DNA of 64,000 nucleotides from Calliopum simillimum. Taxonomy: Eukaryota; Arthropoda; Insecta; Diptera; Lauxaniidae. The position numbers and the translations under genes were made by a program. The stretch is taken from NCBI GenBank assembly GCA_951812925.1, contig OX638369.1, positions 23,775,329 through 23,839,328 on the forward strand, in the 5' to 3' direction. The notes below the pieces were generated by a model that was given only the letters and a program-made list of their open reading frames with translations, had not been told where the DNA came from and made no database searches. This document shows, one piece after another, positions 1-64,000 of the stretch (within the stretch, counting starts at the first letter, position 1; the number at the start of each line of letters is the position of its first letter).

Positions 1-1600
1 GTCACCGTCAAAAAATCACTATAATACTGTTATTATTTTAACAAAACTGCTCATGTTTCACAGTCATAATATCTATTTTGAAATCTAGTCAAATTATCAA
101 TGCTAAAATATCACTGTAAGATTATCACTCCTAAAATACCACTGTTTAAATATCTCTTCAATATCATAACTATTGCAACTTAACTAATTTAATATCGCTG
201 CTTTAATATCAGTTTTAAATCATATCAAATTAGCATTGCTAAATTATCACTGCTTAAATATCACTGTCAAAATATCAAGTCAATATTATCATTATTGGAA
301 TGTAACTGTCTTAATATCGTTGTCATTATATCAATGTTAAAATCTTATGAAATTATCATTGCTAAATTATCACTGCTGAAATATTACAGTCAGAATATCA
401 CGGCAATACTAGTTAATATATACATAGTTGGAACATAACTTCTTAAATATTGCTACTAAAATATTAATGCTAAAATCTAATTAAATTGATATTGCTAAGC
501 TATCACTGCTAATGTATGACCGTCAAAATATCACCACATTATCATTATTAGCGGAACATAACTGCTTTAATATCGATGTGGTAAAATCAATGCTAAAATT
601 AAATAATCATTGTTAAACTATCACTGCTAAAACATCAGTGTCAAAGACCATATTATCATTATTGAGACGTAACTGCTAAAATATCGCTCCTATGATATAA
701 ATTTTAAAACCTAATCAACTTATCACTGCTAAAATATCACTTCTAAAGTATCATTATCAATATTATCATTATCGGAATATACCAGTTTAATATGGCTATT
801 ATAATATCAATGTTAAAATCTTATAAATTTATTATTGCTAAATTTTCACTACTTATATATCACCGTCAAAATATCATGAAAATAGTATCATAATTGAAAC
901 ATAAGATATCACTCTCCAAATATCATCACATTATCATTATTAATGGAACATAACTGCTTAAATATGGCTGCTGAATTATCACTGCTAAAATATCACGAAA
1001 ACATGATCATTATTGAAAAACAACTACTTAAATATCGCTGTTGTGATATTAAATTAAAATATAATCATATCTTCACTGCTAAATTACCGCTTCTGAAATA
1101 TGTCTGCAACAATATCTCGACAATATCGAAACGAAATTTGTTAAATATTCATAGTATGAATGTTAAAGTCAAATCACAATACTGCTAAATTATCAGTTCC
1201 AAAAAATATCACTCTCATAATATCCTTAAATATTAACATTATTAACTAAAACAAAATTCTAGAACTCTAATCAAGTTATCACAGCTAAGATATCGCTACA
1301 AAATTTTAAGTGCAAAAACAATTTTGTGCTTGTGCTACCGTTTTTGAGATAAAATACATGACACAATATATCGCAGTTTTAATATCATTGCTTAGGGCAT
1401 TAAAGAACTAAGCACTAAAATATCATCACATTATCCTTTCTAAAACATCACTTGGCAACGGCTCCGAAGCAATATCAGTGATGAAATGTCATAATTAAAA
1501 CATCACTCCAAAATATCACTGATAATTTATCAGCAAATTTTTAATTTTTCATTTTGCAACAAATAATTGCTTAAGCACTGTGCAACATTATCACTGAGAC
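1..1600. repeat. Diverged satellite with nested periods
   Basis: The sequence is made of many variants of a short motif (AATATCACTGCTAAA) recurring roughly every 14-18 bases. These are grouped in a longer unit of about 120-135 bases, marked by a recurring block resembling ATTATCATTATTGGAACATA (near 285, 545, 650, 765 and 930). Copies are diverged and the right edge fades near 1.6 kb. The left edge is outside the window. The 81-residue open frame at 943-1188 is a by-product of the repeat. Confidence 0.75.
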
Positions 1601-1639
1601 TAACACCCTTAACGTAACACTTCAATTTTCTGATGTCAC

Positions 1640-3570
1640 TCCTCGAGTTATACCACATACACTTGAACCATTATTGACGTTTATATGCCATAGCTGTGTG
1701 TGTGTATATTCACAAAGTTTCATGTCAATTTGACGTTGTGTTGACGAACGTCCACTGCAAGTTGATTAGCGTGCAGTGTTACCACCAACACCACCATCAC
1801 CATCAACAACACCTGCATGCTTTAATATCATTACTCTTGCTGCTTTCTAGCGTCCTGTAGAGATTTCTATTCTTGTTTTCTCCATAGTTCGATACCTTAA
1901 ATTGCAGATTTTGTTTTTGAATTTTTTTTTAAACACAGGTGTTGAAGTGTTCATTTTATTGACGAGTTTATTGCGAAGTTTCAGGTAATTAGTACAATTT
2001 TTCTTATTAAGTGCAAAATTTTTAGTAAACAACAGAATTTTGTTAATAAAAAGTGATGAAGCAAGGATACAGAGAGAGAGGCAAAGACTTTCATATAATA
2101 TTGAATGCTTTATTCGCTGGAAATAGAATATCAAAAGTGCTAAATTTCAAAATTATACGAGAATGTTTCAGAGTTTGGCTGAAACAAAAAAATGTCTTCA
2201 GCATGACTGTTTTAAGCAAGTAAACATAGTCATAAATATTATTTTTAAAAAAATTATTGCCAAAACATATCAAATTAATAGCATATCCATATCTGAAGCA
2301 TGTCATGTGACATATGAATGTTATTTTCATAAAAAATTTCATTAAAAAGGAAAACTCTGCACATTTGAGTAAAATTAAAATTCAATATATTTCAATGGAT
2401 TTTCAAGAAAACACTATTAAAATGTCAATGGATTATTATTATTTATTTTTTTTTTTTTTTTTTTTGGAATTAAAAATAAAGTTTGAAAAAAAAAAATAAT
2501 TTTTTCATTCAACGAGAAAAGTCATTATTAACACTTGCGCATAAATCCTTAAGCGGATATTAACCTAGCATATGAGAATGAAAAAAACTGACATAAAGCA
2601 CTCCATACAAAAGCGCCGCACACACATAAAATGTACTCTATTTGAGTATATGAGTTATAACTTTGTATGTAATATTACACTCACACTGACGTATAAGACA
2701 GTGCTCATTGAGTATGATGAATATGGCGCATAGGATATATGACAATATTTAAAAATGCATAACGCAAGTGCGACACATAATATCACATACATACAAACAT
2801 ATACTAAATGTGGGTACATTTATGAGTATGATATACATACATATACTTAATATATAGCTTTTAATAAGGTGTGGAAATGTTTGCCATCGTACGTATACAG
2901 ATGAGTTGTATGTGTGCTCTTTATAATTTCCAGCTTGAAGACAGTTCATTAATAATAAATGCTCTTACGAAGTTATGAGTCAGCGCGCTGTTAAAGGTAA
3001 AACTACTGCTTTAATGACGACTGTATTTAATTATAAAAACGTGATAAAAGCACATGAAACGGTCTAAGGTGTACCTCAAAATTTTGTCATTTAGAGTCAA
3101 AAAAAAAGTAGAAAATTTTGCCAGAAATCGTAAAAAAATTATTCGAAATAATTCTGTGAAAAGACAACAAAATAGTGAGAATATCAACTTTGATGCGAAA
3201 CAAAAAACTTTGTTGTATAGTAAAAAGTACATTATATATTGACAGTTACAACATTTACAAATAAGACACATATTACATTGTATCTAAACATATTGCGAAC
3301 AACAATCTCTGCTGATGTTGTTGATGATATTGCCACGAGTATCAACAAATACATTGATTTTGCATGTATGTAGATTACATGTGATTTTAATTCTATTTCA
3401 GTGTCTACAAATAGATACTTGCCTTAGGATAAATAAAATATGTATGAAAAACAGTAGCATACGACAAAAATATCTATGAAGAAACAGAAAATTTTTATCA
3501 GTATACCTACATCCGTAAAACGAATTATTTAATTTCGCTTAAAAGTATGCACTGAAATAATTACATTTAA
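1640..3570. other. Intronic sequence, nothing recognised
   Basis: AT-rich intron with short simple-sequence stretches, including a poly-T run near 2445-2465. No coding region, TIR pair or RNA gene was recognised. Confidence 0.5.
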
Positions 3571-3779
3571 GTGATGCTCCGTAGGAAACAGGGCCCTGTT
3601 TTTAAAAATCATAATACGTTTTCCTTGGAATATTCAAAAATATATATTCAGTTCTGTATGGGAATTCGTGCGGTTTCAATTACTTTTCGTTTCGATAGCT
3701 TTTTGATGAAAATAAAGAATCCGTTTAAGAGATATTCGATAAAAATTGAAATTTTTGACCGTTTCGCGATTTTCTAAGA

Positions 3780-4505
3780 ATTTTTTTACATGATAACACC
3801 AAAAATTTGTTTCTTAAATGCAGTCTTATGTACATTTTGACGCTTAATCTGACTGCATTATCAGAATGGTTATTATATTGACAGGATTTTGAGATATCTT
3901 TGCTTGAAGTTGGAGAAAACGTTGCTTTCAGGCAAATGGCGTACCTATAGTAGGTGAAAAATTTTTTTTTTTGTAATCGCAACAATTATCCACACTGTTT
4001 CTTAACAATACATACCTGCAATTTTTTTCAATAGGACTCTTACTTTCTGAGTTATAATCCTTTGAAAAGAAGCCATTTTTAACGCCCCATAAGGAGGTCG
4101 AAATTATATTAGTATCGAAAAATCGATTTATCGCCAAAAAAAACCTTCAAATTGAGTTGCATGGTATGAAATGTGTTATTACCAATAAGAACAAGGATCT
4201 GGGATAAAGAAGATGAGCGATGATATCTCACTAAATATTTGACCTTTGTATGGAGGCTTAATCCCATCTCTTCAAAGGATCATAACTCGGAAAATAAGAG
4301 TGCTATTTAATGAACAAGAGTGTAGCAGTCTGATGCTATTAAAAAAAAAGAGTTTTGCTTTTCCTAGTTGCTACGCCATAGTCCTAAAAACAGCGTTTTC
4401 TCCAACTTCAACCAAGGATATCTCAAGATCTTGCAGGTATATTGACAATTTTGAGGATGCCGTCGGACTTAACGTCAAAAAGTGCAAAATACTGCGTATA
4501 GAAAT
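3780..4505. mobile_element. Old foldback (long inverted repeat) element
   Basis: Two arms of roughly 300 bases are diverged reverse complements of each other, with the turn near 4140-4240. Matching blocks include TTGAAGTTGGAGAAAACG on the left (about 3904) and CGTTTTCTCCAACTTCAA on the right (about 4392). GAGTTATAATCCTTTGAAAAG (about 4050) pairs with the block near 4275. There are many mismatches and indels, so this is an old insertion. The ends and target duplication are not clear, and no coding sequence is present. Confidence 0.65.
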
Positions 4506-4526
4506 AAAAAAATCATTCCATTTTTA

Positions 4527-5473
4527 ATACCCTACACCCAGTGTATATTCACTTTGTCCTTCCGTTTGTAACGCAGAGAAGGAGGCGTGGCAGGTATAGA
4601 AAAGTATATATATTCTTGATCAGCGTCACCTCCTGAGTCAATATAGCCATGTCCGTCTGTCTGGCTGGCTGGGTGTGTGTGGAAATAAATTTTTTGGGAA
4701 AACTGAACAACATAATTTAATGAATTTTAGTATTCTGCCTCCATCGTAAAGTTAGCTCGGGGGATTGAAAATGAGTGAAATCGGTCAACGGACATGCCTA
4801 CCGCCCATACAAAAAATATATTCAAAATGCAATAATAACAGCATTATTTGCAAAAACAGAAGCAAAATACACATAAATACTAGGGAAAGTAAGTATCAGC
4901 TCTGAGCAAAAACTAGGCGAATTCGGACTAGAGGGCGCGGCACCTCCCATATAAACAAAATATTCAAAATGTTATATGGAAAGCGTTTTTTGAGATAACC
5001 CAACAAAATTACACTCAAACGCTCGGATTTATAAATGCAAGCTTTACGCAAGATCTAGGTAAGCTCGGACAAGAGGGCGTGGCACCTCCCGTATAGGCAA
5101 ATGTTTCAAAATTATATAATGAAAGTGTTTTTTGAGATAATCCAGCCAAATTTTACTCAAACACGAAGAACATTAATTGAAAGCTCTGAGTTTAAAGTAG
5201 GCAAAGTAGGATTAGAGGGCGTGGCACCTCCAATTTAAGCGAAAGTTTCAAAATGCTACACTGAAAGATTTTTTTACGAAAACCTAACCGAATTTTACTC
5301 AAACGCTCAGAACAGTAAATGCAAGCTCTACGCATAATCAAGGTATGCTCGGAGGCGAGGGCGTGGCACTCCCCATATAAGCAATTTGTTCTTATACTCT
5401 GCTAAAAATATACTTGAAATGCAGTGTGTGGTATTTAGTTTTTGGCCAGGCCAAAGATACCACTCTTACTAGT
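4527..5473 (+). mobile_element. Helitron-like non-autonomous element, copy 1
   Basis: The head contains TACCCTACACCCAGTGTATA, a short hairpin, followed by TTCACTTTGTCCTTCCG, shared with the copies at 14.6 and 40.6 kb. The middle has three to four tandem units of about 145 bases, each with a GAGGGCGTGGCACCTCC core. The tail is a near-perfect hairpin TTTGGCCAGGCCAAA, then 13 bases, then CTAGT followed by T. A 3' hairpin just before CTRRT and a central repeat array are typical of Helitrons and DINE-1/Helentron derivatives. No Rep/helicase gene is present. Class assignment is inference; membership of one family is seen directly. Confidence 0.6.
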
Positions 5474-5640
5474 TTTTTTTTTTTTTTTAACTCTCCAAAA
5501 AAGAGATAAAGAGATCTATCTTTCAACTACTATTTTGCTCAAAAAAATTCCGAAACGAACAGTAATTGGCGTCAAAAAAGCTCGAAGACAGATGTAATTA
5601 ACAATGGCTGACGATGCTGCCTTTCTCAGTTGAAATAATT

Positions 5641-6465
5641 ACACAGGCTTACAAAAAAAAAATTTCATGCCGTTTTGACCAGACTATGTGTTTTCTAGGG
5701 ACTTTGACGTCCTGAGTCCGATTCCCGGGTCCGTTTTTTCCAGAACGTCTGAGAAAAAGATTTCAAGGTCATATGAAGGCCAAAATGGGGTTCATGTGTC
5801 GTTTAGTGATAAATTCGCTAAAATTCTGAAACTAATTTTTAATCATTGAGCTCTTAGGTCTTAAAAAGAATATGTGAGCAAAAAGGGTATCTCGGACTTA
5901 GTTTCGGAGATATAGCCATCGGAAGATCAGAATATATATCTTCTATGGAAACCGCTATAAGTTGGGAACCACTGAATGGATTTGGAAAATATTGTCGTTG
6001 TTGTTATTGTTGTTGTTGTTTTTGGTGTTGTTGATTTATTTCTTGTTGTAATTGAAAAACTTCACAAAATTTCAAAAAGCTCATATCTCCAAAACTATGA
6101 ATCCAATTGAAAATTAATCAGAACACTTTTATAGGCTGTTATAATACCTTTCATATGACATCAATATTTTACAAATCCATCAAGGGGTTCCCAACTTATA
6201 GTGGTTTTCATAGAAGATATATCCGGATCTACCGATGGCTATATCTCCGAAACTAGGGCCAAGATACCCTTTTTGATCACATATTCTTTTTAAGAACTAA
6301 GAATTTAATGATAAATTAGTTTCAGAATTTTAGCTAAAAGACACATGTGCTCCATATGACCTTGAAATATTTTTTCTCAGACGTTCTGGAAAAAAATGGA
6401 CCCGGGAATCGGACTAAGGACGTCAAAGTCCCTTGGAAACACATAGTCTGGTCAAAACGCCATGA

Positions 6466-6499
<34 letters not shown>

Positions 6500-6510
6500 T
6501 AAACCTGTGT
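5641..6510. mobile_element. Foldback/MITE with about 330-bp arms
   Basis: Long imperfect inverted repeat. The left arm starts ACACAGGCTTAC, and the right end is its counterpart GTAAACCTGTGT. Matching interior blocks include CAGACTATGTGTTTTC with GAAAACACATAGTCTG-like sequence (about 5682 and 6436), GATTCCCGGGTCC (5721) with GGACCCGGGAATC (6397), and TATAGCCATCGG with CCGATGGCTATA. The loop (about 5990-6120) carries a GTT microsatellite. The flanks can be read as a 3-bp TTA duplication, which would fit PIF/Harbinger, but this is weak. Long homopolymer A/T runs lie just inside each end. No coding sequence is present. Confidence 0.75.
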
Positions 6511-7199
6511 TATCAAACTTGAGCATTGAGAATCTTATAGGAACAAGTTAAACTTCATGGATTCAAAAACTCTTTTTTGGAATAAATGTTTATAGTTCGA
6601 AATTGAACTGTATTGTTAATTTTTGGTCAAAATTTCTCAATGTACCTTAGGGATGTCAAAATTTAGACATCGAGTCTTTTTAAGCAAAAAAAATATACAA
6701 ATTCATGAATCCATTTGCTTACCATGAAAAAACAATAAACAAATAAACAATCAAAATATCTCATTACCTAAGGGTTCAAAGGATCAACCAAATATCTAAA
6801 GATTCATTGAAAAGAAGATAGTAGAAAAGTTTATCTAGTTTTAGCCAAAAGACTATTTAAATCACACAACACCATTAAAGCATAGCACTAGAAATACTTT
6901 GTGTCAACAATAGCGTTGTCCTATATTATATAACAACAACAACAAAAACAACAACAACAAAAACTAGAGCAGAAATGCAAAAATGCAATTTTACCCATTA
7001 ACGATATTAAATTAAAATTGCAGCAAATTATGAGAAATTTCTTCTCAAGTATTTCAATAATATTTACATTGCAGCATTTCAGGCGCACGGCGCTTGTACA
7101 AGTGCTCTCATTCATAAAGCACAAACTTACAAAATGAAAGGAAAAAAAGAATAAATAAAATAACATAGCAACAAAAACAACAAAAGCAAAAACAATATG

Positions 7200-7640
7200 A
7201 AAATAAAGTTAATTCACTTTACATAATTGTGGCGTATACCAACAACAACAACAACGAAAAACATGCAAATGCGTATACCACTTCACGCTAGATGTCGTTC
7301 GTTTGTTTGTTGCGTTGCGCTTGTTGTTCTTGTTTTTGTTGTTGCAGCTGTTGTAGCGCATAAGTTGGTCGACATAGTGGCCACATAAAATAAGCAAACG
7401 ACACAGCCCAACTTGACATGAGACGCGCCTGGACAAAACGCGTTGACGCTATGACGACAAATGACGATGACGACGACGACGACGGCAATGATGTCCTTTG
7501 TTGATTGTGGCAATAGGATATTTTAGCCAAATGGCTTTAGAAGGCTTGTAACGCGCATTTTGTTGACTTAAGAAATTTGCATAAATTTAAGTTGTGATTT
7601 TGTTGTTGTTTCTATTGTTGTTGTTGTTGTTGTCATTAAA
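7200..7640. repeat. CAA/GTT and GAC trinucleotide microsatellites
   Basis: Runs of (CAA)n and (GTT)n at about 7231-7255, 7318-7350 and 7595-7632, and a GAC run near 7466-7480. These give open frames on both strands with glutamine, asparagine, valine or serine runs; they show no gene-like features. Confidence 0.7.
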
Positions 7641-7846
7641 ATAATAAAAACTTATATTGAAATGTACATAGTTTGTATAAATACTCCTCCCATTGATTTA
7701 ATTTGCATTAATGTTCATAATAGTAATATTTTGTATTAGTGCATTATGTTTTGTTCATATATCTTCTTGTTAAAACAATCTTCGTTTTCTGGGAAAAATA
7801 AACAAAAATATATATAATTAATAAATGTGCAATATAAAGAACACTT

Positions 7847-8103
7847 GAGGAGTGGCCGTACCAAAGGGCCTAAGTACCATTTCGAGGCAAAAGTAGTGTC
7901 AGAATATGAAACGGGTGACATTTTGTTAGAAATTAAGAAAAATGTTTTCTGTTTCCACCAAAAATTTACTTGATAGTGTGAAATTGATTTCATTATGTTA
8001 AAAAAATTATAACAGTCAAATAACCAACTATTAGGCACATAAAAAGTATGACATTACTTTTGCCTCGAAACGGTACTTAGGCCCTTTAGTACGGCCACTC
8101 CTC
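7847..8103. mobile_element. Short TIR element (MITE), 257 bp
   Basis: Starts GAGGAGTGGCCGTACC and ends with the near reverse complement GTACGGCCACTCCTC. The inverted repeats extend about 60 bases with few mismatches (GGGCCTAAGTACC with GGTACTTAGGCCC; GAGGCAAAAGTA with TACTTTTGCCTC). ACTT lies directly outside each end (7843-7846 and 8104-8107) and is the likely target duplication. Non-coding; superfamily not assigned. Confidence 0.8.
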
Positions 8104-8326
8104 ACTTGTCGTATAAGCTACACTTGCCTTTTCATTTTACTCCAGCAGCTATTATCCTATTTTGAGAGTATTGCTGTTTTGATGCCAACTTTTTACTTAA
8201 AATCAGAGCAGCTAGAAGTTTCTTGACAAGTCTCTTAACAAACAAAGTCTCATAGCTGATTGGCTAATCAACTCATGTTTGGACTTAGAGTACTTTAACA
8301 CTGACTCAACTACTCTGCAATCTGTT

Positions 8327-9195
8327 TAAGGGGTATGAACACTGTAAACGCTTTAATTTCAGGTTGTTTTTATTTTATTACTTAATTAAGAAAAATTGGC
8401 TTGACATATAAATATAAAACTTTGTATATGTACTAAGTAAGCTGCTATATATATTTCTGGTCTACGCAATCTAACATTTCTATTAGAAAGTTCGACATTT
8501 TTTAGCATAAACGTACTCACAACGTTTTGATGTTTACATTGAGCTAAGAAAATCAATTTTTACCTTAATAATTTAAGCGATTGATAAATTATGGGGTTTC
8601 CAACGAGAACAAACGTTGTTTACAACTAAGTGTTCATTCAAATCGAATGTATTGGAGTGGAACTAATCTGCAAGGATGTTTCTATCTCACGGTATGTCAC
8701 ATGACGATCTTGCATTATCAGTTCACGCACGGCATCAATGTTCTCTGGCACAATGGCCGTTTTTGGACGACATTCACGGAATTCGTCTTTGGGCGAACAT
8801 CGGCCACTATTGAATTCATTAAACCAGTTTTTCACAGTGCTATAAAATGGTGCTTCATCGTCATACAAAGGCTTAAGTTCATCAATGCACTCTTGTCGTG
8901 ATAATCCACGTCGAAAATTGTGAAAAATGATCGCAAAAAAATGTTCACGAGTTAATTCCATTTTTTTGCCAAATTGAGTTTTTCAAGTCACTGTAAGCAA
9001 CACAAAATGATGGTCGTACGTCAAAACGTTCTGAGTACGTTTTTGCTAAAAAATGTCAAACTTTCCAATGGAAATGCCAGATTGCACCTTGCAACACTTA
9101 GTGTTGCCTAGGCCAGAAATATATATAGCAGCCCACGTAATTGAAGTTAGTTCTACATGAAGAAATTAAAGCGTTTACAGTGTTCATACCCCTTA
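8327..9195 (-). mobile_element. Deleted mariner with long imperfect TIRs
   Basis: Ends carry about 33-bp inverted repeats (AGGGGTATGAACACTGTAAA at the left, its complement at the right), bounded by TA at both sides as expected for mariner. Weaker inverted similarity continues inwards for about 200 bases. At under 0.9 kb it is shorter than a full mariner (about 1.3 kb), and it contains only the N-terminal part of a transposase on the minus strand. Confidence 0.8.
8638..8961 (-). pseudogene. Mariner transposase, N-terminal fragment
   Basis: The 107-residue frame reads as the DNA-binding half of a mariner transposase. It has the paired helix-turn-helix start typical of SETMAR-like mariners (REHFFAIIFHNFRRGLS), then the VKNWFNEFNSGR block, then the second helix-turn-helix. 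It stops before the catalytic DD34D domain, which the element lacks entirely, so it cannot transpose alone. It lies inside the TIRs at 8327 and 9195. The family call is recognition of conserved blocks, not a search. Confidence 0.8.
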
Positions 9196-10619
9196 ACATA
9201 ACCGATACTTATTCTGAATTTTCATTAGTTTAAATGTGCAGCTCCTGAAAAAAGGCGAGGGCTTCAAGCCGCATAACACTTGCTTGCAAAATAAGAAACA
9301 AATTTTCAACGCTCAATGCCACTTTTTTTCTTCAGATGCATTTTGGGCTTTTTAACTCAAAACTTTCCTCGAAATTTTTTTAATGGGTTTTCGAGATATT
9401 TTTTGTAAAACTTTTTTTTTTTTTGTGTATTTTTTTTTTGAGAAGGTAGATTCAGAATTTAAACCGTATTTTAAGCAAAAAGCTTCAAATTGTTTCACAC
9501 AACGAGCTGAACTCAAAATAGTTAAATTTTCAAAGATCCTTCCTACATTGTTTTCAAATACGTATTGAGATTTAAGTGGTATTAGCCAAAATAAATCGTC
9601 AATTTGATAAGTTTAACAAAAATCGGGAAAAAAACTAAAAGAAAAATAACTTTACTTTTTAAATATAGATCGGTTCTCTAAAAGAAAAACAAAAAACATA
9701 TTATTATTGTAAGAAATAATGAAAATTTTAAATATACAGTGCATATTATACATATGCGTATAATGAAAATATAAGTTATAATTGCCGGAGTAAAGACCAA
9801 TTGAGTGAAGAGATCAAAATTAATATTTCAACCCCAGTCCTTTTGAGCTATAGTGAATCAAATATCATTCAAATTTCGATAATTTATAGAATCTTGCATC
9901 ACCTCATAAACTTTTTAAGGACCGAATAATTAAGAAAGTTCAACAATGTCATCTGATCCATGTTTTTTGATAGCAAAGTAATGTGAATAAATCATTATCT
10001 GTTGTTTATTTTTGTTGGTGTTTAAAAAAACAATAATTGTAATCTGAATCCAACAATGTTGTCTGATCCATGCATGTTTGTACCAAAATGATATAAATAA
10101 TTATCTGTTTCCGAAAAACAACAAAAATTTTATAACGAGTATTTTTATCAAAAACATATTTTGAATTAAGATCGATCCCTATTCTACTTAGATGTAGTAA
10201 ATAGTAAGCTGATTGGGGCAATTTTATTACCATAAAGGCGCAATGATTCTACTATCTTTCAAACCAGTGAAGTGACCCTTCGCATTCTTGATGTGAACAT
10301 TACAGGATCAACAACTTGAGGATATCCACTATTCAACTGGACTCAAAATGGATAAGTTATGAGAGAGAAATTGAGAAAATTCTGGTTTTTAAATTTGCTT
10401 ATTTTTAAAATTCTTCTGACATTATACTACAAAATATTCCGCAGCTTTAAGGAAAAGGGCTTTTTTACCTAGAAAAGATGAAGAATTGAGCGGATTCTTT
10501 AATAATCAGGAAGAATATAGTTTATTCTACTGAAATTAGCAAAACTCAGTGAATATGAAAAAATGGACTTATCCGCATTGGCTTCTGGGGGACTCATGTA
10601 TTAAGTAGCATCTAATTAA
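9196..10619. other. Intronic sequence, nothing recognised
   Basis: AT-rich sequence with poly-T runs near 9413-9440. A repeated phrase (CAACAATGTCATCTGATCCA near 9942, CAACAATGTTGTCTGATCCA near 10052) suggests a short direct duplication of about 110 bases. No gene was seen. Confidence 0.45.
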
Positions 10620-11868
10620 TAAGGACTGCGTTCGATAAAATTGTCCGACACATTTTATTCAAGAACTTGTTTTCAAATTACTAAATTTAAAAATTTTTTT
10701 CGCAGTAGGCTTTGAATTGAATGTGCCAAAACTATGGTTTTCAAATTTTGTCCCTAGTCAGTCATATTTACTTTAAAATGGCAAACGTGCTATAAGTTCG
10801 AAAAACTATAATACAAATTTTTGCAGACCACCCGCGGTAGACTATCAATAAAATTGCTCGGAATAGCAAAGTTAATGTGAAATTGGTGTCAAGAGTTCGG
10901 AAAAAATTTAAGGAAGACTTGGGTGTCTTTCGAAAGCCAGATTCCGCGAAAGAAAAAGGCATTCGTGACCAAAACAAAAAGAAAAACTTCGTTACAAATT
11001 TTAAAGAGAACCCCAGCATTTCATGCAGAAAACTGGCACAGAAGGTAAAGTGTTCCAAGTTTTTAGTTCGCAAGGCCAAAAAGAAGGTTAATTCGAAGAT
11101 GTTTAAGGTACAAAAAGTTTCTGACAGAAATGCTATGAAGAACACGAAAGCAAAACAGCACGCCATAAAATTAAAAATAAATTGTTTTCCAAAAATTCGA
11201 ATTCTGCATCGTGGACGACGAAACGTATGTTTTAGCTGATTTTAATCTGCTTCCAGGCCAAAAATTTTACACTGTAGACTCGCGGGAGAATGTGGACGAA
11301 AGCTTAGATCAAAAAAGCAGTCAAAATTTCCTCGTAAGTTCTTGGTTTGGCAAGCAAACTGCAGTTGTGGCAAAAGGAGCAATTCTTTTGTAACCACTGG
11401 AAAAGTAAACTCCGAATTCTATATTAAGGAATTCTTGGAAAAAAGACTTTAGCCATTCCTACAAAGGCATGAAGTTTCCACTTTTTTTAGGCAGACCTAG
11501 CATCTTGTCATTATAGTAAATTGGCCTTGGAGGGGTACTCGAGAAATAATGTGATTTTGGTGCCTCGTGAAGCAAATCCTCCAAACTGTCCAGAACACTG
11601 GTCAGTTGAAAGATTCTGGGCTTTGGTCAAAAAGGAGATAAAGGCAATAAAAAAAGTTGCCAGGGATGCTCAAAATTTTCGAGAAAAGTTGTATTCAGCA
11701 GCTAGAAAGTTATCAAATAATACCATAAAATCCTTAATGGAAGGAGTGTCAGAAAAGTTACAAAAAAATTTGGCGGTTCAAGAATGAGTCTAACTTTTAA
11801 AATCGGTCTACTAGTTCTTGAGATTTTTTGAATTTTGTATCAGACAATTTTATCGAACGCAGTCCTTA
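10620..11868 (+). mobile_element. Tc1/mariner of DD37E type, full length but decayed
   Basis: TIRs AGGACTGCGTTCGATAAAAT at the left and its complement at the right, bounded by TA. The 1.25-kb length is normal for an autonomous ITm element. The transposase remnants inside are on the + strand and broken by frameshifts and stops. Confidence 0.85.
10877..11787 (+). pseudogene. DD37E-type transposase remnant
   Basis: Three consecutive fragments in different frames match successive parts of one transposase: a basic N-terminal part (10877-11200), the first catalytic region with DDETYV (from about 11211), and the C-terminal catalytic part (about 11490-11787). In the last part an Asp in ADLASCHYS and the Glu in SVERFWALVK are separated by 37 residues, counted directly. 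NPPNCPE precedes that Glu. The spacing defines the ITmDD37E group known best from mosquitoes. The catalytic residues remain but the frame is broken by at least two shifts and stops (for example the TAA near 11391), so it is not functional. Confidence 0.8.
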
Positions 11869-12776
11869 GTATATTCTTTACAATATACGTATTTCAAACG
11901 AAGAATTTCGAAACCCTGATGAATAGGATAAGCTAAAAAAGTTCACCCAGATCGTCGACAAACCTATCTGCGCTTTTATAAAGCATTTCCAGAGGAAGTT
12001 TTCTTCATGTTTCTCCTACTTCTCTTTATAATATCGGCTACTCGAAAAACCATACTCGTCAGCACCTAGACAACTGTAGTTCTTCATATTTGTATATACG
12101 TACTCGTATTCCATATATCTAGATAATTTTGTCATATTCTTTTTAATTCCTATAGGCTACGCCAAAACCCCGAATAAGTGCTTGGTAAAGTACGTCCATT
12201 ATTGACCTGTATTTATCAGCATTTGCTGTGTTCGTTCATAATGAAAATTGTGTCAATTTGTTTGCGTTGTATTGCATTGGGCGGCAAATCTCTGTTTCGT
12301 TTTAATGTTGCAATGTGAGGCCAAATGGGCTCAACCCAACCCCCAAAGCGATATCATCGCATCACAACACAGTTAACATTTTCAATACAACAAACACAAC
12401 AATAATAGCAAATAGAGCTTTAGCGTTATTGCATTTGATTTGTTTGTGCAAAGCTGCTTATTATGGTCCATTAAGCATTGTTTAAGGATATCCTGCACAT
12501 TATCCTTAGCGCAGCAGTTCACATATACAATGTTGCAGCAGCAATATATATACAAACATAGAGCAGTCGTTGCGATAAAGTGATTTTTCCTATCAGTGAT
12601 GAGTGTAGTCAAATGGAACTAGTGTAGGAGTTCAGGGGAATGATTGCGTATGAGAAGTTTTAGCTTACACCAATGCACAAAATATTGTATTTGTTCAATA
12701 CTTTATTCGATTCGAGGAAACTATTCACAGTGAAGATACATAGTTGTGCTAAATCAATACTGTTGCACAGTGTAAT
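11869..12776. other. Intronic sequence, nothing recognised
   Basis: Unassigned intron. No TIR, coding or RNA signal was seen. Confidence 0.45.
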
Positions 12777-13410
12777 CCAAGGGTGTCAGCGTAGAAGAAA
12801 AGTGAGCCAATTTTGGCTCGACCCAACAACATCAATATTTCTGTAAAACAATTCACAGAAATAATTTTTGTTGTTTTTTTTTCACGCTCGTCAAAATTTC
12901 GCGTTTTTGTTGCTTTTTTTGCGTACACACAAAATCGAACTCGAACCAACATAAAACAACAACAACGACTACGTCGCATCAAAATCATAAACAACAAACA
13001 ATATGGGTATTAATGCGTTGATGCGCAGTAGCGAAAATGCAAGTCTTTTACGCACTAACGCCTGAACGATCAATGTGAATATTTCCATCTTGAGAAATTG
13101 CAAAAGTAGTGCGAAATTTTTGGCAATATTTTTGTTATTTTACTAATACCAAACTTTAGCAAATTGCACTTTCGCAACGACGCAAGGGCATTGCGCATCA
13201 ACGCGTGAGTTCCCCTTATTTTTGTGTTACCTAGTTCTTAGAAATTTTGAAAATTGTTGAAGTATTATTGTTGTTGTAAACGAGGCATGAAAAAACAACA
13301 AAAAATTGTTTTTTTGTTTGTTGTTACTCGAATTTAAAGTTGTTGTAAAAGCAACGCTGACTGCGCTGCATGCGTTTGGCTCAGTGATTTGAAAACGCTG
13401 ACACCCTTGG
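12777..13410. mobile_element. TIR element with 6-bp target duplication
   Basis: Starts CCAAGGGTGTCAGCGT and ends with the exact complement ACGCTGACACCCTTGG. TGTAAT lies immediately outside on both sides (12771-12776 and 13411-13416). Inside, GAGCCAATTTTGGCTC is a palindrome near 12804, and CAA/GTT stretches occur. No transposase was found. A 6-bp duplication does not settle the superfamily. Confidence 0.75.
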
Positions 13411-14080
13411 TGTAATCCATGCTAAGTGTAACTTTTTCCTAGTACGCATACGAATATTTCTAATGTTAACTTGTATTTGTAAATGTTTTTTTTTTCGCGT
13501 ATAGGTATTTGTGTGTGTGTGTTGTGTGTATAAGGTTTTGAGCACAAAATTTACCACTTGAATCAAGCAGCACTCTACAACCCGTGGCAGTGGCAGCATC
13601 GTCAGTAAACTAATCATTTGCATCAGTTTCTGCTGCTCATCGTCAACAACAACAGCAGCCGTTTTTTTTTCCACTTTTTGCTTTTCGCATTTTTATGCCA
13701 CAATTTTTTGGCTTGTCGTTTTTCAGTGTTGCTGTAGCTGAAAGTCATGACCCACTTGTAAAAGCCTACATTTGGGGGGAAACTCTACTGACAGAACTAA
13801 GTCAGGAAATTATTGGAAACATTAAACCAAACAGTTAACAGTTCGGTACATTGTAAGAGGCAATGGCTGCTTAAGAAAAAATTATACTTCTCTAAAAAAT
13901 GCAAAAAACAGCAGCATAAAATTGCCAAAATAAGCACAGAATTCGTTACTTTACACGATTCTGATGATTTTAATATGGTCAAATATGGCACACATTCGCA
14001 AAAGTTATTTTTAAGCAAAATAAACTTAAATTAAAAGTTAGAATAGGAGTACAGTTTCTTACAAAACATGATATTAAAAA
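13411..14080. other. Intronic sequence, nothing recognised
   Basis: Short TG and poly-T tracts, otherwise unassigned. The open frames here on both strands lack gene features. Confidence 0.4.
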
Positions 14081-14084
14081 TAAA

Positions 14085-14570
14085 ACAGTCCCAGCTCGAG
14101 TCCGATTTCGGTGAAGTTTAACCAAATTGGTCCGATAATTTTGATGATTTTGAAACTAATCAATTAGTTAACTAAAGTGGTAACAAGAGTTTAACTTATA
14201 TTTCATAATCATAGTGTTACCAGAATAAAATCTTTAGTATAAAACATGAGTTTAAGTGACAAGATCAACTTACATGTGAAATAATTTACTTTGGGAAAAA
14301 TGCGGGTGATTTTAAAAAACCTGTTGCCCATGATCAACCACAATATTCCAAAATTGCTTCAATGTCTGCGTCACTTGGAATATCAGGCTCAAAACTTTCT
14401 TTGTCTGAAAACTATTTTAGAATTTTCACAAAACTAATGTGGCATCAGCTTATGGTTAACTTATGGTTAACTAGTGACTGAAAATAAAATTTTGTTGGTT
14501 CAACCCTTGTCATTAGTTAACAAATGATTAAAAATCAGGCTTTAAGTGATGCAAAAGTTCAATGTTGATC
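14085..14570 (-). mobile_element. Dispersed repeat, inverted relative of 46.2-kb copy
   Basis: The reverse complement of about 14330-14440 aligns by eye with 46290-46440 over more than 100 bases (shared block AATTCTAAAA then GTTTTCAGAC, then a TGACGC/CGACGC block). Both copies are surrounded by repeated AGTTAAC motifs. Neither has a clear open frame. It is probably a non-autonomous DNA transposon; ends are approximate. Confidence 0.45.
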
Positions 14571-14632
14571 ATTTCCTTTGAATGCGATCTTCTCTTGCGA
14601 TGTCTTCCCTCAATCTCCAAAAATTAACTTCT

Positions 14633-15370
14633 TTATACCTTATACCCAGGGTATATTCACTTTGTCTTTCCGTTTGCACCGCAGAGAAAGAGGCGTGGCA
14701 GGTATGGAAAAGTATATATATTCTTAATCAGCGTCACTTTTTGAGTCAATATGTCCGTCTGTCTAGCTGGCTGGGTCGCTGATTGGCTGTGCATGGAAAT
14801 ACATTTTTTGGGAAAACTGAGCAAGATAATTCAATGTAATTTGGTACTCTGCGTTCGCCGTCAAAGTTAGCTCGAAGGATTGAAAATGAGTGCAATTTGT
14901 TAACGGCCACGCCTACCGCCCATACAAAAAATGTATTCAAAATGCAACTTAAGGAGTATTTTCACGACAATGGAACCAATATACACGATAATTCAACTAA
15001 ATTTCACCCAAACACTAAGGACTATGAATGTAAGCTCTGATTAAAAACTTGGTGAACTCGAACAAGAGGGCGTGGCACCTCCCATATTAGCAAAAATTTC
15101 AAAATGCTATACTGAATGTGTTTTTTGAGATAATCCAACTAAATTTTAGTCAAATACTAAAGACAGTAAATAGAGGCACCCAGCAAAAACAGGATGAAAT
15201 TGAACAAGAGGGCGTAGCATCTCCCATATAACCAAAAGTTTCAAAATGCTATACTGAAAGAATAATCCAACTAAATTTCACCCAAACACTAAGGTCTATA
15301 AATGCAAGCTCTGATCAAAAACTGTGAGAACTTATAGAGAAGGGCGTAGCACCTTCTATATAACCCTAGT
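14633..15370 (+). mobile_element. Helitron-like element, copy 2, without hairpin tail
   Basis: Has the family head TATACCCAGGGTATATTCAC, the CTGGCTGGGT block and at least three 145-base units with the GAGGGCGTGGCACCTCC core (about 15065, 15205, 15335). It lacks the TTTGGCCAGGCCAAA hairpin of copies 1 and 3 and ends near a CTAGT at 15366-15370, which may be coincidence. Probably 3' truncated. Confidence 0.55.
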
Positions 15371-15469
15371 CTGTAAGGAATTGTTCATCCAAAGACTAAA
15401 CAAAACTAAACTAAACTAAAAATTTTCGAAATATAATGCTTAGCTGACAACTTCCATCTAGTTTTAGTA

Positions 15470-16170
15470 ATAAGGTAGAACATTACTGGGTGCATGCTCT
15501 CATTGTTTTATGCTGATCCTGAGTCACATGAAAATATTTCTCATTTTTGATAGATCATCCCTTGGTGAATACTTTCATTATTGATTTTTTGTTCATGACT
15601 GTCATAGATATATTACTCATTTTTTGTAGATTATTCCTGAGTGATTGCTTTCATTGTTTTTTCTGGCTTTGAGTGTCATACAGATATTTTTCATTTCTGA
15701 TGGACCATTTCTGGGTGAATGCTTTCATTGATCTTATTTGTTTCTGAGTAACACTAATAGATCAATCCTGGATCAATGGTTTCACTGTTTTTTCTTTTTC
15801 CAGTGTGACATAGAGGTATTCCTCATTTTAACTAGATCATTTCTGGGTGGATGCTTTTATTATTCTATCCAGATCCTGAGTCACATGGCGATATTTCTCA
15901 TTGTTGATAGATCATCTCTTGGTGAATACTTTTATCATTCTTTCTTGTTCCTTACTGACATACAGATATTTTTTATTTCTGATAGATCATTCCCGGGTAA
16001 ATGCTTTCAATGTTTTTTTTTTTGTTCTGCATTTCTCATTTCTGTTAAATCATTTTTGGGGCAATTGCTTCATTGTTCTTTCTTTTTCCAGAGTGACATA
16101 TAGATATTTCTCACTTTTTATATATCATTCCTAAGTGAATGCTTTCACTGATTTCTCTTTTTCCTGAGTG
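15470..16170. repeat. Tandem array, period about 76-80 bp
   Basis: Eight to nine diverged units, each with the phrases ATTTCTCATTTCTGATAGATC, CTGGGTGAATGCTTTCATTG and a TTTTTCC-type tail. Start points recur near 15535, 15615, 15690, 15765, 15830, 15895, 15975, 16035 and 16105. Repeated open frames within it are a by-product of the period. Confidence 0.75.
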
Positions 16171-18027
16171 ATATTTTCTTTCGCTATCTTGTAGAATTTT
16201 CTACAACCAATAACTTCAGTTGACTCTTCTGGTTTTTTCTTTTAATTTTTTTAAAACCTTTGTGGCGAAAAAGCATAGAATTTAAACCTAAAAAATTGGC
16301 AAACACTGTCGAAAAACCGTAGCAGCTTTAGCTGGTCCATTTTTATGTAAAAGCCATAACGAGCAAAAACTCCTATCGCAACATAACGCACATCGCATCA
16401 ATTTAAGGGGCCGCTTTCATCGTTATCATCAAGTGTGCTATCGATGTTGCTGCCGATGCCTGCTACTTCTGGCTGCTGCTGCTGATTTTGTTGTTACTAC
16501 TGGCTGATGAGCACGCTCGCGCTGATGATGATACTTGTTGTCCTGCTGCGCGCGTCTATGAGTGCGTACGGCATACAACATGCAATATATACATGTGTAT
16601 GTAAAATATGTGTATGTTTGTAGGCGTTGCTTTTTTACTTACCAATTTTTTACAACATTCTTGTGTAAACCGTATAACATATACATGTGTATATCCTTGA
16701 CAGAGTTTCGTTAGCATCCTTAGTGTACTGTTTTTTTTTTTTTTTTCTTCCCTTTACTTTCAGTTATTTTGCAATCAGTGGAAATGGTGAGGGAATTTTA
16801 TTGAAATTTTTGTTGCATGCAAATTCGTTTATAATTGCCAATGGTATTTCATAGTGTTTCAGAAAAAAAAATTTTATGATTTTTTTCCCGAAACCTTGAA
16901 TTCTTGCATAGAGAACACTTTAATTGAAACTAAAACTTTTGGGACGATAACACAGCTTCTATTACTTTTGACTTTTTGCAAAACTCAAAGCTCTCTGACT
17001 GTAAAAGACTAAAAGCATTTCCCAAACTTCCACACCCCTACCATTTTTCCCGGAAATTCTTTGTTACTCAGCGCAACAATTAACCATAGAAAACGTAAAA
17101 ACCCCGTCATAAATTAGCGCAAATAAAAATCCAACCAAGCGCGTCAACTGACAATAACTGTTTATTTAAAAAGCGTTTCTCCGCCTACTACCCTGCACAC
17201 CCACCCAGCACTGCTTGAGCCCAAGGATATTAAATTTTCCCTAAAAACCAAAAATCAACACCAACCCAACCACAACTAACCCTCGCTCTGCTCTGCCTCC
17301 CCAAAGACAAAAATTCAAAAGCAAAAAGTTTTCGCATCGATTCCTCTTTATGATGTTTGACAGTTTCTGTGCGCCGCACAGTCAAATTCATCTAATTGCC
17401 AGTGACAGTGTTGCCATACATTTCATTTTCAACAATTAAAACTTGTTGGCAACTTATGCGCTTACTGCTTCTGCTATAATTAAAGCAAATAAATATTTAT
17501 GGCAGCAGCTGCTGTTGAAAAATCCTGTGTGTAATTTCAAATTTCATGGAAACGTTGACATTTGTGGCAGGCCACATGGGGGAAAAAATGCCCCTTTTTA
17601 CTGCAAAAAAGAAATATAAATTATATAGTAAATAGCGCAAAAACTATAATGTCACATTTTTGCTGCCGTAGGCATGACTCAAAGCTACGAAATTGCTATC
17701 CAAATAAAAAAAAATTGTTTGCCCATTTTATTGTTGAACTGCTTGACTGACTGACCAACTCATTGAATGACCGATTGACAGTTTGATTGCGCTACTTTAA
17801 TTCTACAAAATTGGCATGTTGACCAATTACTTATTACCCACTACTATAACTGTTGCTATAGTTTACCCTTGCCATTGTGAATTTATTTTTTTCATCACAC
17901 AATGCTGTGTAAGTCGGCATTTGTCGTAAAATTAATCGATTAAATTTTAATTTTTTATGCCATTCTACAGAAAATAGCCCACTTTGGAAATTTTTTGAAA
18001 ACACTTTCAAAAACATTTCGTTTGTAA
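16170..18027. other. Intronic sequence, nothing recognised
   Basis: Moderately unique sequence with scattered GCTGCTG and TGATGA microsatellite patches near 16440-16540. It appears less repeat-rich than its neighbours, so any conserved intronic element would be worth seeking here; none can be claimed from a single sequence. Confidence 0.4.
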
Positions 18028-18744
18028 TAGTCCGGGAGCCGGCAATACTAAAAGTGCCGTCATCGCGGATTCTGAAATTTTTAATGCAGAATGGTAGTTT
18101 ACACTAAGACGAATAAAAAAAGCTTGGTCAGCATGGTTGTAGCCTGGCAGAAATATTTTTAAATGATTTTTGAGTTATTAAATTTTCGGAATGTTTTGCC
18201 GCCATCGCGGATTTTGATCAATCTTAATAATAATCGATGGTAAATTTCATAACCATTCAGAAAAAATCCGGCCGACCAAATTTTTTTTGCCGAAAATGAC
18301 CGGCAGACCTATTTTAATGGTGGGTACAATTTCTCTGTTATCACCGAAATTTGTTTTTTTTTTTTTTTTTTTAATTTACGTGTTATAATGTCAAATTTAA
18401 AAATATCTTGGTATGCGAGCTTAGAAACTGCCGGAAGTGCCCACTGTCGCACCATTAAAATAGGTTTGCCGGTCATTTTCGGCAAACAAAATTTGGTCGG
18501 TCGGATTTTTTCTGAATGGTTATGAAATTTACCATCGATTAATATTAAGATTGATCAAAATCCGCGATGACGGCAAAACATTCTGAAAATTTAATAACTC
18601 AAAAATCATTTAAAAATATTTCTGCCAGGCTACAACCATGCTGACCAAGCTTTTTTTATTCGCCTTAGTGTAAACTACCATTCTGCATTAAAAATTTCAG
18701 AATCCGCGATGACGGCACTTTTAGTATTGCCGGCTCCTCGCCTA
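18028..18744. mobile_element. Foldback/MITE with about 300-bp nearly identical arms
   Basis: The arms are near-perfect reverse complements. On the left, GGAGCCGGCAATACTAAAAG and the CCGTCATCGCGGATTC block; on the right, their complements in reverse order. The match runs through TAAACTACCATTCTGC and GATTGATCAAAATCCGCG. The loop (about 18320-18450) contains a poly-T run. The outermost bases begin TAG on both arms, so TA may be the target duplication, as in Tc1/mariner. Only scattered mismatches separate the arms, so it is younger than the hairpin at 3.8-4.5 kb. Non-coding. Confidence 0.85.
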
Positions 18745-19546
18745 TAAATCTTATAGTTTATAAAAAACAAAATTTTCATAAAAAAAAAAACAATAAATAA
18801 TGAAAATCCGCTAGCCATAGCACAGAAAATAGTTACTGCACCTCAACTACACGAACAAACTATTGCAAAACAAAAAGCAGGCAAAAGCCTTTTCCTTTAA
18901 CTTGTAAAATTGTATATTTTTAATTCTTACAATTTTGTACCTGGTATTCCACTTTAAAATTTTGTTAAATTTTTTCAAAAATGATTTGTAAACAAGTGCG
19001 TCAAAAGCACCATTGATAGACTCCATAATAATTGCACTTTCTGCCATACAAAGCCACTAGCTTTCCAGCTTTGTTATGGAAAAACTTATCCACTTAAAAT
19101 TGGTTTTAGTATAAACTAAAATTGCTTTTAGACCTATGTCTTTGAATAACGCCTATGATCGGCAAATAGCCTCTGTGTTCTGGCCGCTGGCTTGAGTTAT
19201 TAACCAGGAGCCAAAAAATTGTTTTTTGTTGGTGGGAGATTTTGTAGAAATGCAAAGGTTACCTTAAACTTGCCCATGACCAAAAATGTACTTATTGGGA
19301 CTTCCTGTGTATGCCTCTCTCCAAATGACCACCTTGCCGTTACGTTGATTGACATAAATTGCCTGCACGTCGTACTAGTTCCTCCACTGAGGATCGTTGG
19401 TGTTCGGAAGAGTTCGGCACTTCTTATCCACGTGATGTAAAACAGGAAAAAACCCACACTGGGTAGTGCCCACACGAAAGAAAACAAATACTGTTATGTA
19501 GTACAAATTTTATGATGAACTCTTTATTGAGTATTAGACTTTAATT
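18745..19546. other. Intronic sequence with one coding-like patch
   Basis: About 19130-19445 is noticeably less AT-rich than its surroundings and open on both strands for 70-95 codons. That fits a fragment of an old retroelement gene, but no conserved motif could be recognised. The rest is plain intron. Confidence 0.3.
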
Positions 19547-20423
19547 TATTGGGTGTACAACTTAAAAACCGGAATTTGACGGTGGATGTCCGTACTAACA
19601 AATATCGTGAAAGCTCGAACTTTATATATACTTATGTCATTTTGAAGGTACATTTGACAGCTGTCAAAATCAGTCAACAAAACAATTTTATCTTGTGTGC
19701 ATCATTATTATTTTTCACGATGAATATCTTCGAAAATTGGAGAAAAAGACAGCATTTGCGGGAGGTTCTGTTGGGTCATTTTTTTGCAAAGAAAACTGCT
19801 GCGGAATGTCATAGTTTTTTTGTAGAAGTTTATGGGGACTATGCTCCAGCTGAATCAAGCTATCGTGAGTGGTTTCGACGGTTTAAAAGTGGTGATTTTG
19901 ATGTCGAAGACAAAGAACGTCCTGGTCAGGACCAGCTAGGTGTGATTCACTCAACTCTATCGTCAACAATTGATCCGATTGAAGCAGAAAATCCAGGCAG
20001 AGCGGCCAACGTATGCGACCAGACACGAGTCAATCATTTTCCACCACGATAACGCTCGGCCATATATTGCTGCCCGAGTCAAAAATTACCTGGAAAACAA
20101 CGGATGCGAAATCTATACAAATTTTGCCTCACCCGCCTTATAGTCCAGACCTTGCACCATCAGACTACCATTTGTTCCGATCAATGCAGAATGCCCTATC
20201 AGGAATACGGTTCACTTAAGTTCAAGATATCGAAAATTGGCTCGATTCATTTTTGGCCGCCAAGCCGGCGCATTTTTTTTGGGATGGAATTCATAAATTG
20301 CCTGAAAGATGGGGAAATGTTGTAGCTTCCAATGGACAATACTTTGAATAAAATATATTGTAACATTTTTCCACAATAAAGCATCAAATTTCGCTAAAAA
20401 ATTTCGGTTTTGTACACCCAATA
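19547..20423 (+). mobile_element. Deleted mariner, 0.88 kb
   Basis: Terminal inverted repeats TATTGGGTGTACAA and TTGTACACCCAATA-like sequence bound the element at TA sites. The inside holds two pieces of a mariner transposase joined by a large internal deletion. Confidence 0.85.
19720..20219 (+). pseudogene. Mariner transposase, internally deleted
   Basis: The N-terminal piece (real ATG at 19720, MNIFENWRKRQ) has the AAECHSFFVEVYGD and WFRRFKSGDFDVEDKERPG blocks of mariner DNA-binding domains. After about 85 residues the reading jumps in content to the C-terminal part, which continues in another frame with PYSPDLAPSDYHLF (about 20135-20185). That is the region of the third catalytic Asp of DD34D. 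The first catalytic Asp region is missing. It is a dead copy and probably a passenger mobilised by a full-length relative. Confidence 0.85.
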
Positions 20424-21327
20424 ATACCCTCTTCACACTAGTATCGACAACGGCTCGTTTTTCATATTAATTGTTTTTGAGGCAAAAACTAGTCAAAATT
20501 GTCTGGTTTTTCATACAAAGAAAACGTCAAACAAAAACATGTAAAAAACTGTTTTCTACAAAAACGAGCCAAACTGTCATTGAAAACAAGTGTGATTGTG
20601 AATAAATGTAGTAAATTGTGAATGTGATGAATTTTTAAATGCCATATTTGACACTATTAATTTAAAATCAAAACAAAAAGAAAAAACTTAATTTTTAGAT
20701 TTGTTGAAATATCAACCAAATGACCGATATTAAAATCATGTGCAACGCCAGAAACCGTTCTCCAGGAGCTTTTAAATGTGCAACCACCCAAAAGAACGAA
20801 AAAAAAAATCGAAACTTTCGTTCAACACCATGACTAAATTGCTGAACAAAAGAAGCTCAATTGGTTATCATCGCTGTTGATTCATTGGAGTTGAAGCTCT
20901 TCCCAGTTATATTGTGCCACATAATGAGTTTTTGCCGTAAGACCTGCATTATTGTTGCAACAAATATGCAGTTAATGACCAACCTAACTACTTCAAGATA
21001 CAGCCAAAACGAAATATTGGGGAAGTATTGAAATTGGAACGGGCGAAGGCATGTGGATTGGATTTGAAGCAAGGCTAAAAGAGGAGATTTGTGTTAAAAA
21101 TTGTAAGTTATACTTCAATTTAAGCATAGAAATTTCCTTAAATAGTAAGCTTGTAAAAAAACGATTCTATTTAATTTTTTGTTTTTCAAAAATTTTCCGA
21201 TTGTTATGACATCAGCTGTCATGAAAAACCAGAAGTTCAAGTGTGAATACAATTTTAAACAACTCGTTTGGAAAACGAATGACGCGAAAAACGAGCCGTT
21301 TTCGAAACCAGTGTGAAAAGGGTATTA
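20424..21327. mobile_element. TIR element with CACACT-type ends, copy 1
   Basis: Left end TACCCTCTTCACACTAGT and right end CCAGTGTGAAAAGGGTATTA are inverted repeats. They are followed inward on both sides by ACGGCTCG and its complement CGAGCCGT. A second right-end fragment lies at 26650-26768. No transposase was recognised in the 0.9 kb interior. Confidence 0.65.
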
Positions 21328-21333
21328 AACTAC

Positions 21334-21629
21334 TTATACAGCCTTGAAAGAGATGCTTATGCGTTGGAGTTGGAGCCCTTCCTAACTGCCTTTTACCGCA
21401 AGATGGTTGTCCCATATTCCATTGTTTTAGCTGAAAGACATGAATTACTTTCGGCTAAGCAAATGCAGATACTAATGATATTCACAATGCTAACTTCTAC
21501 GAATTCTTGGTAGCAGCAAATAAATGCTACAATGATCTCCAAGACGAATTCTGTATACTTTGCGGTGATCGCGTTTCGAGAGGACGTGAATTGGCTCAGA
21601 AACAGGATTATATAAAATTATCGGATTAA
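21334..21629 (+). pseudogene. Unknown host-like coding fragment with one frameshift
   Basis: About 95 codons of non-repetitive, protein-like sequence end at a TAA (21627-21629). They run in one frame to about codon MQ (near 21466) and then continue one base shifted (DIHNANFYEFLVAANK...). A TACAG acceptor-like site precedes it (about 21329-21335). I do not recognise the family. It could be the last exon of a small nested gene, a captured or processed pseudogene, or part of an old transposon. The frameshift argues for a broken copy. The gypsy element is inserted about 20 bases after its stop. Confidence 0.35.
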
Positions 21630-21649
21630 TGTTTACATATGAACATATG

Positions 21650-21890
21650 TGTAGTTTGGTTGTAAATGAATTATAACAGCTGTAGTTGTAGGTTAATAAT
21701 GATAAAATATTTATGTATATTTTTTAGAAGTTTTACATTTTTTATGATAACTTATTTTGTACATTATTTTTATCAAACTACAAAATACAAAAATCATTTT
21801 TTGAAATTTAAAAACAAAACTAAATTGATCAACAATCATAAGTTATAGGATATAGGATAACAAGTAAGTTAAGTAAAAGTAAGCACTACA
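21650..21890 (-). repeat. 3' LTR of gypsy element
   Basis: A 241-bp long terminal repeat, TG...CA bounded, identical to 26311-26551. As the element is on the minus strand, this is its 3' copy. Confidence 0.95.
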
Positions 21891-21903
21891 TTATTCCCCC
21901 CGC
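21891..21903 (-). other. Polypurine tract of gypsy element
   Basis: On the minus strand GCGGGGGGAATAA directly abuts the 3' LTR, the expected plus-strand DNA primer. Confidence 0.85.
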
Positions 21904-21921
21904 AAATGTTAAGTGTTGTTT

Positions 21922-24900
21922 CTAAAAGAGGTCAAACCGAACTCTTTTGACTGGTGTTGATGAGGTGGTTAGTTGATGTTGTGTTGTTATGTCTGTAAAT
22001 GCTGGTTTAATTCTGTCAATAGCGATATTTTGTGTTGTGTTGTTTTTGCGTATAGTGAAGTATTTTGGTGTTCTTTCGATAACTTCAAATGGTCCTTCGT
22101 AAGGATTTTGTAACGAACGTCGAATCCCATCAGTTCGAACAAACACGAATTTGCAGTCTTTCATGTTCAAAGGCATGTAGAAGTTTTCTGATCTCGAATG
22201 GTGAGTAATGTTTGATCTTACGTTGTTGATGTTTTCTCTGAGTTTGGACAATACGTCAGTGGGATCGAATGTTTGTGGATTAGGTACCACGAGTTGGTGT
22301 GGTAATTTCAGCGTTTGGCCGAAAACCATTTCCGCGGGAGATGCTTTGATGTCCTCCTTGATTGTAGATCGAAGGCCTAAAAGAATTATCGGAAGTTCTA
22401 AATACCAATTTTGTTGGTTACTACTCGCTCTTATTGATGCTTTTAGTTGTCGGTGAAATCGTTCAATTATACCATTGGACTGCGGATGGTAAGCAGTGGT
22501 CGTTATTTGATGGCTACCAAGAAATTTAATGAATGTGGTGAAGGTGTTAGAAGTAAATTGGGATCCTCGATCAGAAGTAATTTCTAGAGGAACTCCAAAC
22601 CGTGATACATATTCTCTAAGAAAGGTATTTGTAATTGTGTTTGTTTCCGTATCTTTTAAAGGATATGCCTCGGGCCAACGGGTATTTCTGTCAATAACTG
22701 TAAGCAGGTATCGATAACCATTCGATGGGGGAAGAGGGCCAACTAAATCTATATGAATGTGTTCGAAACGACCCTTTGGAATGTTTATTTTGTGTGGTAC
22801 AGTTTTTGTGTGTCTATGTATTTTCGCTCGTTGACAATTAAGGCATTCTTGTGACCATTGATTAATTTGTTTATTCATATTAGGCCAGAAATAACGTTGA
22901 CCAATAAGGCGTCTAGTAGCTCTTGTTCCAGGATGTGCAATGTTATGTAATTGATCGAAAATCTTTTTACGGAGTTGTTGTGGTATATATGGTCGCGTTG
23001 TGTTATCTGAATGTTCACACCAAATTTTGATGTTAAGGAACGGAATGTCAATTTGTTCGAAGTTATAGATGTGTTTATCAAGAATATCTTTTAATTCATC
23101 GTCGCTCGATTGTTCTGTAAACAATGCCTTCAGGTCCAGATCTGATGTTGCAAAGGCTTCGACGTCACATCGTGATAGTGCGTCCGCTACGGAGTTGTCT
23201 GCACCTTTGATGTGGACTATGTCGCTAGTGAATTGCGCGATATATTCCAGATGTCGTGTTTGTCGTGGACTTCTTTCGGTTTTAGACTGTAAAGCGTATG
23301 TCAGTGGTTTGTGGTCTGTTAAAACTTTAAAAACTCGTCCTTCTAAGTAGTGTCTGAAGTGTTTTATTGTTAGGTAAATTGCCAGTAATTCCCGATCGAA
23401 AGTACTGTATTTTGTTTCAGCTGGACTAAGCTTTTTGGAAAAGAAAGCAAGTGGCTCAAGCTGTGCATTATATTCCTGTTGAAGGACTCCGCCGATGGCC
23501 GTGTTGGAAGCATCTACAGCAATAGATAGTTTTGCTTTACTGTTAAAATGATTAAGCAGTGTTTTCTTAGTAAAACTATCTTTGATTGCCTTAAATGCTT
23601 GTAGTGTAGTGTCGGTCCATTGCAAGTGTTTGTCTTTTGCCTTTGAAGAAGTGGTTACCATTTGGTATATCGAGCTTAGCATGTGTGCTAGTTTTGGAAT
23701 ACATTTGTGGTAATAATTCGTCATTCCAATAAATTTCTGCATCTGTTTGACTGTATTTGGTACTGGATAATCTGTGATGCATTGAATCCGTTCGGTCGAT
23801 GGCTGAATACCGTCTTTTGATATATTGTAACTTAAAAAATTGATGGAGTTAACTCCGAATACGCATTTATTCGGTTTAATATTTAATCCATATTCGTCGA
23901 GACGTTCAAAAACTTGTGTTAAATGTGTGACGTGTTCTTCTTCAGTTTCACTAGCCACGAGTATATCGTCAAGGTATACGAAAATAAAATCTAGTCCTTG
24001 CAGTACTTCGTTGATGAACCTTTGGAATGTTTGTGCTGAATTCCTTAAACCGAATGGCATTCTTAGGAATTCAAACATTCCAAAAGGTGTCGTAATCGCT
24101 GTTTTGTGAACGTCCGCGGTAGCCATGGGAATTTGGTGGTAGGCTCTAATCAGGTCAAGTTTCGAGAAAATTTGTTTATTGTGTAAGTCAATAGAAAGGT
24201 CATGAATGTGTGGTAAAGGGTAGCGGTCTGGTACTGTTATAGCGTTCAGACGTCTGTAATCTCCGCATGGTCTCCAGTCGTTGGGTTCTCGTTTTGGGAC
24301 TAAATGCAGGGGAGATGCAGTCATCGAATCCGACGGACGACAGATTCCATTTTTAACCAAAAACTCGAACTCATTCTTTGCTATCTTTGACTTGAGGAGA
24401 TCTAAGCGTCTTGGTCTTGAGAATGGTAGCTGTCCTTCAGTTATGATGTGGTGTTCTGTTTTGTGTTTGACAGGTTTGTTGTAGTCGGGTTCTGTTGTTA
24501 ATGATGGAAAATGTTTAAGTATTTGTGTGTATTTATTTTCTATGCAAAGTAATTTAGGGAGTGGTGTTTCAGTGAACGCTGTGATAGTGTTAACTGCTAT
24601 GTTAGTTAGTGGGTCAATAAGTCGTTTGTGTTTGAGGTCGATCAAAAGTCCATACTTAGTGAGGAAGTCCGCTCCAATAATAGGTTTTGCAATATCTGCT
24701 AAAATGAAAGTAAAAACAAAATCCCTGCGTAACTTCAAATTTACAGTAAGTAATTTGTTACCGTAAGTGGAAATAGTACTTCCGTTTGCTGCAGTTAGCT
24801 GTAAATCGGACTTGCGTTTAAATGTTTTAAATTTGGAGGCGGGAAGAACTGAAACTTCCGCGCCACTGTCAATAAGGAAATTTAGTTTATTGTCATTGTC

Positions 24901-25011
24901 GAAAATAAAGAGACGACGTGTAAATGTTGTTAGATGTCCATCATCAGCCGTCGCGATGATGGAATCTTTTAGTTTGTTGGTGTGCGTTGGGTGTTTTGAA
25001 CATAAGAACAT
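21922..25011 (-). CDS. pol: Gypsy Pol polyprotein (PR-RT-RNase H-IN)
   Basis: Reads as a full 1029-residue Ty3/gypsy Pol in the usual order. The aspartic protease has LIDSGAEVS (Asp48). The reverse transcriptase has [11 protein letters not shown], with YLDD at 346-349. RNase H follows with [20 protein letters not shown] and VADALSR. The integrase has an HHCC finger ([12 protein letters not shown] to CLNCQR) and the catalytic triad in [16 protein letters not shown] and SNGIIERFH. No catalytic residue is missing and there is no internal stop. It overlaps the end of gag in the -1 frame: the gag stop is at 24969-24971, and the open overlap starts near 25023. Expression is therefore expected as Gag-Pol by -1 frameshifting, although no canonical slippery heptamer is visible in the overlap. 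The first Met at 25011 need not be a real start. Confidence 0.95.
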
Positions 25012-25913
25012 GGTTGTTCACACTTTCTAGCATCGTTACCAAACTTATAGTGGTATCGACAGAGCCAATTTGGTGGGCGTTGACGGGATGAGTTCCGAGA
25101 ATTAGATCGTCTTCTGTAGCGATCTCTAGAAAATGTTCTGTGTGATGAACGATATTGCTGTTGATCCTGTTTTATTGAATTTACTTCTAATGTAAGTTTA
25201 TTAAAGCATTCTAAAATTTTCGAGGTAGTATCTGTGAAGTTTGAAATAACTGCCTGCAGATTAACCGATGGTGAAGCAATTGTTTGAGGCTTAGCTTTTA
25301 TTGAAGAAACTTCACTTTCAGTGATAACTTCCCACAAGTTATCAGCGAGATTTAGAACTTCGGATAATTCTTTTAAATTTGATCCTGTCAAGGCTACATT
25401 TAGACTTTTAGGGAGCTTTCGAAGCCAGATTTTTCGCAAAAAATCTGGTTCGACCGATGTTCCTGCTAAAAGTTCCAAGGATCTGTAGAACTGGGATGGC
25501 TTCCGGTCGCCAATCTCAGAGTCGGATAGTATTTTATCGATCCGTTTGTTCTCGCTCAGAGAGTTACGTTCGATCAAAATTTTCTTAAGACCTTCATACA
25601 AATTTGTGGATGGTGGATTTCGAATGAAATCCAAGACGGTAACAATAACTTCTTGAGGAAGAGCAGTTATTGTATATTCGTACTTGGTCTTATCTACCGA
25701 TATACCTTTGAATTGAAATTGCAATTCCGCGTGGAAAAACCATGCATCGGGACAGTTTGTCCAAAATTGTGGGAGCTTAACGGACGTTGCAGATATTTCG
25801 GACGCAAGAACATTATCGAAAGGGTTTGGAATTGTATTTTGGTCTTGATCCAATTCAATCAATTGAGTTCGATTTGCCGAATCTCCATTATCGCGATTAG
25901 GGGAACGAAACAT
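24969..25913 (-). CDS. gag: Gypsy Gag with CHCC finger
   Basis: A 314-residue Gag starting at ATG 25911-25913. The capsid-like middle is followed by a basic Ser/Arg-rich stretch ([20 protein letters not shown]) and then a finger CRYHYKF...RKC..PC with spacing C-x2-H-x9-C-x3-C. This replaces the usual CCHC knuckle and is characteristic of the CsRn1 group of gypsy elements. Gag packages the element RNA into cytoplasmic particles. It overlaps pol by about 50 bases. The assignment as Gag rests on position, the basic tail and the finger. Confidence 0.9.
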
Positions 25914-26296
25914 TTTAGTATTTATAAGAATAATGTAGTGTTTAAAATTTAGTAAATGTAATTATAAGTGAATTTTTAAGTTGGAAAATAATTATTAAGT
26001 TTAAAGTTGATTTTAATTTTCTTTTTTTTTTTTTTTTTTTTTGGTTTTTTGCACTTAAATAATATCTCTTACGATAATTTTCAGCTAAATAAGCTTATGC
26101 CAGTATCGATGATTAGATATATTGATGTTTGAAGATTCTGCACGTCGAGCTGTTAATGGTTATTTCTTGAGCTATTTTTCTATCTTTAGAAATTGATTGT
26201 TGCTGCTGCAAGAATAATTGCTGGTAGCGGTCGCTGTTGATGTTCTTGGATGAAATGTAGTTTTTTCTTTTTTTTTAAAAATAGGTTAAAAGTCCA

Positions 26297-26308
26297 GCAG
26301 GATCGCCA
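26297..26308 (-). other. Primer-binding site, tRNA-Arg type
   Basis: On the minus strand TGGCGATCCTGC starts two bases after the 5' LTR. From memory this is complementary to the 3' end of a fly tRNA-Arg (GCAGGATCG plus CCA) over 12 bases. The tRNA identity needs a database check. Confidence 0.7.
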
Positions 26309-26310
26309 GT

Positions 26311-26551
26311 TGTAGTTTGGTTGTAAATGAATTATAACAGCTGTAGTTGTAGGTTAATAATGATAAAATATTTATGTATATTTTTTAGAAGTTTTACATT
26401 TTTTATGATAACTTATTTTGTACATTATTTTTATCAAACTACAAAATACAAAAATCATTTTTTGAAATTTAAAAACAAAACTAAATTGATCAACAATCAT
26501 AAGTTATAGGATATAGGATAACAAGTAAGTTAAGTAAAAGTAAGCACTACA
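26311..26551 (-). repeat. 5' LTR of gypsy element
   Basis: A 241-bp LTR, promoter side for minus-strand transcription, identical to 21650-21890. The untranslated leader to gag (about 25914-26296) includes a poly-T run near 26022-26042. Confidence 0.95.
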
Positions 26552-26649
26552 TATGTGACATGAAGTTTCATTAATAAATTATAAAAACAAATTTTCTTTC
26601 GTATTTTTTCATCTGCAACTTAACTCCTCCATGCATTTAAAAAAAATCA

Positions 26650-26768
26650 GCTGATCTGCTGTCATGAAAAACCAGAAATTGAAGTGTGAATACAATTTTA
26701 AGCATCTCGTTTTGAAAACGAAAGATTTGAAAACAAGCCGTTTTCGATGTCAGTGTGAAAAGGGTATT
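26650..26768. mobile_element. TIR element, copy 2 (right-end fragment)
   Basis: Closely similar to 21209-21327: shared GTCATGAAAAACCAGAA, GTGTGAATACAATTTTAA and terminal GTCAGTGTGAAAAGGGTATTA. Only the right end of this family is present here. Confidence 0.65.
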
Positions 26769-26819
26769 ACTTTATTGATTTTACAATTTAACTTTATTCA
26801 GTATGAGAATTAAAACTTT

Positions 26820-27230
26820 TACTTTTGTGCTGCAGCCAATGCTGATTCAAAAGTGGTTACTAAACGAAAAAAAAATGAAGGAATAGAACAAAAGAATTTG
26901 ACAGCTATGAGCAGTGGGGCATTGATTAATTTAGCAATGGAGTTGCGTTGCCAACTACAGGGAATTTATCCTTACTTTTGGGGACTATGCGTGTTCGCAT
27001 AAACACTCTGAGTCATCATTTAGCTCTTGCACTGTGAAGCTTATTTCGGTGAAATGGTCAGCGGCTTCCAGTCACGATCCCTATTTTGTTAAACATGGCC
27101 GTGGTGATAATTTAAGATCAGGAAAAGCATGTTTGAAGAGTTGTGGACGTGACATAGACGAGACAAAAAAGCAATGTACAAAGAATATAAAAAAAGTCTT
27201 TTATATCTTATTGAGAGTGAATGAATAGAC
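26820..27230 (+). other. Possible exon-like or decayed coding fragment
   Basis: An acceptor-like TTTTGTGCTGCAG (about 26826-26838) precedes about 55 open codons ending in TAA at 26999-27001, followed by further short coding-like pieces to about 27230. It lies downstream of a TIR end, as does the fragment at 21334, so both may be parts of one captured or broken gene. The family is not recognised; it may be chance. Confidence 0.2.
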
Positions 27231-27507
27231 TATATATGTAATGTCAACAAAAATATTTTGAAGTGCTGGAACTTAAATACTGCGAAAATATGCAAATATG
27301 CAAAATACCGGAAAAATTTCTATTATATGCAAAATAAGCTTTTACTAACCAAAGCTTAGATTTGACAGCCTTACCTTTAATTATACACACACATTATTTC
27401 CAATAACTTGGTATTGCATTTGTCATACCAATTATTTGATTTTCGATTTTTTTAAAAAGGTATTTTTACTTTGAACCAAGGCATTTTACGAAAAAAGTGA
27501 ATACAGC

Positions 27508-28239
27508 TGTTTGGTCGGGGACCAAATTTACTATATAGTTTTCACTATTTATAAAATATGGTGGGTATACCTTTAATAAGACTCCACTTCGGTTGCTGCC
27601 GCTACGATGATTGTAGAGAGGCTCTTAGCCCGCTGAGCACACATATGATGGCAATGAAAAGCTTCTGGTGATGACCGTGAGCCACCTCTTCAGACCAAGA
27701 GTCGCTGTGCAAGACCTTGAGTCAGCTTTGAAGGCATGCAGTTGCCTCTTATGAGCTGGAATCGTTGCTGTCGGCGACGATGACTCTTCGAAGGAAAGCA
27801 ATGAATTGCATTTGCTTATACGTGAGCAATTAAAAAGGATAACCAAAAACACTTTGGCTTAAGTTAATTTTGCTTTTATTGAAATATAAACTTTATAAAA
27901 CTAAAAATTAAAATTAAAATTTAAAACTAAAAAGAGCTGCAGTTGCTTGCTGCGTGGTAGATTTTCAACGAGTGAAGTTGTTCCCAATTTGAACTTTAGA
28001 CTCGTTCAAAACATCAACTAAGAATTGTGTTCAGCAATTGTCAGCCTTTCATGTTGTATACGAGTGAGCGAGACGGCAACACTCGCTAGTACTAAAAAGC
28101 GGTATACATACTTATTTCAAGTTTTGATTGTTGACTGTAACGAGTAGTTAGAGATCGTGTGGATGGGCAGTGTTGCCGTTCATCGCACATTGCAATTAAG
28201 TTTGGGGATTTAGAGTTGACGTATTTCCCCGCGTAAACA
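27508..28239 (-). repeat. Solo LTR of a BEL/Pao family
   Basis: On the minus strand it starts TGTTTACGCGGGGAAATACG and ends ACCAAACA, matching the layout of the complete BEL LTR at 53875: TGTTTACG start, GTGTTGCCGTCTC block, AATTTGGTCCCCGACCA end. At 732 bp it is longer than the 576-bp relative and clearly diverged from it. Flanks ACAGC and ATAGC differ at one base and are a plausible old 5-bp target duplication. No internal element sequence adjoins it, so it is the product of LTR-LTR recombination. Confidence 0.85.
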
Positions 28240-30561
28240 ATAGCAAAAACTGCTTTTAATCATTCGTTAGAAATATACTTGTGAATTTTTTGAGACATTT
28301 TATAATTCTCCAAAACTTAAAAAGTTAAAAAAAATTTTAAAAAAATCACACGTATTCTTTGGGCTATCTTAAGCATTTTTTGCCTACCAGACTATTTTTG
28401 TAACATGCCTTGTCTTTGAACAAAAAATCATTTTTACGACCGCGTAGTTCAAAAACGGAAAAAATCGATTTTTGGAATAATATCTATACAACAAAAAAAA
28501 ATGAGATTTTTAACTCTAAAAGTTTTACAAGAAGATAATCATTGGTATCCATTCAGTGAGGAAGAAAAAGTTATAAGCAAAATAATATGTTTTGTTTTGG
28601 CAAAATGGGCCTTTAGGTGAATGCGGATATCCTTTTAACTTTTGAAATGGTGTGGGGATGACACTTTTTTGGCTTCATTCATATTGAATCAGCTTAGTAA
28701 AGAGATGTCTTTTTTTTTTTTTTTTCAATAGTATGTTTTTGGCGCGAAAGGGTAAAAGCCTCTTCTTTTTTCTGGATGGCATCTGAACCAAATCTCCTCG
28801 CTTGGTTTCAGACTTACTGATTTCGATGGAATAAATGTATTCATACCGAGCAAAATCATGTCAGTAATAATGTCAGTGATGCCATTGTTATTGTTTATGA
28901 GAAAATATAAGACTGCATTAAGACAACTAAAATCAACATCTTGGTATTACAAAATTTTTCTACTAAAGTACCTCATAGAAGCTATTCGCTGGAGGTAGGA
29001 TACTTTTACGGTTATTAGATAGAAGTCAGAAGTTCCCAACGGACTAGCATAACTATTGAATAGTTCTAATCTATTTGTATGTATTTTGTCTTTGATCAAT
29101 AACATCTGCTATGCATGTGGCTACAACAATTACTTAACTATTTAAAAATCAATTGAATTCAATACATGAACATTATCGATTAAGTGATTGGGTAAAGTAA
29201 TACTTTTTTTGCTATGCCAAACAAATTTCACCTGTTTAGTTCACATTATGATGATGAACAAAGCCTTATTAAAAAAGCTGAAATATCTGCTCGTACTTTG
29301 CTGTGACATTTTGCAACTTTATAAATATTTTACCAAACAAATTTTTATACCACGTACCATAATCCGCTTAGTCATAAGCTGCATGTTATTTTTTTTTACT
29401 TTTTTTTTTTCATCCATCTATATAGTACATCCATCTATCTATATATTCAGCTCTTTTACTTACACTTGTATATATTAATATCATAATTAACATAAACAAA
29501 CTTGCTGGATGCTTCTTGACTAAGTTTATGGGTGTTAAAAATGTTGTACTAAATAATTAAGTGGCATATTAACGTTAAATTAAGCCAAGTGACATACGTT
29601 TATTTAAATTATTAAGTTTTTACTATAAAATTGCATCGATAGTAAGATAGAAAATGCAAAAATTGTCAATAAATAAATAAGAAAAATTTACTTTTATAAC
29701 ACTGTTACTATAACTTGAGTTAAGTTCTTCCTAAAATATATGAAATATATGTAGGATTGGATGTGACGTACTGACAATACGGTGACCTGGGATATGTACA
29801 GATAAGACGGTTACCTGGGTTTCTTGACTAATGACATAATGGACAGAGACAAAGGTATAGACTACACAATAAGAGGGAGACATGATGACTAGGCATACAG
29901 ACGCGAACACACAGAAAGAACGGAGAGTTGGTTTTGAACGTGATTGGTAAACGGACGTATACTCGAGTGCGCATTGTAAAACTTTGATTTATTCTAAAAT
30001 GTATTCATTGAATTAAATAACTTTATTTTATGTTAAACATTAAATAAACATTATTAAAAAGAATGTGAGTGTTAAATTTAATCGGAGAGTGTGATCCTAC
30101 ATATATGACATCAAATGACATCAAATATCATTGTGCTTTTAAATTTATATTGAAAACAGTTAGAGAATTTGTTTCCTTTAAACCAATCAATTGGATAAAG
30201 ATGTTTAGCAAACAACAGTTTATAAAGCCATAAAAAGAGTTCAAATGTTATTTAACTCAGGTGGTGGTTAAATGACCTACATTATTTTTAAACTTAATAG
30301 TATAAATTTTAAACTTTCAAATAAACTTTTCTTTAAAACAGAACTCAAGTTTTCCCATTTCAGACTAAGTGACAGCCGGTAAACACTATGGCATTACTTT
30401 TTTTTGCCTGTTATTTTGTTTTTATCTTATCTTCCTTTGTAATTTGAATTTTTTCCAACTTAAAGCCAAAAGTTGCAAGTTCTTATATTAATTTTTAATG
30501 ATTTTTTTATTTTTCTTATAACACTTTACTAATATTTTTTCTGCTTCATTCCTTTTTACAG
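28240..30561. other. Intronic sequence, nothing recognised
   Basis: AT-rich intron leading to the tutl exon. No TIR pair or coding region was recognised. The last 100 bases before the exon have the pyrimidine-rich character of a 3' splice region. Confidence 0.5.
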
Positions 30562-30683
30562 AGGATGCTGTACACATTACAGCCATACTCGGCGAGGGTG
30601 TCATCTTCAATTGTCACGTTGAATTCCCCAACGATCATCCGGTGCCGTATGTCCTACAGTGGGACAAGAAGGTGAGCGAAACG
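30562..30683 (+). CDS. tutl: Turtle, internal exon (first Ig domain, N-terminal half)
   Basis: Turtle is a conserved Ig-superfamily membrane protein of neurons, needed in Drosophila for axon and dendrite patterning and tiling. This 122-base exon encodes DAVHITAILGEGVIFNCHVE followed by a PNDHPVPYVLQWDKK segment. It carries the B-strand Cys (FNC) and the core Trp (LQW) of the first Ig V-type domain. The acceptor is TTTTTACAG at 30561. The exon begins with two bases completing a split codon and ends on a codon boundary at ACG, with donor GTACGA from 30684. A second donor, GTGAGC at 30672, lies 12 bases earlier in the same phase; using it would drop the four residues VSET. The match to Drosophila turtle is from memory of the protein and is very close. 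The rest of the gene is outside the window on both sides. Confidence 0.93.
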
Positions 30684-30699
30684 GTACGATATCACAAAA

Positions 30700-32109
30700 A
30701 ATCTTTCTTCTCTAAACTCTCTTTTATTACATATAAAGCGACAAATATAGAAAAGTTAAAAAGAATAAAAAAAAACTAAGAAAAAAAACCAAACCCCCAC
30801 GAAAAATATGTTTTGTTTGTATCTTTTATTTGAAAAAAAAAAAATTAGTTTTTAACAAAATAAACTATATACAATTATATATAACATTTATATAAAAGTA
30901 TACAGAAAACACAAATTTGTATAGAGTTTTAACAAAAAGCGAAAAAAAACTATGCAAATTTACAACAACAAAAAAGCAAAAAAAAATACACTGCGCAAAA
31001 AATAAAGACAATCAAAGAAACAAACAAAAATAATTTTTTAACGTCTTAACGTGATCGTGAGTATTTCTAGCTAAGCAATAAATTATTTAAGAAAATTTAC
31101 AAAAAAAAAAATATAAAATTTATAGAAAACAAATCGTAATGAACGTTTAAAAGTATTGGAATTTTAAGTACTTAAATTTAATTAATTAAAAAAAATCTCT
31201 TAAGTTTTAATGTTTTCGAAAAACTGCGCATAATTTTCGAATTTCGTTTAAATTAAATGTGTGTTGAGCGTAACATATTTTAGTTTTGAAGATTAATTTT
31301 TATTGAATAATTTTTTTTTTTAAACAATAAATTGAAAAATAAATTTTTCGAAATTGTTGAAAAAAAAAAATTGTTTTCACTAGTGTATATTGGCTGTGTT
31401 TTTTGACATTTGAAAACTTTCGTAAATGTTAGCTAATTTTATGTTTTAAATTTGAATTGAATATTTAATCAATTGAATTCAATGTAAAACTTTTTAATAA
31501 AAATTTTCTAAAAAACAAACAAGTTGATTCAAACGAAAATCTTATAAAAAGATCAGAGCTATCAACTGTGAATTTTTGTGCGACATACAAACCAAAATTT
31601 GACCATGGTTGCCAACTTATGTATGTTTTGTCGTTTAGTTGCTTTTTTTCTTTTAAGGGAACGTGTTAATTTAAAGTTGAAAAAATGAAAAAAAAAACTT
31701 TTTAATTTGTTACGCTTAGTTTTTATTTTAAATTGATAAATTTTTTATTGAATAAAACCGCGTATTTTTTTTAATTTATAAAATACATAAATACTCATTA
31801 TACTAAAAATCTAATATAAAAAATAAGAGTACACCGCCAAAAAAATAAAGTGCTTTTAAGATAACTTTCATTTTGTATAACTTTTGTACAATTTAATTAA
31901 TTTTATATACTCACACACTTACACACATATAAATATATTTTTCTATACAACGCTTTTAGTAATTAATAACAAATACAATTTCTTGCAGTATTTTTTTTTT
32001 CTGAGTGTAAGAAAATTTTAGTGTGAAATTTGAGCCTTCAAAACACTGTTTTTTAGCAACAAACTGAACTGTGAATTTGAATCATCATTACTAGAATCGG
32101 TCAATTCGT
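30700..32109. other. Very AT-rich intronic sequence
   Basis: Dominated by A and T runs. No gene, RNA or transposon end was recognised. Confidence 0.5.
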
Positions 32110-32365
32110 ACACTTTGGACACTTAGTACTTTTTTTTGCTATTTGGTACAAAATAGAAAAGGTCATTTATTATCCCTGGTGAAACGTACTTTTTAGTACT
32201 TTTTGGACACCTAGTACTTTTTTTGCTATTTGGTACAAAATAGACAAGCTCATTTATCATCCCTGGTGAAACGTACTTTTTTGGTACTTTTTGAACACCT
32301 AGTACTTTTTTTAGCTATTTGGTACAAAATAGAAAAGCAAATTTATCATCCTTGGTGAACCGTAA
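32110..32365. repeat. Three tandem units of about 87 bp
   Basis: Each unit contains GGACACCTAGTACTTTTTT, GCTATTTGGTACAAAATAG and CATCCCTGGTGAAACGTACT. Units start near 32114, 32202 and 32288. The match between units is high, so expansion was fairly recent. Confidence 0.85.
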
Positions 32366-33129
32366 ACAAAACTAAAACGCAAAGAGTGCTATGCTTTTTG
32401 TTTTTCTATCTATGCTGTATCTTCTTTTCAGCGCGGTCACACGTGTTTTGTTGTTGATAATATTGAAAAATTTGTACTTAATTTTGGCAGGCTTAAGAGC
32501 AACATTTTTTAATAATTTTAACTTTGTGCACATCTACACATAAATACCTTTCTTATAATGTATAATTCAAAGTCCTACTACATTTTTAAATAGTAAAAAA
32601 AGTAGGACAAATGTTTGTCTTGCGTATTAATTTATATATAAAGACTCTTTGTAAGCCCGACCCCGAAAAAATAATTCTAAGATATTACAAATACCTTCTT
32701 AACTTAAACTTAAGTTTATGCCTGAGGATCTAGTCTGGTATCTAAAAAGATACAAAATATCAGTTTCTGAGGTTTTTGAATTATTGACTTATATGAACTT
32801 CATAGAGGGTACATCCCGGACTATTTATCAGTATTCTTTGACTTAAGTCAACGTGTATGTAATAGCAATGAAGCGACAGCAGTGCACGCTCAAAGCAAAG
32901 AGTGGCAGAGATCAAGATGCGCATAACGATAACAGTGGGTGCTTTAAGAAGCGAATGCGAATGAAATAAAACAATATGCAATAACTTCATAAAATGATGC
33001 AAAAATAGCTATTGATAAGTATTGATAGCAATTTTACCTATTCTTTAATTTTTCTGTTCTGATTCGACTCAAAATGCACAAAAAAAAAATGTAAAACAAA
33101 GCATTTGCAGCGCTGCAAATTCGTTTAAA

Positions 33130-33197
33130 AAGCGCGCACTCTGATCGCAACCTAAACAATACAACCAAAGCTGTATGAATGTTCTTTGATAGCAAGG
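33130..33197. repeat. Dispersed direct repeat, copy A
   Basis: GCGCACTCTGATCGCAACC, then an AAACAATACAACCAAAG block, then GATAGCAAGGCG recurs at 34507-34575 with few differences. It probably marks the end of an unclassified interspersed element; the 1.38-kb spacing could be one element bounded by direct repeats, or two insertions. Confidence 0.5.
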
Positions 33198-34506
33198 CGA
33201 CCACAAAAATACTATATTTAGCGACAAATAAATCTGAGATTGTACTATTGATCTGTTATTCACTCTTAAATGCAGCCAGGAGTCGAAGAGTTTTCTTTCA
33301 CTGGATTTCATGCTAAATGGAAAATAGAAAGAAATTGCTGACTGTCTTGTCAAGTAGAGTGTTTTTGCAGGAACTCCGTTGAAAGCGAAATTGAATTTAC
33401 CTTGACTAACTACTGTAGTGCTAAACTTGCCAGACTTGGAAAAAAACCCACATTTTGAAAAAATTTACAATTTGAAAAAAAAAAAGAAAAATTTTTCTTA
33501 CACTCGAAAAAAAAAAATACTTTTCTGCTACTTATAAATAATACCAATTATTTAAAAGAAAGTTTCGTACGTGCTTTATATACAAACTTGCTGAATAACT
33601 AAGTAACAAAAATAATATTTTTAAACAAATCTTTTGTTTTAAACACTACATAAAATAAAATAATTTTTTTTTCCTATAATGAAATATATAGTAATATATA
33701 TATTATGAAAATACGAAAGCTAAAAGAAAAGAAAGAGAGAGAGAGTGAGAGAAGAAAATTCATTTTCACATAAACCGAATTCGTTTCAAATAATCATGAT
33801 GTTAAAAATTTCATGATCATTAGTAAATAATTCTACTACCAAAAGTTTTCACTTTTTTTTAACTCACCATCCACGTAACCACCACGTAACATCACTAAAA
33901 TAACAACTTTCCAATAATTAGCAATTTGCCACACACCACGTCAAAAGATTTCAATAAACTAAAAAATATACTTAATACTAACTAACACACACTCACATGT
34001 ACGTTGCTAAAATATATATTATAAATATGCAATAATGTTTGTGCGTGTGTCTCTTTAATGTTTTCTCATTTGAAATCCTAAATATTTTTTTTACTAAAAA
34101 TTTTCACCAAAATGTTAAAAAAATAACAAATTTAAATTTCTAAATTCTAAAAAAAAAAATTTATTACACTTTTCTTCTACTCCACTCCACTCCGCTTCAC
34201 TCCAAGAAGTATTTGTAAAAATTATGGTTTTTATTTTTATTAAGATCTTGCACAATGCCTTTATGTATGTTTGATTTCTTTTTTTTTTAACCACAAAAAA
34301 ATATTTTTTTATAAAATTCATTACATTTTTTTACTTTTGTTTTGTAGTTTATTATTGATTTCAAAGCACCACAAGTAGCTTATGCACATATATTTTATAA
34401 AAAATGTTTTGAAAAATTAAAAGTATTTTTATTCTAAAATTTTTCACAATTTACTAAGCTTTGCAAAAGTAATGTCATAGTTTGAAGTGGCTGCATTTTT
34501 TCTCAA

Positions 34507-34575
34507 AGTGCGCACTCTGATCGCTACCTAAACAATAGAACCAAAGTTCTATGCATGTTCTCTGATAGCAAGGCG
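34507..34575. repeat. Dispersed direct repeat, copy B
   Basis: Counterpart of 33130-33197 in the same orientation (GCGCACTCTGATCGCTACC ... GATAGCAAGGCG). Confidence 0.5.
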
Positions 34576-34639
34576 CCCAATTTACTAAGAACTAAAAAAG
34601 TCGAGCTACTTTTTCATGAAAAGTCTAAAACTAGAACTA

Positions 34640-35076
34640 AAAAAGGGTTGTGATCCAGTCACCAAATCACATTGCGGCCTAGAAGACCTTTTGTGTTAAT
34701 GTTGATAAGACTCAATAAGAAGTCCGTCCATATGCGCATGGCATTAAAGAATATTGTTAGGTCCATTGAATGTTAGGCACCCACCTCAGAAACAAAGGGG
34801 TGTACGATGGAAAAGTAACGAAGTTTGTGTCTTGCTTAACTAACATAATGACATTTTTAGAATAATTTCTGCTGTTTCTTCTTCTTCATAACAGAATCTA
34901 CAGAATTTATCCTAGACTAGTCCCATATTAGAGAGATGTTTCCTAACTTGACAGTATTCCTCGAGAAATCTTTTAACAGTTCGTATACCTTTCCTTTTCA
35001 ACAAAAGTAACTGTTTCCTTCGTTGCTTGGTTACTTTATAAAACTCCAAGACAGTTCGGGCCGTAGAATTGAGTAG
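34640..35076 (-). pseudogene. LINE ORF2 C-terminal remnant
   Basis: The minus strand encodes RKHLSNMGLV followed by DKFCRFCYEEEETAE. This is the Cys-rich C-terminal block found after the reverse transcriptase in R1/LOA-type non-LTR retrotransposons. Upstream is a basic stretch (about 34940-35060) of matching style. Stops interrupt it. It is the distal part of the same LINE as 36183-36560, split by the satellite at 35077-36180. Confidence 0.55.
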
Positions 35077-36180
35077 CTCCAATAAAAAAAAACGAAATAA
35101 CGCCCAATGGACGAAATAAAGTCCAAAATACGAAATTACGCTCAAAAAAACGGAATAAAGTCCAAGAAATTAAAAAACGAAATAACGCCCAAAATATTTT
35201 TATATAAATTTGGGACATTATCATTTTAGGAAAACGCCTAAAAGAAACCAAACAAAGCATAAAAAATAAAGAAAATGTAATAACCACCAAACTAAAAACG
35301 AAATAACGTCCAAATTATTTTCATATAAATAAATTTTGGGCGTTATTTCCAAAATTATTATTGCCAAAATTTATTGTATATGAAAATAATTTGGGTGCTA
35401 TTTCGTTTTTGGTTTTGGGCGTTATTTTATGTCTAATGAAAATTATTTTGTTTTAATTTTGGGCATTATTACGTTACTTTACTACGTTTTCTTGGCGTTG
35501 TTTCGCTTAGAAAAAAACGGAATAAGGCCAAAATTTTGGGCGATGTTTTCAAAATGATTATGGCTCACTTTTATATGAAAATAACGAAATAACGCCCGAA
35601 AAATAAAATATCGTAATACCGCCTGGATATAAAAACGAAATAATCCTCAAATTATTTTCATATGAATTTGCGCTGTTAACATTCTGAAAAAATGCTCAAA
35701 AAAATACAAAATAAAGCACGAAACATAAAACAAATGTTATAACGCCCAAAATAAAAACGAAATAACGCCCAAAAAATATGAAACAACATCCAAAAATGAA
35801 AAAGAAATAACGCCCGAATTATTTTCATATAAATTTGAGCATTTATCATATTGGAAATATTGCCTAAAATTTGGGCTTTATTTCGTTGAAAATTTGGGCG
35901 TTATTACATTTCAAAAAGAGAATAAAATAAAGCCCAAAAGCAAAAAACCAAATAACACCCAAGTTATTTTAATATAAATAAAATGATAAATGCTTAAATT
36001 TATATGAAAATAATTTGGGAGTTATTTCATTTTCTTTTTTTGGACGTTATTCCATATATTTTTCAAATGAAATAACGCCCAAAGTATAAATGAAATAACG
36101 CAAGAGTTTTTTGACGATTTAAATCCCGAATTGAATTCGTTATTTTCAAAATGACTAATGCTTATATTTATATAAAAATG
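35077..36180. repeat. ACGAAATAACGCCCAAA satellite in both orientations
   Basis: The motif ACGAAATAACGCCCAAA and its complement TTTGGGCGTTATTTCGT recur about 20 times. They often flank TTATTTTCATATAAAT, giving quasi-palindromic units of about 55-65 bases. Spacing is irregular and copies are diverged. It sits inside the dead LINE, whose two parts flank it. Confidence 0.8.
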
Positions 36181-36182
36181 TT

Positions 36183-36560
36183 GCTGTATAAATCTAGAAG
36201 ATGAGTTCACAGTTTTTGCCTAGGTGGCTCCCTCCTACTGGCCAACAGCGCTGCTCTTGCCTTCTGGATTGTATTTTCTAGATGAGGGTTTCAGTTGAAC
36301 TTTTCATCTAGAATCGCACCAAGATATTTGGTTTGATTAGAAAATTGATAACTACTCTATTGAGAACAAGGAATCGAGAAAATTTCCTTTTTTTATGAAC
36401 GTATTGGTCTTTTGGAGAATAATCTTTAGACCATTGTGCTCAAATCATCCGGATAGTAAGTCAAGTGCCTATTGCAGTCTGGATAAGATTGTGTCTTTAT
36501 ATTTACCACAAACAAGGCGTTATTATCAGCATATCCTTGCACTTCAAAATCGTTTGAGCT
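36183..36560 (-). pseudogene. LINE reverse transcriptase remnant
   Basis: The minus strand reads FEVQGYADNNALFVV (YADN at 36522-36533, normally YADD), then a strand like RLFSKR, then KYLGAILDEKFN and NPHLENTIQKARAALLA. These are the consecutive palm and thumb blocks of a jockey-order (R1/I/LOA-like) reverse transcriptase. The second catalytic Asp is Asn, and stops are present, so it is dead. The remainder of the LINE, upstream on this strand, was not recognised beyond about 36560. Confidence 0.65.
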
Positions 36561-36569
36561 GAAAAGTTA

Positions 36570-38210
36570 CAAAAACTCATCAAAAAACAATAGACCTCTG
36601 ATGGCATTAAACTAAAAAATGATACCTATCTGTCAAATGACCACTTGATAATATCAACACCCATACAAAAAACAAAAAACCGTTTGGCTTACACAGACCA
36701 TTTTGAAAGCTTAACTGAATTGATTTTTCGAGCTCTAAATAAGTTCCTAAATGATTTTTTCCTATAACTCCGTCATGGAAGAATTCAACTAGAAGTATTG
36801 CAGAGTTTTAGGGGTTGAACTTAGTATAATTTGCACTCAAGTCTTAGATTCGCTGTAGCTTGTTCAAGTTCAACAAATCGAGGAAACTTTGCAGGGATGA
36901 ATTTTGTATTTTATGGTTTTTTTTCGGGATTAATTTATTGGGATGTCCTTGGTATTTGGTAGAAACCGAGATAATGTGTACAACTATTCAAAAAAATAAT
37001 CTCAGAAAAATTATTTCTATGAATGAAATATAGCGCATATCGAGACATTTTTAACGATTTTCTAAACTTAATGATCGGATATCAAATGGCGGAGCTATAG
37101 GAAAATATCAATTAGGAACTTAATTAGAGGTCAAAAAGAAAAAAAATTTTTATTTTTTTTAAATAAACAAAATTTTCGAATTAAAATTTACTTTTTTTGG
37201 GTCGCTATCTCCTGCGCTTATTTAAAGGTATTTTGTATTGTTGCTCACGCAATATCTGGATCCAAATTGCTTGGTTTATTACCAACTAATTCTCTATCTA
37301 TCTTAAACACAAATGTCAAAGCACAATTATATTGTATGCCATTTGCAAAAATAAGGGCACATTGATATTATGACATTATTTTTGCCTTACCTTGTACAAT
37401 AGTTAGCAGCAGTTTCATTACGTTTTCGACTCATTTCAATATATATATGAAGCTCATACTGCTCCTTTTATTTGCACCAAAGGCAACACCTGCTAATTAT
37501 TTTTTTTTTATATAAATATTTTGAAAATAATTAAAATTGTCTATATTTATTTAATAAATGAAATTATTTTCAAAATTGAATTATTCCCAAAATGAGCGCA
37601 TGAATTTTTTGTCACTTAAATACCCCAGAGCAATAAATTTCACTAATGCAATGATAATAAATTTCAATGAAAGCAAAAAATTAACACAAATAATTTTGAA
37701 AAAAAAATGCGAACATCTGCAGACCTAAATAAAACAAATCGCATTAATTAAATGTAAACTGTGAAATGCTTTTAACTATTATTTACATAGCAAATTAAAA
37801 AAATATTTATATAAATTAAACGAATAAAAAAAATGTCAAAAAAAAAGCACCTGTAAATATGCAAAATGAGCAAAAATGTTTTTTTCTATTTTTAAACAAT
37901 AAATCACAGTTGAGTTGCAAACCGCAAATGGTACATGATTTCAAAAAAAAAAGAAAATTTTTTTAACTAAAAGTATTTTTTTAAACGCCATGACAATAAA
38001 AAATACTCAATTGTGAAAACTTTACCATAAACCTTTTATGACAAACTTGCAGTTTTTCTGTTTGTTGCAAAAACAAAAAAGTTGCAAAAGAACCTCAACT
38101 TACAGGATTAAGTTTAAATTATGCTTTCTAATTAATTAATTATACATTTTTATATGTTCATTGTTTGCATTCATGTGAAAATTTGTCAAAGTTTTTAAGC
38201 TGCACACAAA
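36570..38210. other. Intronic sequence, nothing recognised
   Basis: AT-rich with A and T runs; no coding or TIR signal was identified. Confidence 0.45.
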
Positions 38211-38215
38211 GTTAA

Positions 38216-39247
38216 CCCATTAATGCCCAACGAGAACCACAGTAGATACGATGCTGAAATTTTCAGGAGTTAGCCTCCTGGGCATAAGCTATGTTTATAA
38301 AAAAAAAATTTTACCAAGCCTTGGTTAGGAACGGCTCAATGACTGGGTGCCGTACGGCACCGCTGGGCATTCATATACATTTGCTTTTTTTTATGTAACA
38401 GGAAAAATTTTCTGTTTTTAGTAAAAAATGTCCTGATATGTACTTCAAACAATTAAATTATATATTGTTTATCACTCACAAGTCAAAAGAAAGCTATAAA
38501 CTTAGATTATAGCATAATTTAGGAGAAAAGTAATAGTATTTTCGACTGCAAAGATTAAATCCTTTTGAGTCAAAAGTCTTGATAGCAAACGCAACAAAGC
38601 ATTCAAATGGCTCTTTAATTAAAACTTATTCCTTAAAAGTCAAACATAAAAACCCAACATGTAGATTTTATACTATACAAATTGTGTTGTGATGAGAGTT
38701 ATCACCCACTTACATACACAATTTATTGTTGGCTAATGCCCAGCGGTGCCGTACGGCACATAGAGAAACAATAACTTTCGTGCTAGGTAATGCCCAGCGA
38801 TGCCACACGGCACTCAGAACAAAATTGCTAGCCAGCGCCCAGCGGTGCCGTATAGCACTTTGGTTTTTCAAATTATCACAACTCTTTTAATTTTGCACAG
38901 ATTTTAATGTTTTTGATTTTAAAATATTAACGAATCTTTCTAAAATAACACTGTGTAAAAAAAATTTCAAAAAGATATACGAAGATAGCAATAAAAGTTG
39001 ATTGTTTACCTATGGTACTGCGGCATTGCAAAATTTTTCATTTCACGCACAAGACACAATTTAAAAACAACCACTGCAGCGAACGCTTGACACAAACTAA
39101 AAAAAAATTGATTTTGAATTAAAGGGAAAACATTCAAATTGTTTATTATCTGTTCCTCAAAGTCAAATGTTGCTTTGGTTATTTTTAAATTGTTTTTAAA
39201 GTGAAAAAATTTTTGGGTGCCGTATGGCACCGCTGGGCATTAATGGG
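38216..39247. mobile_element. piggyBac-like non-autonomous element
   Basis: Inverted ends CCCATTAATGCCCAACG and the complement CGCTGGGCATTAATGGG sit between TTAA sites (38212-38215 and 39248-39251). A TTAA target duplication with ends starting CCC is the hallmark of piggyBac. Inside, a motif TGCCCAGCGGTGCCGTACGG centred on the perfect palindrome GTGCCGTACGGCAC recurs at about 38347, 38746, 38801, 38844 and 39217, in both orientations, the last being part of the right end. No transposase is encoded in the 1.03 kb, so it would depend on an enzyme from elsewhere. Confidence 0.8.
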
Positions 39248-39251
39248 TTAA

Positions 39252-40585
39252 ATTGTCTTCATTGTGCTTATTTTTGCAGAAACAAAAAAATTAAGTAGCT
39301 AAAAGATATACCAGGTGTGCAACTTCAAAGACAACAACCTAGTAAAGTCTTTTTATTTTTGTCTTGAATTTTTAAAAGAAAAGGGTTAACACCGTATTAA
39401 TGCATCCCTTTAAACGTTTGAACTTTTCGCATTACATGTCATATGCGTCAACTCAATCATAAATGCTTTTGACATAAATTAATTCATAGAAACTCGCATG
39501 TCTGTTAGAAATAAAAGTAACGTATGGAAAGTTCTATTTTCTAGGAAATAAGTATTTTGCCTAAAGCATAAAATTTCCTATTTCAGTTATCTGCTTACAA
39601 TAGAATTCAAGGGAAAACAAACAAAATGTAGCTCGTGGTAGAGAAATAAATGCAAATTTCCATAGAAATTTCGAATAATTTTACTTCGCTAAGCAAAGTG
39701 TTTCATTCAAATTCTGTAGAAAAACAAATATAACTCGCTTGGTAAATACTTTTTCGTATTTGTAGCTTAATTAAGATATATTCAGAAGAAATTGTTATTT
39801 TTAATGCTCAATTTCAATGAACATATATAAAAGGACAAAAGTAAAGTCTTAATAAAGGGTGTTGTGTTAAGAGGGAAAGAACCTTTTTTTTGTCAAATAA
39901 ACCACAGAAAAATTTATAAAATGGCCAATATTTTGGCTTTGTTAGTTTGCAAATTGTATAGCATTTAATGTTTGAAAACAATTTTAGTAAAATTTTGCAC
40001 CTTTTCTCTAGCACTGACGCCAATAATGTGCCAAATGTTGTCTTCGCAACTTGTCAGTCGTAGCTCATTTATCAGCATAAACCAGTGACTTAATATACCC
40101 CCTTCCCTACAAAAAACAGTCTAACAAAAGCAAATCACATAGCCTAGCCAATTGACAGACCTAATGCTTGATATGATTCGATCACCAAAAGTTCGTCCCA
40201 ATAAAATGATGGTTTTACGCGATGTATGGTTTGTTGCGCCGCATAGTAGTATAGCTTCATACATGTTTTGGAAAATAAAATAGAAGGATTGCTCCTATAG
40301 CAATGAAATTTCTAATTTTTAATAAGATATACTCGTAGTTAGTTAAGAACTTTTCCAAAAATGGGCGAAAAATTGTTAATCCCTAAGGGTACGCAACACA
40401 TTATTTCCATATACTATCTATATAAATCAAATCCCAAACGGCTAGAGCGATCACCGTGAAATTTTATATGTATAAGTTTTTGGGGTACGGCACGTGCTTC
40501 TGTGTGATCAATTTTTTCAGGTACTCCGCGATTTTTTAACTCAGGACCCTTGAATGACGTGAGCAAAAATTTATAAAATCTTTTT
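39252..40585. other. Intronic sequence, nothing firm
   Basis: The stretch near 40405-40520 (CTATCTATATAAATCAAA and CGGCTAGAGCGATCACC) has the look of the end of a dispersed repeat, but no partner was found in the window. Confidence 0.35.
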
Positions 40586-40609
40586 TTTATACCCTACACC
40601 CAGGGTATA

Positions 40610-41933
40610 CGAGGGGTCTAACAAAAGTTCGCTTAGTTGAATTGAAAAAACTTTTAAATTTAATTTTTTCAATTTATAACTTTATTCTTCATCTATTTGT
40701 ATTTTTTCAACGTAATCGCCATTTATTTTGATACATTTTTGAAGTCGATAAATCCATCTTGTAAAACAGTCTTCAAAATCGGCTTTTTGCAGTTTTGCAA
40801 TTTCATCATTCACCGCATATATTATCTCCTCATTGCTGTTGAAGACTCTTCCTCTCAAATTTTTTTTTATTTTTGGAAACAACCAGAAGTCACAAGGCGC
40901 TAGACCTGAGGAATAAGGTGCGGGACGAATTTCTTCCATGCCTGAAAGCGCAATAAAATCTGTCGTTTTTTCAGCAGTGTGCGCTGGCGCATTATCGTGA
41001 TGTAGAAAGTAGCGGCGTAGCTCCTTTTTTTGTCGTTTTCCCAATAAATTTTCAAAAACTTCTGGTAAACAGGTTTCATTATACCATTTAGCAGTAACCG
41101 TCTGACCTTTTTCCAAAGTAATAGCAGCTACAACTTTCTCTCTGCTGAAGTAAACTGACATCATTACTTTTGTTGCTGACTTTTTTTTGCTTTACTTTAA
41201 CAGGTTGACTTGCACGTTCTGGGCTCCATACCATGGATAATTGTTTGGTTTCAGGGTCGTACTTATAAAACCATTTTTCATCACTTGTTACTATTTTTTT
41301 GAAAGTGCTAGACTCTCCGTTTTTGTATTTTTAAGGAAAATACTTAGCAAAACGCTTACGTGCCTCTTTTTGAGCATCATTTAAAATTCTAAGAACCCAT
41401 CGTGCAGATTTCTTCGAGTATCCAAGATAATTTTTTAATTTTTCCGATACAGCCATGGCATTCAAGCCCAGTTCCTCAGCAATGATTTTCTGGGTCAATC
41501 TTGGGTCTTCGTCAATTTTAGACTTCACCAGCGATACACTTGCATAATTAGTCGAAGATTTTTGGCGGCCTTCTCAAGGTTCGTCCTCCAAAGAAAAATG
41601 ATCTGTCTGGAATCTTCGGAACCACTTTGAAGTAGTCATGAGAGATGGCGCATCAACTTCAAATGCTATTTGGCATTCACTAAATGTTTCCACAGGCTTG
41701 AGCTTACGTCGAAATCAAAAAAAAAAAGCAAACCGAATCCCTTGTTGCGTTGGCACTGAAATATCTGCTGACATTGTTTCACGAATTTTACGTTTTCTTC
41801 TCTCGATTTTGACCGATCATTCTAAAAATTAAAATGGTATATCGTAAGACTATAACAAATAATACGCAATTTTTTGATTTACTAAAAATTTATAACATGA
41901 CACCAACTAAGCGAACTTTTGTTAGACCCTACG
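40610..41933 (-). mobile_element. Full-length mariner nested in Helitron-like copy
   Basis: TIRs CGAGGGGTCTAACAAAAGTT and the complement of CGTAGGGTCTAACAAAAGTT bound 1324 bases, flanked by TA at 40608-40609 and 41934-41935. The host sequence on either side joins up to match copy 1, which proves the insertion order. The transposase inside is on the minus strand and frameshifted. Confidence 0.92.
40682..41834 (-). pseudogene. Mariner DD34D transposase, broken
   Basis: Pieces in order on the minus strand: the DNA-binding domain (MTTSKWFRRFQTDHFSLEDE near 41640-41580, ending in a stop); a second helix-turn-helix (KSKIDEDPRLTQKIIAEELG, 41331-41528); the first catalytic region TSDEKWFYKYDPETK (about 41285-41240); and a 160-residue C-terminal frame (40682-41164). 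The last has HHDNAPAHT and APCDFWLF, with 34 residues between the two Asp, counted directly. The catalytic triad is therefore present, but at least two frameshifts and one stop interrupt the gene. The usual YSPDLAP reads YSSGLAP here. Not functional as it stands. Confidence 0.85.
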
Positions 41934-42262
41934 TATTCACTTTGTCCTTCCATTTGTAACGCAGAGAAGGAGGCGTGGCAATATAGAAAAGTATATATAT
42001 TCTTGATCAGCGTCACCTCCTGAGTCGACATAGCCATGTCCGTCTGTCTGGCTGGCTGGGTGGTTGGCTGGCTGGCTGGCTCGTGGGATTAAAAATGAGC
42101 GAAATCGGTCAACGGACACGCCTACCACTTATACAAGAAATATGTTCAAAATGCAATTTTAGGAATACACATAAATACTACGAATTGTAAGCTGAGAAAA
42201 AACTGAGCAAATTCGGACAAGAGGGCGTAGCACCTCTCATACAAGCAAAAGCTTCAAAACGC

Positions 42263-43307
42263 CACACACTTGTTCAAAATCCCTGAAAGCTGGCCAAAAG
42301 TCGAAATCACTAAAGTTTCGAGACGATATTTTTTACTTGGAGGTTTTTGAGGTCGCTGATTACGAATTTGATGTTAGATTTTTAAAAAAGAAAATAGCGG
42401 ATTCAAAATGGCGAACGATTTGCATAAATATTCAACTAAATCCAACAAAAAAATTTACTCGGGGGTTTCTGGAGTCATTGATTACGAATCTGATGTTAGA
42501 TTTTTGTCAAACAAAATAACGGACTCGAAATGGCAAAAAAACAACACTTGCACAAATTTTATATCAGATTTAAAAATTTATTTCAAAACTTTAACTTTGA
42601 TAGAGTTGTGTGCAATGGTAAATTGATCTACATGAAAATTGGTTTCAGATTCCTTTATCATGGGGTACAAGCTGTATAATAATGTGAAAATTTTATCATT
42701 TTCGTGAGAGCAACACAAATTGACACTTGGTAAGCAATATGAGTTTAATTTTACTATGTGTGCTTCAGAAAAAATCGCGTCAAACAAAAAAGGCAAAAAA
42801 AAGCACCTCAATTTTTTTATATGTGTTAGAAAGGGTTTCAGTGATCCTAAATTCAAAAAACCTTGGTGGTATGACGTGGTATAAATTAGTTCTAGGCTTT
42901 TTTCATAACCATTGCAACCTCATTTTGTGAAATAATTTGATTTTAAGTTAATCACAATTACCGTAAAAGTATAAATTATTGCAAGTTTTGAATATAGAGG
43001 TTCAATAGTATTTTCTTTAACAAAGAGATTTCATATTCAAATATGAAAATCGGTTCAGTTTTACAGTAACCACACAATTTTTACAGTGAACACTAAATTT
43101 TTACTTTTAACTCACAGAATTTTCCGTCTGAGAAGCGTACTTTTGGAGAGATCCCTAGAGCATTGTAGGAATACCTGGATCTTTCTTACAAATTTTTTGA
43201 GGTCTATGAATATCTGTTAGACAATACGGTTCATAAAAAGTTATTGTAATTTAAAAATACTTTTTTTTCGACTTTTGGCCGGCTTTTAAGAATTTTGAAA
43301 AAGTGTG
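42263..43307. mobile_element. TIR element nested in Helitron-like copy
   Basis: The left end CACACACTTGTTCAAAAT continues through AAAGCTGGCCAAAAGTCG. The right end is the inverted counterpart (CGACTTTTGGCCGGCTTTT ... ATTTTGAAAAAGTGTG). CGC flanks both sides, so the host reads AACGC then TATAGTG across the insertion. The interior has a diverged duplication of about 125 bases (GATTACGAATTTGATGTTAGA near 42357; GATTACGAATCTGATGTTAGA near 42480). No transposase was seen. Confidence 0.65.
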
Positions 43308-43649
43308 CGCTATAGTGAAAGTGTTTCTTGAGATAATCAAACCAAATTTGATTCAAACACAAAAAAATATAAATGCAAGCTTTCAACAAAAATTGGGTGA
43401 AATCTGACAAGGAGGCATGGCACATCCCATTAAACCAAAAGTTTCAAAACGCTATACTGAAAACGTTTTTTGAGATAATCCAACCAAATTTCACTCAGAC
43501 ACTAAGAACTATAAATGCAAGCTCTGAGCAAAAACTGGGTGAACTCGGACAAGAGGGCGTGGCACCTCCCATATAAGCAAAATTTTTAAAATACTGAAGT
43601 GTAGAGTATTTATTTTTTGGCCAGGCCAAAAGTTACACCTTTACTAGTT

Positions 43650-44310
43650 TTTTATTCGTTTTCTTACTTTTTCTACACATTTTATGACTTTTAACGATAT
43701 TTTAGTGGGAGAAAATTTTTTCGCCCAGGGTGTCCCCTTGAATATCGGAACCAAAACTTCAAATAAAAAAAAAAAATTCGTTTTTTTCGTGTTTTCTTCG
43801 CGTTTTATGCTTTTTACGAAATTTTAGTGGAAAATTGGAAGACGAAGACAAATATTTTATTAAAAAAAAATTTTGATATTTCGTGTTTTCTACGCATTTC
43901 ATGACTTTTTACGACATTTTATTCCAGAAATTTTTTCACACAAGGTGTCCCTTTGAATATCGGAACTAAAAATTAAAAAAAAAAAAACAAATTTAGTTTT
44001 TTCCTGTTTTCTACGCGTTTCATGGCTTTTAACAATATTTTAGTGGAAGAACATTTTTTCTCCCAATGGTCCACCCTTGAATATCGAAACCAAAAATTTA
44101 AAAAAAAAAATTGTTTTGTGTTTTCTAAGCGTTTCATGACTTTTTACGACATTTCGTTGGAAAAAATTTTTTTTGACCCAATGATCCCTCTTTGGATGCC
44201 GGAACCAAAAATTCCCTTGGATGTCGGAACAAAAAATTTAAAAAAAAAAAGATTTTCTTCGTTTTTTCGTGTTTTCTACGCGTTTTCTGAGTTCTTAGCG
44301 GGAAAAATTT
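43650..44310. repeat. Tandem array, period about 120-125 bp
   Basis: Five or more diverged units, each with GTGTTTTCTACGCGTTTCAT, GACTTTTTACGACATTTTA and CCCTTGAATATCGGAACC. It starts immediately after the Helitron-like 3' end. Confidence 0.75.
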
Positions 44311-44344
44311 TTTTTACAAAACCAATTTTTTTATATAAATATAC

Positions 44345-46170
44345 CACTGAGTTAAATGAAAAAGTTAACCAGTTTAACACGTAAAACTTTTAAGTGAATT
44401 TGGCGCATTATTTTGAAGTAAAAATATAACTTAGCTTAGCACTTAGACGATCAATATTAACTTGGGAAACCAAAAAGACACGAATGTGTTTACTTTGACA
44501 GATATTTATGTATCTCTGTAGGAAATACTATGTCTCTAAAAAAACATCAGATATATTCAGCAAAAATTCAAAATGCAAATTTCAACGCAACCATTTTTTC
44601 AACTTAATATTATAAATTAAAGTTTATCAAATAATCTTTGTTAGGAAGCAGAGTAGAGTTTTTTTCCTTTCTAACTAAATGGCAGCCAGTTCACATCATG
44701 GTGCTTAGTTTTGCTTTACACTGTATTCCATCCATTGGTAGCAAATTTTTGGACAAAAATAAATTATGCCGAAAACTCCTGATAGCTCTTTATCAGACAG
44801 CGTCACATTACAAACTTCCAAATGGTTTTAGCTGACAAAACAACTTAAACGCTACGCTTAAAAACACACCTATCACATGTCACATACACATGTGCATAAT
44901 ACACGCACATCAATTAAGCAAAAACCAATAAAAGTTAAAAAGAAACGCCGCAAATTTCGAAAACGCAATGCCAATTTTAAGTTGTCAAAACGATAAAAAA
45001 AGCTATTTAGAAAATGTTTAATTGGCAGTTAAGACCGCAATAGCTGAAGACAAATATATTGACTTTGAAAAAGAGAAGAAAAATATAAAACATTATGTCA
45101 AAGGATTAAAGTTTTTAAAGTTAAAGAGTCGTCTCATTCTGACATTACTTTTGCAGCACCTGCTTTAAATAAATGTTCTATAATCCCTTTCCTTCAGTAA
45201 GGCTGATTACTAAATTTCGAAGGATTTCTATTTGAAATGACATGAAACAAACTTTAATGTGACTGAGCAGGACTTTTAAAATAAAGTAATTTTTAAGCTG
45301 CAGGCATTAAACTCACAAAGATTTCATAAGAATAAATACAAAAATAATTAATAAAACTATTGTTCTAGACGAATTGTCATTTACATTCTCTAAGTACTTA
45401 GCAAATGTCTAAGCAGAGTGATATTGTCCTATATTAAGCTTATTGAAGTATCCTTATTTAAATGAGAAATATTTTTCTTCATACCTACTTAGACAGTTGC
45501 AAGCAATTCTTGAATATGTTTAGGATTTTTCGTACTTGACATCAATTTAAGATTTGTGTTTTTTTCTCTAAGTATCTACTATCTAAGTGCTAGGTACTCT
45601 CATATGAATTGCTTTTGTCTGTATAATAAACATGTCGCTGTCTGCGTTATAAGTGTTTATTTATGCTTGAGCAAATACATATGTACTTGTATGTATAAAT
45701 GACTTAGATTAAGTGAAAATTGCTTAACAGAATTATCTTCTTTTATAATGTCAATTTGCGTTAACACTTGACTGCTTTACAATTTTCTTGAACAAATGTT
45801 TTTGAATAAAATTTATTTTCAGTTTTATATTTTTATTGAAATTCTTAAAAATTCAATTGACAAAAATATTCTTCGGAAAAAAATCTTTTATTATTGTATT
45901 ATTAGAATCAAAATTATGTAGAATTGTTTTGGAGCAGTTATGTGTGAAATAATTGATGATAACAATAGAATCCAAATTTTGAAATTTTATTTTTTTTTTT
46001 TAAGAAATTTTGATTTTATTCAATTTAAGAAATTTGTTCGACCTTTTTTATTACAAACTAGAAAAAAAATTTTTCTTATTGTATTCATATATTATTGTTA
46101 ATCAACTTAAGACAAAGACAAATGAAATGGAGCTGTTGCTCTTATATAAATCGAAACTTACATTAAGGTT
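44345..46170. other. Intronic sequence, nothing recognised
   Basis: AT-rich intron without recognised repeats or genes. Confidence 0.45.
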
Positions 46171-46174
46171 TGTT

Positions 46175-46730
46175 TACTGAGGCCTGGATTCATGTTCATC
46201 AGTTAACTAATCATTAGTTAAGCCCCCAAAATATCATTGGTTAACCATTAGTCAAAAAATTGCTGAAGATTAAGAATTTTAATCCACTTAAGTTTTGTGC
46301 AAATTCTAAAAATGTTTTCAGACGTAGAAAACTTTGAGTATGTGATATCGAAAGCGACGCCGATATTAACGAAATTTGGAATGCATATTGTGTTTGATCG
46401 TCGGTAGCAAGTTTTAAGAAATTGCCAGCCTTTTTTCCAAAAACCACAATATCAGGGTATTTGAGACAGATTTTTCTTGTACACTTTCACTTTTTTGAAC
46501 GCAATTATGTTCACTAAAATTTTGTTTTCTCAACCACAAGCAAACATAAGCCAAAAACATATGTTCTCACAATATCCACAAACGATATCCACAAATTTTG
46601 CTATGCTGGCATATTTTACTCTTTTTCATTGCTTAAGTTAACTAAAGCACTATGAATATAATATGAGTTAAGCTCTTATCATAGCTTTAGTTAACAAATG
46701 TAGTAAACTATAGTTTAATGTTTTTTATAG
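46175..46730 (+). mobile_element. Dispersed repeat with AGTTAAC-rich ends
   Basis: Begins near GAGGCCTGGATTCATG and has clusters of AGTTAAC/GTTAACT at both ends (46200-46250 and 46635-46700). The interior aligns in inverted orientation with 14330-14440. No intact open frame. Probably a DNA-transposon derivative; boundaries approximate. Confidence 0.45.
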
Positions 46731-46734
46731 ACTT

Positions 46735-49098
46735 TTTGCATATTATATTCACTCCAAAAAAAGGGTAAGATACCCTATTTACGGAAATCTCAGCCCTGAA
46801 AAAAATAAATGGTTGTCAGATTCAAAACCTTTAGAAGGAAGGAAGTGTGTGTAATCCGAGTTTTAAAACTCTATTTTTATTTTCTCAGTAAGTTGCTTTC
46901 AATGGAAGAAATTATGAGAGTTTTTGAGAAATTGATGATGCCATGGGTTATAGAGGGCTTGATGTTGCTTTATGAAGACTTTAATGAGGAGATTGAGTCC
47001 ACTATGTGATAGGCAATTAATGTACACATCTACCAAAATAACAAATTGAATAGCAATGACCATTTTGTTAATCTTAAATGAGATTTTAAGCTTTTACACT
47101 CCTCTCACAAAAACATTCAGTATATGAGAGTATGGTTCCATACAGTTCACAAGGGGAAAGCCGATTAGCTACAGGTACAACTTTTCTTTGGAAAATCATC
47201 TTCCTCTCTTGGTTGAAACCACACCAAAGCAACTGCAACTTAACAAATAAGTAGTCTTCAAATAGAGTAGTCATGGCATTCGCGCGAATTTGATAAGACT
47301 TGTTCCCTTCAGAATACAGAAAAATTGAAGAAGACATAGAGAGAAAATTACGTTTCTGCGGTGGTTCAATTAAAAACAACGACATTCAGAGTAAACAGCG
47401 AAGAACGTGAAGCTGAACTTTGATTTTCAGTGTTTCAAGAGCCAACCATGCTAAAAGTCTTGTTTATGTTAATCTTCTGGACTCGATAAAATGGAAAACT
47501 TGGTTAAAATTATGGATTCTTATAAGAGATCAAAGATTTAGAGTCATTTCCACACCTGCTCAAAAGTGAGAATTGAGCTTAAAAGCATATGTCAGATACA
47601 CCATTCTTTAGAAAGTTTGTTTGTTTGTTAAGGCTTAACTTTGATACCACTGAACCGATTTGCACCAAACCTTTATAGAAACGTGCTTCTTCTTCTGCTT
47701 TACATTGACAAAAGTATAGACTAAGTATGTGTTTTTTGATTCTTATGATAGGAACCAAACCAAATATGAAATTAGACTAAAAATCAATCAAAATCATTGC
47801 CTGAAAAAGTTTTAAGCAAAAACTCTTCAAATTTTTAAAAGCATAATTTGAAATTCTATGCAACTAGCACATAAAAGCTTGCATCGAATTTAACTAGGAA
47901 AAAAATAATTAAAAAAATACCAAAAATTTTTAAATTTAAGACACAGAAAAAAATCAAAAATTTTAAAAATTTATTTTTTTTTTTTGTATTTTCTGTAACC
48001 GCATTAATTTCAATGCAAAAATATTTACATGATTTAGTTCCGACCGCAATTAATTTTTTGAAAATTTTTGTATTGTCATAGACTAAAATTAAAAACAAAA
48101 AAATAATAGTACCTACTAGTAAAAAGACCATCAAATACTATAAGTATGTGAAAAAAAAAATTCTATAAAAAATAATTTACCGCAGCATGACTGAATTCGC
48201 TGCATTACAAACAAACAAAAAACACATTTTTGCATGTACCATTTTTTTACAAATACTTTGTCATTAATATCAATAAAAATTAATTTAATTAACAAAGATA
48301 AATTATTTCAACAAAATTTAACACATACCAAAAAAAAAAAAAAAACAATTTACCACGTAGTTATCTTTTGTTGTTTTTATTTAAACGCAATTAAAAAAAA
48401 AATTTTTTTTTTTTCATTATTATTTTGCAAAAAGCACAAAGCAACCTGTAACTACAGTAGTGGCAAGACAAAAAAAAAATATTGCATTAAAAGCTCATGT
48501 TTGGCAAGCCTGCATATTTTAATAAATATTTTTAAAATTTTTTTGCCTACTTTACCTACTACTATTTATTACACGTATTTTGTAAAAAAAAAAAAAAAAA
48601 AAGAAATTATCATCAATAGCAATAAAGTGTGAAAAAAAACTCACAAATACAGCTACAACAATCACCACAAAATGCAATGCAATGCAACCAAATGAGCGAA
48701 AAAAACTCAAAACTGAATATTTATAATTATTATTCATAATTATGTTTTTGTTTAAAATTATTATTATTTTCATGATTTCAAAAAACAAAACTGCATTTTG
48801 TAAATAATTTTGAGACATATTTTACTGAATTTTTTTTTTGTTTTTTCTGTAAAAAAAAGCTTTGTTTCTTTTCATACATATTTATTTCAAGTAAAGCAGC
48901 ATTATATATTTTTAGTGTTTTTCTTTTCTGTTTTTTGTATGTTTACAACGTATGCGTAAATAAAGCGTAATAATGTCGCCTCAATTCATTCCACTTTGAA
49001 TTCTACTTATTTTCATTTTTCTCTTCTTTCTCTCGTATTTCGTATATTTTTTTGCATCGAAAAATGTTTTCATGTGTACCCAACAACAACAACAACAG
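46735..49098. other. tutl: Intron 3' portion before second tutl exon
   Basis: AT-rich; poly-A/T tracts make spurious open frames near 47856-48632. The last 131 bases (48966-49096) contain no AG dinucleotide until the CAG acceptor, typical of a distant branch point. A pyrimidine tract (TTTTTCTCTTCTTTCTCTCG) ends near 49035. The acceptor itself sits at the end of a CAACAACAACAACAACAG run. Confidence 0.6.
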
Positions 49099-49381
49099 GG
49101 TTCCGATTTGCCCATCTACATATGGTACGAAAGTTATCCCGAACACATTGAGGAAGGTTACAAAGGTCGTGTGTCACGCGTCTCACAGGACTCACCATTT
49201 GGTAGTGCATCTCTCAACTTGACCAACATTAAGGAGTCCGATCAGGGCTGGTATGAGTGTAAAGTCGTCTTCTTGAATCGTGATCCCAAACAGCATAAGA
49301 ACGGTACATGGTTCCACCTGGACGTACATGCACCGCCACGTTTTAGTGTAACGCCCGAGGATATTATTTATGTTAATTTAG
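49099..49381 (+). CDS. tutl: Turtle, internal exon (Ig1 C-terminal half, Ig2 start)
   Basis: A 283-base exon encoding GSDLPIYIWYESYPEHIEEG then YKGRVSRVSQDSPFGSASLN and the F-strand block DQGWYECKVVF with the second Cys of the first Ig domain. It then gives the linker HAPPRFSVTPEDIIYVNLG that opens the second Ig domain. With the exon at 30562-30683 it completes one disulphide-linked Ig fold. NGT in HKNGTWF is a possible N-glycosylation site. The acceptor is CAACAG at 49098 and the donor GGTAAGT, with the exon ending one base into a Gly codon at 49381. The true start is the splice site, not the upstream open frame reading through the CAA repeat. The match to Drosophila turtle, recalled from memory, is nearly residue for residue, so this gene is under strong constraint. 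Confidence 0.95.
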
Positions 49382-49774
49382 GTAAGTAATGTATAGATTT
49401 CTTGCGTAAGTTTAACTTAAGTAAAAATATATCGATAAGTTAGTTAAGCAAGAGCAGCCATTGTTTGAAACTTATATTTCTATACACACAGAAAAATTAT
49501 AGTTTACTTTTCTGAGCTTTCATTCCCTTTAGTTTTGATTTTAAATTTTGAGGTATTAAATTCCAATTTTTTTCCAAAAAAGTTTGAAATTTATTCCAGA
49601 AAAGTATGAAATTTATTCCAAAGTAGTTTAAAATTAATATATTTTTGGCATTGTTCTATATAAATACTTTTTGGTTTTAAAATTAAACTAAAATTTTTAC
49701 CGTGTAGATCATTTAAGGTGTGACAAAAACTAAGAAAATCTAGGCTGTAACCTATATCGAAGCCAAGTTATAGC

Positions 49775-50240
49775 GAAAAAAAAAGTCAGAAAAATTTCGG
49801 TTTTTTTTTTGAAATATTCAAAATAAAAATTTTATCCTAGAGGAGCTCTGAATAAACTTACGGATAGTGCTAAAAGAGTTCTAAGGAAAATACTGCTAAC
49901 ATTTTTCGAAAATATGCGTACCTTTCACATTAATCGAAAAATCAGAAAAATTTCGGTTTTTTCGAAATCTCCCAAAAGTAAATTTTATCGTAGATGAATT
50001 CTGATTAGACTTTCGGATATCGCTCGAAGAGCTATAAAGAAAGTACTGGTAACATTTTTCCAAAATATTCGTACCTTTTATTTTAATCGGAAAATCAGAA
50101 AAAATTTTTTTTTTTTTTCTAAATATACGAAATAAAAATTTATCATAGAGGAGTTCTGATAAGACTTCCGGATAGCATTCGAAGAATTCTAAAGAAAACA
50201 TTTCTCCAAAATATTCGAACTTTTCATTTTAATCGAATTA
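49775..50240. repeat. Tandem array, three units of about 150 bp
   Basis: Units start near 49782, 49935 and 50085 with GTCAGAAAAATTTCGG-like sequence. They share TTTATCCTAGAGGAG-type, ACTTTCGGATA-type and CCAAAATATTCGTACC-type blocks. Confidence 0.75.
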
Positions 50241-51775
50241 GAGTTTTTGCATTTATTCTTGTATAAACTGCTTGATAAACTACGAAGCCTGAAAAACTGT
50301 TTATTCGAAACTGAAGTTTCTGAATACTGAGACTCCGATGCGAATTAGAACAATAAGATTAATTAAGTTTTAGAAGTCAAAAAGTGAGCTTTATAAAAAA
50401 TCTTATTTAAATTATGGCCGCCAAACAGTACAACTTTAAAAACACAAAGCAAATGACATTATTTGCATTTTTGCAAAAGAAAAAAAAAAAAAAAAAACTA
50501 AAATCATTTCTCAACAACTTAAGTAAAAATAACTTGAATCAAAAAACTTGTCACGATCAAAACTTTGCTTTGCTCGTTTGTTTATGTTGTCTTCGTAATC
50601 GAACGTGATTTATTCAAACGCATTTATTCATAGAGATGACTACCTGCTTGTGACACATCTACTATTTTGACTGTGATAGATTTCGACACATCAAACTAAT
50701 GTCCTGCGCGCAGCATAGCAATAGCAAAGCACCATATCCTTGGCAAATGTTTTTGTCTGATTTGGCAAATTGTTCCTGCCACTGCAAAAAAAAATAATTC
50801 AAACTTTTCTGTAGTGTGATAAATTTGTCTTTTTCTGACAAAGCAAACCAAACCCATCCTTGCGCACGCATATACACCTTCTTGAAACCCCAACACACTC
50901 ACAAACACTTGTGCGCAATTCTTTTGTGTTTTCTTGCGATTGAGTTTGGCATGAGCGTCATCGACGTCGTCAAACACATAAATCGCAAATTGCCTTTATT
51001 TCTTCCTTTCGCTGTTGTAGTTTTTTGGTTCAAGTGGATGAATTGTTATGTAGATGTGTGCGTGTGTGCAGCAGCAGCTACTTGGCATTTGGGTTAAACA
51101 GTCAGACAAACAAATAGAGATTTTTTACCTGCAGCGCGCAGACACGACACTCAGCTGCTGCTCGACAGTCAGACAGGCTGTTAAGCCTTAACAAGCGCTA
51201 CTTTGAGTTTTATCTTCAAACACAAATCCTTTTGAATTGTAGTGTTTTTTTGCGTATGTGTTTGTTTTTTGCTTGGCCTACTTTTAGGCGCTGTTGTGTA
51301 TTCCGTTTACTGGAGTATTTGTTAAAACTCTATTTAGAAAGCTTTAAATAAATTGAAAATAGTTTGGGAAAAAACAGGCTTCTGACTTAAAAGAGAACAA
51401 ACACACAACAAAAAAAAAACAAAATAACGCTTTATAAAAAAATTTCAAAAATTTATTTTTTCATTCAAATGGTTACTATGATGTCCCCTTACAAATACGA
51501 ATGTACTTCCAAAAAGATTTTTAAATAATTATGGAATATCTCAAACCTATTGAGACTATTTACCTTTAAGTTTTTTTATAAGTAAACATGCTAGAATATA
51601 AGTAAATACTTGCAGAAATGTCATTACTGTCCCTTTTTCAAATTTCTAACAGCGATATTATAAATTTAACCGTATAGTTTCAGTAGATGGGCATCTTTCT
51701 TGTCAAAAAAGGACAAATTTACATGATTTGATAAAATTGCCAATGCTGGCAGAAAAAACAAAGTAATAACTAGCA
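50241..51775. other. Intronic sequence, nothing recognised
   Basis: Mixed, comparatively unique intron with short TG/GTGT stretches near 51050-51070. Overlapping open frames on both strands near 50660-51100 have no recognisable motif. Confidence 0.4.
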
Positions 51776-51779
51776 GCTT

Positions 51780-52135
51780 TGTCACTATTGTTCCTGTCAA
51801 ACATAAAATTTTAAATCGACTTTACTTCGAAAATATTCTAAATACTAATAATTTTTGAACTGCAGTTGGAGTGCCTGGATGTCATTTAAAAATGGGTGTG
51901 ATCAAATAAAAGACACGCTTTCTTCCCATATAACACCAAATTTTAAATCGCCATAACTTCCGAATTATTTCAAGCAAAACAATAATATTTGATGTTTGAA
52001 AAATAATCGTTAGCATCTAGTTTATATTTGATAATGGTTGTGATCAGATCAAGGACACGCCCACCTTCCACCTTCTAGTAAAATTTTTTTTGATATAATC
52101 ATTTTCTGAGAAAATTATACGACATTTTGTAGCAG

Positions 52136-52167
<32 letters not shown>

Positions 52168-53045
52168 CAAAAAAGGGATACAAAATTTGAAATCATTGAC
52201 CTCAAGAACCTTCATAGCCAAAAATTTTTCGTTACATAAAAAAAGAAAATTTAAGAAAAGTGTCCGACATTATGGATCCACCATAAAAAAAAAAACCACC
52301 CCCACTACAATTTGTTTTTGATATAATCATTTGTTGAGAAAACCTCCCGCCATTTTGGATCCGTCATTTTATTGTCCAAAAAAGTGATCACGAGTTTAAA
52401 ATCACTGACCCCAAAAACCCCCCAAGCCAAAATTTTTTAGTCATATAATCAATTCTAAAGATAATTGTCCTCCATTATGAGACCACCATTTGTTAAGTAG
52501 TGATCTCAATAACCCTCATAACTACAATTTAGTTTTGATATAATCATTTTTTTAAAAAATTATGCGCCATTTTGGGTACTCCATTTTGTTTTCAAAAAAA
52601 GTTAATCCCTTATCCGGAATCAACGATTTCAAAAACCCACTAGCCACAATTTTGTCGTGATAAAATTATTCTTTAAAAAAATTGTCCGCTATTTTGTATC
52701 CACCAATTTTTTTCCAAAAAAGTTGATTCCGAGTTTGGAATCAGCGACCTCAAAAACTCTTCTGCTCACAATTTTGCTTTGACATAAAAATTTTTGAGCC
52801 GCCATTTTTGAGCCACCATTTTATCAAAAATTCAAAAAGAACTGTCCTGAATTTGGAATTTGCAAAAAAACTCTCTTAGCTACAATTTTATCGTCTTACG
52901 ATCAATTTCTGAGAAAATTGTTGGCCATTTTTTATCCGCCATTTTGTTTTCAAAAAAACTTGATCCCAAATTTGGAATCAGCTACTGCAGAAACGTAAAA
53001 GCTGATATATTTTTTATCAAAAATGAGCAGGAAAAACTTATGATC
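51780..53045. repeat. Diverged tandem arrays, period about 125-140 bp
   Basis: From about 52080 seven or so units carry TTGATATAATCATTTTCTGAG, then CGCCATTTTGGATCCACCAT, TCAAAAAAGTTGATCCCGA and ACCTCAAAAACCCTCATAG-like blocks. A preceding pair of about 150-base units (51800-52080) has the phrase TTTTAAATCGCCATAACTTC. Some units look like the internal repeats of Helitron-type elements, but no ends were found. Confidence 0.6.
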
Positions 53046-53874
53046 ATCTAGAACCCCATTCTAGAAAACTGTGTGGCGTTCTGCCACAAAACTATGCAGT
53101 ATGTTATTACTGTTCTTTACCACTTAAATACAAAATTAATGTCAATACTGTCCTTCATATGAAGCGGGACATTTTTATGCCATCAATGGATAGCGGAAAC
53201 AAAATTTTGATCATTCTTGGCCTCCTTCAAGGTGCTCGTAATAAGTTGGTTTTCCCGATTTCTTTTTTTTTAAAATCCTTTCACCGCTAGTCTGCACAAA
53301 GGATACGCAAAAAAGTTACTAAAACAACAAAAAACTAAACTCAAGTGGCTATTTGTATCAGCACTTTAAAAGCACAAAAGAAAAGTGAAGCACAAAGTCG
53401 CAAAGAGTAAAAACAAAAGGGAACCTTTTGAACAGAATCACCTACCGAAAACAACAAACGCACAATAAATAGTAACTGCAGGAACAAAAACAAACCAAAA
53501 TGAGCTACTTGGCTGACGGTCTTGTTGTAATTTGCTGTTTTTGTTGCTGTGTTTGTTTATTCCTGGAACTCGTTAAAAAAAACAACAAAAATAAGACAAG
53601 AAGTAAAAGAAAAATGTAAAAAAAACAAACATGCACAATACAAAGAATGTAAATCGTCAAAATGACAGGAAATGCTGGTTTCATCTGTGTGCACGTGAAC
53701 ATCTGTGAGACTCTTTGTGCTCTTTGCAATACATTGATAAGTTAACGTTATTCACCGCCATTGTTACCGTGTTAGTGTCGTTTTACAGTCCTCCAATAGT
53801 CTATATATGTTATATAATAATAGCTCTTCAATAAACTCATTGATAGGCCTTTTTCTGACGAAAACAATACTTTT
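53046..53874. other. Intronic sequence, nothing recognised
   Basis: A-rich sequence up to the BEL insertion site; its last five bases CTTTT are the target duplication. Confidence 0.5.
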
Positions 53875-54450
53875 TGTTTACGTGGAAACGTAAACTATGA
53901 AATAGGCCCCAACTACTTTTCTAAAGTTTTAGAAATATTGCCCAAGTTGATTTTTATACGACGGCAACCCTACCCACTCGCACGGCGAATTCATATTCTA
54001 ATCTAAAATATGTATTGACTTCTATATGTGCGGTGTTGCCGTCTCACTCACTCTGCTGTGTTCTGGCTGAAAATGTCATTCGTACATGACGTGAAAAAAA
54101 AAACCCTTCACTGATTTTTCTAACCTGCTGCAGAACAGCGCGTTTTTTGTGAGTTCGTAAAAAAAAGTAAATTATTCTAACTTAAACCTATCGGTGCTTA
54201 TGAATCTAACTTAAAACTATATTCGCTTATGAGTTAACTTAAAAATAAAGTAAAATAAAAGCTTAGACAACCTAAAAAGAAAAGTGTTTATTTTTTGTAA
54301 CCTGAAAACCCCAAGGGTGCAAGGGATCATCACTTGCGCGAAGCAAGAACCCAGCGAAGCCGTGTTGAGTGGAGCACCCCAGTGCTACAGGTAACCTGTG
54401 TGGTTTTAAGTATTATATTTAAACATATAAATTTGGTCCCCGACCAGACA
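53875..54450 (+). repeat. 5' LTR of BEL element
   Basis: A 576-bp repeat, TG...CA bounded. It contains an AATAAA at 54244-54249, a short stem-loop CTTGCGCGAAGCAAG at about 54333-54347, and a strong splice-donor-like CAG|GTAACC with GT at 54391. It identically matches the 3' LTR at 63163-63738. Confidence 0.95.
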
Positions 54451-54452
54451 TT

Positions 54453-54462
54453 TGGTCCTTCG
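54453..54462 (+). other. Primer-binding site, tRNA-Tyr type
   Basis: TGGTCCTTCG begins two bases after the 5' LTR. From memory the 3' end of fly tRNA-Tyr is CGAAGGACCA, complementary over ten bases. The next bases (GCC after a one-base gap) fit partly. Confidence 0.7.
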
Positions 54463-54556
54463 GCCTTCTTTGTGGCCAGAATACATACCCGTTTCGAAGT
54501 AAAATTTTTTAATTTTTTACGGCATCGGCCATTTTGTTTTCGGGTGTATTTGACAT

Positions 54557-54889
54557 GTGTTTAACCTTTGCAAGTGCGCAAGGTTAACACAAACCCTCGT
54601 GTATTTACATAAGATTTTTTTCCCGCGGAAATTTTATAATTGTGTTTAACCTTTGTAAGCGTACAAGGTTAACACATACCCATGTGTTTTTTCTTTTGTT
54701 AGCGGACAGTTTGTATGTGTGCTTAGCCTGTGAAGTTGATCAAGGTTAACACAAACTCGCGCGTTTTTTCTAACCAAATTGTGATATTTTTCAATATCGT
54801 GTTTTTTAACCTTTGAAGTTGCTGAAGGTTAAAGCAAACACTCGTTTTTTTTTTTTTTTGAAATTTCTAACCATTGAAATATTTCAAGG
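54557..54889 (+). repeat. Tandem stem-loop array in BEL 5' leader
   Basis: Repeated units about 71-85 bases apart, each able to fold into a hairpin. Hairpin 1 (54557-54590) pairs GTGTT-AACCTT with AAGGTTAACAC over 11 base pairs with one bulged T. Hairpin 2 (54642-54675) has the same stem, extended by TGTA/TACA. Hairpin 3 (54717-54752) is weaker. Hairpin 4 (54806-54832) pairs TTAACCTT with AAGGTTAA. Hairpin 5 (54871-54889) is built on TTGAAATATTTCAA. Each is followed by an ACAAAC-CTCG-like spacer. It lies between the primer site and the gag-pol start, where packaging or translation-control structures are expected. Function is not shown by sequence. Confidence 0.75.
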
Positions 54890-55081
54890 TGACATCAAAT
54901 TACACATTATAGAGTAACCTAAACTAATGCAAAGAATCACGCGTTTATTTTACACCAGTGTACACAGCTTTCGAAACCTTTTTTAAGAAATTTTTTATAA
55001 TTTTTTTTTGATATTTTTGTGGACTCGTGACGTAAACAGCAGAGCGTTTCTCGTGTTTTTCAAACAATAGAGCCCCATTTT

Positions 55082-55105
55082 ATGAGTTTTTGTGTGACGA
55101 CATAA
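55082..55105 (+). other. Short upstream ORF in BEL leader
   Basis: ATG at 55082 opens a seven-codon frame (MSFCVTT) closed by TAA, 95 bases before the gag-pol ATG. It could reduce initiation downstream, or be chance. Confidence 0.4.
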
Positions 55106-55200
55106 GCTTTAACCCTGCGTGCATCTCCGCTTCAAAAAGTTTTTTGCGTGATTATTTCTTTTTGCCTTTTGGTTCTTTGGCTTACCGTTTCAATATCAAA

Positions 55201-58200
55201 ATGGAACGAAAGTTGGAGAAGTACTCTCGCCAAAAAATGACCGTTTTGAATTTTGCAGCGAATACCAAGAAAACTAGTAAGGCAAAACAGACTAAAGGTT
55301 TCGTAACAACACGCAAGACTCTTCTTGAGCAATATTGGAGAAATTTCAAAAAGCTTTATGACGAAGTACTTGATGAATATCCAGAGGAAGATTCAGTGAA
55401 AGCTCTGCTAGAGAATGAGGATTTTGATTCAGTAGAATGTTCTTACGTGGAAGCAGTGTCGGAATTGTGCGACATGTTAGAAGTGCTTGAACCACCACAA
55501 GTTCCACCACATATACCCACAGCAAACACCACACTTGACCAAACTTCAATTATTGCTGCAACAACTAGTTTGCCGCGAATAAAGATTCCGCCATTTAATG
55601 GCGCATATTCTCAGTGGTACCCTTTCAAAGATCTTTTTGTTTCAATCGTCACGTCAAATAATTCTTTAACTAATACTCAGCGGCTTCAATACTTAAAAGA
55701 CAGCCTTACTGGGGACGCTCGTCATGCTTTAGATAATATTTCAACCACAGAAGCTAATTTTACCACAGCTTGGGAACTGTTAGAGCGCAAGTACGAAAAT
55801 AAACGTATTATAATTAATGCTTATCTCACTGAGATTACGAATTTAGCTGCAATTCCAAAAGAATGTGCATCAAGTTTGCGAAAACTTCTTGATGGAGTTA
55901 CATCTGCAGTGCGTGCTTTGGAACAGCTTGAGCGTCCAGTTGCACACTGGGACGATTGGTTAGTTTTCATAACTGTCCAAAAGCTGGATTCATCTACACG
56001 AAAAGCTTGGGAGCTTTCGCTTAAGTCAGACTCTGAGGTTCCAACTTTTAAGGAATTGATTCGTTTCATGGAAAACCGTACCCAATCCCTTGAGGTCTTG
56101 CAATGTTTCGGAGATTCCAAGTCGGAAAAAAAGTCGCATATTGAGACAACTCCAAAGCGCGTACATCCTTTGCGATCATTTCACAACAACGTTCAGGTTC
56201 CTAAATGCATAATATGTAAAGATACTCATCCGCTTCGATCATGCGCAAAATTTCTAAAGCTAAACGTTCATGAGCGATATTCTTTAGTGAAAAAGCACAG
56301 TTTTTGTGTAAATTGTTTAGCATTTAACCATGAAGTGAAAAATTGCAAAAGTTTATACACATGTTCCAAATGTAAGAAAAAACACCATACACTGTTGCAT
56401 AGGGAAGATATTCCAAGTTCTCGAAAATTTACTAATCATAAAAGTTATGCAAATGAGCAAACTTTTAACAGAAGTGACAATGCACATAGTTCTGCAGTCA
56501 CTTATACCTCTACAATACAGTCCATTGTTGAAAAACCGACTACGTCGAAAAATTTGTCTACGACAATTAACCCTACGGGTACAGTAAACACCCATTTTAC
56601 GTCAGCCACGAAAAAGGTTATCCTTGGAACGGCATTAATTGACATTTACCATCTGGGATCAACTTTTAAGGCTCGCGCCTTGATTGACCCTGCTTCTGAA
56701 TGCAGCTTCGTGTCAGAACGCATTCAACGTATGCTTAAACTTTCGACCAAACCCATTTCAGCCCAAGTAACGGGTCTGAATGGGACAATCAACACCTTAC
56801 CAACTATGAGGGCTTCGTTTCACATCGGTTCTCCTTTGTACCGAAAAAATCCAATCGAGATGAGTGCACTGGTGGTTCCAAAAGTGACCGAAAATTTGCC
56901 ATCGCTTAATTTCGACATTTCCAATTTCAAAGAAATGCCCTCTTTTGCATTTGCAGATCCGAATTTTAATCGTAGTTCCGTTGTAGATTTGCTTATCGGT
57001 GGAGACCTTTACCCTACAATACTTCTTGGTGGAGTTCAAAAAAATGTTTTTGGATCTCTAATTGGCCAAGAAACCATTTTTGGATGGATCCTCACAGGAC
57101 CAGTGCCAGCTGAGCAACCAATGCTCTCCTTAAAAGTTGTCTCGCATTTTACAGAAATAACTCTGAACGAACAACTTAAAAGATTTTGGGAAATCGAAGA
57201 AATCCCACATAAATCTTTAGTCTCCAAATCCGATGAAATCTGTGAACAGATTTATTCAAGTACCACAAAAAGAAATGTGAATGGACGATATATTGTTAAT
57301 TTACCCTTCAAACTAGAATTTCCTAGATCTAAATCTTTAGGCCAAACGAAATTCATTGCCAGAAGCCAGTTTCTACGAAACGAAAAACAACTACTCAAAA
57401 AACCAGAACTTAAGTCTCAGTATGACAACGTCATATTAGAGTATTTGGAACTCAATCACATGGTCGAAATCGAGCCTAAAAATTTTCAAGAAAATATTTC
57501 TTATTATTTACCCCATCATGCTGTGCTAAAGCCAGATAGTGCAAGCACAAAGCTTCGTGTTGTTTTCAACGCATCGTGTCCCTCTTCGAATTCTAATAGT
57601 TTGAATGACGTCTTATACACGGGACCGGTACTTCAAAACGATTTAGTCACACTTATTCTTAAGTGGCGACTATTCGAATTTGTTTTCAATGCTGACATTC
57701 AAAAAATGTACAGACAAATATTAGTGAACCCAGATCAAACTGCCTTTCAACGAATTATATTTCGCCAAAATTCAGCAGATGAACTTAAAGAGTTTGAGTT
57801 AAAAACCGTCACATTTGGTGTTAACTGTGCACCCTATCTAGCGATTCGTACGCTTTTGCAATTAGCTGATGATGAACAGCACCGTTTCCCGTTAGGCTCA
57901 GAAATTTTACGTGAGCACATGTACGTTGACGACGTTTTAGCTGGATCTCACGATCTTGCAACAGCAAAAAATTGTCGTGATCAGCTCAATAACATTTTGT
58001 TGTCAGCAGGTTTTGAGTTGAGGAAATGGACGGCAAACTCAAAAGAATTGCTTTCTGATCTTCCACAAGATCATTTGTTGAACGCTGAGTTTCTTTCATT
58101 AGAAGACAAAAGTTTAGCAAAAACTCTGGGAATTCGATGGAATGCGAAATTTGATTATTTTTATTTCAACGTTCAACCACTAACACATAAACCAAATTAT

Positions 58201-60486
58201 ACCAAACGCGAAGTTTTGTCTACAATTGCAAAATTGTTTGACCCGGTTGGTTGGCTTTCACCAATCATTATCACAGCCAAAATTATTATGCAGCAACTTT
58301 GGCTCGAGAAAACTGATTGGGATGATAACATAAAAATTCAGTCTCTTCAAAAATGGCATTCCTTTGTTGAAAATTATGAAAAAATTAATGATATTTCATT
58401 ACCTCGGTGGGTACACTTTTCACCCTCGAGTAAAGTTGAATTTCATGCCTTCTCAGACGCTTCTGAAAAAGCTTACGCTTGTGCAGTATACATTCGTGTT
58501 GAAACACAAAACTGCATATTTACCCACTTATTGACTTCGAAATCTAAAGTTTCACCAGTTAAAACCATATCGTTGCCCAGACTTGAACTTTGTGGTGCAG
58601 TTTTGCTGGCAAAACTTGTGAACTCTGTGATTCCACAATTAAAAATTGATAATTTTTCAATATTCAAGTGGACGGATTCCACAATTGTTCTTTCATGGTT
58701 GCAAAAACCTCCATGCACATGGAAAACATTCGTTGCAAACAGAGTCACCACTATAATTGACAAACTAGGCATTGAAAATTGGGCTCATGTCGATACCAGG
58801 GATAACCCTGCCGACCTAGCAACCCGGGGGCTACATCCTGCGGATCTTAAAAATAGTAAGCTCTGGTGGAATGGTCCTTCTTGGCTTAAGCTTCCAAAAT
58901 CTGAATGGCCAAAAAGTTCATGTTTACTACAACCAGATACTACACTGGAGAGCAAGCCTGTGAAATCTTTCATTACTAGCTCGACAGTGAGGGAAGATAT
59001 CTTGGAGCGTTTTTCCTCTTTAGACAAAGCGTTGCGAGTGATTGCCCATATTTTTCGATTTTTTAATCGAGCTCGTCGACTTGTCGACTCAACACCACCT
59101 TACACGTCCGGTAAGATTTCAAGTGAAGAACTGAAATTTGTGAAAAGGAGACTAATTCGACTATCTCAGCAAATTTACTTCCATAATGACTACTTTCATT
59201 TACTAGATAGTAAACTAATTGATTCCAAAAGTTCTTTGTTAACTTTGACTCCGTTTATGGATCGAGAAAACATAATAAGAGCAAATGGTCGCCTAGCATC
59301 TTCTCCAGCTTTGGATTACAATGAAAGGCATCCTATAATACTCGCGTATGAAAGTCGTTTTTCCAGATTACTAGTGAAATCTATGCATCATATGTCTCTT
59401 CATGGTGAAAACCAGTTAGTTCTTCGTCTAATACGTCGTGAGTTTTGGATACTCAAAGTGAAAAATTTAATAAAAACTTGTATCCACAACTGCAAAATTT
59501 GTGTCATTAATAAAAGGCGCTACCATGGTCAAATTATGGCTGCCTTACCTCCTGAGCGTGGAACCATATCACGTCCTTTTACCAACACAGGCGTTGATTT
59601 TGCTGGACCCTTTGAGATAAAAAGTTTTACTGGTAGATACTGTAAAATTACCAAAGGATATGCTTGCCTCTTTGTCTGTTTTTCTACAAAGGCTATCCAT
59701 CTTGAACCCGTGAGTGATCTGACGTCCCAGGCTTTCTTAGCAGCTCTATCAAGATTTGTTTCCCGAAGAGGTTGTCCTGATAACATATATTCAGACAATG
59801 GGACCAACTTCGTGGGTGCCGCTGGAATGCTTCAAAAGGATTTTAAACGCTTTATACAAGTTGTTAAGGACGATACAGTTGAAAAATATGGCTATCAGCA
59901 ACTTTCATGGCACTTTATACCGGCCTCAGCACCCCACATGGGTGGCCTATGGGAAGCCGGCGTAAAATCCTTCAAGAAACACTTTAGAAAGATCACCGGA
60001 CACTTAAAGTATACTTTTGAAGAGTTTGCCACGATACTCGCGAGAATAGAGGCTTGTCTCAATTCGAGACCACTCAGCGCTGCGTCTGAGAACGCAACTG
60101 ACTTGGCTGTGCTGACTCCAGGGCACTTCTTAGTTGGAGCCCCATTGTTGTCTCCAGCAGAACCAGAAGACACCAATTCAACCATCAGCATTTTAAACCG
60201 CTGGCAGAGAGTCAAAGCCACAGCTCAAGAGTTTTGTCGTCGCTGGAAGGATGAGTACTTGAAAGAGCTACTTAAGCGCACCAAATGGAAGACACCAACA
60301 GCTAACCAAAAAATAGGAGATCTTGTCGTCATACGCCATGAATCACTCTGTCCTACAGAGTGGAGACTCGGCCGTATCATCAAAATCTTTCACGGTTCTG
60401 ACGGAAAGGTTCGTGTGGCAACTTTAAACACTAACTCCGGTGAGATCACACGACCAATCCAGAAACTCGTTGTGATTCCCCAATGA
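55201..60486 (+). CDS. gag-pol: BEL/Pao Gag-Pol polyprotein
   Basis: The start chosen is ATG 55201 in good context (AAAATGG); the frame is open further 5' but without ATG. It encodes 1761 residues in one frame, the normal BEL arrangement. The Gag part has the DUF1759-type block (RIKIPPFNGAYSQWYPFKDL), then three knuckle-like motifs from residue 336: CIICKDTHPLRSC, CVNCLAFNHEVKNC and CSKCKKKHHTLLH. The protease has ALIDPASECSFV with Asp496, ending at TIFGWILTGP (DUF1758 type). The reverse transcriptase has YVDD at 908-911. RNase H has SDASEKA (Asp1086), LPRLELCG and KWTDST. The integrase has an HHCC finger (HHMSLHGE to CKICV), Asp1466, Asp1532 and Glu1585, then a DUF5641-type C-terminal domain. 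All catalytic residues are present and no stop interrupts it. Confidence 0.96.
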   Translation: MERKLEKYSRQKMTVLNFAANTKKTSKAKQTKGFVTTRKTLLEQYWRNFKKLYDEVLDEYPEEDSVKALLENEDFDSVECSYVEAVSELCDMLEVLEPPQVPPHIPTANTTLDQTSIIAATTSLPRIKIPPFNGAYSQWYPFKDLFVSIVTSNNSLTNTQRLQYLKDSLTGDARHALDNISTTEANFTTAWELLERKYENKRIIINAYLTEITNLAAIPKECASSLRKLLDGVTSAVRALEQLERPVAHWDDWLVFITVQKLDSSTRKAWELSLKSDSEVPTFKELIRFMENRTQSLEVLQCFGDSKSEKKSHIETTPKRVHPLRSFHNNVQVPKCIICKDTHPLRSCAKFLKLNVHERYSLVKKHSFCVNCLAFNHEVKNCKSLYTCSKCKKKHHTLLHREDIPSSRKFTNHKSYANEQTFNRSDNAHSSAVTYTSTIQSIVEKPTTSKNLSTTINPTGTVNTHFTSATKKVILGTALIDIYHLGSTFKARALIDPASECSFVSERIQRMLKLSTKPISAQVTGLNGTINTLPTMRASFHIGSPLYRKNPIEMSALVVPKVTENLPSLNFDISNFKEMPSFAFADPNFNRSSVVDLLIGGDLYPTILLGGVQKNVFGSLIGQETIFGWILTGPVPAEQPMLSLKVVSHFTEITLNEQLKRFWEIEEIPHKSLVSKSDEICEQIYSSTTKRNVNGRYIVNLPFKLEFPRSKSLGQTKFIARSQFLRNEKQLLKKPELKSQYDNVILEYLELNHMVEIEPKNFQENISYYLPHHAVLKPDSASTKLRVVFNASCPSSNSNSLNDVLYTGPVLQNDLVTLILKWRLFEFVFNADIQKMYRQILVNPDQTAFQRIIFRQNSADELKEFELKTVTFGVNCAPYLAIRTLLQLADDEQHRFPLGSEILREHMYVDDVLAGSHDLATAKNCRDQLNNILLSAGFELRKWTANSKELLSDLPQDHLLNAEFLSLEDKSLAKTLGIRWNAKFDYFYFNVQPLTHKPNYTKREVLSTIAKLFDPVGWLSPIIITAKIIMQQLWLEKTDWDDNIKIQSLQKWHSFVENYEKINDISLPRWVHFSPSSKVEFHAFSDASEKAYACAVYIRVETQNCIFTHLLTSKSKVSPVKTISLPRLELCGAVLLAKLVNSVIPQLKIDNFSIFKWTDSTIVLSWLQKPPCTWKTFVANRVTTIIDKLGIENWAHVDTRDNPADLATRGLHPADLKNSKLWWNGPSWLKLPKSEWPKSSCLLQPDTTLESKPVKSFITSSTVREDILERFSSLDKALRVIAHIFRFFNRARRLVDSTPPYTSGKISSEELKFVKRRLIRLSQQIYFHNDYFHLLDSKLIDSKSSLLTLTPFMDRENIIRANGRLASSPALDYNERHPIILAYESRFSRLLVKSMHHMSLHGENQLVLRLIRREFWILKVKNLIKTCIHNCKICVINKRRYHGQIMAALPPERGTISRPFTNTGVDFAGPFEIKSFTGRYCKITKGYACLFVCFSTKAIHLEPVSDLTSQAFLAALSRFVSRRGCPDNIYSDNGTNFVGAAGMLQKDFKRFIQVVKDDTVEKYGYQQLSWHFIPASAPHMGGLWEAGVKSFKKHFRKITGHLKYTFEEFATILARIEACLNSRPLSAASENATDLAVLTPGHFLVGAPLLSPAEPEDTNSTISILNRWQRVKATAQEFCRRWKDEYLKELLKRTKWKTPTANQKIGDLVVIRHESLCPTEWRLGRIIKIFHGSDGKVRVATLNTNSGEITRPIQKLVVIPQ

Positions 60487-60739
60487 TTTAATATTTTTTA
60501 TATTTTGTTCTATATGACTGTTTGTATCTGTTGAAATAAATACCTTTTCTAACCTATAACCACTCTATTGAATTATACAAAATGCTTTATTTGTGAAATT
60601 ACCCAAAAACACACTCTACAGATTAAAATATATAACAGGTGAACGCGAGAATCAACACCGTTGGACGTTTCATCGGACTATAGCAGTCAAATTTACCATC
60701 TTTCAACCAGCTTTAGCACACAGTCAACTCACCATCGTC
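60487..60739 (+). other. Spacer between gag-pol and first accessory ORF
   Basis: AT-rich, with AATAAA near 60535-60540 and an acceptor-like ACACTCTACAG ending near 60621. The reading frame of the next unit is open here from about 60593, but no ATG lies in it before 60740. Confidence 0.5.
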
Positions 60740-61162
60740 ATGGCTCCAGTCATCAAAAAATGTTATTCAGCTTCTTGTCATTGTTGTCGCAAACAAGATA
60801 CAAGCGACCACAGGACCCGTGTCTCACATCTGGAGCATAAAACCAGCAACCACGCCGTTCGCCATGTTGCATGTGGCGTATGCAAAAAGGACCACCGTCT
60901 CTCAACATGTTATAAATACCGTGAGATGAATTTGACCAAGAAGTACGATACGGTCATTAGTATGCATTATTGCATCAACTGCTTGGCTCGGTCTCACAAC
61001 ATCAAAAACTGTACTAGTCACGATAAGTGTGCGATTTGTCATGCGAAGCATCATACTAGCTTGCATGGTCATCCTCGCGTGATTGCAGCTGCGCATCAAG
61101 ATTTAAGGGATACTCGGTCTACCAACGAAATCAGAATTTTGTGCTCTAAGCAGACTCTGTAA
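60740..61162 (+). CDS. BEL accessory ORF A, zinc-knuckle part
   Basis: 140 residues from ATG 60740 (the first in-frame ATG) to TAA at 61160-61162. It carries the same three Cys/His motifs, in the same order, as the Gag of this element: CGVCKKDHRLSTC, CINCLARSHNIKNC and CAICHAKHHTSLH. The residues between are different, so it is a diverged paralogue, not a recent copy of the gag region. It has a basic N-terminus and no capsid domain, signal peptide or membrane segment. The next 150 codons after the stop are in the same frame and continue the homology (see 61163-61612), so the natural product may be longer through read-through or splicing. A nucleic-acid-binding role is inferred from the knuckles. 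Confidence 0.7.
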   Translation: MAPVIKKCYSASCHCCRKQDTSDHRTRVSHLEHKTSNHAVRHVACGVCKKDHRLSTCYKYREMNLTKKYDTVISMHYCINCLARSHNIKNCTSHDKCAICHAKHHTSLHGHPRVIAAAHQDLRDTRSTNEIRILCSKQTL

Positions 61163-61612
61163 TCTACAGCAACAATAAAATTGCATTTTGATGGTGAATA
61201 CCAGACTCTCAGAGGGCTAATCAACCCAGCAGTAGCGGTAACGACAATTGCCTCCGAAACTGTGAAAAAGCTAAAGATAAAGTTGATCTACCTTGAGTCA
61301 AAGAAGTTTTGCAATATTGTCGTTGGTTCAAAAATAAATCCAAAGTTCAAATTGGAGATAAGTGCTCTCATCAGTGACGAGCTTCCAAAAAGGATCTACC
61401 GACAAGATCTACCGGAGAGTGCCAAAAGAGCGTATAACAACATCATGTTGACGGACCAAAATTATACATCGTCTTCCAAGATTGAAGTGATCCTTGGAGC
61501 CGATATTTACCCGCAGATAATGAAATCTGGAAGTATGCTCTCCGAAAATGGAAGAATGTTGGCGCAAAATACAGTGTTTGGCTGGATTGTGTCTGGTCCA
61601 TGTGGACTATGA
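61163..61612 (+). pseudogene. BEL accessory ORF A, protease-like part after in-frame stop
   Basis: Open in the same frame as 60740-61159, separated by one TAA. There is no ATG near its beginning, so it cannot be translated independently in a simple way. It aligns with the protease part of gag-pol: LRGLINPAVAVTTI matches ARALIDPASECSFV, with the catalytic Asp changed to Asn (codon 61223-61225). It also has a VILGADIYPQIM block matching LLIGGDLYPTIL, and it ends TVFGWIVSGPCG. Either the stop is a recent lesion, or it is bypassed. Predicted to lack proteolytic activity. Confidence 0.7.
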
Positions 61613-61829
61613 AATGTCTTTTTTTATATATGAAGTAAAATGTATATGACCCAAAAATGAATTTTAACCCTTATAAAACCATGTATGTATATATCTATAT
61701 ATGTAAAGAAATAAAATGAATTAACCTGTGAATATGACAAATTTTCGTTGACCCGTACATGTACGCCTTGCTTTACGTCACCTTAATCTGACTCACATAA
61801 ATTTACTCCTTTTTTTAATTACTTTTAGC
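61613..61829 (+). promoter_or_regulatory. Spacer with strong 3' splice site before ORF B
   Basis: Contains an AATAAA at about 61711-61716, a branch-like TTAATCTGACTCA (about 61784-61796) and a pyrimidine tract ending CTTTTTTTAATTACTTTTAG. The AG is at 61827-61828, one base before the ATG of ORF B. The LTR offers a matching donor CAG|GTAACC at 54391. Confidence 0.6.
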
Positions 61830-62600
61830 ATGTTGCAGCAAAACAAAAAGCGCTACAGTCGGTCATGTCCGCTGTGCGGAAACGGCCACTGCTTAAGGCA
61901 ATGCCAGGATTTTCTCAAACTGACACCAATAAACCGAAAACGCGTCGTGCACATAAATGGGATCTGCAGCAATTGCCTTGCACTATCGCATAAGGCAGAG
62001 CATTGCACCAGCAACAACAAATGCCACTGGTGCTATCAGAAGCACCATACCTTGCTCCATGATAGGTCAGAAATATTCATTAACCATCTCGAAGAGAAGC
62101 TATTTGATGCTTCGACTGTGCACCTAAAAATGACTGCCAATGTGCTCTTAGTGGGAACTAGAGAGGACCACAGCCTAAGGGCCCTGATTAATCCAAGCCA
62201 GGCCTCGTCGCTTATCTGCAGGAGCAAGGCTGAGCAATTGAAAATTCCGCTGTTTGACACACCACGTGATGCAGTGCCAACTTGCCATCTGGAGATAAGG
62301 TCCTCCATTAATCCTTTAAAAGGGTTTACGGCCTGTTTTTTGGCAGTGCCACAGCCTCTTGGAAAGTTTCCGCCCGTCAGAGCGAACAAGTCAAAAATAG
62401 AGTACTTCTACCCAGGACTAGTCATGGCAGATCGCCACTTTTACATGCCACTAGACGTGGATATTGTGCTCGGTGAGCAATTGTACACTAAAATCATCGA
62501 GCGAGCAACCAAAGCTGCGAACGGCGTCCCTACGGCCCAATCCACAATATTCGGTTGGTCATTCATCGGAGTCTGCCCACGAGCAGTCAAACAATCCTGA
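61830..62600 (+). CDS. BEL accessory ORF B, zinc-knuckle plus protease-like
   Basis: 256 residues, uninterrupted. Three Cys/His motifs start at residue 13: CPLCGNGHCLRQC, CSNCLALSHKAEHC and CHWCYQKHHTLLH. A protease-like domain follows, with ALINPSQASSLI aligned to ALIDPASECSFV; the catalytic Asp is Asn121. It then has DIVLGEQLYTKI (compare LLIGGDLYPTIL), and it ends with TIFGWSFIGVC, the motif that closes the protease domain in gag-pol. It lacks capsid, reverse transcriptase and any membrane segment, and occupies the position of an envelope gene. Its motif order duplicates ORF A, but the sequence is well diverged, so both come from an old duplication of the NC-PR segment and were kept open. 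Likely an inactive-protease RNA-binding accessory or regulator (inference). Confidence 0.8.
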   Translation: MLQQNKKRYSRSCPLCGNGHCLRQCQDFLKLTPINRKRVVHINGICSNCLALSHKAEHCTSNNKCHWCYQKHHTLLHDRSEIFINHLEEKLFDASTVHLKMTANVLLVGTREDHSLRALINPSQASSLICRSKAEQLKIPLFDTPRDAVPTCHLEIRSSINPLKGFTACFLAVPQPLGKFPPVRANKSKIEYFYPGLVMADRHFYMPLDVDIVLGEQLYTKIIERATKAANGVPTAQSTIFGWSFIGVCPRAVKQS

Positions 62601-63148
62601 AATTTGTATGACATTTAAAAACAAATCTAAGAATTTATAGTTTTTTTCCTATTTTTCAAAAAAAAACTAGAACTTGAATTTTATTTTGTCTCTTCATTTA
62701 TCAAAAAGTTTTTTAAAATTCGTATTCTCGCATTTATCAAACACTTAAAATTACTATTACTTCTTTTTTTATCATTAGTCATACAAAATATTAAAACTTG
62801 TATTTTTATTTTTTTTTTTCCGAAAGACACAAATCTCTTTTCTGATGTCAAAAACAATTTATTTTTCTTGAGCATTACCTACTTTACCAAAACAAAAAAA
62901 AAAAACATTATCGAACATGAATTACTACCTTTATTTATGTAAAAAAAAAAAAAAAAATTTTCTGAAAACAAAAAAATCTTTTTCATATTCACTTTTGTAA
63001 ACATAAAAAAAAAAAAACAAAAAAAAATGTCTTCTAACTACAAAAAGAATTGATAATAAAATCTATCATGAAATTAAAATGTATCTAAATATTTTAAGAT
63101 TTTAAGCATTCGAATTAGAGTCACTATGATTCTCTGTTGCAGATGCTG
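62601..63148 (+). other. AT-rich 3' region of BEL element
   Basis: Long A and T runs, no open frame of interest. Confidence 0.5.
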
Positions 63149-63162
63149 CAAGGCGGGCAGTA
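63149..63162 (+). other. Polypurine tract of BEL element
   Basis: CAAGGCGGGCAGTA abuts the 3' LTR. It is purine-rich but interrupted by C, as often in BEL elements. Confidence 0.6.
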
Positions 63163-63738
63163 TGTTTACGTGGAAACGTAAACTATGAAATAGGCCCCAA
63201 CTACTTTTCTAAAGTTTTAGAAATATTGCCCAAGTTGATTTTTATACGACGGCAACCCTACCCACTCGCACGGCGAATTCATATTCTAATCTAAAATATG
63301 TATTGACTTCTATATGTGCGGTGTTGCCGTCTCACTCACTCTGCTGTGTTCTGGCTGAAAATGTCATTCGTACATGACGTGAAAAAAAAAACCCTTCACT
63401 GATTTTTCTAACCTGCTGCAGAACAGCGCGTTTTTTGTGAGTTCGTAAAAAAAAGTAAATTATTCTAACTTAAACCTATCGGTGCTTATGAATCTAACTT
63501 AAAACTATATTCGCTTATGAGTTAACTTAAAAATAAAGTAAAATAAAAGCTTAGACAACCTAAAAAGAAAAGTGTTTATTTTTTGTAACCTGAAAACCCC
63601 AAGGGTGCAAGGGATCATCACTTGCGCGAAGCAAGAACCCAGCGAAGCCGTGTTGAGTGGAGCACCCCAGTGCTACAGGTAACCTGTGTGGTTTTAAGTA
63701 TTATATTTAAACATATAAATTTGGTCCCCGACCAGACA
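63163..63738 (+). repeat. 3' LTR of BEL element
   Basis: 576 bp, read against the 5' LTR line by line with no difference found. Followed by the target duplication CTTTT. Confidence 0.95.
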
Positions 63739-64000
63739 CTTTTCTTCAATGTCAAAGCCACGCCTTCTGTTACAACATAACTTTTCCATACCTTTTACCC
63801 ATGTTGTGATATATCACAAGCTTAGAGCTTCTGCTTTCATTCAAAAACACGGTTTTCTTTTTGATTTTATCATATAAAAGTTTTCACGAAGATATTTCGT
63901 TAATGATTTTAGCATAATATTTAGCGAAAATTTGTATTAATCAAAAAATTTGCATCAAATAATATTTTCTTACATATTTACTAATTTTTTAAATTTGTTT

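What the first reader, a model, noticed from the sequence alone, without database searches (positions are those of the whole stretch)
60740..62600. BEL retrotransposon carries two extra nucleocapsid-protease-like genes with the protease active site disabled
Seen: downstream of a complete gag-pol, two coding units repeat only the three Cys/His motifs plus the DUF1758-like protease segment, each ending in the same FGW motif. In both, IDPA-type active sites read INPA/INPS, so Asp is replaced by Asn. Known: BEL/Pao elements normally have a single gag-pol, sometimes followed by an envelope gene. Inference: two independent units with the same Asp-to-Asn change, otherwise kept open in an element with identical LTRs, suggest selection for protease-dead NC-PR proteins. 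They may be dominant-negative regulators of particle maturation (compare the Gag-derived copy-number control protein of yeast Ty1), RNA chaperones or decoys of host silencing.
Basis: partly seen in the sequence, partly recalled or inferred. Interest (0 to 1): 0.88.

Follow-up and report, generated by a model that had tools for sequence, protein, structure and literature searches.

The report
Conserved dead-protease genes in fly retrotransposon
A fly retrotransposon carries, behind its normal genes, extra genes that repeat only its RNA-binding and protease parts; the first has asparagine in place of the protease's cutting residue in 35 of 36 other copies and shows purifying selection between copies, so it likely makes a non-cutting, RNA-binding partner that would tune the element's own particles.

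Summary
The two extra NC-PR-like units are real and lie in a BEL/Pao element with identical 576-base LTRs and a CTTTT duplication. One correction: ORF A is not open here; a stop at 61160-61162 splits it. None of 36 other copies fetched from this genome has that stop, and 22 of 36 read ORF A to its end.

In ORF A the Asn is not private: 35 of 36 copies have it, while gag-pol protease keeps Asp in 19 of 20 of these elements looked at (one not covered). ORF A dN/dS is 0.07-0.19. Relatives occur in tephritid and muscid flies; 22 of 31 with the site have Asn. ORF A's protease part is modelled as a retropepsin (pLDDT 90.8).

ORF B differs: it diverges fast, is exchanged between subfamilies, is deleted in ten copies, and has Asn in 13 and Asp in 4 of 17 open copies. 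An AG one base before its ATG in 19 of 23 copies suggests splicing.

Best reading: accessory genes for protease-dead, RNA-binding Gag-like proteins. How they act is inferred; no expression data were available.

The parts
53870..53874 (.). target-site duplication CTTTT, 5' side
   Evidence: identical 5 bases at 63739-63743
53875..54450 (+). 5' LTR, 576 bases, TG..CA
   Evidence: 0 differences to the 3' LTR
54545..54843 (+). four stem-loops in the 5' leader, candidate RNA-packaging or NC-binding hairpins (role inferred)
   Evidence: each folds alone at -13.2 to -14.9 kcal/mol, z -1.6 to -3.1; similar sequences
55036..60486 (+). gag-pol frame (stop to stop; first Met 55201)
   Evidence: DUF1759, RVT_1 (below curated cut-off), Peptidase_A17, H2C2 integrase zinc domain, rve (below cut-off), DUF5641 in this order; no inner stop
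56206..56400 (+). gag-pol NC: three Cys/His motifs
   Evidence: pattern match
56629..57102 (+). gag-pol protease stretch, Asp codon 56686-56688, FGW 57079-57087
   Evidence: tblastn, coordinates
60740..61159 (+). ORF A, NC part, 140 codons from ATG to the in-frame stop; motifs at 60872-61066
   Evidence: 35 of 36 positions invariant in 11 relatives are kept
61160..61162 (+). in-frame stop TAA that splits ORF A in this copy
   Evidence: sequence; in 0 of 36 other copies (in L043 the place was extrapolated)
61163..61612 (+). ORF A, protease-like part, Asn codon 61223-61225, FGW 61577-61585, own stop at 61610-61612
   Evidence: model pLDDT 90.8, retropepsin-like fold
61801..61828 (+). predicted 3' splice site (pyrimidine tract and AG) ending one base before the ATG of ORF B
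   Evidence: rank 11 of 504 AGs; AG one base before the ATG in 19 of 23 copies with an ORF B match
61830..62600 (+). ORF B, 256 codons: NC motifs 61866-62060, protease-like part with Asn codon 62190-62192, FGW 62550-62558
   Evidence: relatives behind ORF A in 23 of 36 other copies
63163..63738 (+). 3' LTR
63739..63743 (.). target-site duplication CTTTT, 3' side

Best explanation
The extra units are genes of a BEL/Pao element that likely descend from an old copy of its NC-protease region and likely make RNA-binding proteins whose protease-like part is predicted to fold as a retropepsin but not to cut. Shown: ORF A follows the end of pol in 31 of 36 other copies in the genome; both its parts are under purifying selection between copies; its Asn is in 35 of 36 other copies and in most insect relatives that have the site; ORF B is a faster-changing cassette, exchanged between subfamilies and deleted from some. 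Predicted: retropepsin-like fold of the ORF A part (high-confidence model); splicing to the AG just before the ATG of ORF B. Inferred: the basic three-knuckle NC binds the element's RNA; the dead protease part still pairs with itself or with the protease of Gag-Pol and holds substrate without cutting; the proteins so tune packaging and maturation in trans (ORF A the constant partner, ORF B the variable one facing the host or rival subfamilies). In this copy ORF A would give only the 140-residue NC part.
Against: No transcript, protein or activity data. This copy's ORF A is split by a stop, and 14 of 36 other copies have it broken or incomplete. Behind the stop 20 of 29 positions invariant in the 11 relatives are kept against 34 of 35 before it (p 0.004), a contrast no other row shows so strongly, although dN/dS between copies shows no relaxation. 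ORF B has Asp in 4 of 17 open copies, its nearest database rows have Asp, and ten copies have lost it. The active-site column is only 34th slowest of 153 in the 9 C-type rows, with Ser in two. Foldseek itself ranks the fold match weakly (best E 9.8e-4, TM 0.41). In the NC tree ORF B is unresolved beside gag-pol. Dimerisation was not modelled. The genomic setting of the database relatives was not seen.
Confidence: 0.6

Rival explanations
1. Self-encoded brake: the dead NC-PR proteins pair with the protease of Gag-Pol or enter particles and block maturation, so that mobility falls as copies rise, as with Ty1 p22/p18.
For: D-to-N retropepsins exist as solved structures, dimeric M-PMV protease D26N among them (titles); Asn is kept and not lost at random in ORF A; the Ty1 precedent is in print (PMC8458377 abstract; PMC4599808 abstract start).
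Against: ORF A PR has 38 of 149 positions identical with its own gag-pol PR, so mixed dimers are not assured; Ty1 p22 is a plain piece of Gag, these are separate, diverged genes; an element gains little from two brakes; ORF B is lost in ten copies.
Confidence: 0.25
2. RNA helper: the NC part is the working part (packaging, nuclear export or chaperone) and the dead protease is only a dimer or docking module, kept dead because a free active protease would cut Gag too early.
For: NC of ORF A keeps 34 of 35 invariant positions; NC-like relatives without a protease part exist (P0033-P0036, P0038); Cer1 of C. elegans has an accessory protein needed for RNA export (PMC10309623 passages).
Against: Between copies the PR part of ORF A is as constrained as NC, so it is more than a passive tail.
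Confidence: 0.35
3. Weapon or shield against the host or against sister elements: ORF B in particular changes fast and is exchanged as a cassette, as expected for a protein that meets a changing host factor or excludes rival subfamilies.
For: ORF B end branches 0.36-0.69 against 0.01-0.05 for gag-pol NC-PR of the window, L026, L027 and L037; window and L009 differ at 8 of 900 bases over 60700-61599 but at about half of the bases from 61750 on.
Against: Fast change fits weak constraint too; the four pairs of close ORF B copies that could be measured have dN/dS 0.20-0.35 on few changes; positive selection was not tested; ORF A is conserved.
Confidence: 0.2
4. Neutral leftovers: tandem duplicates in decay, with no function.
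For: ORF A is split here; 14 of 36 other copies have it broken or incomplete; ORF B is deleted in ten copies.
Against: dN/dS 0.07-0.19, open frames in several subfamilies with PR dS near 1, Asn kept through synonymous change; relatives in other fly families.
Confidence: 0.04
5. Captured or domesticated host genes: the relatives are host genes that restrict BEL elements, and this element picked some up.
For: Database relatives with names are annotated as ordinary fly genes; a domesticated yeast Gag gene restricts its parent element (PMC10951436 abstract).
Against: In this genome 14 of 37 ORF A copies lie inside an LTR pair found with the window's LTR and 31 of 36 others have the end of pol just upstream; for the rest this was not established. 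No single-copy host locus was seen, but the search scored only 40 candidates.
Confidence: 0.12

Closest known systems
Ty1 p22/p18 copy-number-control protein (yeast)
   Same: a Gag-derived protein made apart from Gag-Pol by the element itself
   Different: [quoted passage not shown] here separate, diverged genes of NC plus dead protease; restriction not shown
Domesticated Gag restriction gene DRT2 (yeast Ty1')
   Same: Gag-derived gene outside the normal gag-pol
   Different: DRT2 is a host gene (abstract); here the genes sit inside the element
CERV of Cer1 (C. elegans)
   Same: accessory protein of an LTR element made from spliced RNA, with a cysteine-rich part (passages)
   Different: its first exons share the gag frame; needed for RNA export; the passages name no protease part
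sORF1/sORF2 of MDG1-group elements (Drosophila)
   Same: accessory small genes in a fly LTR element
   Different: sORF2 is a transmembrane, fusogen-like protein of Metaviridae (passages of a preprint); ORF A and B show no such hydrophobic stretch
Achilles (Bactrocera oleae), a BEL/Pao element
   Same: gag-pol with the Pao-type third CCHHH motif, protease, RT, RNase H, integrase (passages)
   Different: the analysed sequence of about 7.5 kb ends with gag-pol, so what lies behind pol there is not known
Env genes of insect endogenous retroviruses
   Same: position behind pol; spliced subgenomic RNA (in print for env; inferred here)
   Different: no env domain and no membrane segment in ORF A or B

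Membership tests
BEL/Pao LTR retrotransposon | two LTRs with TG..CA and a short target duplication | tested here: met
   576-base identical LTRs, CTTTT
BEL/Pao LTR retrotransposon | single gag-pol with DUF1759 gag, Pao-type RT/RNase H (Peptidase_A17), integrase, DUF5641 | tested here: met
   (RVT_1 and rve below curated cut-off)
BEL/Pao LTR retrotransposon | third NC motif of CCHHH type (PMC4580426 passage) | tested here: met
   CX2CX3HHX3H in gag-pol, ORF A and ORF B
active retropepsin | retropepsin fold | tested here: met
   [not shown]
active retropepsin | catalytic Asp in a D-x-[G/A] motif | tested here: not met
   Asn in ORF A (35 of 36 other copies) and ORF B (13 of 17 other open copies); the 4 with Asp read DPR, DPY or DTY
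retroviral env gene | membrane-spanning segment and env domain | tested here: not met
   highest 19-residue hydropathy mean 0.35, 0.96, 1.02 for ORF A NC, ORF A PR, ORF B; four of 38 relatives (P0006, P0016, P0017, P0020) reach 1.69-1.88; no Pfam env match
Ty1-type copy-number-control protein | plain piece of the element's own Gag | tested here: not met
   NC 28 of 65 and PR 38 of 149 identical to own gag-pol
Ty1-type copy-number-control protein | lowers mobility in trans | not testable with these tools
   needs an experiment
functional element gene under selection | dN/dS well below 1 between copies | tested here: met
   ORF A 0.07-0.19; ORF B 0.20-0.35 in the 4 close pairs with measurable dS, few changes; saturated between subfamilies
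spliced subgenomic gene | conserved 3' splice site before the start codon | tested here: met
   ORF B, sequence level only: 19 of 23 copies; for ORF A no clear site
spliced subgenomic gene | observed spliced RNA | not testable with these tools
   no RNA data

The most novel reading that the evidence does not exclude
Fly BEL elements carry a two-part control module: ORF A, a constant protease-dead NC-PR protein that acts on the element's own particles, and ORF B, a fast-changing, swappable version that sets which subfamily or host defence it works on, so that mobile elements use catalytically dead copies of their own protease for self and non-self control.
Probability: 0.18. Interest if true: 0.9.

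Novelty: new variant of a known kind. Interest (0 to 1): 0.72.

Why it matters
If right, a group of insect retrotransposons has kept a dead copy of its own protease joined to an RNA-binding domain for long enough to be shared by tephritid and muscid flies, or has passed it between them. That would be a natural, element-encoded case of what has been done in the laboratory to viral proteases (Asp to Asn), and it would make self-control of retrotransposons testable in animals. It would also give a meaning to several gene models now listed as 'uncharacterized' in fly genomes.

Tried and rejected
Led nowhere: viral-contig scans with ORF B, with alignments A5, A6, A7 and with an RT stretch and one genome-contig scan found no relative; a tblastn of the ORF A protease part against phages found none. 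Pfam gave no family above its cut-off for ORF A, ORF B or the nine relatives scanned. A first structure prediction (P0002 with 11 rows) was poor, pLDDT 39.8, and was not used. The PDB sequence search with A8 gave one weak hit, AIR2, E 0.15.

Considered and dropped: the stop in ORF A as a normal feature (0 of 36 other copies have it); env gene (no membrane segment in ORF A or B); recent in-element duplication (the extra genes group apart from gag-pol, 100/100; that tree holds 14 of the 38 database proteins and gag-pol rows of this genome only, so the place of the extra genes among other BEL gag-pols is open); neutral decay of ORF A (dN/dS). The 3' splice site before ORF A is doubtful: the best AG within 70 bases ranks 52 of 504. 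The splice-site tables came from general knowledge. A copy count from pol, to check ORF A without choosing by ORF A, did not complete; the LTR search stands in for it. 11 LTR hits stayed unpaired. Rows dropped before counts: P0007, P0031-P0038 and the ORF A NC piece from the PR tree; six rows without a full NC pattern from the NC tree; L016 from dN/dS (gap); the four shortest of 41 matches were not fetched. P0031 repeats the end of P0027 and is counted in the 22 of 31. The protein search admits only proteins of 0.55 to 1.75 times the query length, so full gag-pol proteins could not appear among the 38. In the AG count, L025 has the same string one base out of register, L032 has lost the AG, and for L033 and L034 the start used was that of a longer upstream frame. 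That nothing like this is in print rests on search listings alone; subscription journals and Repbase were not searched.

Full report
What is there. The window holds a BEL/Pao element with LTRs at 53875-54450 and 63163-63738 (0 differences in 576 bases) and the target duplication CTTTT on both sides. Gag-pol is one frame, 55036-60486, with DUF1759, Pao-type reverse transcriptase/RNase H, integrase parts and DUF5641. Behind it lie two further units. ORF A starts at 60740 and shows three Cys/His motifs, then a protease-like stretch; ORF B, 61830-62600, has the same make-up. The Asp of the gag-pol protease (codon 56686) is Asn at 61223 and at 62190.

A correction. It has an in-frame TAA at 61160-61162, between its two parts. 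The protease-like frame runs on for 149 codons after it.

Other copies in the same genome. A DNA search of the window's own genome (690 Mb, 334 contigs) with 501 bases of ORF A gave 41 matches (49 candidates, 40 scored, so a lower bound). I fetched the stretch around ORF A for 36 other copies and left out the four shortest matches. In 31 of 36 the end of pol matches just upstream. None of the 36 has the window's stop. In 22 of 36 the frame is open from ATG to the end of ORF A (289-290 codons); 14 are broken or incomplete. The site reads Asn in 35 of 36; the exception, Thr in L043, is in a copy broken near its start. These copies were chosen by ORF A. An independent search with the LTR alone (103 candidates, 40 scored) gave 14 LTR pairs, the window's among them, and all 14 hold an ORF A match (one search printed 13 because I had typed 18 of the places; the last pair holds the match C4:65722587). 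11 LTR hits stayed unpaired.

Selection. I compared 15 of the 231 possible pairs among the window and 21 open copies. In the 11 pairs between distant subfamilies dS is 0.43-0.67 (NC) and 0.64-1.05 (PR), while dN is 0.055-0.087. dN/dS is 0.08-0.19 for NC (15 pairs) and 0.07-0.15 for PR (14 pairs; the closest pair has 3 nonsynonymous and no synonymous change). The Asn codon is AAC in 18 and AAT in 4 of the 22 rows. As a control, the gag-pol protease of 20 of these elements keeps Asp in 19; in one the match did not cover the site. So ORF A is a kept gene, and its Asn is kept with it.

Relatives in other flies. Three protein searches found 38 proteins, the named ones from Zeugodacus, Bactrocera, Anastrepha, Rhagoletis, Musca, Haematobia, Stomoxys and Lucilia. 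The tool admits only proteins near the query's length, so full gag-pol proteins could not appear. All three zinc patterns are matched in 30 of 38. Of the 31 that hold the site, 22 have Asn, 3 Ser and 6 Asp; only P0001 (DSGS) and the partial P0007 (DQGS) look like ordinary active sites, the other four with Asp read DQCA. In 11 A-type proteins Asn-Pro is invariant. By site rate the Asn column is 5th slowest of 148 in 13 A-type rows and 9th of 149 in 25 rows, but only 34th of 153 in the 9 C-type rows (P0022-P0030, four of them named as Musca). In the protease tree ORF A falls with the A and C types (94/84) and ORF B with P0001 and four Musca proteins (93/80, long branches), which have Asp. In the NC tree ORF A sits in a 15-row group with full support, while ORF B is unresolved beside gag-pol. 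Five proteins (P0033-P0036, P0038) are NC-like with no protease part. I could not see the genomic surroundings of any of these.

ORF B is a different story. It has a relative behind ORF A in 23 of 36 copies: 99% identical protein in L021-L024, 37-58% in 18 others, and a deleted copy, L032, 96% over 90 residues. The window and L009 differ at 8 of 900 bases across 60700-61599 but at about half of the bases from 61750 on, whereas L022 differs at 43 of 900 in the first stretch and hardly at all in the second: the join lies between ORF A and ORF B, so ORF B moves as a cassette. Ten copies (L011-L019, L039) keep its splice-like site and first codons but have lost the body, perhaps by one event. Of 17 other copies with an open frame over 200 codons, 13 have Asn and 4 Asp (L009, L010, L026, L043); these four read DPR, DPY or DTY, not the D-x-[G/A] of an ordinary site. 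In the four close pairs that could be measured dN/dS is 0.20-0.35 on few changes; between subfamilies dS is saturated. On a tree of 25 rows ORF B types have end branches of 0.36-0.69 against 0.01-0.05 for four gag-pol rows.

Expression, inferred. A pyrimidine run and AG stand one base before the ATG of ORF B in 19 of 23 copies, though the proteins behind them are often under 60% alike. This is what a kept 3' splice site looks like. For ORF A no such clear site is seen. Env of insect endogenous retroviruses is made from spliced RNA (PMC12992720 passages), so the route has a precedent.

How it may work. The NC parts of ORF A and B are basic (+14, +10) and match all three zinc patterns, so RNA binding is likely. 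The protease part is kept, folded by prediction, and without its acid. I think the proteins bind element RNA and contact Gag or Gag-Pol without cutting, and so tune packaging or maturation. Whether the net effect is a brake or a help cannot be told here. In this copy ORF A would yield an NC-only protein, as some relatives are by nature. Against 11 relatives its part behind the stop keeps 20 of 29 invariant positions, against 34 of 35 before it (p 0.004); dN/dS between copies shows equal constraint on both parts, so I read this as distance, not decay, but it is the strongest such contrast among the 12 rows tested.

Compared with what is known. Ty1 p22/p18 (abstract), DRT2 (abstract), CERV of Cer1 (passages) and sORF1/2 of MDG1 elements (passages of a preprint) are the nearest kinds. 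The BEL/Pao survey PMC3118150 (passages) speaks of one or two frames and, in few elements, env. The sequence of Achilles (PMC4580426, passages) ends with gag-pol, so it says nothing on what lies behind. My searches listed no paper on extra NC-protease genes in BEL elements; that is not proof of absence.

Noticed in passing
54545-54843: Four tandem stem-loops with the stem UAACCUU/AAGGUUA in the 5' leader of the element; possible packaging or NC-binding sites.
   Followed up: partly
60400-62700: The window copy is a mosaic: ORF A like L009, ORF B and LTR like L021 and L022, join between 61600 and 61750.
   Followed up: yes
21922-25961 (- strand): Frames that look by eye like a Ty3/gypsy-type element: 1031 aa pol-like and 330 aa gag-like.
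   Followed up: no
19531-20052 (+) and 40682-41191 (-): Frames that look by eye like pieces of mariner-type transposase.
   Followed up: no
52081-52994: AT-rich imperfect repeats of about 65-129 bases just outside the element.
   Followed up: no
60535 and 61710: AATAAA signals behind pol and behind ORF A; could be alternative poly(A) sites or chance in AT-rich DNA.
   Followed up: no
database proteins P0033-P0036, P0038: NC-like proteins without a protease part, some ending in a similar short stretch by eye, in Haematobia, Rhagoletis, Lucilia and Stomoxys.
   Followed up: partly
database proteins P0006, P0016, P0017, P0020 (Musca): B-type relatives with a hydrophobic 19-residue stretch (mean 1.69-1.88) that ORF A and B lack.
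   Followed up: no
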